This document shows positions 1-64,000 of a stretch of DNA of 64,000 nt, piece by piece; position 1 is the first letter of the stretch, and each line of letters opens with the position of its first letter. The DNA lies in the NCBI RefSeq assembly GCF_037975245.1, contig NC_092571.1:27604564-27668563 (forward strand), read 5' to 3'. The position numbers were made by a program, and so were the translations under genes. The notes beneath the pieces are model-generated. The model was not told the DNA's origin, did not search any database, and worked only from the letters and a program-made list of their open reading frames with translations. Source of the stretch: Apostichopus japonicus. Lineage: Eukaryota; Echinodermata; Holothuroidea; Aspidochirotida; Stichopodidae.

Positions 1-2978
1 GATGAGGTCTTTTGCCGATCTTTTACAACTCTGGCTTGCATTAGGAGCCTTAACTATTAAACAATCAGCCAATATCTCAGCCGATACAGTGGCCGGACGG
101 CGTGGCGCACTGTAATAGCTGTAGAGCGAGACTCTCTTTTGCACGCGGTGGTTCGAACCCCAGTGATGACGTCTTTTGCCGATCTTTTACAACTCTGGCT
201 TGTATTAGGAGCCTTAACTATTAAACAATCAGCCAATATCTCAGCCGATACAGTGGCCGGACTGTGGCGCTGTGGACTGTGGCGCACTGTAATAGCTGTA
301 GAGCGAGACTCTCTTTTGCACGCGGTGGTTCGAACCCCAGTGATGACGTCTTTTGCCGATCTTTTACAACTCTGGCTTGCATTAGGAGCCTTAACTATTA
401 AACAATCAGCCAATATCTCAGCCGATACAGTGGCCGGACGGCGTGGCGCACTGTAATAGCTGTAGAGCGAGACTCTCTTTTGCACGCGGTGGTTCGAACC
501 CCAGTGATGACGTCTTTTGCCGATCTTTTACAACTCTGGCTTGCATTAGGAGCCTTAACTATTAAACAATCAGCCAATATCTCTGCCGATACAGTGGCCG
601 GACGGCGTGGCGCACTGTAATAGCTGTAGAGCGAGACTCTCTTTTGCACGCGGTGGTTCGAACCCCAGTGATGACGTCTTTTGCCGATCTTTTACAACTC
701 TGGCTTGCATTAGGAGCCTTAACTATTAAACAATCAGCCAATATCTCAGCCGATACAGTGGCCGGACGGCGTGGCGCACTGTAATAGCTGTAGAGCGAGA
801 CTCTCTTTTGCACGCGGTGGTTCGAACCCCAGTGATGACGTCTTTTGCCGATCTTTTACAACTCTGGCTTGCATTAGGAGCCTTAACTATTAAACAATCA
901 GCCAATATCTCAGCCGATACAGTGGCCGGACGGCGTGGCGCACTGTAATAGCTGTAGAGCGAGACTCTCTTTTGCACGCGGTGGTTCGAACCCCAGTGAT
1001 GACGTCTTTTGCCGATCTTTTACAACTCTGGCTTGCATTAGGAGCCTTAACTATTAAACAATCAGCCAATATCTCTGCCGATACAGTGGCCGGACGGCGT
1101 GGCGCACTGTAATAGCTGTAGAGCGAGACTCTCTTTTGCACGCGGTGGTTCGAACCCCAGTGATGACGTCTTTTGCCGATCTTTTACAACTCTGGCTTGC
1201 ATTAGGAGCCTTAACTATTAAACAATCAGCCAATATCTCAGCCGATACAGTGGCCGGACGGCGTGGCGCACTGTAATAGCTGTAGAGCGAGACTCTCTTT
1301 TGCACGCGGTGGTTCGAACCCCAGTGATGACGTCTTTTGCCAATCTTTTACAACTCTGGCTTGCATTAGGAGCCTTAACTATTAAACAATCAGCCAATAT
1401 CTCAGCCGATACAGTGGCCGGACGGCGTGGCGCACTGTAATAGCTGTAGAGCGAGACTCTCTTTTGCACGCGGTGGTTCGAACCCCAGTGATGAGGTCTT
1501 TTGCCGATCTTTTACAACTCTGGCTTGCATTAGGAGCCTTAACTATTAAACAATCAGCCAATATCTCAGCCGATACAGTGGCCGGACGGCGTGGCGCACT
1601 GTAATAGCTGTAGAGCGAGACTCTCTTTTGCACGCGGTGGTTCGAACCCCAGTGATGACGTCTTTTGCCGATCTTTTACAACTCTGGCTTGTATTAGGAG
1701 CCTTAACTATTAAACAATCAGCCAATATCTCAGCCGATACAGTGGCCGGACTGTGGCGCTGTGGACTGTGGCGCACTGTAATAGCTGTAGAGCGAGACTC
1801 TCTTTTGCACGCGGTGGTTCGAACCCCAGTGATGACGTCTTTTGCCGATCTTTTACAACTCTGGCTTGCATTAGGAGCCTTAACTATTAAACAATCAGCC
1901 AATATCTCAGCCGATACAGTGGCCGGACGGCGTGGCGCACTGTAATAGCTGTAGAGCGAGACTCTCTTTTGCACGCGGTGGTTCGAACCCCAGTGATGAC
2001 GTCTTTTGCCGATCTTTTACAACTCTGGCTTGCATTAGGAGCCTTAACTATTAAACAATCAGCCAATATCTCTGCCGATACAGTGGCCGGACGGCGTGGC
2101 GCACTGTAATAGCTGTAGAGCGAGACTCTCTTTTGCACGCGGTGGTTCGAACCCCAGTGATGACGTCTTTTGCCGATCTTTTACAACTCTGGCTTGCATT
2201 AGGAGCCTTAACTATTAAACAATCAGCCAATATCTCAGCCGATACAGTGGCCGGACGGCGTGGCGCACTGTAATAGCTGTAGAGCGAGACTCTCTTTTGC
2301 ACGCGGTGGTTCGAACCCCAGTGATGACGTCTTTTGCCGATCTTTTACAACTCTGGCTTGCATTAGGAGCCTTAACTATTAAACAATCAGCCAATATCTC
2401 AGCCGATACAGTGGCCGGACGGCGTGGCGCACTGTAATAGCTGTAGAGCGAGACTCTCTTTTGCACGCGGTGGTTCGAACCCCAGTGATGACGTCTTTTG
2501 CCGATCTTTTACAACTCTGGCTTGCATTAGGAGCCTTAACTATTAAACAATCAGCCAATATCTCAGCCGATACAGTGGCCGGACGGCGTGGCGCACTGTA
2601 ATAGCTGTAGAGCGAGACTCTCTTTTGCACGCGGTGGTTCGAACCCCAGTGATGACGTCTTTTGCCGATCTTTTACAACTCTGGCTTGCATTAGGAGCCT
2701 TAACTATTAAACAATCAGCCAATATCTCAGCCGATACAGTGGCCGGACGGCGTGGCGCACTGTAATAGCTGTAGAGCGAGACTCTCTTTTGCACGCGGTG
2801 GTTCGAACCCCAGTGATGACGTCTTTTGCCAATCTTTTACAACTCTGGCTTGCATTAGGAGCCTTAACTATTAAACAATCAGCCAATATCTCAGCCGATA
2901 CAGTGGCCGGACGGCGTGGCGCACTGTAATAGCTGTAGAGCGAGACTCTCTTTTGCACGCGGTGGTTCGAACCCCAGT
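1..2978. repeat. Higher-order repeat: 9-mer of 1489 bp, two copies
   Basis: Copy 1 is 1-1489 and copy 2 is 1490-2978. The unit is nine monomers plus the 13-bp expansion (9 x 164 + 13). Shared markers at offset 1489: gatgaGgtc (1 and 1490), the 177-bp monomer, and gccAatctt (near 1339 and 2828). One noted difference is tctcTgcc at 1073 against tctcAgcc at 2562. The near identity implies a recent duplication. Confidence 0.9.
759..829 (+). promoter_or_regulatory. tRNA-like Pol III A box and B box in a satellite monomer (representative copy)
   Basis: Positions 759-770 read tggccggacggc, matching 10 of 12 positions of the A-box consensus TRGCNNARYNGG. After a 48-nt gap, 819-829 read ggttcgaaccc, a full match to the B box GGTTCGANNCC. 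A D-arm-like fold (GCCG/TGGC around a 7-nt loop) is present and is enclosed by ACAGTG (755-760) and CACTGT (777-782). T4 runs at 843-846 and 854-857 could end a Pol III transcript, but an internal T4 lies between the boxes. The T stem beyond the first two pairs does not form and no anticodon stem is convincing, so this is a tRNA-derived relic or SINE-like head, not a tRNA gene. The module recurs in nearly all ~180 monomers. Confidence 0.6.
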
Positions 2979-4018
2979 GATGAGGTCTTTTGCCGATCTT
3001 TTACAACTCTGGCTTGCATTAGGAGCCTTAACTATTAAACAATCAGCCAATATCTCAGCCGATACAGTGGCCGGACGGCGTGGCGCACTGTAATAGCTGT
3101 AGAGCGAGACTCTCTTTTGCACGCGGTGGTTCGAACCCCAGTGATGACGTCTTTTGCCGATCTTTTACAACTCTGGCTTGCATTAGGAGCCTTAACTATT
3201 GAATAATCAGCCAATATCTCAGCCGATACAGTGGCCGGACGGCGTGGCGCACTGTAATAGCTGTAGAGCGAGACTCTCTTTTGCACGCGGTGGTTCGAAC
3301 CCCAGTGATGACGTCTTTTGCCGATCTTTTACAACTCTGGCTTGCATTAGGAGCCTTAACTATTAAACAATCAGCCAATATCTCAGCCGATACAGTGGCC
3401 GGACGGCGTGGCGCACTGTAATAGCTGTAGAGCGAGACTCTCTTTTGCACGCGGTGGTTCGAACCCCAGTGATGACGTCTTTTGCCGATCTTTTACAACT
3501 CTGGCTTGCATTAGGAGCCTTAACTATTAAACAATCAGCCAATATCTCAGCCGATACAGTGGCCGGACGGCGTGGCGCACTGTAATAGCTGTAGAGCGAG
3601 ACTCTCTTTTGCACGCGGTGGTTCGAACCCCAGTGATGACGTCTTTTGCCGATCTTTTACAACTCTGGCTTGCATTAGGAGCCTTAACTATTAAACAATC
3701 AGCCAATATCTCAGCCGATACAGTGGCCGGACGGCGTGGCGCACTGTAATAGCTGTAGAGCGAGACTCTCTTTTGCACGCGGTGGTTCGAACCCCAGTGA
3801 TGACGTCTTTTGCCGATCTTTTACAACTCTGGCTTGCATTAGGAGCCTTAACTATTAAACAATCAGCCAATATCTCAGCCGATACAGTGGCCGGACGGCG
3901 TGGCGCACTGTAATAGCTGTAGAGCGAGACTCTCTTTTGCACGCGGTGGTTCGAACCCCAGTGATGACGTCTTTTGCCGATCTTTTACAACTCTGGCTTG
4001 CATTAGGAGCCTTAACTA

Positions 4019-6566
4019 TTAAACAATCAGCCAATATCTCTGCCGATACAGTGGCCGGACGGCGTGGCGCACTGTAATAGCTGTAGAGCGAGACTCTCTT
4101 TTGCACGCGGTGGTTCGAACCCCAGTGATGACGTCTTTTGCCGATCTTTTACAACTCTGGCTTGCATTAGGAGCCTTAACTATTAAACAATCAGCCAATA
4201 TATCTGCCGATACAGTGGCCGGACGGCGTGGCGCACTGTAATAGCTGTAGAGCGAGACTCTCTTTTGCACGCGGTGGTTCGAACCCCAGTGATGACGTCT
4301 TTTGCCGATCTTTTACAACTCTGGCTTGCATTAGGAGCCTTAACTATTAAACAATCAGCCAATATCTCAGCCGATACAGTGGCCGGACGGCGTGGCGCAC
4401 TGTAATAGCTGTAGAGCGAGACTCTCTTTTGCACGCGGTGGTTCGAACCCCAGTGATGAGGTCTTTTGCCGATCTTTTACAACTCTGGCTTGCATTAGGA
4501 GCCTTAACTATTAAACAATCAGCCAATATCTCAGCCGATACAGTGGCCGGACGGCGTGGCGCACTGTAATAGCTGTAGAGCGAGACTCTCTTTTGCAGGC
4601 GGTGGTTCGAACCCCAGTGATGACGTCTTTTGCCGATCTTTTACAACTCTGGCTTGCATTAGGAGCCTTAACTATTGAATAATCAGCCAATATCTCAGCC
4701 GATACAGTGGCCGGACGGCGTGGCGCACTGTAATAGCTGTAGAGCGAGACTCTCTTTTGCAGGCGGTGGTTCGAACCCCAGTGATGACGTCTTTTGCCGA
4801 TCTTTTACAACTCTGGCTTGCATTAGGAGCCTTAACTATTGAATAATCAGCCAATATCTCAGCCGATACAGTGGCCGGACGGCGTGGCGCACTGTAATAG
4901 CTGTAGAGCGAGACTCTCTTTTGCACGCGGTGGTTCGAACCCCAGTGATGACGTCTTTTGCCGATCTTTTACAACTCTGGCTTGCATTAGGAGCCTTAAC
5001 TATTAAACAATCAGCCAATATCTCAGCCGATACAGTGGCCGGACGGCGTGGCGCACTGTAATAGCTGTAGAGCGAGACTCTCTTTTGCACGCGGTGGTTC
5101 GAACCCCAGTGATGAGGTCTTTTGCCGATCTTTTACAACTCTGGCTTGCATTAGGAGCCTTAACTATTAAACAATCAGCCAATATCTCAGCCGATACAGT
5201 GGCCGGACGGCGTGGCGCACTGTAATAGCTGTAGAGCGAGACTCTCTTTTGCAGGCGGTGGTTCGAACCCCAGTGATGACGTCTTTTGCCGATCTTTTAC
5301 AACTCTGGCTTGCATTAGGAGCCTTAACTATTGAATAATCAGCCAATATCTCAGCCGATACAGTGGCCGGACGGCGTGGCGCACTGTAATAGCTGTAGAG
5401 CGAGACTCTCTTTTGCACGCGGTGGTTCGAACCCCAGTGATGACGTCTTTTGCCGATCTTTTACAACTCTGGCTTGCATTAGGAGCCTTAACTATTGAAT
5501 AATCAGCCAATATCTCAGCCGATACAGTGGCCGGACGGCGTGGCGCACTGTAATAGCTGTAGAGCGAGACTCTCTTTTGCACGCGGTGGTTCGAACCCCA
5601 GTGATGACGTCTTTTGCCGATCTTTTACAACTCTGGCTTGCATTAGGAGCCTTAACTATTAAACAATCAGCCAATATCTCTGCCGATACAGTGGCCGGAC
5701 GGCGTGGCGCACTGTAATAGCTGTAGAGCGAGACTCTCTTTTGCACGCGGTGGTTCGAACCCCAGTGATGACGTCTTTTGCCGATCTTTTACAACTCTGG
5801 CTTGCATTAGGAGCCTTAACTATTAAACAATCAGCCAATATATCTGCCGATACAGTGGCCGGACGGCGTGGCGCACTGTAATAGCTGTAGAGCGAGACTC
5901 TCTTTTGCACGCGGTGGTTCGAACCCCAGTGATGACGTCTTTTGCCGATCTTTTACAACTCTGGCTTGCATTAGGAGCCTTAACTATTAAACAATCAGCC
6001 AATATCTCAGCCGATACAGTGGCCGGACGGCGTGGCGCACTGTAATAGCTGTAGAGCGAGACTCTCTTTTGCACGCGGTGGTTCGAACCCCAGTGATGAC
6101 GTCTTTTGCCGATCTTTTACAACTCTGGCTTGCATTAGGAGCCTTAACTATTAAACAATCAGCCAATATCTCAGCCGATACAGTGGCCGGACGGCGTGGC
6201 GCACTGTAATAGCTGTAGAGCGAGACTCTCTTTTGCAGGCGGTGGTTCGAACCCCAGTGATGACGTCTTTTGCCGATCTTTTACAACTCTGGCTTGCATT
6301 AGGAGCCTTAACTATTGAATAATCAGCCAATATCTCAGCCGATACAGTGGCCGGACGGCGTGGCGCACTGTAATAGCTGTAGAGCGAGACTCTCTTTTGC
6401 ACGCGGTGGTTCGAACCCCAGTGATGACGTCTTTTGCCGATCTTTTACAACTCTGGCTTGCATTAGGAGCCTTAACTATTAAACAATCAGCCAATATCTC
6501 AGCCGATACAGTGGCCGGACGGCGTGGCGCACTGTAATAGCTGTAGAGCGAGACTCTCTTTTGCAC
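4019..6566. repeat. Higher-order repeat: 10-mer of 1640 bp (partial second copy)
   Basis: The rare variant monomer with tatatctgccg (near 4200) recurs at offset 1640 (near 5840). The gcaGgcggtgg variant near 4597 recurs near 6237, and a ttgaataatc monomer near 4672 recurs at 6312. Extra copies of the gcaGgcgg and ttgaataatc types in between show further local shuffling, so the limits are approximate. Confidence 0.75.
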
Positions 6567-8774
6567 GCGGTGGTTCGAACCCCAGTGATGACGTCTTTTG
6601 CCGATCTTTTACAACTCTGGCTTGCATTAGGAGCCTTAACTATTAAACAATCAGCCAATATCTCAGCCGATACAGTGGCCGGACGGCGTGGCGCACTGTA
6701 ATAGCTGTAGAGCGAGACTCTCTTTTGCACGCGGTGGTTCGAACCCCAGTGATGACGTCTTTTGCCGATCTTTTACAACTCTGGCTTGCATTAGGAGCCT
6801 TAACTATTAAACAATCAGCCAATATCTCAGCCGATACAGTGGCCGGACGGCGTGGCGCACTGTAATAGCTGTAGAGCGAGACTCTCTTTTGCACGCGGTG
6901 GTTCGAACCCCAGTGATGACGTCTTTTGCCGATCTTTTACAACTCTGGCTTGCATTAGGAGCCTTAACTATTAAACAATCAGCCAATATCTCAGCCGATA
7001 CAGTGGCCGGACGGCGTGGCGCACTGTAATAGCTGTAGAGCGAGACTCTCTTTTGCACGCGGTGGTTCGAACCCCAGTGATGACGTCTTTTGCCGATCTT
7101 TTACAACTCTGGCTTGCATTAGGAGCCTTAACTATTAAACAATCAGCCAATATCTCTGCCGATACAGTGGCCGGACGGCGTGGCGCACTGTAATAGCTGT
7201 AGAGCGAGACTCTCTTTTGCACGCGGTGGTTCGAACCCCAGTGATGACGTCTTTTGCCGATCTTTTACAACTCTGGCTTGCATTAGGAGCCTTAACTATT
7301 AAACAATCAGCCAATATCTCAGCCGATACAGTGGCCGGACGGCGTGGCGCACTGTAATAGCTGTAGAGCGAGACTCTCTTTTGCACGCGGTGGTTCGAAC
7401 CCCAGTGATGACGTCTTTTGCCGATCTTTTACAACTCTGGCTTGCATTAGGAGCCTTAACTATTAAACAATCAGCCAATATCTCAGCCGATACAGTGGCC
7501 GGACGGCGTGGCGCACTGTAATAGCTGTAGAGCGAGACTCTCTTTTGCACGCGGTGGTTCGAACCCCAGTGATGACGTCTTTTGCCGATCTTTTACAACT
7601 CTGGCTTGCATTAGGAGCCTTAACTATTAAACAATCAGCCAATATCTCAGCCGATACAGTGGCCGGACGGCGTGGCGCACTGTAATAGCTGTAGAGCGAG
7701 ACTCTCTTTTGCACGCGGTGGTTCGAACCCCAGTGATGACGTCTTTTGCCGATCTTTTACAACTCTGGCTTGCATTAGGAGCCTTAACTATTAAATAATC
7801 AGCCAATATCTCAGCCGATACAGTGGCCGGACGGCGTGGCGCACTGTAATAGCTGTAGAGCGAGACTCTCTTTTGCACGCGGTGGTTCGAACCCCAGTGA
7901 TGACGTCTTTTGCCGATCTTTTACAACTCTGGCTTGCATTAGGAGCCTTAACTATTAAACAATCAGCCACTATCTCAGCCGATACAGTGGCCGGACGGCG
8001 TGGCGCACTGTAATAGCTGTAGAGCGAGACTCTCTTTTGCACGCGGTGGTTCGAACCCCAGTGATGACGTCTTTTGCCGATCTTTTACAACTCTGGCTTC
8101 CATTAGGAGCCTTAACTATTAAACAATCAGCCAATATCTCAGCCGATACAGTGGCCGGACGGCGTGGCGCACTGTAATAGCTGTAGAGCGAGACTCTCTT
8201 TTGCACGCGGTGGTTCGAACCCCAGTGATGACGTCTTTTGCCGATCTTTTACAACTCTGGCTTGCATTAGGAGCCTTAACTATTAAACAATCAGCCAATA
8301 TCTCTGCCGATACAGTGGCCGGACGGCGTGGCGCACTGTAATAGCTGTAGAGCGAGACTCTCTTTTGCACGCGGTGGTTCGAACCCCAGTGATGACGTCT
8401 TTTGCCGATCTTTTACAACTCTGGCTTGCATTAGGAGCCTTAACTATTAAACAATCAGCCAATATCTCTGCCGATACAGTGGCCGGACGGCGTGGCGCAC
8501 TGTAATAGCTGTAGAGCGAGACTGTCTTTTGCACGCGGTGGTTCGAACCCCAGTGATGACGTCTTTTGCCGATCTTTTACAACTCTGGCTTGCATTAGGA
8601 GCCTTAACTATTAAATAATCAGCCAATATCTCTGCCGATACAGTGGCCGGACGGCGTGGCGCACTGTAATAGCTGTAGAGCGAGACTCTCTTTTGCACGC
8701 GGTGGTTCGAACCCCAGTGATGACGTCTTTTGCCGATCTTTTACAACTCTGGCTTGCATTAGGAGCCTTAACTA

Positions 8775-10994
8775 TTAAATAATCAGCCAATATCTCTGCC
8801 GATACAGTGGCCGGACGGCGTGGCGCACTGTAATAGCTGTAGAGCGAGACTCTCTTTTACACGCGGTGGTTCGAACCCCAGTGATGACGTCTTTTGCCGA
8901 TCTCTTACAACTCTGGCTTGCATTAGGAGCCTTAACTATTAAATAATCAGCCAATATCTCTGCCGATACAGTGGCCGGACGGCGTGGCGCACTGTAATAG
9001 CTGTAGAGCGAGACTCTCTTTTGCACGCGGTGGTTCGAACCCCAGTGATGACGTCTTTTGCCGATCTTTTACAACTCTGGCTTGCATTAGGAGCCTTAAC
9101 TATTAAACAATCAGCCAATATCTCAGCCGATACAGTGGCCGGACGGCGTGGCGCACTGTAATAGCTGTAGAGCGAGACTCTCTTTTGCACGCGGTGGTTC
9201 GAACCCCAGTGATGACGTCTTTTGCCGATCTTTTACAACTCTGGCTTGCATTAGGAGCCTTAACTATTAAACAATCAGCCAATATCTCTGCCGATACAGT
9301 GGCCGGACGGCGTGGCGCACTGTAATAGCTGTAGAGCGAGACTCTCTTTTGCACGCGGTGGTTCGAACCCCAGTGATGACGTCTTTTGCCGATCTTTTAC
9401 AACTCTGGCTTGCATTAGGAGCCTTAACTATTAAACAATCAGCCAATATCTCAGCCGATACAGTGGCCGGACGGCGTGGCGCACTGTAATAGCTGTAGAG
9501 CGAGACTCTCTTTTGCACGCGGTGGTTCGAACCCCAGTGATGACGTCTTTTGCCGATCTTTTACAACTCTGGCTTGCATTAGGAGCCTTAACTATTAAAT
9601 AATCAGCCAATATCTCAGCCGATACAGTGGCCGGACGGCGTGGCGCACTGTAATAGCTGTAGAGCGAGACTCTCTTTTGCACGCGGTGGTTCGAACCCCA
9701 GTGATGACGTCTTTTGCCGATCTTTTACAACTCTGGCTTGCATTAGGAGCCTTAACTATTAAATAATCAGCCAATATCTCTGCCGATACAGTGGCCGGAC
9801 GGCGTGGCGCACTGTAATAGCTGTAGAGCGAGACTCTCTTTTGCACGCGGTGGTTCGAACCCCAGTGATGACGTCTTTTGCCGATCTCTTACAACTCTGG
9901 CTTGCATTAGGAGCCTTAACTATTAAATAATCAGCCAATATCTCTGCCGATACAGTGGCCGGACGGCGTGGCGCACTGTAATAGCTGTAGAGCGAGACTC
10001 TCTTTTGCACGCGGTGGTTCGAACCCCAGTGATGAGGTCTTTTGCCGATCTTTTACAACTCTGGCTTGCATTAGGAGCCTTAACTATTAAACAATCAGCC
10101 AATATCTCAGCCGATACAGTGGCCGGACGGCGTGGCGCACTGTAATAGCTGTAGAGCGAGACTCTCTTTTGCACGCGGTGGTTCGAACCCCAGTGATGAC
10201 GTCTTTTGCCGATCTTTTACAACTCTGGCTTGCATTAGGAGCCTTAACTATTAAACAATCAGCCAATATCTCTGCCGATACAGTGGCCGGACGGCGTGGC
10301 GCACTGTAATAGCTGTAGAGCGAGACTCTCTTTTGCACGCGGTGGTTCGAACCCCAGTGATGACGTCTTTTGCCGATCTTTTACAACTCTGGCTTGCATT
10401 AGGAGCCTTAACTATTAAACAATCAGCCAATATCTCAGCCGATACAGTGGCCGGACGGCGTGGCGCACTGTAATAGCTGTAGAGCGAGACTCTCTTTTGC
10501 ACGCGGTGGTTCGAACCCCAGTGATGACGTCTTTTGCCGATCTTTTACAACTCTGGCTTGCATTAGGAGCCTTAACTATTAAATAATCAGCCAATATCTC
10601 AGCCGATACAGTGGCCGGACGGCGTGGCGCACTGTAATAGCTGTAGAGCGAGACTCTCTTTTGCACGCGGTGGTTCGAACCCCAGTGATGACGTCTTTTG
10701 CCGATCTTTTACAACTCTGGCTTGCATTAGGAGCCTTAACTATTAAATAATCAGCCAATATCTCTGCCGATACAGTGGCCGGACGGCGTGGCGCACTGTG
10801 ATAGCTGTAGAGCGAGACTCTCTTTTGCACGCGGTGGTTCGAACCCCAGTGATGACGTCTTTTGCCGATCTTTTACAACTCTGGCTTGCATTAGGAGCCT
10901 TAACTATTGAATAATCAGCCAATATCTCTGCCGATACAGTGGCCGGACGGCGTGGCGCACTGTAATAGCTGTAGAGCGAGACTCTCTTTTGCAC
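8775..10994. repeat. Higher-order repeat: 6-mer of 984 bp
   Basis: The order of tctcA/tctcT and aaaC/aaaT variants repeats every six monomers (8775/9759, 8939/9923, 9103/10087, 9267/10251, 9431/10415, 9595/10579). The rare gatctCttac monomer near 8900 recurs near 9884, offset 984. Confidence 0.8.
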
Positions 10995-13900
10995 GCGGTG
11001 GTTCGAACCCCAGTGATGACGTCTTTTGCCGATCTTTTACAACTCTGGCTTGCATTAGGAGCCTCAACTATTAAACAATCAGCCAATATCTCAGCCGATA
11101 CAGTGGCCGGACGGCGTGGCGCACTGTAATAGCTGTAGAGCGAGACTCTCTTTTGCACGCGGTGGTTCGAACCCCAGTGATGACGTCTTTTGCCGATCTT
11201 TTACAACTCTGGCTTGCATTAGGAGCCTTAACTATTAAACAATCAGCCAATATCTCAGCCGATACAGTGGCCGGACGGCGTGGCGCACTGTAATAGCTGT
11301 AGAGCGAGACTCTCTTTTGCACGCGGTGGTTCGAACCCCAGTGATGACGTCTTTTGCCGATCTTTTACAACTCTGGCTTGCATTAGGAGCCTTAACTATT
11401 AAACAATCAGCCAATATCTCAGCCGATACAGTGGCCGGACGGCGTGGCGCACTGTAATAGCTGTAGAGCGAGACTCTCTTTTGCACGCGGTGGTTCGAAC
11501 CCCAGTGATGACGTCTTTTGCCGATCTTTTACAACTCTGGCTTGCATTAGGAGCCTTAACTATTAAACAATCAGCCAATATCTCAGCCGATACAGTGGCC
11601 GGACGGCGTGGCGCACTGTAATAGCTGTAGAGCGAGACTCTCTTTTGCACGCGGTGGTTCGAACCCCAGTGATGACGTCTTTTGCCGATCTTTTACAACT
11701 CTGGCTTGCATTAGGAGCCTTAACTATTAAACAATCAGCCAATATCTCAGCCGATACAGTGGCCGGACGGCGTGGCGCACTGTAATAGCTGTAGAGCGAG
11801 ACTCTCTTTTGCACGCGGTGGTTCGAACCCCAGTGATGACGTCTTTTGCCGATCTTTTACAACTCTGACTTGCATTAGGAGCCTTAACTATTAAACAATC
11901 AGCCAATATCTCAGCCGATACAGTGGCCGGACGGCGTGGCGCACTGTAATAGCTGTAGAGCGAGACTCTCTTTTGCACGCGGTGGTTCGAACCCCAGTGA
12001 TGACGTCTTTTGCCGATCTTTTACAACTCTGGCTTGCATTAGGAGCCTTAACTATTAAACAATCAGCCAATATCTCAGCCGATACAGTGGCCGGACGGCG
12101 TGGCGCACTGTAATAGCTGTAGAGCGAGACTCTCTTTTGCACGCGGTGGTTCGAACCCCAGTGATGACGTCTTTTGCCGATCTTTTACAACTCTGGCTTG
12201 CATTAGGAGCCTTAACTATTAAATAATCAGCCAATATCTCAGCCGATACAGTGGCCGGACGGCGTGGCGCACTGTAATAGCTGTAGAGCGAGACTCTCTT
12301 TTGCACGCGGTGGTTCGAACCCCAGTGATGACGTCTTTTGCCGATCTTTTACAACTCTGGCTTGCATTAGGAGCCTTAACTATTAAACAATCAGCCAATA
12401 TCTCAGCCGATACAGTGGCCGGACGGCGTGGCGCACTGTAATAGCTGTAGAGCGAGACTCTCTTTTGCACGCGGTGGTTCGAACCCCAGTGATGACGTCT
12501 TTTGCCGATCTTTTACAACTCTGGCTTGCATTAGGAGCCTTAACTATTAAATAATCAGCCAATATCTCAGCCGATACAGTGGCCGGACGGCGTGGCGCAC
12601 TGTAATAGCTGTAGAGCGAGACTCTCTTTTGCACGCGGTGGTTCGAACCCCAGTGATGACGTCTTTTGCCGATCTTTTACAACTCTGGCTTGCATTAGGA
12701 GCCTTAACTATTAAATAATCAGCCAATATCTCTGCCGATACAGTGGCCGGACGGCGTGGCGCACTGTGATAGCTGTAGAGCGAGACTCTCTTTTGCACGC
12801 GGTGATTCGAACCCCAGTGATGACGTCTTTTGCCGATCTTTTACAACTCTGGCTTGCATTAGGAGCCTTAACTATTGAATAATCAGCCAATATCTCTGCC
12901 GATACAGTGGCCGGACGGCGTGGCGCACTGTAATAGCTGTAGAGCGAGACTCTCTTTTGCACGCGGTGGTTCGAACCCCAGTGATGACGTCTTTTGCCGA
13001 TCTTTTACAACTCTGGCTTGCATTAGGAGCCTCAACTATTAAACAATCAGCCAATATCTCAGCCGATACAGTGGCCGGACGGCGTGGCGCACTGTAATAG
13101 CTGTAGAGCGAGACTCTCTTTTGCACGCGGTGGTTCGAACCCCAGTGATGACGTCTTTTGCCGATCTTTTACAACTCTGGCTTGCATTAGGAGCCTTAAC
13201 TATTAAACAATCAGCCAATATCTCAGCCGATACAGTGGCCGGACGGCGTGGCGCACTGTAATAGCTGTAGAGCGAGACTCTCTTTTGCACGCGGTGGTTC
13301 GAACCCCAGTGATGACGTCTTTTGCCGATCTTTTACAACTCTGGCTTGCATTAGGAGCCTTAACTATTAAACAATCAGCCAATATCTCAGCCGATACAGT
13401 GGCCGGACGGCGTGGCGCACTGTAATAGCTGTAGAGCGAGACTCTCTTTTGCACGCGGTGGTTCGAACCCCAGTGATGACGTCTTTTGCCGATCTTTTAC
13501 AACTCTGGCTTGCATTAGGAGCCTTAACTATTAAACAATCAGCCAATATCTCAGCCGATACAGTGGCCGGACGGCGTGGCGCACTGTAATAGCTGTAGAG
13601 CGAGACTCTCTTTTGCACGCGGTGGTTCGAACCCCAGTGATGACGTCTTTTGCCGATCTTTTACAACTCTGGCTTGCATTAGGAGCCTTAACTATTAAAC
13701 AATCAGCCAATATCTCAGCCGATACAGTGGCCGGACGGCGTGGCGCACTGTAATAGCTGTAGAGCGAGACTCTCTTTTGCACGCGGTGGTTCGAACCCCA
13801 GTGATGACGTCTTTTGCCGATCTTTTACAACTCTGACTTGCATTAGGAGCCTTAACTATTAAACAATCAGCCAATATCTCAGCCGATACAGTGGCCGGAC

Positions 13901-14438
13901 GGCGTGGCGCACTGTAATAGCTGTAGAGCGAGACTCTCTTTTGCACGCGGTGGTTCGAACCCCAGTGATGACGTCTTTTGCCGATCTTTTACAACTCTGG
14001 CTTGCATTAGGAGCCTTAACTATTAAACAATCAGCCAATATCTCAGCCGATACAGTGGCCGGACGGCGTGGCGCACTGTAATAGCTGTAGAGCGAGACTC
14101 TCTTTTGCACGCGGTGGTTCGAACCCCAGTGATGACGTCTTTTGCCGATCTTTTACAACTCTGGCTTGCATTAGGAGCCTTAACTATTAAATAATCAGCC
14201 AATATCTCAGCCGATACAGTGGCCGGACGGCGTGGCGCACTGTAATAGCTGTAGAGCGAGACTCTCTTTTGCACGCGGTGGTTCGAACCCCAGTGATGAC
14301 GTCTTTTGCCGATCTTTTACAACTCTGGCTTGCATTAGGAGCCTTAACTATTAAACAATCAGCCAATATCTCAGCCGATACAGTGGCCGGACGGCGTGGC
14401 GCACTGTAATAGCTGTAGAGCGAGACTCTCTTTTGCAC
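10415..14438. repeat. Higher-order repeat: 12-mer of 1968 bp, two copies
   Basis: Rare markers recur at offset 1968: cactgtGatag (near 10799 and 12767), ttgaataatc (10907 and 12875), gcctCaac (near 11063 and 13031) and actctgActtgc (near 11867 and 13835). Copies run roughly 10415-12382 and 12383-14350. This period is twice the 984-bp unit just upstream, whose second copy it overlaps. Confidence 0.85.
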
Positions 14439-15491
14439 GCGGTGGTTCGAACCCCAGTGATGACGTCTTTTGCCGATCTTTTACAACTCTGGCTTGCATT
14501 AGGAGCCTTAACTATTAAACAATCAGCCAATATCTCAGCCGATACAGTGGCCGGACGGCGTGGCGCACTGTAATAGCTGTAGAGCGAGACTCTCTTTTGC
14601 ACGCGGTGGTTCGAACCCCAGTGATGACGTCTTTTGCCGATCTTTTACAACTCTGGCTTGCATTAGGAGCCTTAACTATTAAATAATCAGCCAATATCTC
14701 AGCCGATACAGTGGCCGGACGGCGTGGCGCACTGTAATAGCTGTAGAGCGAGACTCTCTTTTGCACGCGGTGGTTCGAACCCCAGTGATGACGTCTTTTG
14801 CCGATCTTTTACAACTCTGGCTTGCATTAGGAGCCTTAACTATTAAACAATCAGCCAATATCTCAGCCGATACAGTGGCCGGACGGCGTGGCGCACTGTA
14901 ATAGCTGTAGAGCGAGACTCTCTTTTGCACGCGGTGGTTCGAACCCCAGTGATGACGTCTTTTGCCGATCTTTTACAACTCTGGCTTGCATTAGGAGCCT
15001 TAACTATTAAATAATCAGCCAATATCTCTGCCGATACAGTGGCCGGACGGCGTGGCGCACTGTAATAGCTGTAGAGCGAGACTCTCTTTTGCACGCGGTG
15101 GTTCGAACCCCAGTGATGACGTCTTTTGCCGATCTTTTACAACTCTGGCTTGCATTAGGAGCCTTAACTATTGAATAATCAGCCAATATCTCTGCCGATA
15201 CAGTGGCCGGACGGCGTGGCGCACTGTAATAGCTGTAGAGCGAGACTCTCTTTTGCACGCGGTGGTTCGAACCCCAGTGATGACGTCTTTTGCCGATCTT
15301 TTACAACTCTGACTTGCATTAGGAGCCTTAACTATTAAATAATCAGCCAATATCTCAGCCGATACAGTGGCCGGACGGCGTGGCGCACTGTAATAGCTGT
15401 AGAGCGAGACTCTCTTTTGCACGCGGTGGTTCGAACCCCAGTGATGACGTCTTTTGCCGATCTTTTACAACTCTGGCTTGCATTAGGAGCC

Positions 15492-15495
15492 TTAA
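15492..15495. other. TTAA target-site duplication, left
   Basis: The monomer reads ...gccTTAA here and then leaves the satellite. The same TTAA reappears at 23405-23408 followed by ctatt, which restores the usual gccTTAActatt. Because TTAA is a palindrome, a TA duplication with a one-base-longer inverted repeat fits equally well. Confidence 0.85.
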
Positions 15496-15513
15496 AGGTC
15501 AAGTGACACGTAA
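15496..15513 (+). repeat. Left terminal inverted repeat
   Basis: 18 bp starting AGGTCAAG; pairs with 23387-23404 with one mismatch (T here where the right end implies C). Homology stops abruptly after position 18. Confidence 0.85.
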
Positions 15514-15642
15514 CAGATTTCTTTCAAACTTACACAAATTGAAAAGCTACATATCAAAACCCTATATTCCAAATTTGGAGTTCCACAATTGTTTCTTTGC
15601 TGTTTTAATTAAGTTAATCACCAAGCTAATTCCGTAAGATAA

Positions 15643-15650
15643 TGACGTCA
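15643..15650. promoter_or_regulatory. CRE palindrome TGACGTCA near left end
   Basis: Full cAMP-response-element core followed by cggggg, about 150 bp inside the left end and upstream of the plus-strand THAP exon. A mirror copy (inverted, with the G/C run on the matching side) lies at 21517-21524. Binding by CREB/ATF proteins is inference from the core motif. Confidence 0.45.
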
Positions 15651-15862
15651 CGGGGGAACCGCCAATGTTACCAAAGCTAGATATGCCTAATATGCTAACC
15701 GAGATCAAAGCCGTAAACAATACGTCACGGACAGTAAACAAAATATCAGATGAGAATGGGTGCACAACAGTACAAGAAAGTTTCGTGTTCGTCAAACACT
15801 GTATACAGCGATAGCTTAGTACCAGTGCACTCAGCCAGCCTACAGTAGCTGCCTAAGTACAG

Positions 15863-15997
15863 ATTGGCTTGGACCTTCGAGCGAATCGCCGTCTACAAGA
15901 CAATGCCGTTCCTTCTCTATTTGGAGAAAGTATCTTCAAATCTCCAGGAGATAAAGAAACAAGTAGACCAGTAGTTGCGAAGCTGGATCGGAAAAGA
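15863..15997 (+). pseudogene. Fossil exon with THAP-domain C-terminal motif
   Basis: An open 45-codon stretch lies between an AG (15861-15862, weak pyrimidine tract) and a consensus donor GTAAGT at 15998. It reads LDLRANRRLQDNAVPSLF and continues with a charged segment ending LDRKR. The AVPSLF box is the conserved end of THAP domains (C2CH zinc-binding DNA-binding domains, whose last residues read AVPxxF). The first half of the domain, with the Cys and His ligands, is not recognisable upstream between 15514 and 15860, so the gene is truncated or too decayed. It probably belonged to the transposase of the element. Family assignment rests on one motif. Confidence 0.45.
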
Positions 15998-17286
15998 GTA
16001 AGTGTATTTTCTGGCCTAGGCCTACTACAACAAGGACTAACTTGGTATTATTACTAACTTACAGTAGGCTAATTCTTATAATTTCGTTCAGTTAGTTAGG
16101 CCCTAAATTAGGTACGGCGACGATAAAGTTAGGTGTAGGCTAGGGCTATATTAACTTTTATCTGTGGTACATCATGAAAAATCCAGAATAACAAGCATAA
16201 GATGTTTACATGTCATTTTGCCCAATATTATAATGTGCTCCCACCTATCTATATACTCAGAGTCATAGCTCATATGTTTCACAGTAAATGACATCCTTAT
16301 ATTTTGCCATTTTTGTTGGTAGGGCTGCAATTTTTGTTACAAGAGAAAACGCTTGTGACAGGTACTTTCAAACATATCAAACTGCTTTCTTAAATGAACT
16401 TTCATAACTTCCTTCTTATTTTCTTTCCCAATTTTCAATACTTAGATTAATCTAGAAGCTGTTCCCCAACCAACTGCAGTGAAAATAAAGGCAGGATTCT
16501 GCAGAATGTACATCTCCATCTAAAGGTAGCATGATCTTATAGACATGTGCTTGATATTACCGAAAAACAGTTAGGAAATGGGGGAGGGGAGGGTGGTGAC
16601 AGGCATTAAAGATTTAAGTAGTCAGTTTTGAACGGGATAAAAGGAATCTCCACCAGTAAAACATCGAGGCATGTATATGGGGGGCAAGCTACCAGACAAA
16701 AAGGAGGCAGCAGTATTACGGCCGAAAGGTCCCCATCAATAGGTTTTAATAGAGTGATGAATGGGGAGGGGGGGGGGGGGGAGAAAATGTGGTACAGAAG
16801 TGTAAGCTAGGGTAATACAAGGAAGAATGGAAAACTTTCATACATCTATAGAGTATTCTATAGCAGAAGTGAGTACAGGGGCCAAAATTTTAGAAACAGT
16901 ACTCGTTGAAAGCAAAATAGCAATTAAAACTGCACATTGGGCAGGCTGACTAGGGGATAATATACATTGTATTTTATCCATCATATCCGCCTGCCTGACG
17001 AGAGTGGTTGAGGAGGCTATACCTGATGGCTTCACAGGAAAATATAAAGGCTACATCTATAGTTACTGAGAGAAGGGAGATTACATTGTAGTTATACTAT
17101 ATGAAACCAAGCTGAAGTCATCTGCAATGCTCATGGTGTGAGTGGCCCATATTTTTGCAGCCACATAAAGCAGGAGGATATGCTCTCCTTCAGAAAAGAT
17201 AAGTGAACCATCTAGGCAGCTGACCCCTGTCCAAGAGCAGCCTACTGTATGTGTGTGGTATAATAAGCGTTTATTCTAATTTTCAG

Positions 17287-17528
17287 TGAATGTAACACAT
17301 GTATGTAGAAGTCCAGTGTTCACTGGTCCCCCTACCACCATTGAAGTTGCTGACTGGACCAACAGAGACAAGAACACCATCAAAGCAACCAGGGCCATCT
17401 CACAGTGGCGATGATGGTCCGTCTGCTGCTGTGGCATCCACATCGGGATACACCGAAAAACCGCCAGGTAGTCCGGACTACACTCCATCAGTTAACTCAT
17501 CTGAACATGACAAAGATGACGCTTCAAG
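17287..17528 (+). pseudogene. Probable fossil exon, Ser/Pro-rich linker
   Basis: A good acceptor (pyrimidine-rich, ending ttttcag at 17286) and a donor (caag/gtaatt at 17529) bound this stretch. The frame from 17299 to 17528 is open and reads a low-complexity linker with TRTPSKQPGPSHSGDDGPS and later SPDYTPS, ending KDDASR. Stops occur in the first few codons before 17299, so the exon cannot be joined in frame to the THAP exon as it stands. Such Ser/Pro linkers commonly follow the DNA-binding domain in transposases; this is a guess from position and composition. Confidence 0.35.
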
Positions 17529-18232
17529 GTAATTTTCAAGATTGATAGTAGACTAGTCTGGAAAATTAATTGGTGCCATAACTTTCTGGAAAGAGGATCA
17601 TTATTAATTTTGACACCAACACTGTGGGGTAGTCTGGAATGTGTGGTGAGGCCATCAGTCTTTACTTCAATTAGCATATACATACTGTATCTGGTAGAGT
17701 TGTCACAGCTGTATGTGAACAAGAAATAAAGGCACAAACAAGTAGTTGGATTTAACAGAGTATATTATATCTTAACTTGGCTGGATATCTGCTACTGAAT
17801 ACAAATGGTGAAAGTAGCATCTTATACACTCTTTTACCATGGATTACAAGGGGATGGGACAGGATGTTACTCTGTCCACATGTTTACTTTACTACATATC
17901 AGTGGTTAAGCTACTGAGACAATGACCACACATCCTGCTGAAGATTACATAATCCATAATATTAGGTGCACAAACAGGTGAAGGATTTTTGTTGTAATCA
18001 GTAAAAAATATATTGGAATTGTTCAGGCACAAGTTGTCAGGTTAAACCTGACCCATGTATCCACACCAATTGAGGTGTACTCAGCTGTCGCCTTAGTTGG
18101 GCATCCAAAGACTTGACTGACAACTGTGCCATGCCTATTGACCGAAATGGAGTGATTGGAATGCCTCTATCTAAATGGTATGTTTTATGAACTATTATTA
18201 TATTATTCTTCATATCTTTACTATTCTACAGA

Positions 18233-18369
18233 TTATGTATGGGAACTTCTTGACTGCTTGCAACAACTTCTGCAGAAGTGGAACTCTGGGAGAGGAGTGT
18301 CCTGTTCCTGTCAGAAAAGAGCCCCCACCACTTGCAAGCTCCTATATTCATCCGAACAGGATGCCATAA
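18233..18369 (+). pseudogene. Possible fossil exon, cysteine-containing
   Basis: It starts after a consensus acceptor (tattctacag) and is open to a TAA at 18367. It reads a segment with TACNNFCRSGTLGEECPVPV and ends SSYIHPNRMP. The preceding stretch (about 18009-18174) ends in a donor GTATGT and also has a long open run with ASKDLTDNCAMPIDRNGVIG, interrupted by one stop. I do not recognise a family. Both lie on the strand of the THAP exon and may be later exons of the same decayed transposase gene. Confidence 0.25.
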
Positions 18370-19285
18370 AAAAACACAGAAGCAGATTTCAAAAGCTTTG
18401 CTGAAGTACTGTAGTTGATGGCCTCCCAATCTCTAATTTTGTTTCATTGTAGTGGGGAGCAATCGACTCTGTGAATCGTCTGTTCACATGATGTTTTGGC
18501 ACAGCTGCAGAGCAGTGTTAATTAACAGGTCGCTACCAGCCTTTAGGGAAGTTGCTAAAAGTTTACATTAAAGTTTTACTTACATCTGGTTTCCATTCTA
18601 ACTAACTAAATGATAACATTATATTTTAAAAAAAAGTTCCAATGACAAGTACTCCTCTCTAGAGAGCTTAGACTTCATAAATATAAATTTCATGCTGACT
18701 TACTATTTGTATGCAACTTTGGTGTTTCAAACATATTGCCAATTTTTTGTTTTTCTCAAAAAGAATTGACAGAAATTTGCTGTTTGTTCCCCGCATGGGA
18801 TAAAATATGATTTTTTTTATCCCATTTATGATCAAGTAACCTTGATATTCCATGGATTAATGAACAATTTCAGATTGATTCTCATTACACTTTTATTAAA
18901 ATGAAAGCCTAAGCTCTCCAGATCCCATTGACATAGTGGTTTAGGGTACTTTATTCAAACTATTCTTCTATTTTAACCTAGTATATTTGAGGTTTCAATC
19001 ATCCACATTTTGTTGGCAGGCTACTAGAAGTGACAGCTTTGCTTACAAGAGAGAATACATACAAAAAATTAACTTGAGTTTTTATTATTTATTGCTGTTA
19101 TGTACTTCCCAAACTTGAAAATGTAAAATTTCATCCAAGATTGTAGTTAATACCATGAACCAGAAAAATGTAAGCTGGAATTCCAAAATGTTCACCATTC
19201 AGCCACAAAACAGACAGGACTGAACCCTGTTTCTATCAAACTTTGCAGAAATGATACTATGACTTGGCATAAACAGTCCACATTC

Positions 19286-21098
19286 TCACAGTCTTGATAA
19301 TTTAAATCCTTCATGCTGTTCAGATGGTAAAGCTTCTCTAATTCTCCTTACTGCATAGGATGGGAGAACAACACAATATCCTTCCCTAAAAATTGCTAGC
19401 TCATCCGTGCAAGTTGTCTGTATGCTCTGTGTCTGTATTTCCTGTAAAATAATCATATGAAAACCAGCTATAAAAGATGAAGACACACAAAAGCTTGGTA
19501 GCCATCTGGGGACGTCAATTTTAAAATAAATTTCTATATGATTTCCAGAATTTGCTTGGCCCCTAAATCTGCCTCCCCTAAAGTAAGCCTAGCTATGCCA
19601 TTTATACAAACTGATCATTGTCATCATCTCGGGGACTAAAATTTGTAAATGGATCGTGCACAAGCATGGTGGACATTTTTTTTGTGGCATTTGGTTCCAT
19701 GGCTCAGTGTTAATGATTACTATGTCAGTCAGCATGATAAGGGTTAACCTCAAGGGCATTACACCAGTTTTTGGTCAAAATGACCTAATCAGAAGCAGGT
19801 TTTGAACATGGTGCACAAATTTTCTTGATCAAATCTATATCTTAATGTTATTCCTTTCACAACGAAACAAAACTAAACTATGAATACACCCTCTGTATTG
19901 TTACATCTTTCAACAGCAGGTCAGAGCAATGAATAAAGGTATACAACAAAAATAATGTATTCTATACTTACTCTTGGATCCTGTTTTCCTGTGCACGTCC
20001 ACCATACTGTTGACGGTACATGTAGTAGGCTGTCTGAAGAAACAATGGGTTCAGGCACATAGCTTCAAAACCTGGGTGTAAGGTGATGCATGCAGCACCT
20101 TCTTCATCCATCACAGTCCTTATCTATTTCGCTGCAGCATCTACACTCCCTTGCTGTAGGCATCACAGCACATTGGCCACAATGACACCTGTAAACAATA
20201 CAAACCAGTTCAAATAATAAAGAGCCAATTCAATGACTTCATACCAACCTCAATTATTGGGGCATACTGTACTAACATGTCAAAATAGAAAAGGGGCACC
20301 TCTGAAGGGCAATCTACTGTTGAAGCTCCTTACAAGTAACATCACTAGTAAGGAAGGGGTAGCCTCTTCTTAGAAGTCTTGCCTCTGTTGGGACAATGCT
20401 GCAAAGGAAAATAAAACAGGCCGATATTGCCTCGTTTCCAACTCTTTCCCACTTCTGAATCCATTCCCTAGATTGAGAAAATCTGGTTATGAAATTAGCT
20501 CAAGCGGAAATGACAAAAAGCTGGTGTGAGGTGCCACCTTCTCCCTCCCCCCCCCCACCCTTTCCCTGATTTGTGGTAACTTCACTAATTTGCCACTAGG
20601 CCTACAACTGCTAGGAAATTAATAATAGGCCACCTCTGAATTTGTTGTGTACTCTTCCAATTGGCTCCTTCAATCTACTAACCAAATGAAACATGTCTGT
20701 GTGACATGTTCCTGGGGCATGTGCTGCCACAACTTTTAAGGAAAATAGTAACTTCCTTAACTTTACTCGACCGCACATTCATGTTAATTTTGCTGCCCCA
20801 TCAACAAATTGGCTAGCTAAGTGTATGAGCAAAGTTAGGAAACATTTATCGGTTCTAGGCCTAACTAGTGACACAACTATCCTATATAAAGTATAGTAAG
20901 CTTGGCGTAACGTTACCGTTATATTCCGTCAAGACGATCAATTTCGACATTGCTGTCCGATCCCGCTTCCTCTTCGCTGGTCTCCGGTTCGAACATATAG
21001 GGAAAAACTTCCCCACGATCGTCCACCATGTCCTCCATTTCCCTTACTTCTTCGCCGTTGTTATCTAAATACTGTGTGTCAATGCCACCGGCAGCCAT
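19286..21098 (-). pseudogene. Broken P2X7-ballast (P2RX7_C-like) domain gene, three exons
   Basis: Exon 1 (21098-20917) starts MAAGGID and contains an acidic stretch with FPYMFEPETSEEE. Exon 2 (20188-19972) begins CHCGQCAVMPTARECRCC and, after a one-base shift, reads ACITLHPGFEAMCLNPLFLQ then TAYYMYRQQYG. Exon 3 (19441-19286) starts KYRHRAYRQLAR and, after a shift, reads YCVVLPSYAVRRIREALPSE. These match the Cys/Zn cytoplasmic ballast domain of P2X7 (CxC, MPT, CC, CITxHPxF, CLNP, AYRQ, VLPSCVVxxIRxxFP blocks). Introns have GT-AG ends (acceptors tttacag/ttttacag, donors gtaacg and gtaagt) and the phases join in frame. Damage: an in-frame TAA at the end of exon 1, one frameshift in exon 2 and a stop/shift in exon 3. 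There are no P2X channel segments nearby, so this is the stand-alone domain found in many invertebrates. Confidence 0.8.
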
Positions 21099-21215
21099 TT
21101 CGCGATATGTATAAGCTATGCTGTGCTGTGTATATATGCGTACTACAGTGCGTGTATAGAAACTGTATGTGGTAGCAATATCGTATGCGACGATATCATT
21201 CACTTTCGACTTGGT

Positions 21216-21237
21216 AAACAAATGACGTCATTTGTTT
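21216..21237. promoter_or_regulatory. 22-bp perfect palindrome with CRE core
   Basis: The sequence is symmetrical around TGACGTCA (21223-21230), extended on each side to 22 bp. It lies about 120 bp upstream of the ATG of the minus-strand P2X7-ballast gene, a typical distance for a promoter element. Use as a promoter is inference. Confidence 0.45.
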
Positions 21238-21516
21238 TCGGCTTTCCCTGAACGAGTCAATCTAGCCGATTTTTGCGGAGTTTTTTGTTCCTTGATAGGA
21301 AGAAAATGCAAGGAATTTATGAAAAAAGAAGTCAATGGATGTTTTGTTCGATGTCTTATGTATCAATTTGTGATTTTTCATCTTAATCCAAATCATAACT
21401 TTCTTGTAACAGACTGCTGAAAAAGATAATATTTTCGAGAAGTTAGAGATTTCTCCATACCCAATGCACTGCGCAGAACATATACAGTTTGCACTCTTCT
21501 GCGCTCCCCCCCCCCG

Positions 21517-21524
21517 TGACGTCA
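21517..21524. promoter_or_regulatory. CRE palindrome near right end
   Basis: TGACGTCA preceded by a C run. It mirrors the arrangement at 15643-15650, where the CRE is followed by a G run. Removing the LINE insertions, it lies roughly 150-180 bp from the right end, about as far in as its partner on the left. Confidence 0.4.
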
Positions 21525-21905
21525 CTGAATCTATTACGTAATAGTACTTTTTACCGATTTCTATCCCTTTGGAGACGGAAAAAAATCGCGGTGCTGGGTT
21601 TTTGTTAATGTAAGAATTGTTAGGTTTAATATTATGCTTAATATTAACAAAGGTTTAATATTAACAAATATGACATTCTATGCAACCAACAATATGGCTT
21701 TCGACCACATCATTCTACTGAACTTGCACTGGCAGATGCCGTTGACAAATTGTACAGCAGTCTTGATAATAATAGATCTTGCTTGGGTGTGTTCCTAGAT
21801 CTTTCCAAAGCGTTCGACACTATTGATCATACCATTCTACTTAGTAAATTACAACATTATGGCATCAGAGGAACGACGCTGAACTGGATCGATAGTTATA
21901 TATCT

Positions 21906-22200
21906 CCAAACTGTAATTATTTCTCACTATTAATGGATTTATTCTTGTGTGTGTTAGCGATTAAGATCATTATAAAGATTGTTAGGATCGCTTATTAACA
22001 TTATTAATTTCTAGTAGAGTCAATTCGATTATTTCATCATTGTAGATGCTACTATTAACTTTTCATTTCTATTCTTAAGTTTTTCTTTCTTTTTTCTTTT
22101 TGGGGAGTCTCCTACTTTGTTAAGCCTTACAGGCTTTATAGGAGACTTCCCGTCACACTGTAAATTGTGATGAAACAAATAAATATACAAATATATACAA
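21906..22200 (+). mobile_element. Nested LINE 3' fragment (295 bp) with 8-bp target duplication
   Basis: The copy is severely 5'-truncated: only the last codons and 3' UTR remain. Its sequence matches, in the opposite orientation, the 3' end of the LINE at 38521-39317 (ggagtctcctac hairpin, cacactgtaaattgtgatgaaac, ATACAAAT-type tail). Target duplication atatatct occurs at 21898-21905 and 22201-22208, though the second copy blends into the AT-rich tail. Removing the insert restores the reading frame of the host LINE. Confidence 0.85.
22104..22150 (+). ncRNA. LINE 3'-UTR stem-loop (family A)
   Basis: TCTCCTA (22108-22114) pairs with TAGGAGA (22139-22145), extended below by GGAG/CTTCC with a bulge. 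The related LINE at 23272-23310 has TCTTCTA/TAGAAGA in the same place, a compensatory C-G to T-A change. In CR1/L2-type LINEs a 3' stem-loop is bound by the reverse transcriptase; that role here is inferred. Confidence 0.65.
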
Positions 22201-22208
22201 ATATATCT

Positions 22209-23189
22209 AATCGGCATCAATATATCTCTTACAAAAACACTCATTCTCATCTTGCAGAAATTCAATGTGGTGTTCCACAAGGCTCAATTCTAGGCCCTTT
22301 ACTGTTTATTATATATGTCAATGACATCTGCCACGTATCAGAAATCGCAAACATTACGTTATTTGCCGACGACACAAATATTTTTTTCGAATCAAATGAA
22401 AATGAAAATTTATTTCATATTAAAGTGTCTTCTGAATTAAATAAATTTAACGACTGGTTTGCCTCTAACAAGCTATCGCTTAACATTGGCAAAACGAATT
22501 ATATCGTTTTTAATACATCCCGAAATTTTAGCTGGGATAAAGATATTTTTATGGGAGGTAAAATTCTCAAAGAGGTATTTTCTAATAAATTCTTAGGTGT
22601 ACATATTGATCATAAACTTTCATGGGGTGATCATATTTCCATAGTATGCAGGAAAGTTGCAAAGAATATAGGAATATTATCGAAATTGAAACACTACCTG
22701 CCACAACACATATTAAAGACCCTATATCAAACTTTAGTGGTCCCACATTTTTCTTATTGCTCGATAATTTGGTCTGGTACACGTGATACTAATCTTAAGC
22801 CACTTATTATATTACAAAAGAAAGCTGTCCGCCACATATCACATGCTGCACCACGTGATCACACCAACCTTCTATTCAAGGATCTGAATATATTGAAAAT
22901 TAATGACATAATACGTGTAAATCTTGCCACCTTCACTTATAAGGCTTGGAATGGACTCCTACCTAATGCATTTCATAATTATTTAATCCGTAATTCGGAT
23001 ATACATCACCACAACACAAGACATGCAAATCATGCGCATTATCACAACACGAATACCTCAACAGGAATGTTAAGCCTCAGAAATCGAGCAATAAAAACCT
23101 GGAATTCTACTACTGACATTATTAAAAATAAATTATCGTGTAGGACATTTAGAAAATGTTATATTAAAGAAATAATTGCATCATATTAA
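22209..23189 (+). pseudogene. LINE reverse transcriptase, 3' half of ORF
   Basis: The open frame contains the RT palm with QCGVPQGS and FADD motifs, then LNKFNDWFASNKLSLNIGKT, the QKKAVRHISHAAPRDH block and a C-terminal tail ending in SCRTFRKCY. It catalyses first-strand synthesis on the LINE RNA in intact elements. It is in the same frame as 21750-21905: the nested insert plus one 8-bp duplication adds 303 bp (101 codons), so before that hit the frame was continuous. The original start is missing, so the copy is dead. Confidence 0.85.
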
Positions 23190-23386
23190 TTAAAATATCA
23201 TATAATTGATTTATTGTCGAAACGTTTAATTTGATCTTTAATTTTTTCTTCTCTTTTCTTTCTTCAGGGAGTCTTCTACATTGTTAAGCTATTGTATGCT
23301 TTATAGAAGACTTCCTTTCACCTTGTATATTTGCACGTGAAAAAACAAAATAAATCAAATCAAATCAAATCAAATCAAAGTCAAGT

Positions 23387-23404
23387 TTACGTGTCGCTTG
23401 ACCT
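23387..23404 (-). repeat. Right terminal inverted repeat
   Basis: 18 bp ending ...CTTGACCT, complementary to 15496-15513 with one mismatch. It is followed directly by TTAA (23405-23408) and the rest of the satellite monomer. Confidence 0.85.
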
Positions 23405-26400
23405 TTAACTATTAAATAATCAGACAATATCTCAGCCGATACAGTGGCCGGACGGCGTGGCGCACTGTAATAGCTGTAGAGCGAGATTCTCTTTTGCACG
23501 CGGTGGTTCGAACCCCAGTGATGACGTCTTTTGCCGATCTTTTACAACTCTGGCTTGCATTAGGAGCCTCAACTATTAAACAATCAGCCAATATCTCAGC
23601 CGATACAGTGACCGGACGGCGTGGCGCACTGTAATAGCTGTAGAGCGAGACTCTCTTTTGCACGCGGTGGTTCGAACCCCAGTGATGACGTCTTTTGCCG
23701 ATCTTTTACAACTCTGGCTTGCATTAGGAGCCTCAACTATTAAACAATCAGCCAATATCTCAGCCGATGCAGTGGCCGGACGGCGTGGCGCACTGTAATA
23801 GCTGTAGAGCGAGACTCTCTTTTGCACGCGGTGGTTCGAACCCCAGTGATGACGTCTTTTGCCGATCTTTTACAACTCTGGCTTGCATTAGGAGCCTCAA
23901 CTATTAAATAATCAGCCAATATCTCAGCCGATGCAGTGGCCGGACGGCGTGGCGCACTGTAATAGCTGTAGAGTGAGACTCTCTTTTGCACGCGGTGGTT
24001 CGAACCCCAGTGATGACGTCTTTTGCCGATCTTTTACAACTCTGGCTTGCATTAGGAGCCTCAACTATTAAATAATCAGCCAATATCTCAGCCGATGCAG
24101 TGGCCGGACGGCGTGGCGCACTGTAATAGATGTAGAGCGAGACTCTCTTTTGCACGCGGTGGTTCGAACCCCAGTGATGACGTCTTTTGCCGATCTTTTA
24201 CAACTCTGGCTTGCATTAGGAGCCTCAACTATTAAATAATCAGCCAATATCTCAGCCGATGCAGTGGCCGGACGGCGTGGCGCACTGTAATAGCTGTAGA
24301 GCGAGACTCTCTTTTGCACGCGGTGGTTCGAACCCCAGTGATGACGTCTTTTGCCGATCTTTTACAACTCTGGCTTGCATTAGGAGCCTCAACTATTAAA
24401 TAATCAGCCAATATCTCAGCCGATGCAGTGGCCGGACGGCGTGGCGCACTGTAATAGCTGTAGAGCGAGACTCTCTTTTGCACGCGGTGGTTCGAACCCC
24501 AGTGATGACGTCTTTTGCCGATCTTTTACAACTCTGGCTTGCATTAGGAGCCTCAACTATTAAATAATCAGCCAATATCTCAGCCGATGCAGTGGCCGGA
24601 CGGCGTGGCGCACTGTAATAGCTGTAGAGCGAGACTCTCTTTTGCACGCGGTGGTTCGAACCCCAGTGATGACGTCTTTTGCCGATCTTTTACAACTCTG
24701 GCTTGCATTAGGAGCCTCAACTATTAAATAATCAGCCAATATCTCAGCCGATGCAGTGGCCGGACGGCGTGGCGCACTGTAATAGCTGTAGAGCGAGACT
24801 CTCTTTTGCACGCGGTGGTTCGAACCCCAGTGATGACGTCTTTTGCCGATCTTTTACAACTCTGGCTTGCATTAGGAGCCTCAACTATTAAATAATCAGC
24901 CAATATCTCAGCCGATGCAGCGGCCGGACGGCGTGGCGCACTGTAATAGCTGTAGAGCGAGACTCTCTTTTGCACGCGGTGGTTCGAACCCCAGTGATGA
25001 CGTCTTTTGCCGATCTTTTACAACTCTGGCTTGCATTAGGAGCCTCAACTATTAAATAATCAGCCAATATCTCAGCCGATGCAGCGGCCGGACGGCGTGG
25101 CGCACTGTAATAGCTGTAGAGCGAGACTCTCTTTTGCACGCGGTGGTTCGAACCCCAGTGATGACGTCTTTTGCCGATCTTTTACAACTCTGGCTTGCAT
25201 TAGGAGCCTCAACTATTAAATAATCAGCCAATATCTCTGCCGATACAGTGGCCGGACGGCGTGGCGCACTGTAATAGCTGTAGAGCGAGACTCTCTTTTG
25301 CACGCGGTGGTTCGAACCCCAGTGATGACGTCTTTTGCCGATCTTTTACAACTCTGGCTTGCATTAGGAGCCTCAACTATTAAATAATCAGCCAATATCT
25401 CAGCCGATGCAGTGGCCGGACGGCGTGGCGCACTGTAATAGCTGTAGAGCGAGACTCTCTTTTGCACGCGGTGGTTCGAACCCCAGTGATGACGTCTTTT
25501 GCCGATCTTTTACAACTCTGGCTTGCATTAGGAGCCTCAACTATTAAATAATCAGCCAATATCTCAGCCGATGCAGTGGCCGGACGGCGTGGCGCACTGT
25601 AATAGCTGTAGAGCGAGACTCTCTTTTGCACGCGGTGGTTCGAACCCCAGTGATGACGTCTTTTGCCGATCTTTTACAACTCTGGCTTGCATTAGGAGCC
25701 TCAACTATTAAATAATCAGCCAATATCTCTGCCGATGCAGTGGCCGGACGGCGTGGCGCACTGTAATAGCTGTAGAGCGAGACTCTCTTTTGCACGCGGT
25801 GGTTCGAACCCCAGTGATGACGTCTTTTGCCGATCTTTTACAACTCTGGCTTGCATTAGGAGCCTCAACTATTAAATAATCAGCCAATATCTCAGCCGAT
25901 GCAGTGGCCGGACGGCGTGGCGCACTGTAATAGCTGTAGAGCGAGACTCTCTTTTGCACGCGGTGGTTCGAACCCCAGTGATGACGTCTTTTGCCGATCT
26001 TTTACAACTCTGGCTTGCATTAGGAGCCTCAACTATTAAATAATCAGCCAATATCTCAGCCGATGCAGTGGCCGGACGGCGTGGCGCACTGTAATAGCTG
26101 TAGAGCGAGACTCTCTTTTGCACGCGGTGGTTCGAACCCCAGTGATGACGTCTTTTGCCGATCTTTTACAACTCTGGCTTGCATTAGGAGCCTCAACTAT
26201 TAAATAATCAGCCAATATCTCAGCCGATGCAGTGGCCGGACGGCGTGGCGCACTGTAATAGCTGTAGAGCGAGACTCTCTTTTGCACGCGGTGGTTCGAA
26301 CCCCAGTGATGACGTCTTTTGCCGATCTTTTACAACTCTGGCTTGCATTAGGAGCCTCAACTATTAAATAATCAGCCAATATCTCAGCCGATGCAGTGGC

Positions 26401-29400
26401 CGGACGGCGTGGCGCACTGTAATAGCTGTAGAGCGAGACTCTCTTTTGCACGCGGTGGTTCGAACCCCAGTGATGACGTCTTTTGCCGATCTTTTACAAC
26501 TCTGGCTTGCATTAGGAGCCTCAACTATTAAATAATCAGCCAATATCTCAGCCGATGCAGTGGCCGGACGGCGTGGCGCACTGTAATAGATGTAGAGCGA
26601 GACTCTCTTTTGCACGCGGTGGTTCGAACCCCAGTGATGACGTCTTTTGCCGATCTTTTACAACTCTGGCTTGCATTAGGAGCCTCAACTATTAAATAAT
26701 CAGCCAATATCTCAGCCGATGCAGCGGCCGGACGGCGTGGCGCACTGTAATAGCTGTAGAGCGAGACTCTCTTTTGCACGCGGTGGTTCGAACCCCAGTG
26801 ATGACGTCTTTTGCCGATCTTTTACAACTCTGGCTTGCATTAGGAGCCTCAACTATTAAATAATCAGCCAATATCTCAGCCGATGCAGCGGCCGGACGGC
26901 GTGGCGCACTGTAATAGCTGTAGAGCGAGACTCTCTTTTGCACGCGGTGGTTCAAACCCCAGTGATGACGTCTTTTGCCGATCTTTTACAACTCTGGCTT
27001 GCATTAGGAGCCTCAACTATTAAATAATCAGCCAATATCTCAGCCGATGCAGTGGCCGGACGGCGTGGCGCACTGTAATAGCTGTAGAGCGAGACTCTCT
27101 TTTGCACGCGGTGGTTCGAACCCCAGTGATGACGTCTTTTGCCGATCTTTTACAACTCTGGCTTGCATTAGGAGCCTCAACTATTAAATAATCAGCCAAT
27201 ATCTCAGCCGATGCAGTGGCCGGACGGCGTGGCGCACTGTAATAGCTGTAGAGCGAGACTCTCTTTTGCACGCGGTGGTTCGAACCCCAGTGATGACGTC
27301 TTTTGCCGATCTTTTACAACTCTGGCTTGCATTAGGAGCCTCAACTATTAAATAATCAGCCAATATCTCTGCCGATGCAGTGGCCGGACGGCGTGGCGCA
27401 CTGTAATAGCTGTAGAGCGAGACTCTCTTTTGCACGCGGTGGTTCGAACCCCAGTGATGACGTCTTTTGCCGATCTTTTACAACTCTGGCTTGCATTAGG
27501 AGCCTCAACTATTAAATAATCAGCCAATATCTCAGCCGATGCAGTGGCCGGACGGCGTGGCGCACTGTAATAGCTGTAGAGCGAGACTCTCTTTTGCACG
27601 CGGTGGTTCGAACCCCAGTGATGACGTCTTTTGCCGATCTTTTACAACTCTGGCTTGCATTAGGAGCCTCAACTATTAAATAATCAGCCAATATCTCAGC
27701 CGATGCAGTGGCCGGACGGCGTGGCGCACTGTAATAGCTGTAGAGCGAGACTCTCTTTTGCACGCGGTGGTTCGAACCCCAGTGATGACGTCTTTTGCCG
27801 ATCTTTTACAACTCTGGCTTGCATTAGGAGCCTCAACTATTAAATAATCAGCCAATATCTCAGCCGATGCAGTGGCCGGACGGCGTGGCGCACTGTAATA
27901 GCTGTAGAGCGAGACTCTCTTTTGCACGCGGTGGTTCGAACCCCAGTGATGACGTCTTTTGCCGATCTTTTACAACTCTGGCTTGCATTAGGAGCCTCAA
28001 CTATTAAATAATCAGCCAATATCTCAGCCGATGCAGTGGCCGGACGGCGTGGCGCACTGTAATAGCTGTAGAGCGAGACTCTCTTTTGCACGCGGTGGTT
28101 CGAACCCCAGTGATGACGTCTTTTGCCGATCTTTTACAACTCTGGCTTGCATTAGGAGCCTCAACTATTAAATAATCAGCCAATATCTCAGCCGATGCAG
28201 TGGCCGGACGGCGTGGCGCACTGTAATAGCTGTAGAGCGAGACTCTCTTTTGCACGCGGTGGTTCGAACCCCAGTGATGACGTCTTTTGCCGATCTTTTA
28301 CAACTCTGGCTTGCATTAGGAGCCTCAACTATTAAATAATCAGCCAATATCTCAGCCGATACAGTGGCCGGACGGCGTGGCGCACTGTAATAGCTGTAGA
28401 GCGAGACTCTCTTTTGCACGCGGTGGTTCGAACCCCAGTGATGACGTCTTTTGCCGATCTTTTACAACTCTGGCTTGCATTGGGAGCCTCAACTATTAAA
28501 TAATCAGCCAATATCTCAGCCGATGCAGTGGCCGGACGGCGTGGCGCACTGTAATAGCTGTAGAGCGAGACTCTCTTTTGCACGCGGTGGTTCGAACCCC
28601 AGTGATGACGTCTTTTGCCGATCTTTTACAACTCTGGCTTGCATTGGGAGCCTCAACTATTAAATAATCAGCCAATATCTCAGCCGATACAGTGGCCGGA
28701 CGGTGTGGCGCACTGTAATAGCTGTAGAGCGAGACTCTCTTTTGCACGCGGTGGTTCGAACCCCAGTGATGACGTCTTTTGCCGATCTTTTACAACTCTG
28801 GCTTGCATTAGGAGCCTCAACTATTAAATAATCAGCCAATATCTCAGCCGATGCAGTGGCCGGACGGCGTGGCGCACTGTAATAGCTGTAGAGCGAGACT
28901 CTCTTTTGCACGCGGTGGTTCGAACCCCAGTGATGACGTCTTTTGCCGATCTTTTACAACTCTGGCTTGCATTAGGAGCCTCAACTATTAAATAATCAGC
29001 CAATATCTCAGCCGATGCAGTGGCCGGACGGCGTGGCGCACTGTAATAGCTGTAGAGCGAGACTCTCTTTTGCACGCGGTGGTTCGAACCCCAGTGATGA
29101 CGTCTTTTGCCGATCTTTTACAACTCTGGCTTGCATTAGGAGCCTCAACTATTAAATAATCAGCCAATATCTCAGCCGATGCAGTGGCCGGACGGCGTGG
29201 CGCACTGTAATAGCTGTAGAGCGAGACTCTCTTTTGCACGCGGTGGTTCGAACCCCAGTGATGACGTCTTTTGCCGATCTTTTACAACTCTGGCTTGCAT
29301 TAGGAGCCTCAACTATTAAATAATCAGCCAATATCTCAGCCGATACAGTGGCCGGACGGCGTGGCGCACTGTAATAGCTGTAGAGCGAGACTCTCTTTTG

Positions 29401-32400
29401 CACGCGGTGGTTCGAACCCCAGTGATGACGTCTTTTGCCGATCTTTTACAACTCTGGCTTGCATTGGGAGCCTCAACTATTAAATAATCAGCCAATATCT
29501 CAGCCGATGCAGTGGCCGGACGGCGTGGCGCACTGTAATAGCTGTAGGGCGAGACTCTCTTTTGCACGCGGTGGTTCGAACCCCAGTGATGACGTCTTTT
29601 GACGATCTTTTACAACTCTGGCTTGCATTAGGAGCCTCAACTATTAAATAATCAGCCAATATCTCAGCCGATGCAGTGGCCGGACGGCGTGGCGCACTGT
29701 AATAGCTGTAGAGCGAGACTCTCTTTTGCACGCGGTGGTTCGAACCCCAGTGATGACGTCTTTTGACGATCTTTTACAACTCTGGCTTGCATTAGGAGCC
29801 TTAACTATTAAATAATCAGCCAATATCTCAGCCGATCCAGTGGCCGGACGGCGTGGCGCACTGTAATAGCTGTAGAGCGAGACTCTCTTTTGCACGCGGT
29901 GGTTCGAACCCCAGTGATGACGTCTTTTGACGATCTTTTACAACTCTGGCTTGCATTAGGAGCCTCAACTATTAAATAATCAGCCAATATCTCAGCCGAC
30001 GCAGTGGCCGGACGGCGTGGCGCACTGTAATAGCTGTAGAGCGAGACTCTCTTTTGCACGCGGTGGTTCGAACCCCAGTGATGACGTCTTTTGCCGATCT
30101 TTTACAACTCTGGCTTGCATTAGGAGCCTCAACTATTAAATAATCAGCCAATATCACAGCCGATGCAGTGGCCGGACGGCGTGGCGTACTGTAATAGCTG
30201 TAGAGCGAGACTCTCTTTTGCACGCGGTGGTTCGAACCCCAGTGATGACGTCTTTTGCCGATCTTTTACAACTCTGGCTTGCATTGGGAGCCTCAACTAT
30301 TAAATAATCAGCCAATATCTCAGCCGATGCAGTGGCCGGACGGCGTGGCGCAGTGTAATAGCTGTAGAGCGAGACTCTCTTTTGCACGCGGTGGTTCGAA
30401 CCCCAGTGATGACGTCTTTTGCCGATCTTTTACAACTCTGGCTTGCATTAGGAGCCTCAACTATTAAATAATCAGCCAATATCTCAGCCGATGCAGTGGC
30501 CGGACGGCGTGGCGCACTGTAATAGCTGTAGAACGAGACTCTCTTTTGCACGCGGTGGTTCGAACCCCAGTGATGACGTCTTTTGCCGATCTTTTACAAC
30601 TCTGGCTTGCATTAGGAGCCTCAACTATTAAATAATCAGCCAATATCTCAGCCGATGCAGTGGCCGGACGGCGTGGCGCACTGTAATAGCTGTAGAGCGA
30701 GACTCTCTTTTGCACGCGGTGGTTCGAACCCCAGTGATGACGTCTTATGCCGATCTTTTACAACTCTGGCTTGCATTAGGAGCCTCAACTATTAAATAAT
30801 CAGCCAATATCTCAGCCGATGCAGTGGCCGGACGGCGTGGCGCACTGTAATAGCTGTAGAGCGAGACTCTCTTTTGCACGCGGTGGTTCGAACCCCAGTG
30901 ATGACGTCTTTTGCCGATCTTTTACAACTCTGGCTTGCATTGGGAGCCTTAACTATTAAATAATCAGCCAATATCTCAGCCGATACAGTGGCCGGACGGC
31001 GTGGCGCACTGTAATAGCTGTAGAGCGAGACTCTCTTTTGCACGCGGTGGTTCGAACCCCAGTGATGACGTCTTTTGCCGATCTCTTATAACTCTGGCTT
31101 GCATTGGGAGCCTTAACTATTAAATAATCAGCCAATATCTCAGCCGATACAGTGGCCAGACGGCGTGGCGCACTGTAATAGCTGTAGAGCGAGACTCTCT
31201 TTTGCACGCGGTGGTTCGAACCCCAGTGATGACGTCTTTTGCCGATCCTTTACAACTCTGGCTTGCATTAGGAGCCTCAACTATTAAATAATCAGCCAAT
31301 ATCTCAGCCGATGCAGTGGCCGGACGGCGTGGCGCACTGTAATAGCTGTAGAGCGAGACTCTCTTTTGCACGCGGTGGTTCGAACCCCAGTGATGACGTC
31401 TTTTGCCGATCTTTTACAACTCTGGCTTGCATTAGGAGCCTCAACTATTAAATAATCAGCCAATATCTCAGCCGATGCAGTGGCCGGACGGCGTGGCGCA
31501 CTGTAATAGCTGTAGAGCGAGACTCTCTTTTGCACGCGGTGGTTCGAACCCCAGTGATGACGTCTTTTGCCGATCTTTTACAACTCTGGCTTGCATTAGG
31601 AGCCTCAACTATTAAATAATCAGCCAATATCTCAGCCGATGCAGTGGCCGGACGGCGTGGCGCACTGTAATAGCTGTAGAGCGAGACTCTCTTTTGCACG
31701 CGGTGGTTCGAACCCCAGTGATGACGTCTTTTGCCGATCTTTTACAACTCTGGCTTGCATTAGGAGCCTCAACTATTAAATAATCAGCCAATATCTCAGC
31801 CGATGCAGCGGCCGGACGGCGTGGCGCACTGTAATAGCTGTAGAGCGAGACTCTCTTTTGCACGCGGTGGTTCGAACCCCAGTGATGACGTCTTTTGCCG
31901 ATCTTTTACAACTCTGGCTTGCATTAGGAGCCTCAACTATTAAATAATCAGCCAATATCTCAGCCGATGCAGCGGCCGGACGGCGTGGCGCACTGTAATA
32001 GCTGTAGAGCGAGACTCTCTTTTGCACGCGGTGGTTCGAACCCCAGTGATGACGTCTTTTGCCGATCTTTTACAACTCTGGCTTGCATTAGGAGCCTCAA
32101 CTATTAAATAATCAGCCAATATCTCAGCCGATGCAGCGGCCGGACGGCGTGGCGCACTGTAATAGCTGTAGAGCGAGACTCTCTTTTGCACGCGGTGGTT
32201 CGAACCCCAGTGATGACGTCTTTTGCCGATCTTTTACAACTCTGGCTTGCATTAGGAGCCTCAACTATTAAATAATCAGCCAATATCTCTGCCGATACAG
32301 TGGCCGGACGGCGTGGCGCACTGTAATAGCTGTAGAGCGAGACTCTCTTTTGCACGCGGTGGTTCGAACCCCAGTGATGACGTCTTTTGCCGATCTTTTA

Positions 32401-35400
32401 CAACTCTGGCTTGCATTAGGAGCCTCAACTATTAAATAATCAGCCAATATCTCAGCCGATGCAGTGGCCGGACGGCGTGGCGCACTGTAATAGCTGTAGA
32501 GCGAGACTCTCTTTTGCACGCGGTGGTTCGAACCCCAGTGATGACGTCTTTTGCCGATCTTTTACAACTCTGGCTTGCATTAGGAGCCTCAACTATTAAA
32601 TAATCAGCCAATATCTCAGCCGATGCAGTGGCCGGACGGCGTGGCGCACTGTAATAGCTGTAGAGCGAGACTCTCTTTTGCACGCGGTGGTTCGAACCCC
32701 AGTGATGACGTCTTTTGCCGATCTTTTACAACTCTGGCTTGCATTAGGAGCCTCAACTATTAAATAATCAGCCAATATCTCAGCCGATGCAGTGGCCGGA
32801 CGGCGTGGCGCACTGTAATAGCTGTAGAGCGAGACTCTCTTTTGCACGCGGTGGTTCGAACCCCAGTGATGACGTCTTTTGCCGATCTTTTACAACTCTG
32901 GCTTGCATTAGGAGCCTCAACTATTAAATAATCAGCCAATATCTCTGCCGATGCAGTGGCCGGACGGCGTGGCGCACTGTAATAGCTGTAGAGCGAGACT
33001 CTCTTTTGCACGCGGTGGTTCGAACCCCAGTGATGACGTCTTTTGCCGATCTTTTACAACTCTGGCTTGCATTAGGAGCCTCAACTATTAAATAATCAGC
33101 CAATATCTCAGCCGATGCAGTGGCCGGACGGCGTGGCGCACTGTAATAGCTGTAGAGCGAGACTCTCTTTTGCACGCGGTGGTTCGAACCCCAGTGATGA
33201 CGTCTTTTGCCGATCTTTTACAACTCTGGCTTGCATTAGGAGCCTCAACTATTAAATAATCAGCCAATATCTCAGCCGATGCAGTGGCCGGACGGCGTGG
33301 CGCACTGTAATAGCTGTAGAGCGAGACTCTCTTTTGCACGCGGTGGTTCGAACCCCAGTGATGACGTCTTTTGCCGATCTTTTACAACTCTGGCTTGCAT
33401 TAGGAGCCTCAACTATTAAATAATCAGCCAATATCTCAGCCGATGCAGTGGCCGGACGGCGTGGCGCACTGTAATAGCTGTAGAGCGAGACTCTCTTTTG
33501 CACGCGGTGGTTCGAACCCCAGTGATGACGTCTTTTGCCGATCTTTTACAACTCTGGCTTGCATTAGGAGCCTCAACTATTAAATAATCAGCCAATATCT
33601 CAGCCGATGCAGTGGCCGGACGGCGTGGCGCACTGTAATAGCTGTAGAGCGAGACTCTCTTTTGCACGCGGTGGTTCGAACCCCAGTGATGACGTCTTTT
33701 GCCGATCTTTTACAACTCTGGCTTGCATTAGGAGCCTCAACTATTAAATAATCAGCCAATATCTCAGCCGATGCAGTGGCCGGACGGCGTGGCGCACTGT
33801 AATAGCTGTAGAGCGAGACTCTCTTTTGCACGCGGTGGTTCGAACCCCAGTGATGACGTCTTTTGCCGATCTTTTACAACTCTGGCTTGCATTAGGAGCC
33901 TCAACTATTAAATAATCAGCCAATATCTCAGCCGATGCAGTGGCCGGATGGCGTGGCGCACTGTAATAGCTGTAGAGCGAGACTCTCTTTTGCACGCGGT
34001 GGTTCGAACCCCAGTGATGACGTCTTTTGCCGATCTTTTACAACTCTGGCTTGCATTAGGAGCCTCAACTATTAAATAATCAGCCAATATCTCAGCCGAT
34101 ACAGTGGCCGGACGGCGTGGCGCACTGTAATAGCTGTAGAGCGAGACTCTCTTTTGCACGCGGTGGTTCGAACCCCAGTGATGACGTCTTTTGCCGATCT
34201 TTTACAACTCTGGCTTGCATTGGGAGCCTCAACTATTAAATAATCAGCCAATATCTCAGCCGATGCAGTGGCCGGACGGCGTGGCGCACTGTAATAGCTG
34301 TAGAGCGAGACTCTCTTTTGCACGCGGTGGTTCGAACCCCAGTGATGACGTCTTTTGCCGATCTTTTACAACTCTGGCTTGCATTGGGAGCCTCAACTAT
34401 TAAATAATCAGCCAATATCTCAGCCGATACAGTGGCCGGACGGCGTGGCGCACTGTAATAGCTGTAGAGCGAGACTCTCTTTTGCACGCGGTGGTTCGAA
34501 CCCCAGTGATGACGTCTTTTGCCGATCTTTTACAACTCTGGCTTGCATTGGGAGCCTCAACTATTAAATAATCAGCCAATATCTCAGCCGATACAGTGGC
34601 CGGACGGCGTGGCGCACTGTAATAGCTGTAGAGCGAGACTCTCTTTTGCACGCGGTGGTTCGAACCCCAGTGATGACGTCTTTTGCCGATCTTTTACAAC
34701 TCTGGCTTGCATTAGGAGCCTCAACTATTAAATAATCAGCCAATATCTCAGCCGATGCAGCGGCCGGACGGCGTGGCGCACTGTAATAGCTGTAGGGCGA
34801 GACTCTCTTTTGCACGCGGTGGTTCGAACCCCAGTGATGACGTCTTTTGACGATCTTTTACAACTCTGGCTTGCATTAGGAGCCTCAACTATTAAATAAT
34901 CAGCCAATATCTCAGCCGATCCAGTGGCCGGACGGCGTGGCGCACTGTAATAGCTGTAGAGCGAGACTCTCTTTTGCACGCGGTGGTTCGAACCCCAGTG
35001 ATGACGTCTTTTGACGATCTTTTACAACTCTGGCTTGCATTAGGAGCCTCAACTATTAAATAATCAGCCAATATCTCAGCCGATGCAGTGGCCGGACGGC
35101 GTGGCGCACTGTAATAGCTGTAGAGCGAGACTCTCTTTTGCACGCGGTGGTTCGAACCCCAGTGATGACGTCTTTTGCCGATCTTTTACAACTCTGGCTT
35201 GCATTAGGAGCCTCAACTATTAAATAATCAGCCAATATCACAGCCGATGCAGTGGCCGGACGGCGTGGCGCACTGTAATAGCTGTAGAGCGAGACTCTCT
35301 TTTGCACGCGGTGGTTCGAACCCCAGTGATGACGTCTTTTGCCGATCTTTTACAACTCTGGCTTGCATTAGGAGCCTCAACTATTAAATAATCAGCCAAT

Positions 35401-37438
35401 ATCTCAGCCGATGCAGTGGCCGGACGGCGTGGCGCACTGTAATAGCTGTAGAGCGAGACTCTCTTTTGCACGCGGTGGTTCGAACCCCAGTGATGACGTC
35501 TTTTGCCGATCTTTTACAACTCTGGCTTGCATTAGGAGCCTCAACTATTAAATAATCAGCCAATATCTCAGCCGATGCAGTGGCCGGACGGCGTGGCGCA
35601 CTGTAATAGCTGTAGAGCGAGACTCTCTTTTGCACGCGGTGGTTCGAACCCCAGTGATGACGTCTTTTGCCGATCTTTTACAACTCTGGCTTGCATTAGG
35701 AGCCTCAACTATTAAATAATCAGCCAATATCTCAGCCGATGCAGTGGCCGGACGGCGTGGCGCACTGTAATAGCTGTAGAGCGAGACTCTCTTTTGCACG
35801 CGGTGGTTCGAACCCCAGTGATGACGTCTTATGCCGATCTTTTACAACTCTGGCTTGCATTAGGAGCCTCAACTATTAAATAATCAGCCAATATCTCAGC
35901 CGATGCAGTGGCCGGACGGCGTGGCGCACTGTAATAGCTGTAGAGCGAGACTCTCTTTTGCACGCGGTGGTTCGAACCCCAGTGATGACGTCTTTTGCCG
36001 ATCTTTTACAACTCTGGCTTGCATTGGGAGCCTTAACTATTAAATAATCAGCCAATATCTCAGCCGATACAGTGGCCGGACGGCGTGGCGCACTGTAATA
36101 GCTGTAGAGCGAGACTCTCTTTTGCACGCGGTGGTTCGAACCCCAGTGATGACGTCTTTTGCCGATCTCTTATAACTCTGGCTTGCATTGGGAGCCTTAA
36201 CTATTAAATAATCAGCCAATATCTCAGCCGATACAGTGGCCGGACGGCGTGGCGCACTGTAATAGCTGTAGAGCGAGACTCTCTTTTGCACGCGGTGGTT
36301 CGAACCCCAGTGATGACGTCTTTTGCCGATCTTTTACAACTCTGGCTTGCATTGGGAGCCTCAACTATTAAATAATCAGCCAATATCTCAGCCGATACAG
36401 TGGCCGGACGGCGTGGCGCACTGTAATAGCTGTAGAGCGAGACTCTCTTTTGCACGCGGTGGTTCGAACCCCAGTGATGACGTCTTTTGCCGATCCTTTA
36501 CAACTCTGGCTTGCATTAGGAGCCTCAACTATTAAATAATCAGCCAATATCTCAGCCGATGCAGTGGCCGGACGGCGTGGCGCACTGTAATAGCTGTAGA
36601 GCGAGACTCTCTTTTGCACGCGGTGGTTCGAACCCCAGTGATGACGTCTTTTGCCGATCTTTTACAACTCTGGCTTGCATTAGGAGCCTTAACTATTGAA
36701 TAATCAGCCAATATCTCAGCCGATACAGTGGCCGGACGGCGTGGCGCACTGTAATAGCTGTAGAGCGAGACTCTCTTTTGCACGCGGTGGTTCGAACCCC
36801 AGTGATGACGTCTTTTGCCGATCTTTTACAACTCTGGCTTGCATTAGGAGCCTTAACTATTAAATAATCAGCCAATATCTCAGCCGATACAGTGGCCGGA
36901 CGGCGTGGCGCACTGTAATAGCTGTAGAGCGAGACTCTCTTTTGCACGCGGTGGTTCGAACCCCAGTGATGACGTCTTTTGCCGATCCTTTACAACTCTG
37001 GCTTGCATTAGGAGCCTTAACTATTGAATAATCAGCCAATATCTCAGCCGATACAGTGGCCGGACGGCGTGGCGCACTGTAATAGCTGTAGAGCGAGACT
37101 CTCTTTTGCACGCGGTGGTTCGAACCCCAGTGATGACGTCTTTTGCCGATCTTTTACAACTCTGGCTTGCATTAGGAGCCTTAACTATTGAATAATCAGC
37201 CAATATCTCAGCCGATACAGTGGCCGGACGGCGTGGCGCACTGTAATAGCTGTAGAGCGAGACTCTCTTTTGCACGCGGTGGTTCGAACCCCAGTGATGA
37301 CGTCTTTTGCCGATCTTTTACAACTCTGGCTTGCATTAGGAGCCTCAACTATTAAATAATCAGCCAATATCTCAGCCGATACAGTGGCCGGACGGCGTGG
37401 CGCACTGTAATAGCTGTAGAGCGAGACTCTCTTTTGCA
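23405..37438. repeat. 164-bp satellite array, right block
   Basis: About 86 monomers continue the array of the left block in register. Most copies here read gccTCaactattaaaTaatc and gatGcagtgg, the opposite of the left block. Copies near 30950-31210, 36010-36260 and 36690-37438 revert to the left-type gccTTaac/gatAcag. Local variants include cagCggccgg (near 24919, 25083, 26722, 26886, 31806-32134), ttttgAcgatc, cttAtgccg and atcAcagcc. The last monomer breaks off at ctcttttgcac, where ttttgcac is repeated once at the junction (37432-37447). Confidence 0.97.
27348..36619. repeat. Long-range duplication inside the right array (about 4 kb, twice)
   Basis: The order of rare monomers at about 27348-31371 is repeated at about 32924-36619. 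Pairs: run of gatAcag/attGggagcc monomers at 28168-28660 and 33908-34400 (offset 5740 = 35 monomers), ttttgAcgatc monomers near 29600-29930 and 34850-35010, atcAcagcc near 30155 and 35238 (offset 5084 = 31 monomers), cttAtgccg near 30747 and 35830, gatctCttaTaac at 31081 and 36165, gatcCttt at 31244 and 36492 (offset 5248). Offsets step by whole monomers, showing later single-monomer gains and losses. Confidence 0.8.
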
Positions 37439-38513
37439 CTTTTGCACTTTAGTTCGAGAGAAGTTTTCACTAGCTAAACGATACCGATTACCAGATAGCT
37501 GACAAGTTGGCCTTTCATGGCACCATCAGTTTACTGTATCATGACCATTTACATATTTGCTATCCCAGCCGGAAGTTTTCGTCACTTGTAAATAAACCTC
37601 TTCACTCCCTAGTTAACAATTTTCCTACGCTGCTCCTTTTAGGCTTAAATTGGTCTAAAATTGCCTCAAATGACCCAATTATATCACAACATGTACTTCC
37701 ATTCGTGCTCTTTAACATGCAAGCCACAAAAAACTACATTATGATTGATAACAGGTCAAGAAAGATGTTCTCCTTCTGTTTTTTGGCACTTTTCTATAGA
37801 CTCTAATAGGAGTATGCCACAACGAAATACTGTTACCCAATGAGAAAACGCGAGATACGCTCTTGCGTAACTAAGATGTCTATGTCATAGGGGTAAAGTT
37901 CGCAAAGTACATTTTTAGAAACGTAATATTGTGCCCTGTATGTTCTAATATCATGTAGGGAATCTTCTAAGGTCTTTCATGTTTAATAAACCGAGAAAAT
38001 ATAGGCATGAGGCTAGATCCCACGGCACTGTCATCTGTCAAAACGCAAATAGGCTAACCTTGTTGAGGCCTAGGCTGAGCTATTAACTTTCAAAGACTAG
38101 CTCAGACCAGTAAGTTAGTTTTAGCGTAAGTTAGGACCTAGGCTAGCCGTGTGAAAAAATTTACGGTATACTGTGCCCGCATATATACGTTGTTTCTCAA
38201 TGTCATGAATTGAAATGGTCTAAGACCAAAAGGATCAATAAAGTTAGGCATTATTGTAAGAATTGTAGCCCAATTCATCCATACTACTATTACTAATACT
38301 ATAGCCAGTTTAGGCTACTCCGGTGTGTTCTCTTTAAATTTTCAATAAAAGCATATGGATTCTAGCCCTGTATAAAATAATCAACAAGAAAGACTTGCTT
38401 GATCAAATGATTTTGTTGGAAGAAAAAGACCTTTAACATGGCAAAGTTATTGTATGCAATCATAACTGTTATTTGTTAGCTTATAGTTATAATAAACAAC
38501 ATGCAGGCATAGC
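37439..38513. other. Unique-looking DNA between satellite and LINE
   Basis: No gene is recognised. A 99-codon plus frame (37507-37806) has no family features or splice context and is probably chance. A few taggctaggc-like tracts occur near 38060-38150. Confidence 0.5.
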
Positions 38514-38520
38514 TTTACTT

Positions 38521-39317
38521 GTATATTTTGTATTTTTATATTTATTTGTTTCATCACAATTTACAGTGTGACGGGAAGTCTCCTATAAAACCTGCAAGGC
38601 TTAACAAAGTAGGAGACTCCCCAAAAAGAAAAAAGAAAGAAAAACTTAAGAATAGAAAAAGAAAAGTTAATAGTAGCATCTACAATATTGAAATAATCGA
38701 ATTGACGCTAATTGAAATTAATAATGTTATTAAACAATCTTTATAATGATCTTAATCACAAACACACACAAGAATAAATCCATCAATAGTGAGAAATAGT
38801 TACAGTTTGGAGATTCCTTTTGAATACAGAGTAAGAAGGCTTTATATTCTTAACATTATCCTGGAGATTATTCCACGTTTTTATAGCACGAATACGAGGG
38901 TTAAAAGAACTATAAATAGTACTTCGTTGGGATAAAACATGTGCGTTATTACAATGGTGTGTTTGATGGTTGTGGATTAGTCTATTACAATAATTAAAAT
39001 CTTTAAAAGCCTCGGGTAGCAATCCATTCCATGCTTTATATGCAAATGTTGCAAGCTGGACTCTTATAATATCATTTAGTTTTAATAAATTTAATCTTTT
39101 GAATAATGGGCTAGTATGATCACGTGGTGCAGCATGTGAAATATGGCGGATAGCTCTCTTCTGGTTCCTGACCAAATAGTCGTGCAATAAGTTAATTGGG
39201 GCAAAATCAGAGTTATATAGAGTGTTCTGAGTATATTTGGAGGTAAATAATGTTTTAATTTGCATATAATACCAGTATTTCTAGCCACTCTGTTACAGAC
39301 TGCAGCTGATATACTAA
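38521..39317 (-). mobile_element. 5'-truncated LINE, same family as the nested insert
   Basis: On the minus strand it encodes the end of a LINE reverse transcriptase: VARNTGIICKLKHYLPP, IWSGT, then QKRAIRHISHAAPRDHTS, FAYKAWNGLLPEAF and RIRAIKTWNNL. A deletion of roughly ten codons with a frame change lies just after IWSGT (near 39168), so it is inactive. The 3' UTR stem-loop (taggaga 38610-38616 with tctccta 38579-38585 as seen on the plus strand) and the AT-rich tail end at 38521. A 7-bp tttactt at 38514-38520 and 39318-39324 is a likely target duplication, which fixes both ends. Confidence 0.85.
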
Positions 39318-39324
39318 TTTACTT

Positions 39325-40629
39325 AGGCTAGTTAGGTTGTAATTGTAATTTAGCATATGAAATGCAAGACATTTACAGTAGTAATTATAATGCAGACACT
39401 TGGTCTATTGTTATTATTCCATCGTGTGCAATCAGCACATAGATTAGGCTTGGCATAGCCACCTGGGAGTAGCTGCTTAGATCCATCCATTTGAATGTAT
39501 CATTTATAAGAGTCCAATTATATACCCTTTAAAGGATTTTTCAGTTTTACATGGATAGCATATAACGTCATCTGAGGTTACCCAGTGTTGAAGAGGTAGT
39601 CAGAAATTTCACAAATGAAAATATAAGTTGGTCATGCATGCATGTTTTTGACTCAAAACGGGGATCAAGTTTTCAAGTTGCTATATCCAAGACACCATGC
39701 ACTTTAAAGCTTTTTTGTTGTTGTAATATTTGCCAAAGTTTTCCTCTATTTAGGCTCACAGTTAATTAAAGGGTGATGTGAAGACTCGCGCAAAAAAAAA
39801 AACCTCTAATGCTGGTAATCTGACCTAGTTTTGAATGAGGTGTAACAGAAGTGTTAGACACCACCTTAGATCCCAGAAAATACACACACAGCTTTTTAGA
39901 CAGTAATTAGACACTAGTGTACAGTCAGTACTGTACATGCAGCTGCGGTCAATACCCACAGCACAGTGTATATAAACGATACAGCGATGGACATCTCAGG
40001 TCCAGCTAAAGGTAACACGGTATCACGTTTCATTACTGTCTGCATTTTGTAGCGACACGAACAAGTTGTGAACTGGTTATGGGAACATTTTGAAACTTAA
40101 CATTCAAGTGATCCAAGGTCACCAAAGGTCAATTAATGTTAAAAAACTAGTTAAAAAACATGGTTGATATTTTGGTACAAGTTGTGAATGGGAGGTGGAA
40201 CATTTTCAAACTTAACGGTCATGTGATTTGAGGTCACCAATGTTATCATATCTGTTGACCCGCTTGTAGGTGACATTATATTTCTTACATTTTCGACGCC
40301 ATATTCAGATCTCAAAGGTGCCTTCCGATCAAAAATCTGATCACAATTTGTGATCACAAAAGTGTTGGCTATAGTGTTGGTTACTTTATGGGTACATGTA
40401 GGACCACAATAACTTGGACTATTTGAGCCCATGCAATCTTGCTTGATAATTATTATGTGTATTGTCATATACCCCTACGCAAGGAACCACAGTGCCCTTG
40501 GGCTCTTGTTACAATTTGACTACTGCATGGTGACCGAATGACCTCTGACATCCACCAAAAATGAAAGGCGTCTTGTACTCAATGTGGTACTTCTACACAC
40601 GAAACATGAAATTGACCTGACCTTCCCTT
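39325..40629. other. Non-coding DNA with a two-copy ~125-bp repeat
   Basis: No gene seen. A unit with acaagttgtgaa, ggaacatttt, aaacttaac and gaggtcacc occurs twice (about 40065-40135 and 40178-40245). The minus frame 40151-40468 overlaps this repeat and has no recognisable features. Confidence 0.5.
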
Positions 40630-40643
40630 CCCTTACAGAAAAG
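40630..40643 (+). repeat. Left terminal inverted repeat of CACTA-like element
   Basis: CCCTTACAGAAAAG; exact complement of 53323-53336, 12.7 kb away. Similarity continues loosely for the next bases (both then reach agcttgc). Confidence 0.8.
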
Positions 40644-40990
40644 CTAGCTTGCAAGATGATTGCGCATGCTCGCAACTAGCTTGCATGATGATTGCAGCTG
40701 GTTGCGCACGCTTACATACGCTTGCCTAAGTTTGCGTCATGCTAGCAAGTGATTGCACAAGGGCTGAAGTCAATAAATGGTTAGCTTATGCAAGCATGCG
40801 CAAGCATGCGCAAACTAGTTTAAAACCGCGAAAAGTTTTCTTAAACTTCTGCAAGCATGCAGAAGATCGCGAAGAGTTTTCTTCAACTCCTGCGAGCTTG
40901 CAGAAGATTGCGCAAACCTGTGGAATTTAATGCAAGCTTGTGCAAGTACATACAGTAAAACAGGATTGCAAGCTTGCACAATAATGTCTT
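40644..40990. repeat. Left subterminal repeat block
   Basis: Dense, imperfect and partly palindromic copies of gcaagcatgcgcaa / gcaagcttgcgcaa, for example near 40788-40815, 40850-40860, 40888-40920 and 40965-40980. The same motif fills the right end (52795-53322) and is absent in between. They probably bind an element-encoded protein during transposition or expression (inference from CACTA elements). Confidence 0.75.
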
Positions 40991-41315
40991 GAGCACATGT
41001 AAGAAATTACCTTATTGACTTCTAAAATACATTAAACAAAAGCCAAAGGGCTTTCTCAAAGAAGATACATGCTTAATTCTAAAGACTCTGTGTGCAAAAG
41101 ATTAGAAAGAGAAAAACTAAAAGCATGAAAGAGAACCAACAAGATAACATGTGTGTTATAGCAAGTATAATTCACTCTAAAATGCAAAATACAAAAAGTA
41201 GACACTTTTCTGTAAACTGCATTCGCTACACTTAAAAATGTTGAACACTTGCTAATTTTCAATAACACATACGATTATTATTATATTATTTACATACTGA
41301 ATATTTTCCTCTTTG

Positions 41316-44300
41316 TCAGTCCTTTTCCAAAGTGTTTGGAGGTACTGCAATAAATACCTCACGATTTGATTGATCAGTATCTATTAATACACAAAGATGC
41401 AAAATTGATGCAACAGGGATCACGTCAAGAGAGGCTGCATCACCTGGAAGTAAAGCTTTGAGTAAGACAGAGAAAGGAATTTCCTTGTCTGCAGTCCAAT
41501 AATCCAAAGAAAATGGAATTGATGTTTCCATCTTGGTTACCACAGCAAAACATTCTAACTTCCCAATGCAATCAACTAATATATAATGCTGTATTTGACC
41601 AAAGGCCTGTTTATCCCCTGACATATAGCACACCGTTAATGAACTTCTCTTTTTTGACATTTTAAAACTTCTTGAATGGTAAATTATTTTACTAAGCATA
41701 ACTCTTTTATATACCAAGTGACTATTACCATCCAATTGTGGACAGTATCTTTTCAGGAGGATGATGATATCCCTATCCAGAGACATAATAGTTGGAGTGC
41801 CAAGGACATAAACACCTGGAGAAACTAACTTCTTCTTCTGAGGTGAAATCCTCTTATTTGACACACGATAATAAAATTCGATAACAAGTGCGCTCATGTT
41901 GCTTACGCAGGATGGAAACTTGAGCATTGCTCCAATACTATTAGCAATCTGAAGTTCTGGTCGCTGAGTACCATGAAAAAAGTGGAGCAGTTCTCCATTG
42001 ATTCCCTCAAAATGAAAACAACTAGATACCCAAAGTGGTCCTAGGTCTCTGACACTGTCAGCTAAGTGGAGAAGGAGGTGTAAATTAGCACTCATATCCT
42101 TTTCATCATACAGTGTTGCAAACATACATACAAATTGCCTCAACATTTGCTCAGATTGTAAAACATCAGTAGAACAAATACTAGAACTGTTCAAAATAAA
42201 AATAGCTTGAACAAGGAGAAGATAATGGCTAAAATATCTTCTATCCATAACAGTTGATAGAAGTGGAACTGAGTAATAAAATAAAAATGATCTGCACTCT
42301 GATGCTTTCCAGTACTTCATGTGCTCTGCAATGCTTCTGGGTACTCTAGTGATAAAATTTGGTGGCTTAATTCTTAGTAATTGCTGGTCTATAACTGTGA
42401 GGTGAGCTCTCAGTGAATAGGGTTCTCTTGAATGAGACTGAGAGAACCACAAGTTCAACAACTTCCTTACTATACCTAACAGTACCTGGTGCATGTAATC
42501 TATAGCTGTTCCTCTGATAATATCGCATCCAAGAAACATAAACCATGATGGGCCTTTAACACCATCTACTGAATGACCTTGTGACAGAGCGCTAATAGCA
42601 GCCTCCTTAGTCTCTTCATGTGTTCTTTTAGGTCCATCTATGTGTTCATAGTCATATGGGTACACATGAGTAAAACCTCGTCCTGATGGCACATGCTTAC
42701 CTGGCTGCTTGCAGCGACCACACCCAAATTGGCCATTAAATTGTGTCATATTGAGCATAATGCACTTTGCTGGAAGATCACAAGTACCACCGAGTAAGAT
42801 ACCATGTACATTTATGGGATTGTCAAAACCAAATGGTTGCAATTTAATACCATCTGCTATATTTTTAAGGGCAGAATGGAATGGCTCTAAGAAAGTGCCC
42901 ATACAAGGCTTTTTGTTGCCAAACCAGATTCCAGCAAAGAGCATATTTTCTTTCAAAATACGTTTTTCATAAGGCAACTCATTAATCATAAGATACATAG
43001 GCCAAATTGAAAATTTTGAGGATTTGAAAAGAGGAATGCCATCAGTATACCAGAAAAAGGACAAATTATGACGGTTCCACAAGAAGCCACCTTCTCTAAA
43101 ATGTTTCTTGTACTGGTCACCATCAAATATATCTTCTATGTTATCTTTTTTTTGTTTTTTTTCTATTGAATCTGTGTTGCAAATCATTAAAAAATCCCTC
43201 TCTTTCATAAAGGTTGATCAACTGATCCACTAGTGGTATTTCAATAAAGCACTCTCCATTATCAAACTCTGAAAGCTTTGAGCCACAAACTTCACAGTCA
43301 GATGGAATTTCACCCTTTAATAAAATATTGCATCCACCACAAAATTTGTGAAAAATGATAGGTGACTTTAAATTAGAAAAATATTTTTCAAAAAGATGAA
43401 CTGATGTCTTACAAAGGTTTGGCATGCAACAGTGTAGAGATATTAACACTAAAAGGTCCTGGAGACATTCTCCAGACAATTGGTACCTCATGGTAAATGT
43501 TAATATTAAAAATAAACTCTCTGCTAGACTAACTGGTGCTCCTGAGTAGAGAGGTTCATTTTCTGAAGTAACCTCAGTATCAGTAAGGTCATCCTCACAG
43601 TCAAACCATTCTGTGTCATCACTGCATGGTTCTGCAGAATCCAAGCTATTGGCGCAACTATCCTGTTCCAACTCTAGTTCTGTTTCATCACCAGGCAGTA
43701 TCAAGTCTTCTGGAGTTTGGTTTTTCCATGCCTCTGGAATATTCTCAACTACTGAATAGCTGTTATAAAAGAAAACGCAAAAACAATATTAAGCAAAAGT
43801 TCAACAATCTGAATTCACAACAGATCCTAAAATTACTTCTAATGAAAGATTTTTATAGGAGATAAGTTATAATTACTCAGCTTTTAAACATGATCAATGT
43901 GGAATTATGTTAAATACTTCACAACAGTATGTTTTACAGACAATTGTCAGACATCAAGAGAAAGCTAGAATTGAATTGCAGGACTATCAACCTAATCAAG
44001 TGACTAACAGATTTGCTCAGGAGCTTTAAGGATTGTCAATTTCTTTAAGTGCAAGGTACAGTACATAATATGACAGTCACACAGAGGAACAGTGAAGAAT
44101 AACCCAAGTGTGATGAGCATCTAAGCCTTCTAAGGATTCATTTGCAATGGCAGTTCGAGAAGAAAGAAAAGAAACAAGTAAGATCAACTAAGTTTGAACA
44201 CTAATATTTATAAAGTAATATCAAAACACACTGCATACATCTTACTGATAATTTGTTGCCTTGGCCCTATACAGTGTAAAAAACCTAGGATCAAAGGCCC

Positions 44301-45461
44301 CACGTTGGCCCACAATTGTCAACAACTTTAACCTAGTAGTAGTAGAACACTGACTGACAGTTGTTACTCCATTCATTAGGCCTAGGCTATAGTTCAGCCT
44401 AGGCTAGACTACAGGTAGTTCCTATTGATCATCATGCAGGAAATCGATTCACTGGTTTGTGGTTGTTCTTGTAACTATACTGCAATGCTGTAGGAATTTC
44501 TGAACAGAAATTAGACTTTTTCAAATACAGTAGCCCCGAAGTGATATAAACGAGTGCGCTGTCACAAACCTAGCTTACCTTGTAGTACTATACTAATAGT
44601 ACTAGGCCTATATGCTGGTATTCTTAGGCTACATGCTGATACTGTAGGCTAGGTAGAGTAGGGTTTTTTCAAGTTGCACGCGATATTTATCTTTATTATT
44701 TATTTATTTTGGTTTTATAAAATGGATATAATCAACTTTTAATCATACCAAAGTTATTGATCTGCTTCATTGTACCCATGCAAGAAGAAAAAAAAACTCA
44801 GGCCTACGCGTATTCCTAACTTGTACTTTCTTCGAACCATTCACGAATCTCACACACTAAACAAAGTTCCAAGATTGTTTACATGTTTGACTTACTCAAG
44901 TTCACCACAAAACTTCAATCGATTAAAAGTAGATAGCCTACTCAGCTACTGGGAAACACGGTGAATACTCCTCATATTGAAGTTGTGTTTTCTTTTTGCT
45001 TTGCTTTGCTAGTGTCGTTTTTTTAAAAATGACAATAATATTTAAAAAATAGAAAACGCAGTTTGCAGAGTCAATTCGTTCTCTGACATCATAGTATATG
45101 CTACTTTGTTAGCTGACGTCTTAGGAACACGTGACTAGCTTAATATTTTAGGGAAGTTACGTTAGGTAGTAGGGAATAAAAGAAACATGGAAGAAAATAA
45201 GTTACAGAAGTAGAGGGCAGTTTCAAAACTGGATGTGACTTACCAAGAAACTGTTACATTTTCGTTAACTTCTGTTTGGGAGCCGTCGAGTCCCCGACTT
45301 TCAAACCACGTTTCTTTAGAACATTCGCCATCTTTTTGGCATTCACTGTCATCGTAAGAATTAGTTTTAAGCCTCCAAGAAGTTGTGCGAGGTACTTCAA
45401 GATATGGATCTTCGGAGCGTAGATAATCCGAAGCTGTTTTTCTTTTTTTTCTGTCCGACAT
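41316..45461 (-). CDS. TNP2-like (CACTA/EnSpm) transposase, two exons, one frameshift
   Basis: Exon 1 is 45461-45244 (start MSDRKKRK; an upstream in-frame ATG at 45488 is possible), donor GTAAGT. Exon 2 is 43759-41316, acceptor tttataacag; the junction is in phase, giving 886 codons if one frameshift is allowed. Domains in order: Arg/Lys-rich start, acidic region, zinc ribbon CGGC...CEVCG (near 43340-43270), then the DDE-type transposase with YTDGIPLFKSSKFSIWP, INELP, GIWFGNKKP, CDLPAKC, a second Cys pair CGRC, YMHQVLLGIVRKL, and FHFEGINGELLHFFHGTQ. Candidate catalytic acids are Asp in TDG, Asp in CDLPA and Glu in HFEG. The frame changes in an A8-c-A8 run at 43146-43163, by one extra A. It cuts and joins the element ends. 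Confidence 0.85.
43760..45243 (-). other. Transposase intron
   Basis: GT-AG intron of 1484 bp between the two transposase exons. No other gene seen; short aggcctaggc-like tracts occur near 44380-44400 and 44600-44660. Confidence 0.7.
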
Positions 45462-46148
45462 TTGCTTTTCTTGTTTATAAAGACACAACTTAGAAATAAA
45501 TCCCGTTCGAGTCTCAGAAAAAAAGGTTTACTCTCTCGGAAGTCAATGATAGATTTGAAAAACTCACGCTACACTACTGATAAACCCGGCGACCCCGCTC
45601 TCATCATAGTACATAGGAGATGCGAGATTGTGGTTATTACGTCATCATTAAGACCCAGTGAAGTTCGATTGTTCCGGCAAATTTTGAAAATACGCAATGC
45701 GGAAAAGGAAGGCCAATACGGAACTGATTTTCACAGTTTGTACATGGATTTAGCTTAATAATTTTGTCCTTTTTAAAAAAAAAATGTTGTTAAGCATGAG
45801 GAAAGAATCTCCAGTGAAAAGGACATTCGGTGTTTTATTTTGCTATTAATAAATGGTACCGCCTCAGATATGCGTGATCGTTAAAACCACAACCACTGTT
45901 TCTATGCCTGTAATACAAAGCCATCCATTGTCTTAACCGCCAAATTGTTAATCCATGAGCAGAGTTACTTGGTATTCAGTGCTGGCTATCGTAATATTCA
46001 ACAAACTGACTACAGTCATACACGCTCACACAAAATACTTACTTTGCAGATATATATATTTCTTACGATTACCAGAGCAAAATTAGAGAATTTTCTTATA
46101 AGAGGTTGACACAAATTTGCTATCAATTTTAACTTGAAATTGTGAACC
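45462..46148. promoter_or_regulatory. Divergent promoter region between transposase and BEN gene
   Basis: About 690 bp separate the two start codons, which point away from each other, so both promoters must lie here. An AT-rich tatatatattt occurs near 46051. A plus-strand frame of 98 codons (45462-45758) is present but shows no splice or family evidence. Confidence 0.5.
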
Positions 46149-46311
46149 ATGTCTGCAACAAAGTGTCTCTTATTTTGGACGGAGGATCAAACGATGAGCA
46201 TCGAGAATATAACCGCCATCGCCGATATTTCGAAAAGAACAGTCGGGGCATGCACAATTGCTAAATGGGCAGGAAAAAAAAACTACAACGCCAAAGTACT
46301 GATGATCAGCG
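46149..46311 (+). CDS. BEN-domain gene exon 1
   Basis: Starts at ATG 46149; ends atcagcg before GTAAGT at 46312, phase 1. Confidence 0.8.
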
Positions 46312-49300
46312 GTAAGTATTTTCGTAAACGATTTACGCACCTTAATTTTACAAACTGTAAAAAAAATACTAGCTCTATCCTCGAAATTCTTTAACTTAGT
46401 TTTAAGTGATCATACTGTGTTAGGCCCAGGCTCATAGGCCCTGGCCTAACGTTAGTGATTTTATTTCGATAAATGTTAGCTTTCACTGGCTATATGCCAG
46501 GCCTACTACAAAGGGATACAGGCGTTGAAATTATATTTTAGAGGCAAAAAACGAACTTCACTTCGTTCATAGTAAGGCGCAAATGCGCTAGATATTTGAT
46601 TTCATCTGATATTGACTAACCCTTTAGGCCTAACAGTAACAGTTGTTGTACACTAAACAAAGCAAACGTCATAGTTATGTCACATGGGCATGGGCGGCGA
46701 TCCTGGGGGGGAAGGGGGGGATATATCCCCCCCATGAAAATGGGTGGAGGGGATGTAATACACCATATCCCCCCCACCAAATGCCAGGGATAAGAATATT
46801 TTATGCCTACATTTATGCATCATCGTAAATGTACGGCTCTTTTTTAGCTTCATTTCTCGCCTACCATAAACGCAGTGCGATCTTTTCAAATAAACCGTCT
46901 TTATAAAGCAAGAATAGTTGACTGTGGGCTTCCTTGGCCCTATAACAACAAAATGTATTATTGCGCCCACGGTATTGATATAGTACATATATGCACCCTC
47001 ATAGTATTCATATAGGCCCTATAGTAGGCCTACACACGTACATGTTCCCTCGAACAGCTGAGAATCTCATGTAACCAGGGTAATGCTTACACGTTTCACC
47101 CAGATGCACTAGCAATCGGTACCTAGAAATGTAACTATGTACAATTGTGTATTGCATGTGTATAGGCCTATAATAGCCTGCATGAGGCCATTTTCTTCAT
47201 CGAATAATATAAAAGAGCTCTCGAACATTCTAACGTAGCGCCTGAAACAAGATTGACAGGGGCAATTTTCCCAAAATAACACCCGATATAAAAAAAAAAA
47301 AGGATTTTGGATCCTGATTATGAGATATTTTGGACATGATATCCTTATTTTTAAGTTGGGTATATGCCGCTTGGAAACCTCGGGAAGTGCCGTTTCCGGC
47401 CATCTAGAGGGTTTGTAAATCCCAAAATTTTCTTGTACGCTTCGCGCCAACTCATGGTGGCGCTACGCTTAGATAGTCAACAAGGTCATATCCCCCCCAC
47501 TCGGAAGTACGGATCGCCGCCCATGCACATGGGCACATTTTCGACTAGATTTCTTGCAAAAACTTTCAATTGTTCTGAGTTGGGGAGGGAGGTACATAAT
47601 CCAGTGCTAATCCATATTATTATGCCCCTAAAAGCAGAAGGGGGGGGGATTTATGAAAAATTTGTGATCAAGAGACAAGAATAAATATGTAAACTAAGAA
47701 TAAATAGGCGTTTGAATTTGATAGTTACGTCTTATTCATAACTTGATAGGGGAATGCCAGATGTTCATCATATTCATTGTACGTTGATGAAGTACGATAG
47801 TTGGTGTTTATATCATGAATATTAATGAGGTCACAGGGTCAAACCTGAAAATCTGCAATTAAAATGTTCAGTCTACAACCTCAAGTCCGATTGAAATAAA
47901 ACTTGGTATAGTTAATGTTGTGAGGTGATAACAGCCTACAGGTACAGTATGTGTTGATGCATGTTAAATTTGATACAGTTTTATATTGATAAGGGGTGTG
48001 GCTTCATATAATTTGCTACATTTAGCTTCTAAGGTTCGCCATAACTCGATAAGGGAATGCCGGATGTTCAATTGTTCATGATAGTCACAATGTACGTAAA
48101 CATGTATTATAGCGAGCACTGAGCAGTTGGAGGTTATAACATTATTATTAAGGAGGTCACAGGGTCAAGCCTGAAAATCTGCAATTAAATACTACTCTAC
48201 AACCAAAAGTTTGATTGTACTAAAACTTGGTATGATGTAATAAGGTAATAACAGGTATGTGTAGATGTATGTTAAAATTGATATATTTGCATATTAATGA
48301 GGGGGTGTGGCTACATATAATATGGCAACATTTAGCTTAGCCTTTGGTACGAGATATCTTGGTAGTGGGTTATCAAATGTTCATGATCGTCACTACCAGA
48401 AGATGCTCTATAGTGAGTGAAGAAACCTATTTGGTGGTTATATCATCTATATTAATAATGTGATAGGGTCAAAACTTCAGGCATTCGTCAGAACTTTGTT
48501 TCTTAAGAATTAACATGAAATCCATCATTCATCAAATTCAGCAAGGAACCATTCAATTCATTGCAATGATTTCATTTGTTTTGTTTTTAAATTCGTAGTG
48601 TCTTCACTGTTACATGAAAGCAAAGCAACTCTATAAAAGTATCTTTCAACAAATTCTGTTAACAAGCCAAAATTTTGTTGTAGAATTCATTATAGACAAA
48701 AAGACAAAACTAGTAGCTTGATAGCTTTAAAAGTGAAAATTGTAAAAATCTCACATTGTTAGCACTAGAAATAATACGACTCAATTGTAACTTTTATGGG
48801 GTACAGTAAAAAGTTCTTAAATAGGTGAAAATTATGGAATGTGAAAACAGTTGCTCTCTCCCAAATTTTTTAATTGTACAACTACTAAGATAATTAATGT
48901 TTGGAACTTTTGATATGTTTTGTTGACAGAAAACCTTGGTGAACTACGCCAAAAACAGAGGGCAATTAGCAAAGGACTAAGGGAAAGTCAGTTGTCAGCT
49001 GTTGATCAACTGACTAAGGATACTCCTCAGTGCCCGGTTCAAAAGAAGGATGGACGAAAGGTAGCCTCAAAGGCAAACCTAAATGAAGCCCTTGAAGCTC
49101 AGAGGAAGACTTTTCGGGAAGCTATTGCTTCCAGTTCAAAAGATTGCACTCAATGTGGGCAGAAGACGGAAGAGAACCGGGAACTGAAAGAGCAGTTGGA
49201 TGAAGCCAAAGGAGAGCTCCTTCTAATGCAGGATGAAAGGGATGAGCAGTCTATAAGGTTTAAGGACATGATGGACATGCATCAGAAGGAAGTTCATGAC

Positions 49301-52300
49301 CTTAATGTGAAACATGAAAAAGAACTTGCTGCAGCGAAAAGGAAATACTTAGATAGAGAGGGGTGCAATTTAGCTGCATCACCCAGCAGCTCAATATTTT
49401 CTGTAGGTAAGTAAGCTTGGCTTTAGTTAGTTTCTATTCTTTACAGCTCTGCCAGAGGAACTTGAATTCGGAAGGCTTTCGAACATCTAGACTTTGCAAT
49501 TGATCAAAATTAAGTTTGTTGGTCACAACTTACGGATTTGTTGGATTGAGTTTTTACTATCAAGAGTTACTGTTAAAGCCCAAGGTTGTGTTTGATTGTA
49601 AAAACTTTTAAGAAGATCAAATTGTCTTAAGGAACAGTTGATTTAGACCACAATCACAATAATGTATTTCTTTCAATTTTTTTTTTACTATTTTTGCAAA
49701 GTATGATCAAATTATAAAATTTGACCAAAACAATGAGTAACATCAATCAGTTTGCTTTGGTTGATTTTGACCTTGGTGCAGGCATATAGCCATTCTATCC
49801 ACAAAAAAATCAACTGTGTTTTCGTTGTTCAGTTTTAAGTCTTTTGAACTAGATTGCACTTTGCAAAATGGTAATTAATTATTTAATAGAAGTACATCAG
49901 TGCAAGGCTGTGATTGTAGGATGCTTATCAGGACTGGAAAAAAGGATTTGGTTTTTGAAAACTTAGTAGTATAAGAAAATTTGTTATTGAACTGAGATTT
50001 AACATCTGAAGAATGTTTGATAAGATTTTATTAGATTTGTGAAAAAAAATGTAATTATTTTTTAATGAAATATATTGACACATGTTAAGGAAATTAGGAT
50101 GTGACATCACACCCTCACAGTTAGTCTTTCTACATCAGTCATTTCCAAAGAAATTTTGAAATCTTCAAAGAGTGATATCTCCTTAACAGAGAATGCTATC
50201 ATGGTAGTTTCTTCACTATTCTGTTTGTCTTTTTAAGCTCTTTCATACAAGATAGACATGTCAGACACCTGAACCAATCCTTTAAAGGTAGTCTTGTGGT
50301 GGGATCCATAAATGATTATCTTTTATTCTTACTCTGCCATTTTCCTTTCGCTGTCACTTATTGTGAATATCACTTGGTTCTGGCTATTGAATAATCTACA
50401 AGTTTCACTACCTTTACAATGTGGTAACTTTTTATCTATTTCTCCACTGTAGAATTGACACCAAAGAAAGTAAAGTTGTTGGGAGACATTGCTTCGATGG
50501 CTCAGAAGAGCTTCAATTCTTCATCTCCAGTCCAGAAGGAGGCGAGTCTGGAGTCATGCAGTCCTGTTGAAAGAACATTAGAAGTAGATGTCTCCCCACA
50601 GCGTGCAACCACATCAACCACCACATCATCTACTCCAAGTTCATCTACTCCAAGTTCATCTCGTGGACTCTTTGCAGGAGTCAAGCTCGGAGATAAACCA
50701 GTGAGTGCTCTTTATTATGTGCTGAATTCGCTGCCTTCTTTCACTTTCACATTTTTTCATAGGGACACTGATGTTATTGCAGTTGGTTCTTTCCAAAGTC
50801 TTTGGATGGTATTCTATTCAATTTATGAAATTTGGGTTCATCTGTTCATTATGCAATACAGAAAGCATTTGATTGTAAAAATCCATTGCTGACAAAAATC
50901 CAGACATGAAAATGATGTTAGTTGGACTTAAAGACTTTAAATTTATTGTGGTTTGTAGCGGGTCTCTCTTGTAATTAGTTTAGCTCGGCGGTTTAACTTC
51001 AGAACCAATGATATACTGGAAGAGGAACTGATCTTTTGAACCAAATTCAGTATATTTTTATATTTCAACCACATAGATTGCATGTACTCAAATAATACTT
51101 TCTTTAACTCCTCAGAAAATGATTTTTCTTTCGGGGATGTGATTCTTCAAAGTGTCTGAACGAAAGGGGAATTGCTACTTTCATTGTAAGGAAATAAGCT
51201 GCAGGACTTTGACCATGACAATGACAGATGGTGCAATACAGAAATCATACAAGCACGACTTAAACTTCTGTTCTTTCTGGTTGAAATCAAATATCAGGTT
51301 ATGTCTTTTACATTTCATGTCAATTTCCATTGCATGTCTTTGACTTTGTCTTTTTTTTTTTGCAGCCTCTGGTTGAACTTTCCAAAGGAAGTGGAATTAC
51401 ACTAACAGCAATGCAGCTGTCCTTTATTCATCGGGTTTCTCGCCAGAAACCAGAATTAATGCTGAGGAAACTCCTAGAGGCAGTGTTCACACATAAGGAA
51501 TTGGTAAATGGATGTGCCATGGGTGCCAGACTAGCAGCAAACAAAAAGAGTGAGGGCACCTCCACACCACTGGACAGTGAGAAGCTTTCGGCAATCAAGG
51601 GTTAGAACTTTGATGTATTATTGGTCTAAAAAATGTTCACTGATTTCTTTTAGTGTATTCAAAGAAACTACATGTGAGGGGAGCATGGGACTTAAAACCC
51701 ACACAGTAAACTCGATGGTGGCTTTAAAATTAGGGACTGCCTTTTTTTGGAGGGTTAGGGTGCTGGTTGTTTCCACAAATTAAGGTTCTAATCATTCCAA
51801 TTGTGAGGTTAGGAGTTAGAGGGGTGGAGAGAGACATATAAGGCCTTATGAACAAGGGGCATAAATAAATAGGACCTTGAACCACATACAATATGCATGT
51901 AGTTTACTTTTAATGGAAATAGATCATTTTGCCCATTTCCTCAATTAGTTTACAAGATTTATTGGTGGCTTAAAGATATTGGTGTATGTGTTTTTTGGGA
52001 GGGCTTTCAGGTTAGAGGTTCTCTTCTCAAGGTCAAGGAATTTAGATTGCCATGTTTTACAATTTTTTCCATTTAATTTGTCTATTTAATTCCACACCTT
52101 TTAAGCACAAGTTTAGGGGAGATGGTATTCTGTAAAAATTGTAATGGATTCATCTTAGCACAATGTGAGGCCTCCCCAATTGCAAGGGTTCCATGGTACC
52201 CATATTGATAACTAAGTAGAGATCTGACTGCTTTTTCTCATGATTCAACTTTATCAGATTTAAGAACTTTCATTTAACTCATGTCAATTTAAAATAAATT

Positions 52301-52588
52301 GACAGCCTTCCAAAGGTAAGCTTTCTTACACCATTTTTTTTTATAACTATGAGGGACTTGTTCAGTAAGTCGTTTCTGTTATTTGAAGATGTTATGTTTA
52401 GTGTTTCTCTTAACGGAATAAAAAATGATACATTATTTTTCTTTCTTGGTCTCTTTGCAGATTACATTTTGAAGAAATTCAAACAAACAGATGGGAAACC
52501 TGCCCTTATAGAAAAGGACATGAACGCAATAATTAACAGCAAATGTGCAACAGTTAGAAGGGGGTTGAACTCCAAAAAGGCTAATTAG
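46149..52588 (+). CDS. BEN-domain protein, five exons, intact
   Basis: Exons: 46149-46311, 48930-49406, 50453-50700, 51366-51600 and 52461-52588, all with GT-AG introns and phases that join exactly (1251 nt, 416 aa plus stop). Exon 1 encodes a small N-terminal module with LFWTEDQTMSIENI and KWAGKKNYNAKVL, common in BEN proteins. Exon 2 encodes a long charged coiled coil (EENRELKEQLDEAKGELL onward) preceded by a CTQC pair. Exon 3 is a Ser/Thr/Pro-rich linker. Exons 4-5 (residues about 297-416) form the BEN domain: PLVELSKGSGITL, LMLRKLLEAVFTHKEL, LDSEKLSAIK, DYILKKF. BEN domains bind DNA and recruit chromatin factors. It lies inside the transposon, divergent from the transposase, so it is probably an accessory protein of the element; a trapped host gene is the alternative. 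Confidence 0.88.
46689..47525. mobile_element. Non-autonomous hAT-like element (837 bp) in BEN intron 1
   Basis: Inverted ends CATGGGCGGCGATCC (46689-46703 and complement 47511-47525) are flanked by a perfect 8-bp duplication CACATGGG (46681-46688, 47526-47533). The interior near 47400-47480, read on the other strand, matches the interior of the 881-bp elements further right (ctatctaagcg-agcgccaccat, gaaaattttgg), so it is a diverged member of that family. hAT elements make 8-bp duplications and often start CA-GGGCG. No transposase; G/C runs cluster near both ends. Confidence 0.88.
47735..48480 (+). repeat. ~300-bp tandem repeat, about 2.5 copies
   Basis: Blocks start cataacttgataggggaatgcc (47737), cataactcgataagggaatgcc (48040) and a diverged third near 48345. 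Shared inner pieces are gaggtcacagggtca, cctgaaaatctgcaatta, aaaacttggtat and ggtgtggct. Copies differ by roughly a quarter, so the duplication is old. Confidence 0.75.
48930..49406 (+). CDS. BEN-domain gene exon 2 (coiled coil)
   Basis: Acceptor ttgacag; 477 nt, open throughout; donor GTAAGT at 49407. Confidence 0.85.
50453..50700 (+). CDS. BEN-domain gene exon 3 (Ser/Thr-rich linker)
   Basis: Acceptor ccactgtag; donor GTGAGT at 50701. Contains a short tandem repeat coding TPSSS. Confidence 0.85.
51366..51600 (+). CDS. BEN-domain gene exon 4 (BEN domain)
   Basis: Acceptor is a long T run ending tgcag; donor agg/GTTAGA at 51601 is non-optimal but keeps phase with exon 5. Confidence 0.85.
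52461..52588 (+). CDS. BEN-domain gene exon 5 (end of BEN domain)
   Basis: Acceptor ctctttgcag; reads DYILKKFKQTDGK to a TAG at 52586-52588. Confidence 0.85.
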
Positions 52589-52794
52589 TTCATGTTTCTT
52601 TGTATTTTTCTTCTTTTGAGCTGTCTTCAGATAGTTTTCAATACAGACTTTTTTATAGCAAAGAGACTTAAACAATGTCGTTTGTCATGTCTTAACTTCT
52701 GTGTAAATTTAACAACACATGGAAGAGTTAAAAGAGCATCTAACACTTGTTGGATTGTCAAAATCATATACTAAAATGCAGTTTGACAGCCAAA

Positions 52795-53322
52795 TAAAAC
52801 ATGCTTGCGCTAGCTTGCACATGCTTGCACAAGCTTGCGCAAATGCTTTATTAGATTGTCCAGTGCGTGCAGAAGATCGCAACATAATGTAAGCATGGCA
52901 CGCTTGCGCTAGCTCACACAAGTTTGCGCTTGTTTGCATTTGTTCCAACTGCAAGCATGCGGTAAGCTTGCAATCATCACAAGCTTGTTTCAACGTGCAG
53001 CAGGGAAATGGCCAGCTTGCGCAATCATATGTTCGCGAGCTTGCGCAACTTTACTGCAGGCTTGCATGACCATCCTATTGGCAAGCTTGCGCAACTATAC
53101 TGCAAGCTTGTGCAATCATACTGCAAGCTTCCGCAATCATCCATTAGCAAGCTTGCGCAACAATGCTGCAAGCTCGCGCACACATGCGTAAGCTCAATTT
53201 GTTAGTCCACTGCAAGCATATTGCCATAGATTCAAGCTTGCAATTGTTCCAATTGCAAGCATGCTGCATGCTTGCAACCAGCATGATTCTGCAAGCTCCC
53301 TACAAGCATGCGGCAAGCTCGT
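52795..53322. repeat. Right subterminal repeat block
   Basis: More than fifteen imperfect copies of a gcaagcttgcgcaa-like motif (for example near 52802, 53033, 53080, 53150), in both orientations because the core is palindromic. It starts about 210 bp after the BEN stop codon and ends at the inverted repeat. Frames seen here are repeat artefacts. Confidence 0.8.
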
Positions 53323-53336
53323 CTTTTCTGTAAGGG
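53323..53336 (-). repeat. Right terminal inverted repeat of CACTA-like element
   Basis: CTTTTCTGTAAGGG, exact complement of 40630-40643; TT follows at 53337-53338. Confidence 0.8.
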
Positions 53337-53678
53337 TTCTTAAGATATCATGTTTACAAGCTGGGCATCACAAACACACACATACATAAGCCATCATGAA
53401 TGCAAAGGTTAATGATCATCATCGAACCAAAAATAAACAAAATATCAGGTAAGTGGTTATGGAGCAAACTTATGATTAATGTGTGGTACAGGTTCATAAA
53501 ATCAATATTTTATGCAGTGTGTCATGACTACAAAGTTACTGTTGTATGATTTGGTTTTGATTGATCATATAATGGGCTGATCTGGTTTCATTTGTAATAT
53601 CTATCTTTCATTTGGCTTAAGTTGATCATACTTTGAAGAAGTATAAAGAAGAAAAAACAATATTATTTTTGATTTCAG

Positions 53679-53964
53679 AAAAAAAAACTCCATCCACTAT
53701 GGGTAAGACCTTCTTAGGTGAGGCTGGATTGGTGGAAAAGAAAAGTCTTCTCAACTCTGATGATAGTCCCCATGAATTATGGGAGAAGTGTTACAGGCCC
53801 ATCCAAAACTAAGATATGGTGGAGGCTTTGAATACCTGAAAGCTAATGCTCCCAACAAAGTGCTGGATGCTATATCATATCCAGTAGGGGGATTTTGTAC
53901 ACAGCAAATGAAGTCAATCTGCGGAAAGGCACGTATATATATGAAATTGAAACAGCTGTTCTGA
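53679..53964 (+). pseudogene. Unidentified exon fragment with a frame break
   Basis: After a pyrimidine-rich acceptor (gatttcag) the frame reads KTFLGEAGLVEKKSLLNSDD and SPHELWEKCYRP, then must shift by one base near 53790 to continue RYGGGFEYLKANAPNK, VLDAISYPVGGFCTQQMKSI and CGKARIYMK. A gtatat after GKAR could be a donor. The mixture looks like real protein, but I do not recognise the family. It lies outside the CACTA element and precedes other plus-strand exon-like pieces at 56405, 57576 and 58609. Confidence 0.4.
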
Positions 53965-54299
53965 TTATCACCGTGTAACACTATTTTGCAGTACTTGAGA
54001 CCAGAATCCAGACTGAGTATATCTTTGACTCGGTATTGAACACTGGGGATCCCTGCATGGACTCTGAATTAAGTCCAGATGAGTCCAGCCATGGTTGGAT
54101 CATAAGGATAACGATATAATTGTTTCTGAAAAATCCACCTCAATTTTGAAACTTTTTGGTCTGAAAATTGAGATTTTTAGGTATTTTTGGCACGTGTAGG
54201 ACGCGTGCACACTATAGTTCATTTGACGAAAAAGACACACCTGGCTGACTTGTAATGATAACCGCCCTTCTGATGTCCTACATGTTTAAAATTGGCGTT

Positions 54300-54381
54300 T
54301 AATTTAATTATTTTTTTCTCTTTTTTGGGGAGGGGCCAAGAGCAGGGTGGGGGGTCCGGACCCCTTCTGGATCCGCGCCTG
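54300..54381 (-). mobile_element. Probable hAT end fragment
   Basis: Read on the minus strand, it starts CAGGCGCGGATCCAGAAG at 54381 and runs into G/C-rich sequence, a form frequent at hAT termini. I found no partner end, so only a fragment is claimed. Confidence 0.4.
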
Positions 54382-54945
54382 TTTCATTAACATTATTATC
54401 AGTGCTCAAACATAATTTAAATTATCAAATGCATGTGAGTTAACATGTTTTCTGTAGCTATATATATAGCGGTTGAGCAGTAACTGAAGGTATGGCACTA
54501 TATTCTTCAATAGATATTTGACTCACCACCTCCTAACAAATTCATATTACCACCTTTCTTCTTCCTCTTCCTAGATTGAACAAAGGAAAATTAAAATTAC
54601 AAGACAGCAATTTCTGTACACAATATCATACATATAACATCCATAGGGTGATATAGGAAAGGAGCCTTATTAGTTTAATTGAGAATTAAATGTTTAAGGA
54701 AATTTTAGAAATAGAGTTAGAAAGCAGGCAATGACAAGGCAAAACCATTACTGATGCGGATTAAAAAGTGAAGTGTAAAGGTAAAGGGCTATTACGAAGG
54801 TCAGGAGACAAATAGGATAATTTTTCGGAGCAGTATATTGCTCAGAGTCTGAATGGTATTGATGTACTGATCAAAGAAGAGAATTGATATTAAACTATGA
54901 GGAAAGTGTAAGTAAGGACACTGTTACTGAAAGTGTTGTCCCAAC

Positions 54946-55826
54946 CATGGGCGTCAGCAGGTTTCAGAAAGTGAGGGGGACACTATACTATCTAAGCGGA
55001 GCGCCACCATTGGTTGGCGCCTAGCGTACCAGAAAATTTTGGATACATAAGACCCCCTAGATCGCAGGAGACGGCCTTCCTGAGTCGTTTTTAGTTACAT
55101 CAGAACCAGATCTGTGAGGAGAAATTTTGTCTCACAAAACTAAATTCCAACAGAAAGTACTGGTAGAAAGATGCCGTTCTGACACCAAGGGAGACGAATT
55201 ACACAGCGTCCATCTCAAACGAAATATTGAAAAAGTGGCGCCGTCACCTCCGGGATGAGTGGAGTGGTATATATAATACATGCATGCAGGTGCGAGACGT
55301 CAGTTGTTATATGCCCAGGTACTTTAATAATAATAATCAGAAAAAGGCACCGCGCGCAGAGCGTGTGTAGCGCCTAGCCGGCACTCAACAATAAAGATCT
55401 ACCATATCCGGCGAATACATGTACCCCATTCGTCCGTCCAGTCCAAGGGACTGGAGGTAGTGATATGAACATAGTAACTCATCACCATCTACCTGTATGG
55501 CTTACCTAATCCCTTGGAACCCATACAAACAACATGTGTGCAAGATTCAATACACTTTCGAATGGTCTCCCCCCCCCCCCCGAACGAATTAAATGGGCAG
55601 ATTTAGGATATTGGGAGAATGGGAGATAAATGACGGTGCAAGTGATAGATAGCAGGGGCCCAGGGAGTCCAGATTTCTTGACCTTAAATAGAAAATCGCG
55701 CATATGCATGTGATTTTTTTTAATAACTGCTCTGAAAAGTGGGTGGGACAAATGATATGATATCCCCTCCACTTTTGAAAGTGGGGGGGACATGTCCCCC
55801 CCGTCCCCCACCTGTTGACGCCCATG
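54946..55826. mobile_element. Non-autonomous hAT-like element, 881 bp, copy 1
   Basis: Ends CATGGGCGTCAGCAGGT and (complement) CATGGGCGTCAACAGGT. A perfect 8-bp duplication GTCCCAAC flanks it (54938-54945, 55827-55834). It matches 63078-63958 base for base in every stretch compared, including a 13-C run. The overlapping minus frames of 111 and 78 codons are not supported as genes. Its insertion site is inside an older degenerate repeat (ggacactatgactga units near 55873 and 56017). Confidence 0.92.
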
Positions 55827-56404
55827 GTCCCAACTGTTCAAAAGAAGAACATGTTAAAACAACAATATATGGTAGGACACTATGACTGAAGTAGTGTCAC
55901 ATAATGCAGTGAAGGAGTTAATATAACAATATGAAGACACTGCAAGTAGGTACACTAAGACTGACAATAATGCCTCAAATTTACAGAAGAAGAGCATGTT
56001 GAAACGACAATACATACAGGGACACTATGACTGACATTAGTGTCCGTAAATGTTCTGAAGATGCATACTGACTCAACCTGATGTAAGTCCATATAAAGTT
56101 AGAGTCATAAATATGTAAACTATTTGATGTATTGCCACTTCGCTTTATGTAAACTTGATCACTTAGCATCTGAACAATAGGATTAATGACTGAATGATAG
56201 CCATCAATATTTTTGATGCTCCTTTACAAATTTTTGTGATTTTAGTAAAATACCAGCATCACGTACAGTGCTGCATGACTATGCTATGTTCAGGACAATC
56301 CCGCCCAAGTAACAGTACACACTGGACTGCATATATACCATGATTTTATTGGTGTGTGACATCCAAACAGGATGAATTCAATTTGTGTTCATTTTACTTA
56401 ACAG

Positions 56405-56501
56405 ACACCAATGGCAGATGTGAATCATCTCCAAGAAAAGTGCTCGCTCTGCCACCATCTTTTTCCTCAAACAGAGTTATGGAATGATGCAAAATTGACA
56501 G
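56405..56501 (+). pseudogene. Possible exon with a CxxC...H motif
   Basis: Acceptor ttacttaacag and donor ag/GTAATT at 56502 bound an open frame reading MADVNHLQEKCSLCHHLFPQ then TELWNDAKL. The CSLCHHLF piece suggests a small zinc-binding motif. The family is unknown; membership in one gene with neighbouring fragments is inferred from strand only. Confidence 0.35.
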
Positions 56502-56983
56502 GTAATTTTTCTCCAAATTTGCATTGCAAAATCATTTATTTGAAGGAGGAAAGAAATGTTTGGAAAAAAGAAAGAAGGAAAGGAAAATGTCTTTAAAAAA
56601 AATGAAAATGATGAATATTAATACATGTTTTTAGGATGACCATTTAGGGTCGATAATTTCAGTCTATTGGCTTAATATTTCTCTGAATATTTTGACTGCA
56701 TCTGATGCATTGTTTGAATTCTACAGATAGTCTCCGACATAGTCAGGACTTTACCCATATTATTTATTATGCAACACCTAATTGTTTTCTGGTCATTTGA
56801 TTGGTCAATTGATCGTTGATTGCATGCAAAATCCGCTCTATTCCACTCTATGAAATAGAACCATGGGTTATACTTATTTGGTAGCACTTTTTCAATGGTA
56901 AGAGAGCAGAGAAACCTGTCTGTTCAAAACAATCTGTTGCATGAGTGCATTTTACCCATCTTAATATAATATGTTGTATAAAA

Positions 56984-57145
56984 CAAATAATGAATGGTTT
57001 CCATTCGTGCAATAGTGCAAATATTTCATTCGTTGAAAGATGTAATTTGTTCCATTCATCTCGGCTGTACCTCGTTGAATGGAACATTACATCTTTTAAC
57101 TCATGAAATATGTGCACTATTGCACTCATAACCATTCATTATTTG
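56984..57145. repeat. 162-bp long hairpin (inverted repeat)
   Basis: The left arm (56984 to about 57058) runs caaataatgaatggt, tgcaatagtgca, atatttcat, gaaagatgtaat, ttccattca; the right arm (about 57072-57145) is its complement in reverse order with a few mismatches. The loop is about 14 nt around ctcggctgtacc. It is likely a foldback MITE; no target duplication is certain. Confidence 0.8.
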
Positions 57146-57206
57146 TATATTAACAAACACTAAATGTGGAAGGTTTAAAAGTAGTTTTAACTGTTCTTAT
57201 AACTAC

Positions 57207-57319
57207 AAGTTCTGTTCTTCACCTTCATCCTCTTCATCAGCATCTATGTCTGTGTCGGCAACAACAGCTTTGTTATCTATGACATCCTTTGCAATGCCTA
57301 CCTCAACAGCCAAATCTTT
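57207..57319 (+). pseudogene. Duplicated Ser/Ala-rich exon, copy with lost donor
   Basis: Nearly the same as 57576-57670 (tcttcatcagcatctatgtc, gtgtcggcaacaacagcttt), but the donor position reads GCGAGT instead of GTGAGT and two bases are missing near 57298. It includes the same downstream intron sequence, so exon plus flanks were duplicated (spacing about 350 bp). Confidence 0.4.
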
Positions 57320-57575
57320 GCGAGTTTTGTGTTATTATTAAAATTGAGATACATAATTTCATATATAACTTCATCGTTTATGTTGCTTTCCATTGTCCTT
57401 TATTTTCTAATTTCAATTTATTTCCGAACAAAATTAATACATAAAGAACATGACAGTGTATGGTTAAAATATGAAGGCCATTAAGAAAACAGCAGGCTGT
57501 TATCTCAGCTAGTGACCAAGTAACCCAATATGACCAAAAAGATATAAAAACAAGTTCTATTCTTATCTCTTCTAG

Positions 57576-57670
57576 TTCCTCTTCATCAGCATCTATGTCT
57601 GTGTCGGCAACAACAGCTTTGTTGTCAATGTCATCCTTTGCAATGGCTATACCTCAACAGCCAAATCTTT
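57576..57670 (+). pseudogene. Ser/Ala/Thr-rich exon, copy with good splice sites
   Basis: Acceptor tatctcttctag and donor GTGAGT at 57671 surround an open frame reading SSSSASMSVSATTALLSMSS then FAMAIPQQPNL. Low-complexity composition gives no family. It may be one exon of a plus-strand gene with 56405-56501 and 58609-58665. Confidence 0.4.
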
Positions 57671-58065
57671 GTGAGTTTTGTGTTATTTAATTGAGATACA
57701 TCATTTTATACATATCTTCATCTTTTATCTTTCTTCTTAGTTTGCTTGCAGTTAGTTCATCATGACATTTTCTATTAACACCCTGGGTTCCACATGTTTT
57801 CCCTCTCTGGTGCAACATTGGAACAACCATCTTTTCAGAGTTATATACTAAACCTTGGAATAAAGATACTTCCCCTAAATTGTCTAGGTCTTGAAATCAA
57901 TATATTTCTTTATTAATATCCTCTCTTTGACTGTAAAGCTTCAAATCATGTACATTTATATGGTTGCAAAACTGCAAGCATTGCAGAAAAATCTCAAGGA
58001 GGGAAACTTGTACTTCTTTTATGTTTGGCAAGTGGATGCAGTATGATAAGAAGAATATTCTTGTT

Positions 58066-58380
58066 TCTGAGGTCAAAGGTCATTTAAGGTCAGCAGAGTT
58101 AAAGCCTTAAAATCTTATACACAAGTTATCTCAATAAGGGTAGCTGCAATTTTTGACACATGGATGTACCATTTTTAGGAGATCAAGGTCATTTGAGGTC
58201 AAAGTCTGCAAATAGTGTAAAACACTTTATTTCAAGAATGGTAACTTTGATGAACCTCTGTGTAGCACATGTATGTCCCACTTTGACTAGATTTTTTTTT
58301 TCTTTTTTTTTTGGGGGGGGGCAGTCAAAAAGTTCATTTAAGGTCTACAGAGATAGCATTGCATAAACCTTGGTATGATC
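58066..58380 (+). repeat. Short repeats of an AGGTCA-containing unit, three copies
   Basis: Units with (a)aggtcattt(a/g)aggtc occur near 58070, 58185 and 58325, each followed by gca/cag and, about 40 nt on, a similar cacttta/cctta piece. A T/G-rich run (58291-58321) interrupts the third. Confidence 0.5.
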
Positions 58381-58608
58381 TGTGACTTAATTTCCTCATT
58401 AAACCACATTTTACTGTATGTGCATGGACAAATTATAAATAATTTAGTAATTGCGATACAAATATAGTAAACAGCATATTAAACGAAAAGTGATATCATC
58501 TGATTTTAAATTGTTTAAATAAAGTTTGTTAAAATCTGTGGGCGTATTAAGGGGCTGGGATGTTCGAGATTTATCATATGGCTAATTTAAATATCTTAAA
58601 ATTGACAG

Positions 58609-58665
58609 TGGAGGAAACAAGATGCCAGGGCCATCCACATCTTCCTCAGTGATTTCTGCTGACAA
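58609..58665 (+). pseudogene. Possible short exon
   Basis: Acceptor aaattgacag and donor GTAAGT at 58666; reads GGNKMPGPSTSSSVISADK. Ser-rich; no family. Confidence 0.3.
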
Positions 58666-58769
58666 GTAAGTATCATTAAATAAGTAGATGCAATAACTAT
58701 TAAAGATTCCTTGTCCAGATATGAGTAAATGAAACAGCTAATGCACAGGATTTTAGTGTAAGATGTTTG

Positions 58770-59850
58770 ACCACTAATTAATGGAGTCACCTAATGAATC
58801 ATTAATGCACTTGTCTACATCAACGGTGCATGTCTAAAAGATGTTTGACTACTAATTAATGGAGTCACCTAATGAATCCTTACTGCACAGTTGGTCTACA
58901 TGAACAGTGCATGTCTAAAAGATGTTTGACTACTTATTAATGAAGTCACCTAATGAATCCTTAATTCACAGTTGGTCTACAACAACAGTGCATGTCTAAA
59001 AGATGTTTGACTACTAATTAATGGAGTCACCTAATGAATCCTTAATTCACAGTTGGTCTACAACAACAGTGCATGTCTAAAAGATGGTCTACATCAACTA
59101 CATAGACGATGGTCTACATCAACGATGCATGTCTAAATGATGTTTGACCACTAATTAATGGAGTCACCTAATTAATCCTGAATGCACTGGTCTACATGAA
59201 CAGTGCATGTCTAAATGATGTTTGACCACTAATTAATGGAGTCACCTAATTAATCCTGAATGCACTGGTCTACATGAACAGTGCATGTCTAAAAGATGTT
59301 TGACCACTAATTAATGGAGTCACCTAATTAATCCTGAATGCACTGGTCTACATCAACAGTGCATGTGTAAAAGATGTTTGACCACTAATTAATGGAGTCA
59401 CCTAATTAATCCTGAATGCACTGGTCTACATGAACAGTGCATGTCTAAAAGATGTTTGACCACTAATTAATGGAGTCACCTAATTAATCCTGAATGCACT
59501 GGTCTACATCAACAGTGCATGTGTAAAAGATGTTTGACCACTAATTAATTGAGTCACCTAATGAATCCTTAATGCACAGTTAGTCTACATCAACAGTGCA
59601 TGTGTAAAAGATGTTTGACCACTAATTAATGGAGTCACCTAATTAATCCTGAATGCACTGGTCTACATGAACAGTGCATGTCTAAAAGATGTTTGACCAC
59701 TAATTAATGGAGTCACCTAATTAATCCTGAATGCACTGGTCTACATCAACAGTGCATGTGTAAAAGATGTTTGACCACTAATTAATGGAGTCACCTAATG
59801 AATCCTTAATGCACAGTTTGTCTACATCAACGGTGCATGTCTAAAACATG
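58770..59850 (+). repeat. 78-81-bp minisatellite, about 13 copies, partly dimeric
   Basis: The unit contains gtgcatgtctaaaagatgtt, gaccactaattaatggagtc, cacctaat and a tgcactggtctacat piece; the 81-bp form has gcacagttggtctac. From about 59200 to 59760 copies mostly alternate between tgaacagtgcatgtCtaaa and tcaacagtgcatgtGtaaa, a 156-bp dimer. A short partial unit lies near 59080-59120. Confidence 0.9.
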
Positions 59851-60439
59851 TTTTACTACTGTTTAATTGAGACTCCTAATGAACCCTGCTTGCTTGACTA
59901 CTTTTTGTGAAGGGTGGTGGCCTGCCAGTGCTCTGTGGCTTTATTTATGTTACCTTTGAGGATAGGGTATTGATTCGTTTCCAGTAACAATTATGGAAAG
60001 GTCAGTCCTTCACAGTACTCTGTGATGTTTAAATATGTCGCTTTTCAAAAGTGGTGTTCAGTCAGTTCATGAGTTAATAGCTATTCAATGAGTTGTTTTC
60101 TTGTTTTTGTCTGACCTCACGGTTGTTTTTCTGACCTCAGGGTTGTTTTCTCTGACCTCAAAGTTGTTTTCTCTGACTTCAATGTTGTTTTGTCATTCAT
60201 CAATATAGACACAGATTATTCAACAAGGACTGTAATATCCTTTTTTGCAAATTTATATGTATTATATTTCATAAGGTTGAAAAGCAATGTTTTCCACTTT
60301 ACAAGCACAGTTTTTTCTTGGTTTAAATGTAAAATGCCTTAATAATCAACCACCATTTCAACAGTACAGCTGGTACAGGTACATCTCCGAAATTCTCAAA
60401 CGTAATTGCGCTTGGTCAAATCACTCTTAATATGAAGTA

Positions 60440-60850
60440 TCAACTGAATTAGACAAGTTCAGCGACTGGTTCGCTGGCAACAAATTATCATTGAATATTG
60501 ATAAAACAAACAATATAGTTTTTTAATACTTCTAAAAATTTTACATGGAATGCTGATATTACTATGGGTGGTAAACGACTACAACAAGTCAATTGTACTA
60601 GATTTTTAGGCGTATATATAGATCATGATGGTGTGACCACATTACAACTGTCTGTAAAAAGTTGCAAAAAACACCGGTGTTTTAGCTAAGCTTAAGCATT
60701 ATCTACCACAACAGATTTTAAAGATTCTCTATCAGACATTAGTCCAGCCACATATGATGTATTGTTGTAACATATGGTCTGGTACTAGATATACCAATCT
60801 GAATCCCATTTGTATTACACAGAAGAGAGTAGTCCGCCATATAACATGCC
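60440..60850 (+). mobile_element. LINE reverse-transcriptase fragment
   Basis: It reads ELDKFSDWFAGNKLSLNIDK, then RFLGVYIDHD, LAKLKHYLPQQILKILYQTL, NIWSGTRYTNLNP and RVVRHIT with several stops and shifts. It matches the middle of the reverse transcriptase in the LINE at 21680-23380 (same blocks DWFASNKLSLNIGKT, FLGVHIDHK, LKHYLPQHILKTLYQTL). Both ends are lost. Confidence 0.85.
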
Positions 60851-61615
60851 AAACCACGGCACCACACCTCAGATGCAATATAGCACACTTCAACACCCAC
60901 TCCATTTTGTAAATAATTTTGCATTTTCACTTGGCCTTAGATGCAATTTGGTGCTTCAAATGAGATTTTTTTTCTCATTCGGAAATGAAAAAGGGGTTTT
61001 CTGACTTGCAAAGCAGGGGGGGGGGGTAGGAATGATACTTCCGCCCACCATATTTTAACTGCCCCGGTTCCTACGCCCTTGCTAATTGTGGTGCAATACC
61101 TGCAAGTTTGTGTTTATTTTACTGGCCAGCTGCAAAGAACGCTCTTTCAAGAAAATGCGATTAATGAACAAATTTTATAAGTTATGATCTTTCTCCCATT
61201 TATATAATTAGGAATGAAGAGCATGTATAGTATGGTTGTTTATGTTTGCCTGTTGTATACTGAAAGTCCCATAGTGATTTATATTTTATCATTTTCTTAA
61301 GGATTTCACATTTTGAACAAAGGAACAAATGTAACAAAGGAATTATGAAAAACAATGAATGTAGATTGTTATAGTTTATTTCATATATTTTCTTGCTGAA
61401 TAAACTGATTTTATACAACAATAGCCTCTCAAAACCTCCTTGCTTGTACCCCTCTCTTCCCCTTCCTACTAACACCATACATATATGGTTGGGATTCGGG
61501 ATAAATAGTGGGATACTGAATGCAAAGATTATCAACTTATAACCAATCAGCTATGAGCCCAAAACCAGAAAAAGATCAACAAAGTGAACCAAACCTTATA
61601 AAACCACTCATCCTG
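60851..61615. other. No gene seen
   Basis: AT-rich sequence with a G run at 61017-61026. The minus frame 61200-61535 shows no family features. Confidence 0.5.
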
Positions 61616-61617
61616 CC

Positions 61618-61790
61618 ACAACATGCAGCTACTTTAAATTCGTGGTTAAAAGCACTCCGCTAGTATAAGCTGTATCACCAACCTACTCCCCCCCCCCAAC
61701 AAAATGCACCTACTGTAAATTCATGGTTAAAAGTACTCCCCTAGTATAAGCTGTATCACCCCTCCTCCCCTCTCCCCCCCCCCCTTAAAT
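61618..61790 (+). repeat. Two-copy ~90-bp tandem repeat with C runs
   Basis: The unit has aacatgcagctactttaaat, tcgtggttaaaagcactccg and ctagtataagctgtatcacc, repeated about 85-95 bp later with small changes; each copy ends in a C-rich run. Confidence 0.75.
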
Positions 61791-62287
61791 AATTCTGGTG
61801 ATGCCAATTGGCTACATATTATTGCACAAATTTATTAAAATGCTCCATTTTCATTTCTAAATTATGATATAGACTAGTTTGGTAAATCAGTTTTGCTTGT
61901 ATTTTCATTAAGTACCTTACAATAAGCATTGAATTCATTTTATTCATCAAATTAACTTTCACACGAATTTGATTTATTGCAAGAAATTTTACTCCACATC
62001 AGTTTACATGTTACTTCAACTCCCAGTACTGTACTTCATGTCATGTGACTGTATCTTTACAGCACACGGAGTCTCTGTACTTCATTCCAGAACATGTTCT
62101 AACCCTGAAGGTGTGCGTCAACCTTCAATGAACATTTTCTTGGTGGCTTTTAATAATTCCAAAAGTTTTCAAAGCTACATGCAGGTTTTGAATGAATTGT
62201 CCATAATTTATAACTGATACATAGCTGGTGTAAAACTATATTTTCTGGCATGGAAGCGGTTATGAATCAACCACTGCCTAATCATGC

Positions 62288-62520
62288 TACATGCTCTCCC
62301 TCCCAACCCCCCTCCCCCCATCTTCCTCCTTCCAACCCCCACCCTCCTCCATCTCACAGTTCCTGCTATATATTTAACAGCATGACAGGACTATGTGCAT
62401 TCTCTGTGGAACTTTAACATTTACTGTATAACCAGAGAATAATTTCATACTAGTGTTAACAATTTTGCATACTATTTTTCAGCAAAAATTATTATTATTA
62501 TTATTATTTATTATTAAATT
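62288..62520. repeat. C/T-rich tract and ATT microsatellite
   Basis: 62288-62356 is almost wholly C and T. 62489-62515 is a run of att units. Between and around them, 61791-63069, no gene is seen. Confidence 0.7.
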
Positions 62521-63077
62521 GATGATAGGTAAAACAATCGGTATATACCCATTTAAATCGACACCTAGGCCTACCAGTTTAAATCGATGATATCTCGAAT
62601 TAAATCGGTAGAAGTCAATTACCTTGGACTTATAGCAGTTTCTAGCAGCTCAACTTGATTCTACCATGGAGCTATATGTTTATAGCTCCATGATTCTGCC
62701 TATTTAAATGATTTAGCTCATTTACATATTCCGAATCCCATCTTCGGTGATGATTGACATGTGAAGATGCATCACACGCAGTCACCTGACAAGGCGCGCG
62801 AATAACTGAAAGTAAACACGAACACAGTGGAATGCGTGATTTAGCTTGAATACTGTAATTGTTAATCCCCTGGTATATATACAGCTGCATTATAACGTAA
62901 CCGTACAGTAGGCCTCACTGCAGAACAATATCATCTTGTTTATGGTGTATAACTGCAGTAGGTAATTACATCTGTTTACGTACTGTAGGTCTATGTGTAT
63001 TTGGGTATGTATCAGTCTTACACTATGCTCCGGATGTTTGACTAGACAAGCCCAGTTTGCATTGAGATAATTGCACG

Positions 63078-63958
63078 CATGGGCGTCAGCAGGTTTCAGA
63101 AAGTGAGGGGGACACTATACTATCTAAGCGGAGCGCCACCATTGGTTGGCGCCTAGCGTACCAGAAAATTTTGGATACATAAGACCCCCTAGATCGCAGG
63201 AGACGGCCTTCCTGAGTCGTTTTTAGTTACATCAGAACCAGATCTGTGAGGAGAAATTTTGTCTCACAAAACTAAATTCCAACAGAAAGTACTGGTAGAA
63301 AGATGCCGTTCTGACACCAAGGGAGACGAATTACACAGCGTCCATCTCAAACGAAATATTGAAAAAGTGGCGCCGTCACCTCCGGGATGAGTGGAGTGGT
63401 ATATATAATACATGCATGCAGGTGCGAGACGTCAGTTGTTATATGCCCAGGTACTTTAATAATAATAATCAGAAAAAGGCACCGCGCGCAGAGCGTGTGT
63501 AGCGCCTAGCCGGCACTCAACAATAAAGATCTACCATATCCGGCGAATACATGTACCCCATTCGTCCGTCCAGTCCAAGGGACTGGAGGTAGTGATATGA
63601 ACATAGTAACTCATCACCATCTACCTGTATGGCTTACCTAATCCCTTGGAACCCATACAAACAACATGTGTGCAAGATTCAATACACTTTCGAATGGTCT
63701 CCCCCCCCCCCCCGAACGAATTAAATGGGCAGATTTAGGATATTGGGAGAATGGGAGATAAATGACGGTGCAAGTGATAGATAGCAGGGGCCCAGGGAGT
63801 CCAGATTTCTTGACCTTAAATAGAAAATCGCGCATATGCATGTGATTTTTTTTAATAACTGCTCTGAAAAGTGGGTGGGACAAATGATATGATATCCCCT
63901 CCACTTTTGAAAGTGGGGGGGACATGTCCCCCCCGTCCCCCACCTGTTGACGCCCATG
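63078..63958. mobile_element. Non-autonomous hAT-like element, 881 bp, copy 2
   Basis: Same length, ends and interior as 54946-55826, flanked by a different perfect 8-bp duplication ATTGCACG (63070-63077, 63959-63966). The different target duplications show independent insertions rather than a segmental duplication. Confidence 0.92.
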
Positions 63959-64000
63959 ATTGCACGTCATTTACATATCAGTTTTTCAGCCTTATAATTA

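Follow-up and report, generated by a model that had tools for sequence, protein, structure and literature searches.

The feature found in the window, by which we mean the whole 64,000-nucleotide stretch of Apostichopus japonicus DNA analyzed here (C11:27604564-27668563), is, with a probability that we put at about 0.92, a KolX gene that is broken and lies within a Kolobok DNA transposon of non-autonomous, Kol0-like type. According to Kojima and Bao (2022, PMC9587614), KolX is the second protein of Kol0 Kolobok transposons and has the ballast fold known from P2X7. A preliminary description had read the same DNA as a stand-alone P2X7 ballast-domain gene, with conserved introns, carried by a transposon. 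The ballast domain and the transposon withstood closer analysis, and further copies were found; the working gene and the conserved introns did not hold. The profile searches described below covered 671.6 Mb of this genome in 35 contigs.

The element and its insertion site

The element occupies positions 15496 to 23404 (7,909 bp, or about 6,171 bp without a nested LINE), and its composition differs from that of the satellite DNA on both sides. Its inverted ends consist of TTAA followed by AGGTCAAG(T/C)GACACGTAA, at 15492-15513 and 23387-23408, and are alike at 17 of 18 bp. The left terminal inverted repeat is AGGTCAAGTGACACGTAA (15496-15513, plus strand) and the right one AGGTCAAGCGACACGTAA (23387-23404, minus strand). 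The element termini read AG...CT at both ends, and the end pattern matches the window twice, compared with a mean of 0.00 in 100 shuffles. The three exons discussed below lie between these ends, as had been proposed. TTAA target-site duplications at 15492-15495 and 23405-23408 are apparent from the sequence and from the empty site: joining the flanks at a single TTAA gives GCATTAGGAGCC-TTAA-CTATTAAATAATCAG, an exact 31-mer that occurs 18 times in the surrounding 164-bp satellite, where a TCAA variant is found at another 70 places. Because the uninterrupted target is present in the surrounding satellite, we conclude that the element inserted into the satellite and duplicated TTAA in doing so.

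The right arm of the element is itself interrupted by a non-LTR retrotransposon on the plus strand with a TCAAA tail (about 21638 to 23375; RVT_1 at 50.3 and 46.4 bits). This nested LINE is missing from an otherwise matching full copy, L043 on contig C19, which aligns piecewise with the window element at 95-98% identity. Comparison with L043 also shows that the copies are of more than one type, distinguished by element positions 1216-1268 and by some 85 bp around position 392 (16711-16763 and 15883 of the window).

The satellite extends from 279 to 15495 (about 93 units) and from 23407 to 37439 (about 86 units), and its units are 99% alike. They contain GGTTCGAACCCC, which we take to resemble the B box of tRNA genes, and the satellite may be derived from a SINE; neither ARAGORN nor Rfam returned anything for it. 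Indeed, the window as a whole has no Rfam match at gathering thresholds and no tRNA gene. Two further features of the window were noted. On the minus strand, 41319-43788 carries two long frames, the larger of which reaches 26.2 bits against Transposase_21 (tnp2; cut-off 28.6); this is perhaps the remains of another DNA transposon. The same stretch also occurs twice, at 55506-55853 and 63638-63970, each time with AGGTCAAG after TTTA rather than TTAA, and these occurrences are probably not element ends.

The KolX pseudogene and its copies

The gene lies on the minus strand in three exons, all with GT/AG borders. Exon 1 (20917-21098) begins with an ATG at 21098 and contains an in-frame TAA at 20921-20919; it falls outside every profile match and is assigned to KolX by its position and splice phase only. 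Exon 2 (19972-20188) encodes the portion of the ballast domain with CHCGQC, CRCC and CIT, and has a frame break near 20115. Exon 3 (19286-19441) runs from YRHRAYRQ to PSYAVRRIR and GFK, and is damaged by a TAG at 19398-19396, by a frameshift near 19379 and by replacement of the PSC cysteine with tyrosine. The order of motifs across exons 2 and 3 (CHCGQC, CRCC, ACIT, YRHRAYRQ, VVLPSYAVRRIREALPSEQHEGFK) is that of the P2X7 ballast domain. When the pieces of these two exons were joined with X across the frame changes, joins that were made by hand with the expected domain already in mind, the product scored 39.6 bits against Pfam PF20478 (P2RX7_C; cut-off 23.5). Against a profile of six open KolX frames from elsewhere in the genome, the same product scored 55.9 bits, and the highest-scoring shuffle reached 9.0 (1000 run, 961 reported), which rules out chance similarity to the ballast domain. 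The profile check that had been suggested for the exons was thus passed by the joined pieces. Taken separately, the pieces scored 12.4, 12.2, 8.3 and 4.0 bits against the KolX profile, and Pfam gave zero matches for the four unjoined pieces; an alternative join that included exon 1 obtained 17.5 bits from Pfam, under the 23.5 cut-off. The joined pieces also align with P2X7 in the PDB, collinearly and weakly (E 0.015). As judged from its sequence, the three-exon gene belongs to the P2X7 ballast-domain family, as first described.

The gene is nevertheless dead: it has stops and frameshifts, and one cysteine of the domain is lost. The set of zinc cysteines is incomplete, since tyrosine stands in place of the PSC cysteine in all 12 copies of the window's family that were compared, the position (PSC or PAC) being invariant across the six open KolX frames. 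The stand-alone working gene of the preliminary description is therefore a pseudogene with TAA, TAG and frameshifts. Nor are its introns conserved with P2X7. There the ballast domain is a single exon, exon 13, according to Rump et al. (2020, PMC7016195), and each of the best 16 of 150 ballast-domain matches in the present genome can be read without a stop through most of the domain in a single frame.

Used as a DNA query, the gene matched 40 places, the window's among them (42 matches; 40 of 122 candidates scored). Identity is 94-100%, and in 32 of the 40 the match spans almost all of the 1,841 bases. Other copies of the transposon thus do carry the same domain, which the preliminary description had left to be checked. 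An element end lies nearby in at least 37 of these places (on both sides in 17, on one side in 20, on neither in 3), counts that are lower bounds resting on 100 of 182 ends listed. Genome-wide, the end sequence with its TTAA occurs 182 times at two or fewer mismatches, compared with 0 for a reversed-pattern control. Among the 100 ends listed there are 24 correctly oriented pairs no more than 15.5 kb apart, 11 of which span 6.05-6.21 kb, the size of the window element without its LINE. The genome thus has dozens of copies of an element with TTAA duplications and AG...CT ends. Visual comparison showed no overlap between the 40 gene places and the 150 domain matches listed from the whole-genome profile search, as would be expected if the domains in these places are broken.

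Lesions were compared among the window copy and its 11 closest relatives out of the 40 places. Present in 12 of 12 copies are the TAA of exon 1, a stop right behind the frame break of exon 2, and the TAG of exon 3; the exon 3 frameshift is present in 4 of 12. Since three lesions are common to all 12, the copies examined multiplied after the gene was broken, with the proviso that these 12 may share lesions simply as the window's closest relatives. The splice borders checked are intact in all 12 copies, which might speak for a working free-standing cysteine-rich protein, like fish Nanor, riding on the transposon. That would be extremely improbable for a gene whose stops, frame breaks and PSC-to-tyrosine change recur in 12 of the 12 copies compared and whose exons vary at least as much as its introns: copies differ pairwise by a mean of 1.34% in exons and 0.93% in introns, with no signal of selection (the figures use 13 rows for the 12 copies, since L043 and L010 are the same place, counted twice).

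KolX genes and transposases across the genome

The P2RX7_C profile search of the whole genome returned at least 150 ballast-domain matches (150 of 471 candidates scored). The open frames that hold the best 16 are 161-213 codons long. When a profile built from six open KolX frames was run against the PDB, it retrieved P2X7 at E 3.8e-32. In L029, L030 and L031, on three contigs, the KolX gene points towards an open transposase frame 550 codons long, and the layout of L024, L027, L028 and L021 resembles theirs. The L029 transposase matches the Mutator-like Pfam family PF20700 at 33.2 bits. All four distinct open transposase frames compared have DVWH, a DxxH motif, between TD(A/G)H and LESF; the assignment of catalytic residues in these frames is a prediction from their sequences. 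In PMC9587614, a C/DxxH motif between the second D and the last E is described for Kolobok and four other superfamilies.

A genome-wide set of 93 transposase matches (79 of 319 candidates scored) was then compared with the domain matches. Among the best 50 of 150 domain matches, 32 lie no more than 8 kb from a transposase match, tail-to-tail with it in every case; only 0.15% of the genome lies within 8 kb of a transposase match. Direct tblastn on 20 fetched regions of 9.9 kb found a transposase match in 14, again all tail-to-tail. These include transposase remains at L022 and L033 that the 50-match proximity count had overlooked; L023, L034, L035, L036, L037 and L040 showed no transposase match inside their 9.9-kb regions by tblastn. 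Elsewhere in the genome, open KolX genes are therefore arranged tail-to-tail with an open transposase of DDD/E-like type.

Ends of the form TTAA plus AG occur in three other KolX families, namely AGGTGGGATCGCTC, AGGGGCGTGGTCGTC and AGACGCGCTCGCG (one end each); a second inverted end of the open KolX elements was not found within the stretches fetched. The end of one open-KolX family has 182 genomic matches at two or fewer mismatches, compared with 1 for its control. For the 7 of 61 KolX pairs with a synonymous distance between 0.02 and 1.5, dN/dS is 0.03-0.27 in four pairs (L024/L025/L026 and L028/L039) and 0.59-0.70 in three (L022/L023/L033). Some open KolX copies are thus under purifying selection, which is not uniform across copies. 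Because of this selection, we suggest that KolX in working elements would serve as a zinc-binding accessory protein; purifying selection on some transposase-adjacent open copies suggests that the domain serves the transposon.

Two sets of matches deserve separate mention. Of the 150 domain matches listed, the final 61 cover profile positions from about 138/143 to 192, with one TGA each and 29-32.5 bits; they seem to form a further high-copy family whose KolX exon is broken. L035 (C19:11523823-11524269) is an open, divergent ballast frame of 213 codons, 24% identical to the L029 KolX. A transposase match is absent from the 9.9 kb fetched around it and from the matches listed for its contig, and L035 is a candidate host gene, comparable to the syntenic ZCD genes that Rump et al. 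describe.

A host ballast-domain gene might have been captured once by a transposon, or a transposon might have landed beside one, so that the association in the window would be a one-off. Some free-standing ballast genes may indeed exist, L035 being an example, and 18 of the best 50 domain matches lack a transposase match within 8 kb (two of them show one by direct tblastn). A single event of this kind is very unlikely, however, for a gene that is found at 40 places, with an element end nearby in 37, and whose relatives stand tail-to-tail with a transposase in 32 of the best 50 domain matches. These counts favor KolX as a resident gene of the transposon, open in other elements and, by sequence, a pseudogene in the window element.

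The window's own family yielded no transposase. With four transposases as queries, tblastn returned nothing below E 0.68 in the window element and L043, and zero matches at E 0.01 in 15 family loci; a four-transposase profile reported no match in 15496-21700 or in L043. None of the 93 transposase matches lies within 15 kb inward of the 100 ends listed. A DDD/E transposase with a C/DxxH motif was accordingly not found in the window element, L043 or the 15 family loci. A look-alike of the transposase C-terminus at element positions 2833-2901 was rejected, its E values of 1.8-5.7 being no better than chance. On the plus strand, 17296-17529 is an open frame followed by GT, with no match in Pfam or to the four-transposase profile; as a weak guess, it is possibly the leftover of a transposase gene. 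Because no transposase was found, we call the window element non-autonomous and Kol0-like rather than a full member of Kolobok, and its filing under Kolobok rests on the ends, the target site, KolX and the layout.

No autonomous partner came to light, but one could exist among the less typical copies. A search with the left half of the element (39 of 254 candidates scored) found a copy on C12 with an insertion of about 2.3 kb near position 1610; this unread insertion leaves possible room for such a partner, and the seven end pairs longer than 8 kb could contain a transposase. Pairs of window-family ends with the variant end GTAG, 5.64-7.26 kb apart, were also seen on C5 (G000:C5:16490867-16496510, 16614827-16620468 and 17619686-17626945), and represent a possible sister family or autonomous partner.

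TTAA is also duplicated by piggyBac transposons, and, in PMC9587614, a few piggyBac families are described as having a KolX-like protein, so the window element might be of piggyBac type, the more so as its family has no transposase to decide the class. This assignment is highly doubtful: the AG...CT ends are the 5'-RR ends given for Kolobok in the same source, and the KolX-like proteins of piggyBac are there said to lack most of the seven cysteines, whereas the window pieces keep the N-terminal ones. The window's family probably lost its transposase, and a related element's transposase would have mobilized the family's copies through the common ends, cutting at TTAA and pasting at a new TTAA.

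Relation to P2X7, Nanor/ZCD proteins and Kol0 Kolobok transposons

PMC9587614 concludes that P2X7 originated when a P2X4-like gene fused with KolX, and mobile KolX genes would be the likely origin of the ballast domain acquired by an ancestral P2X gene. The suggestion, made in the preliminary description, that carriage by a transposon offers a route of capture was therefore right in outline and already in print. The link between ballast domain and Kolobok was published in 2022; what is new here is a further family and counts from one genome. Beyond PMC9587614, no literature on KolX was among the matches listed, in a search outside which most subscription journals lie. The main additions are the strictness with which KolX and transposase lie tail-to-tail, and a family whose copies multiplied when KolX was already broken. 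More generally, these independent whole-genome counts back the published claim that the P2X7 ballast domain belongs to a family of transposon genes, and the purifying selection on some open KolX genes bears on the role that this domain, with its zinc and guanine-nucleotide sites, had before it joined the channel of an immune receptor. A more speculative extension, which we consider improbable, is that non-autonomous elements with ballast exons and preserved splice signals act as travelling exon cassettes, and that such cassettes, not whole autonomous elements, were spliced onto P2X.

The window gene shares with P2X7 the pattern CxC..C, CC, C(I/V)T, PSC, RIR..P and GF. Among viral contigs, 35 stretches fit the search pattern, and zero were confirmed as relatives of KolX. 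In P2X7, however, the domain is one exon fused to a channel, whereas the window gene has no channel part, as the preliminary description had observed. P2X channel exons in this genome gave five matches (nine candidates), all at C15:15.10-15.19 Mb; none of the 150 domain matches listed lies near them, and the window itself is on C11. A fusion of channel and ballast domain, the architecture of P2X7, was thus not seen in this genome.

Nanor and the stand-alone ZCD proteins of animals are likewise short and have the domain without a channel. According to PMC7016195, a species has one or a few such genes (fewer than ten), which are not reported as transposon genes. The present genome differs: it has at least 150 domain matches, and a transposase adjoins 32 of the best 50.

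The closest likeness is to Kol0 Kolobok transposons. The window element has their TTAA target-site duplication, seen in the flanking TTAA and the 18 exact empty sites; it has 5'-RR and YY-3' ends (AG...CT at both ends), which are not piggyBac-like; and it carries, as a pseudogene recognized by its motifs and profile scores, the gene for a KolX protein predicted to have the ballast fold. Its family differs from Kol0 in having no detectable transposase, a dead KolX and an intron inside the domain. Elsewhere in this genome, KolX often adjoins a DDD/E-like transposase, as in Kol0, and the findings, the missing transposase of the window's family excepted, fit the account of KolX given by Kojima and Bao.
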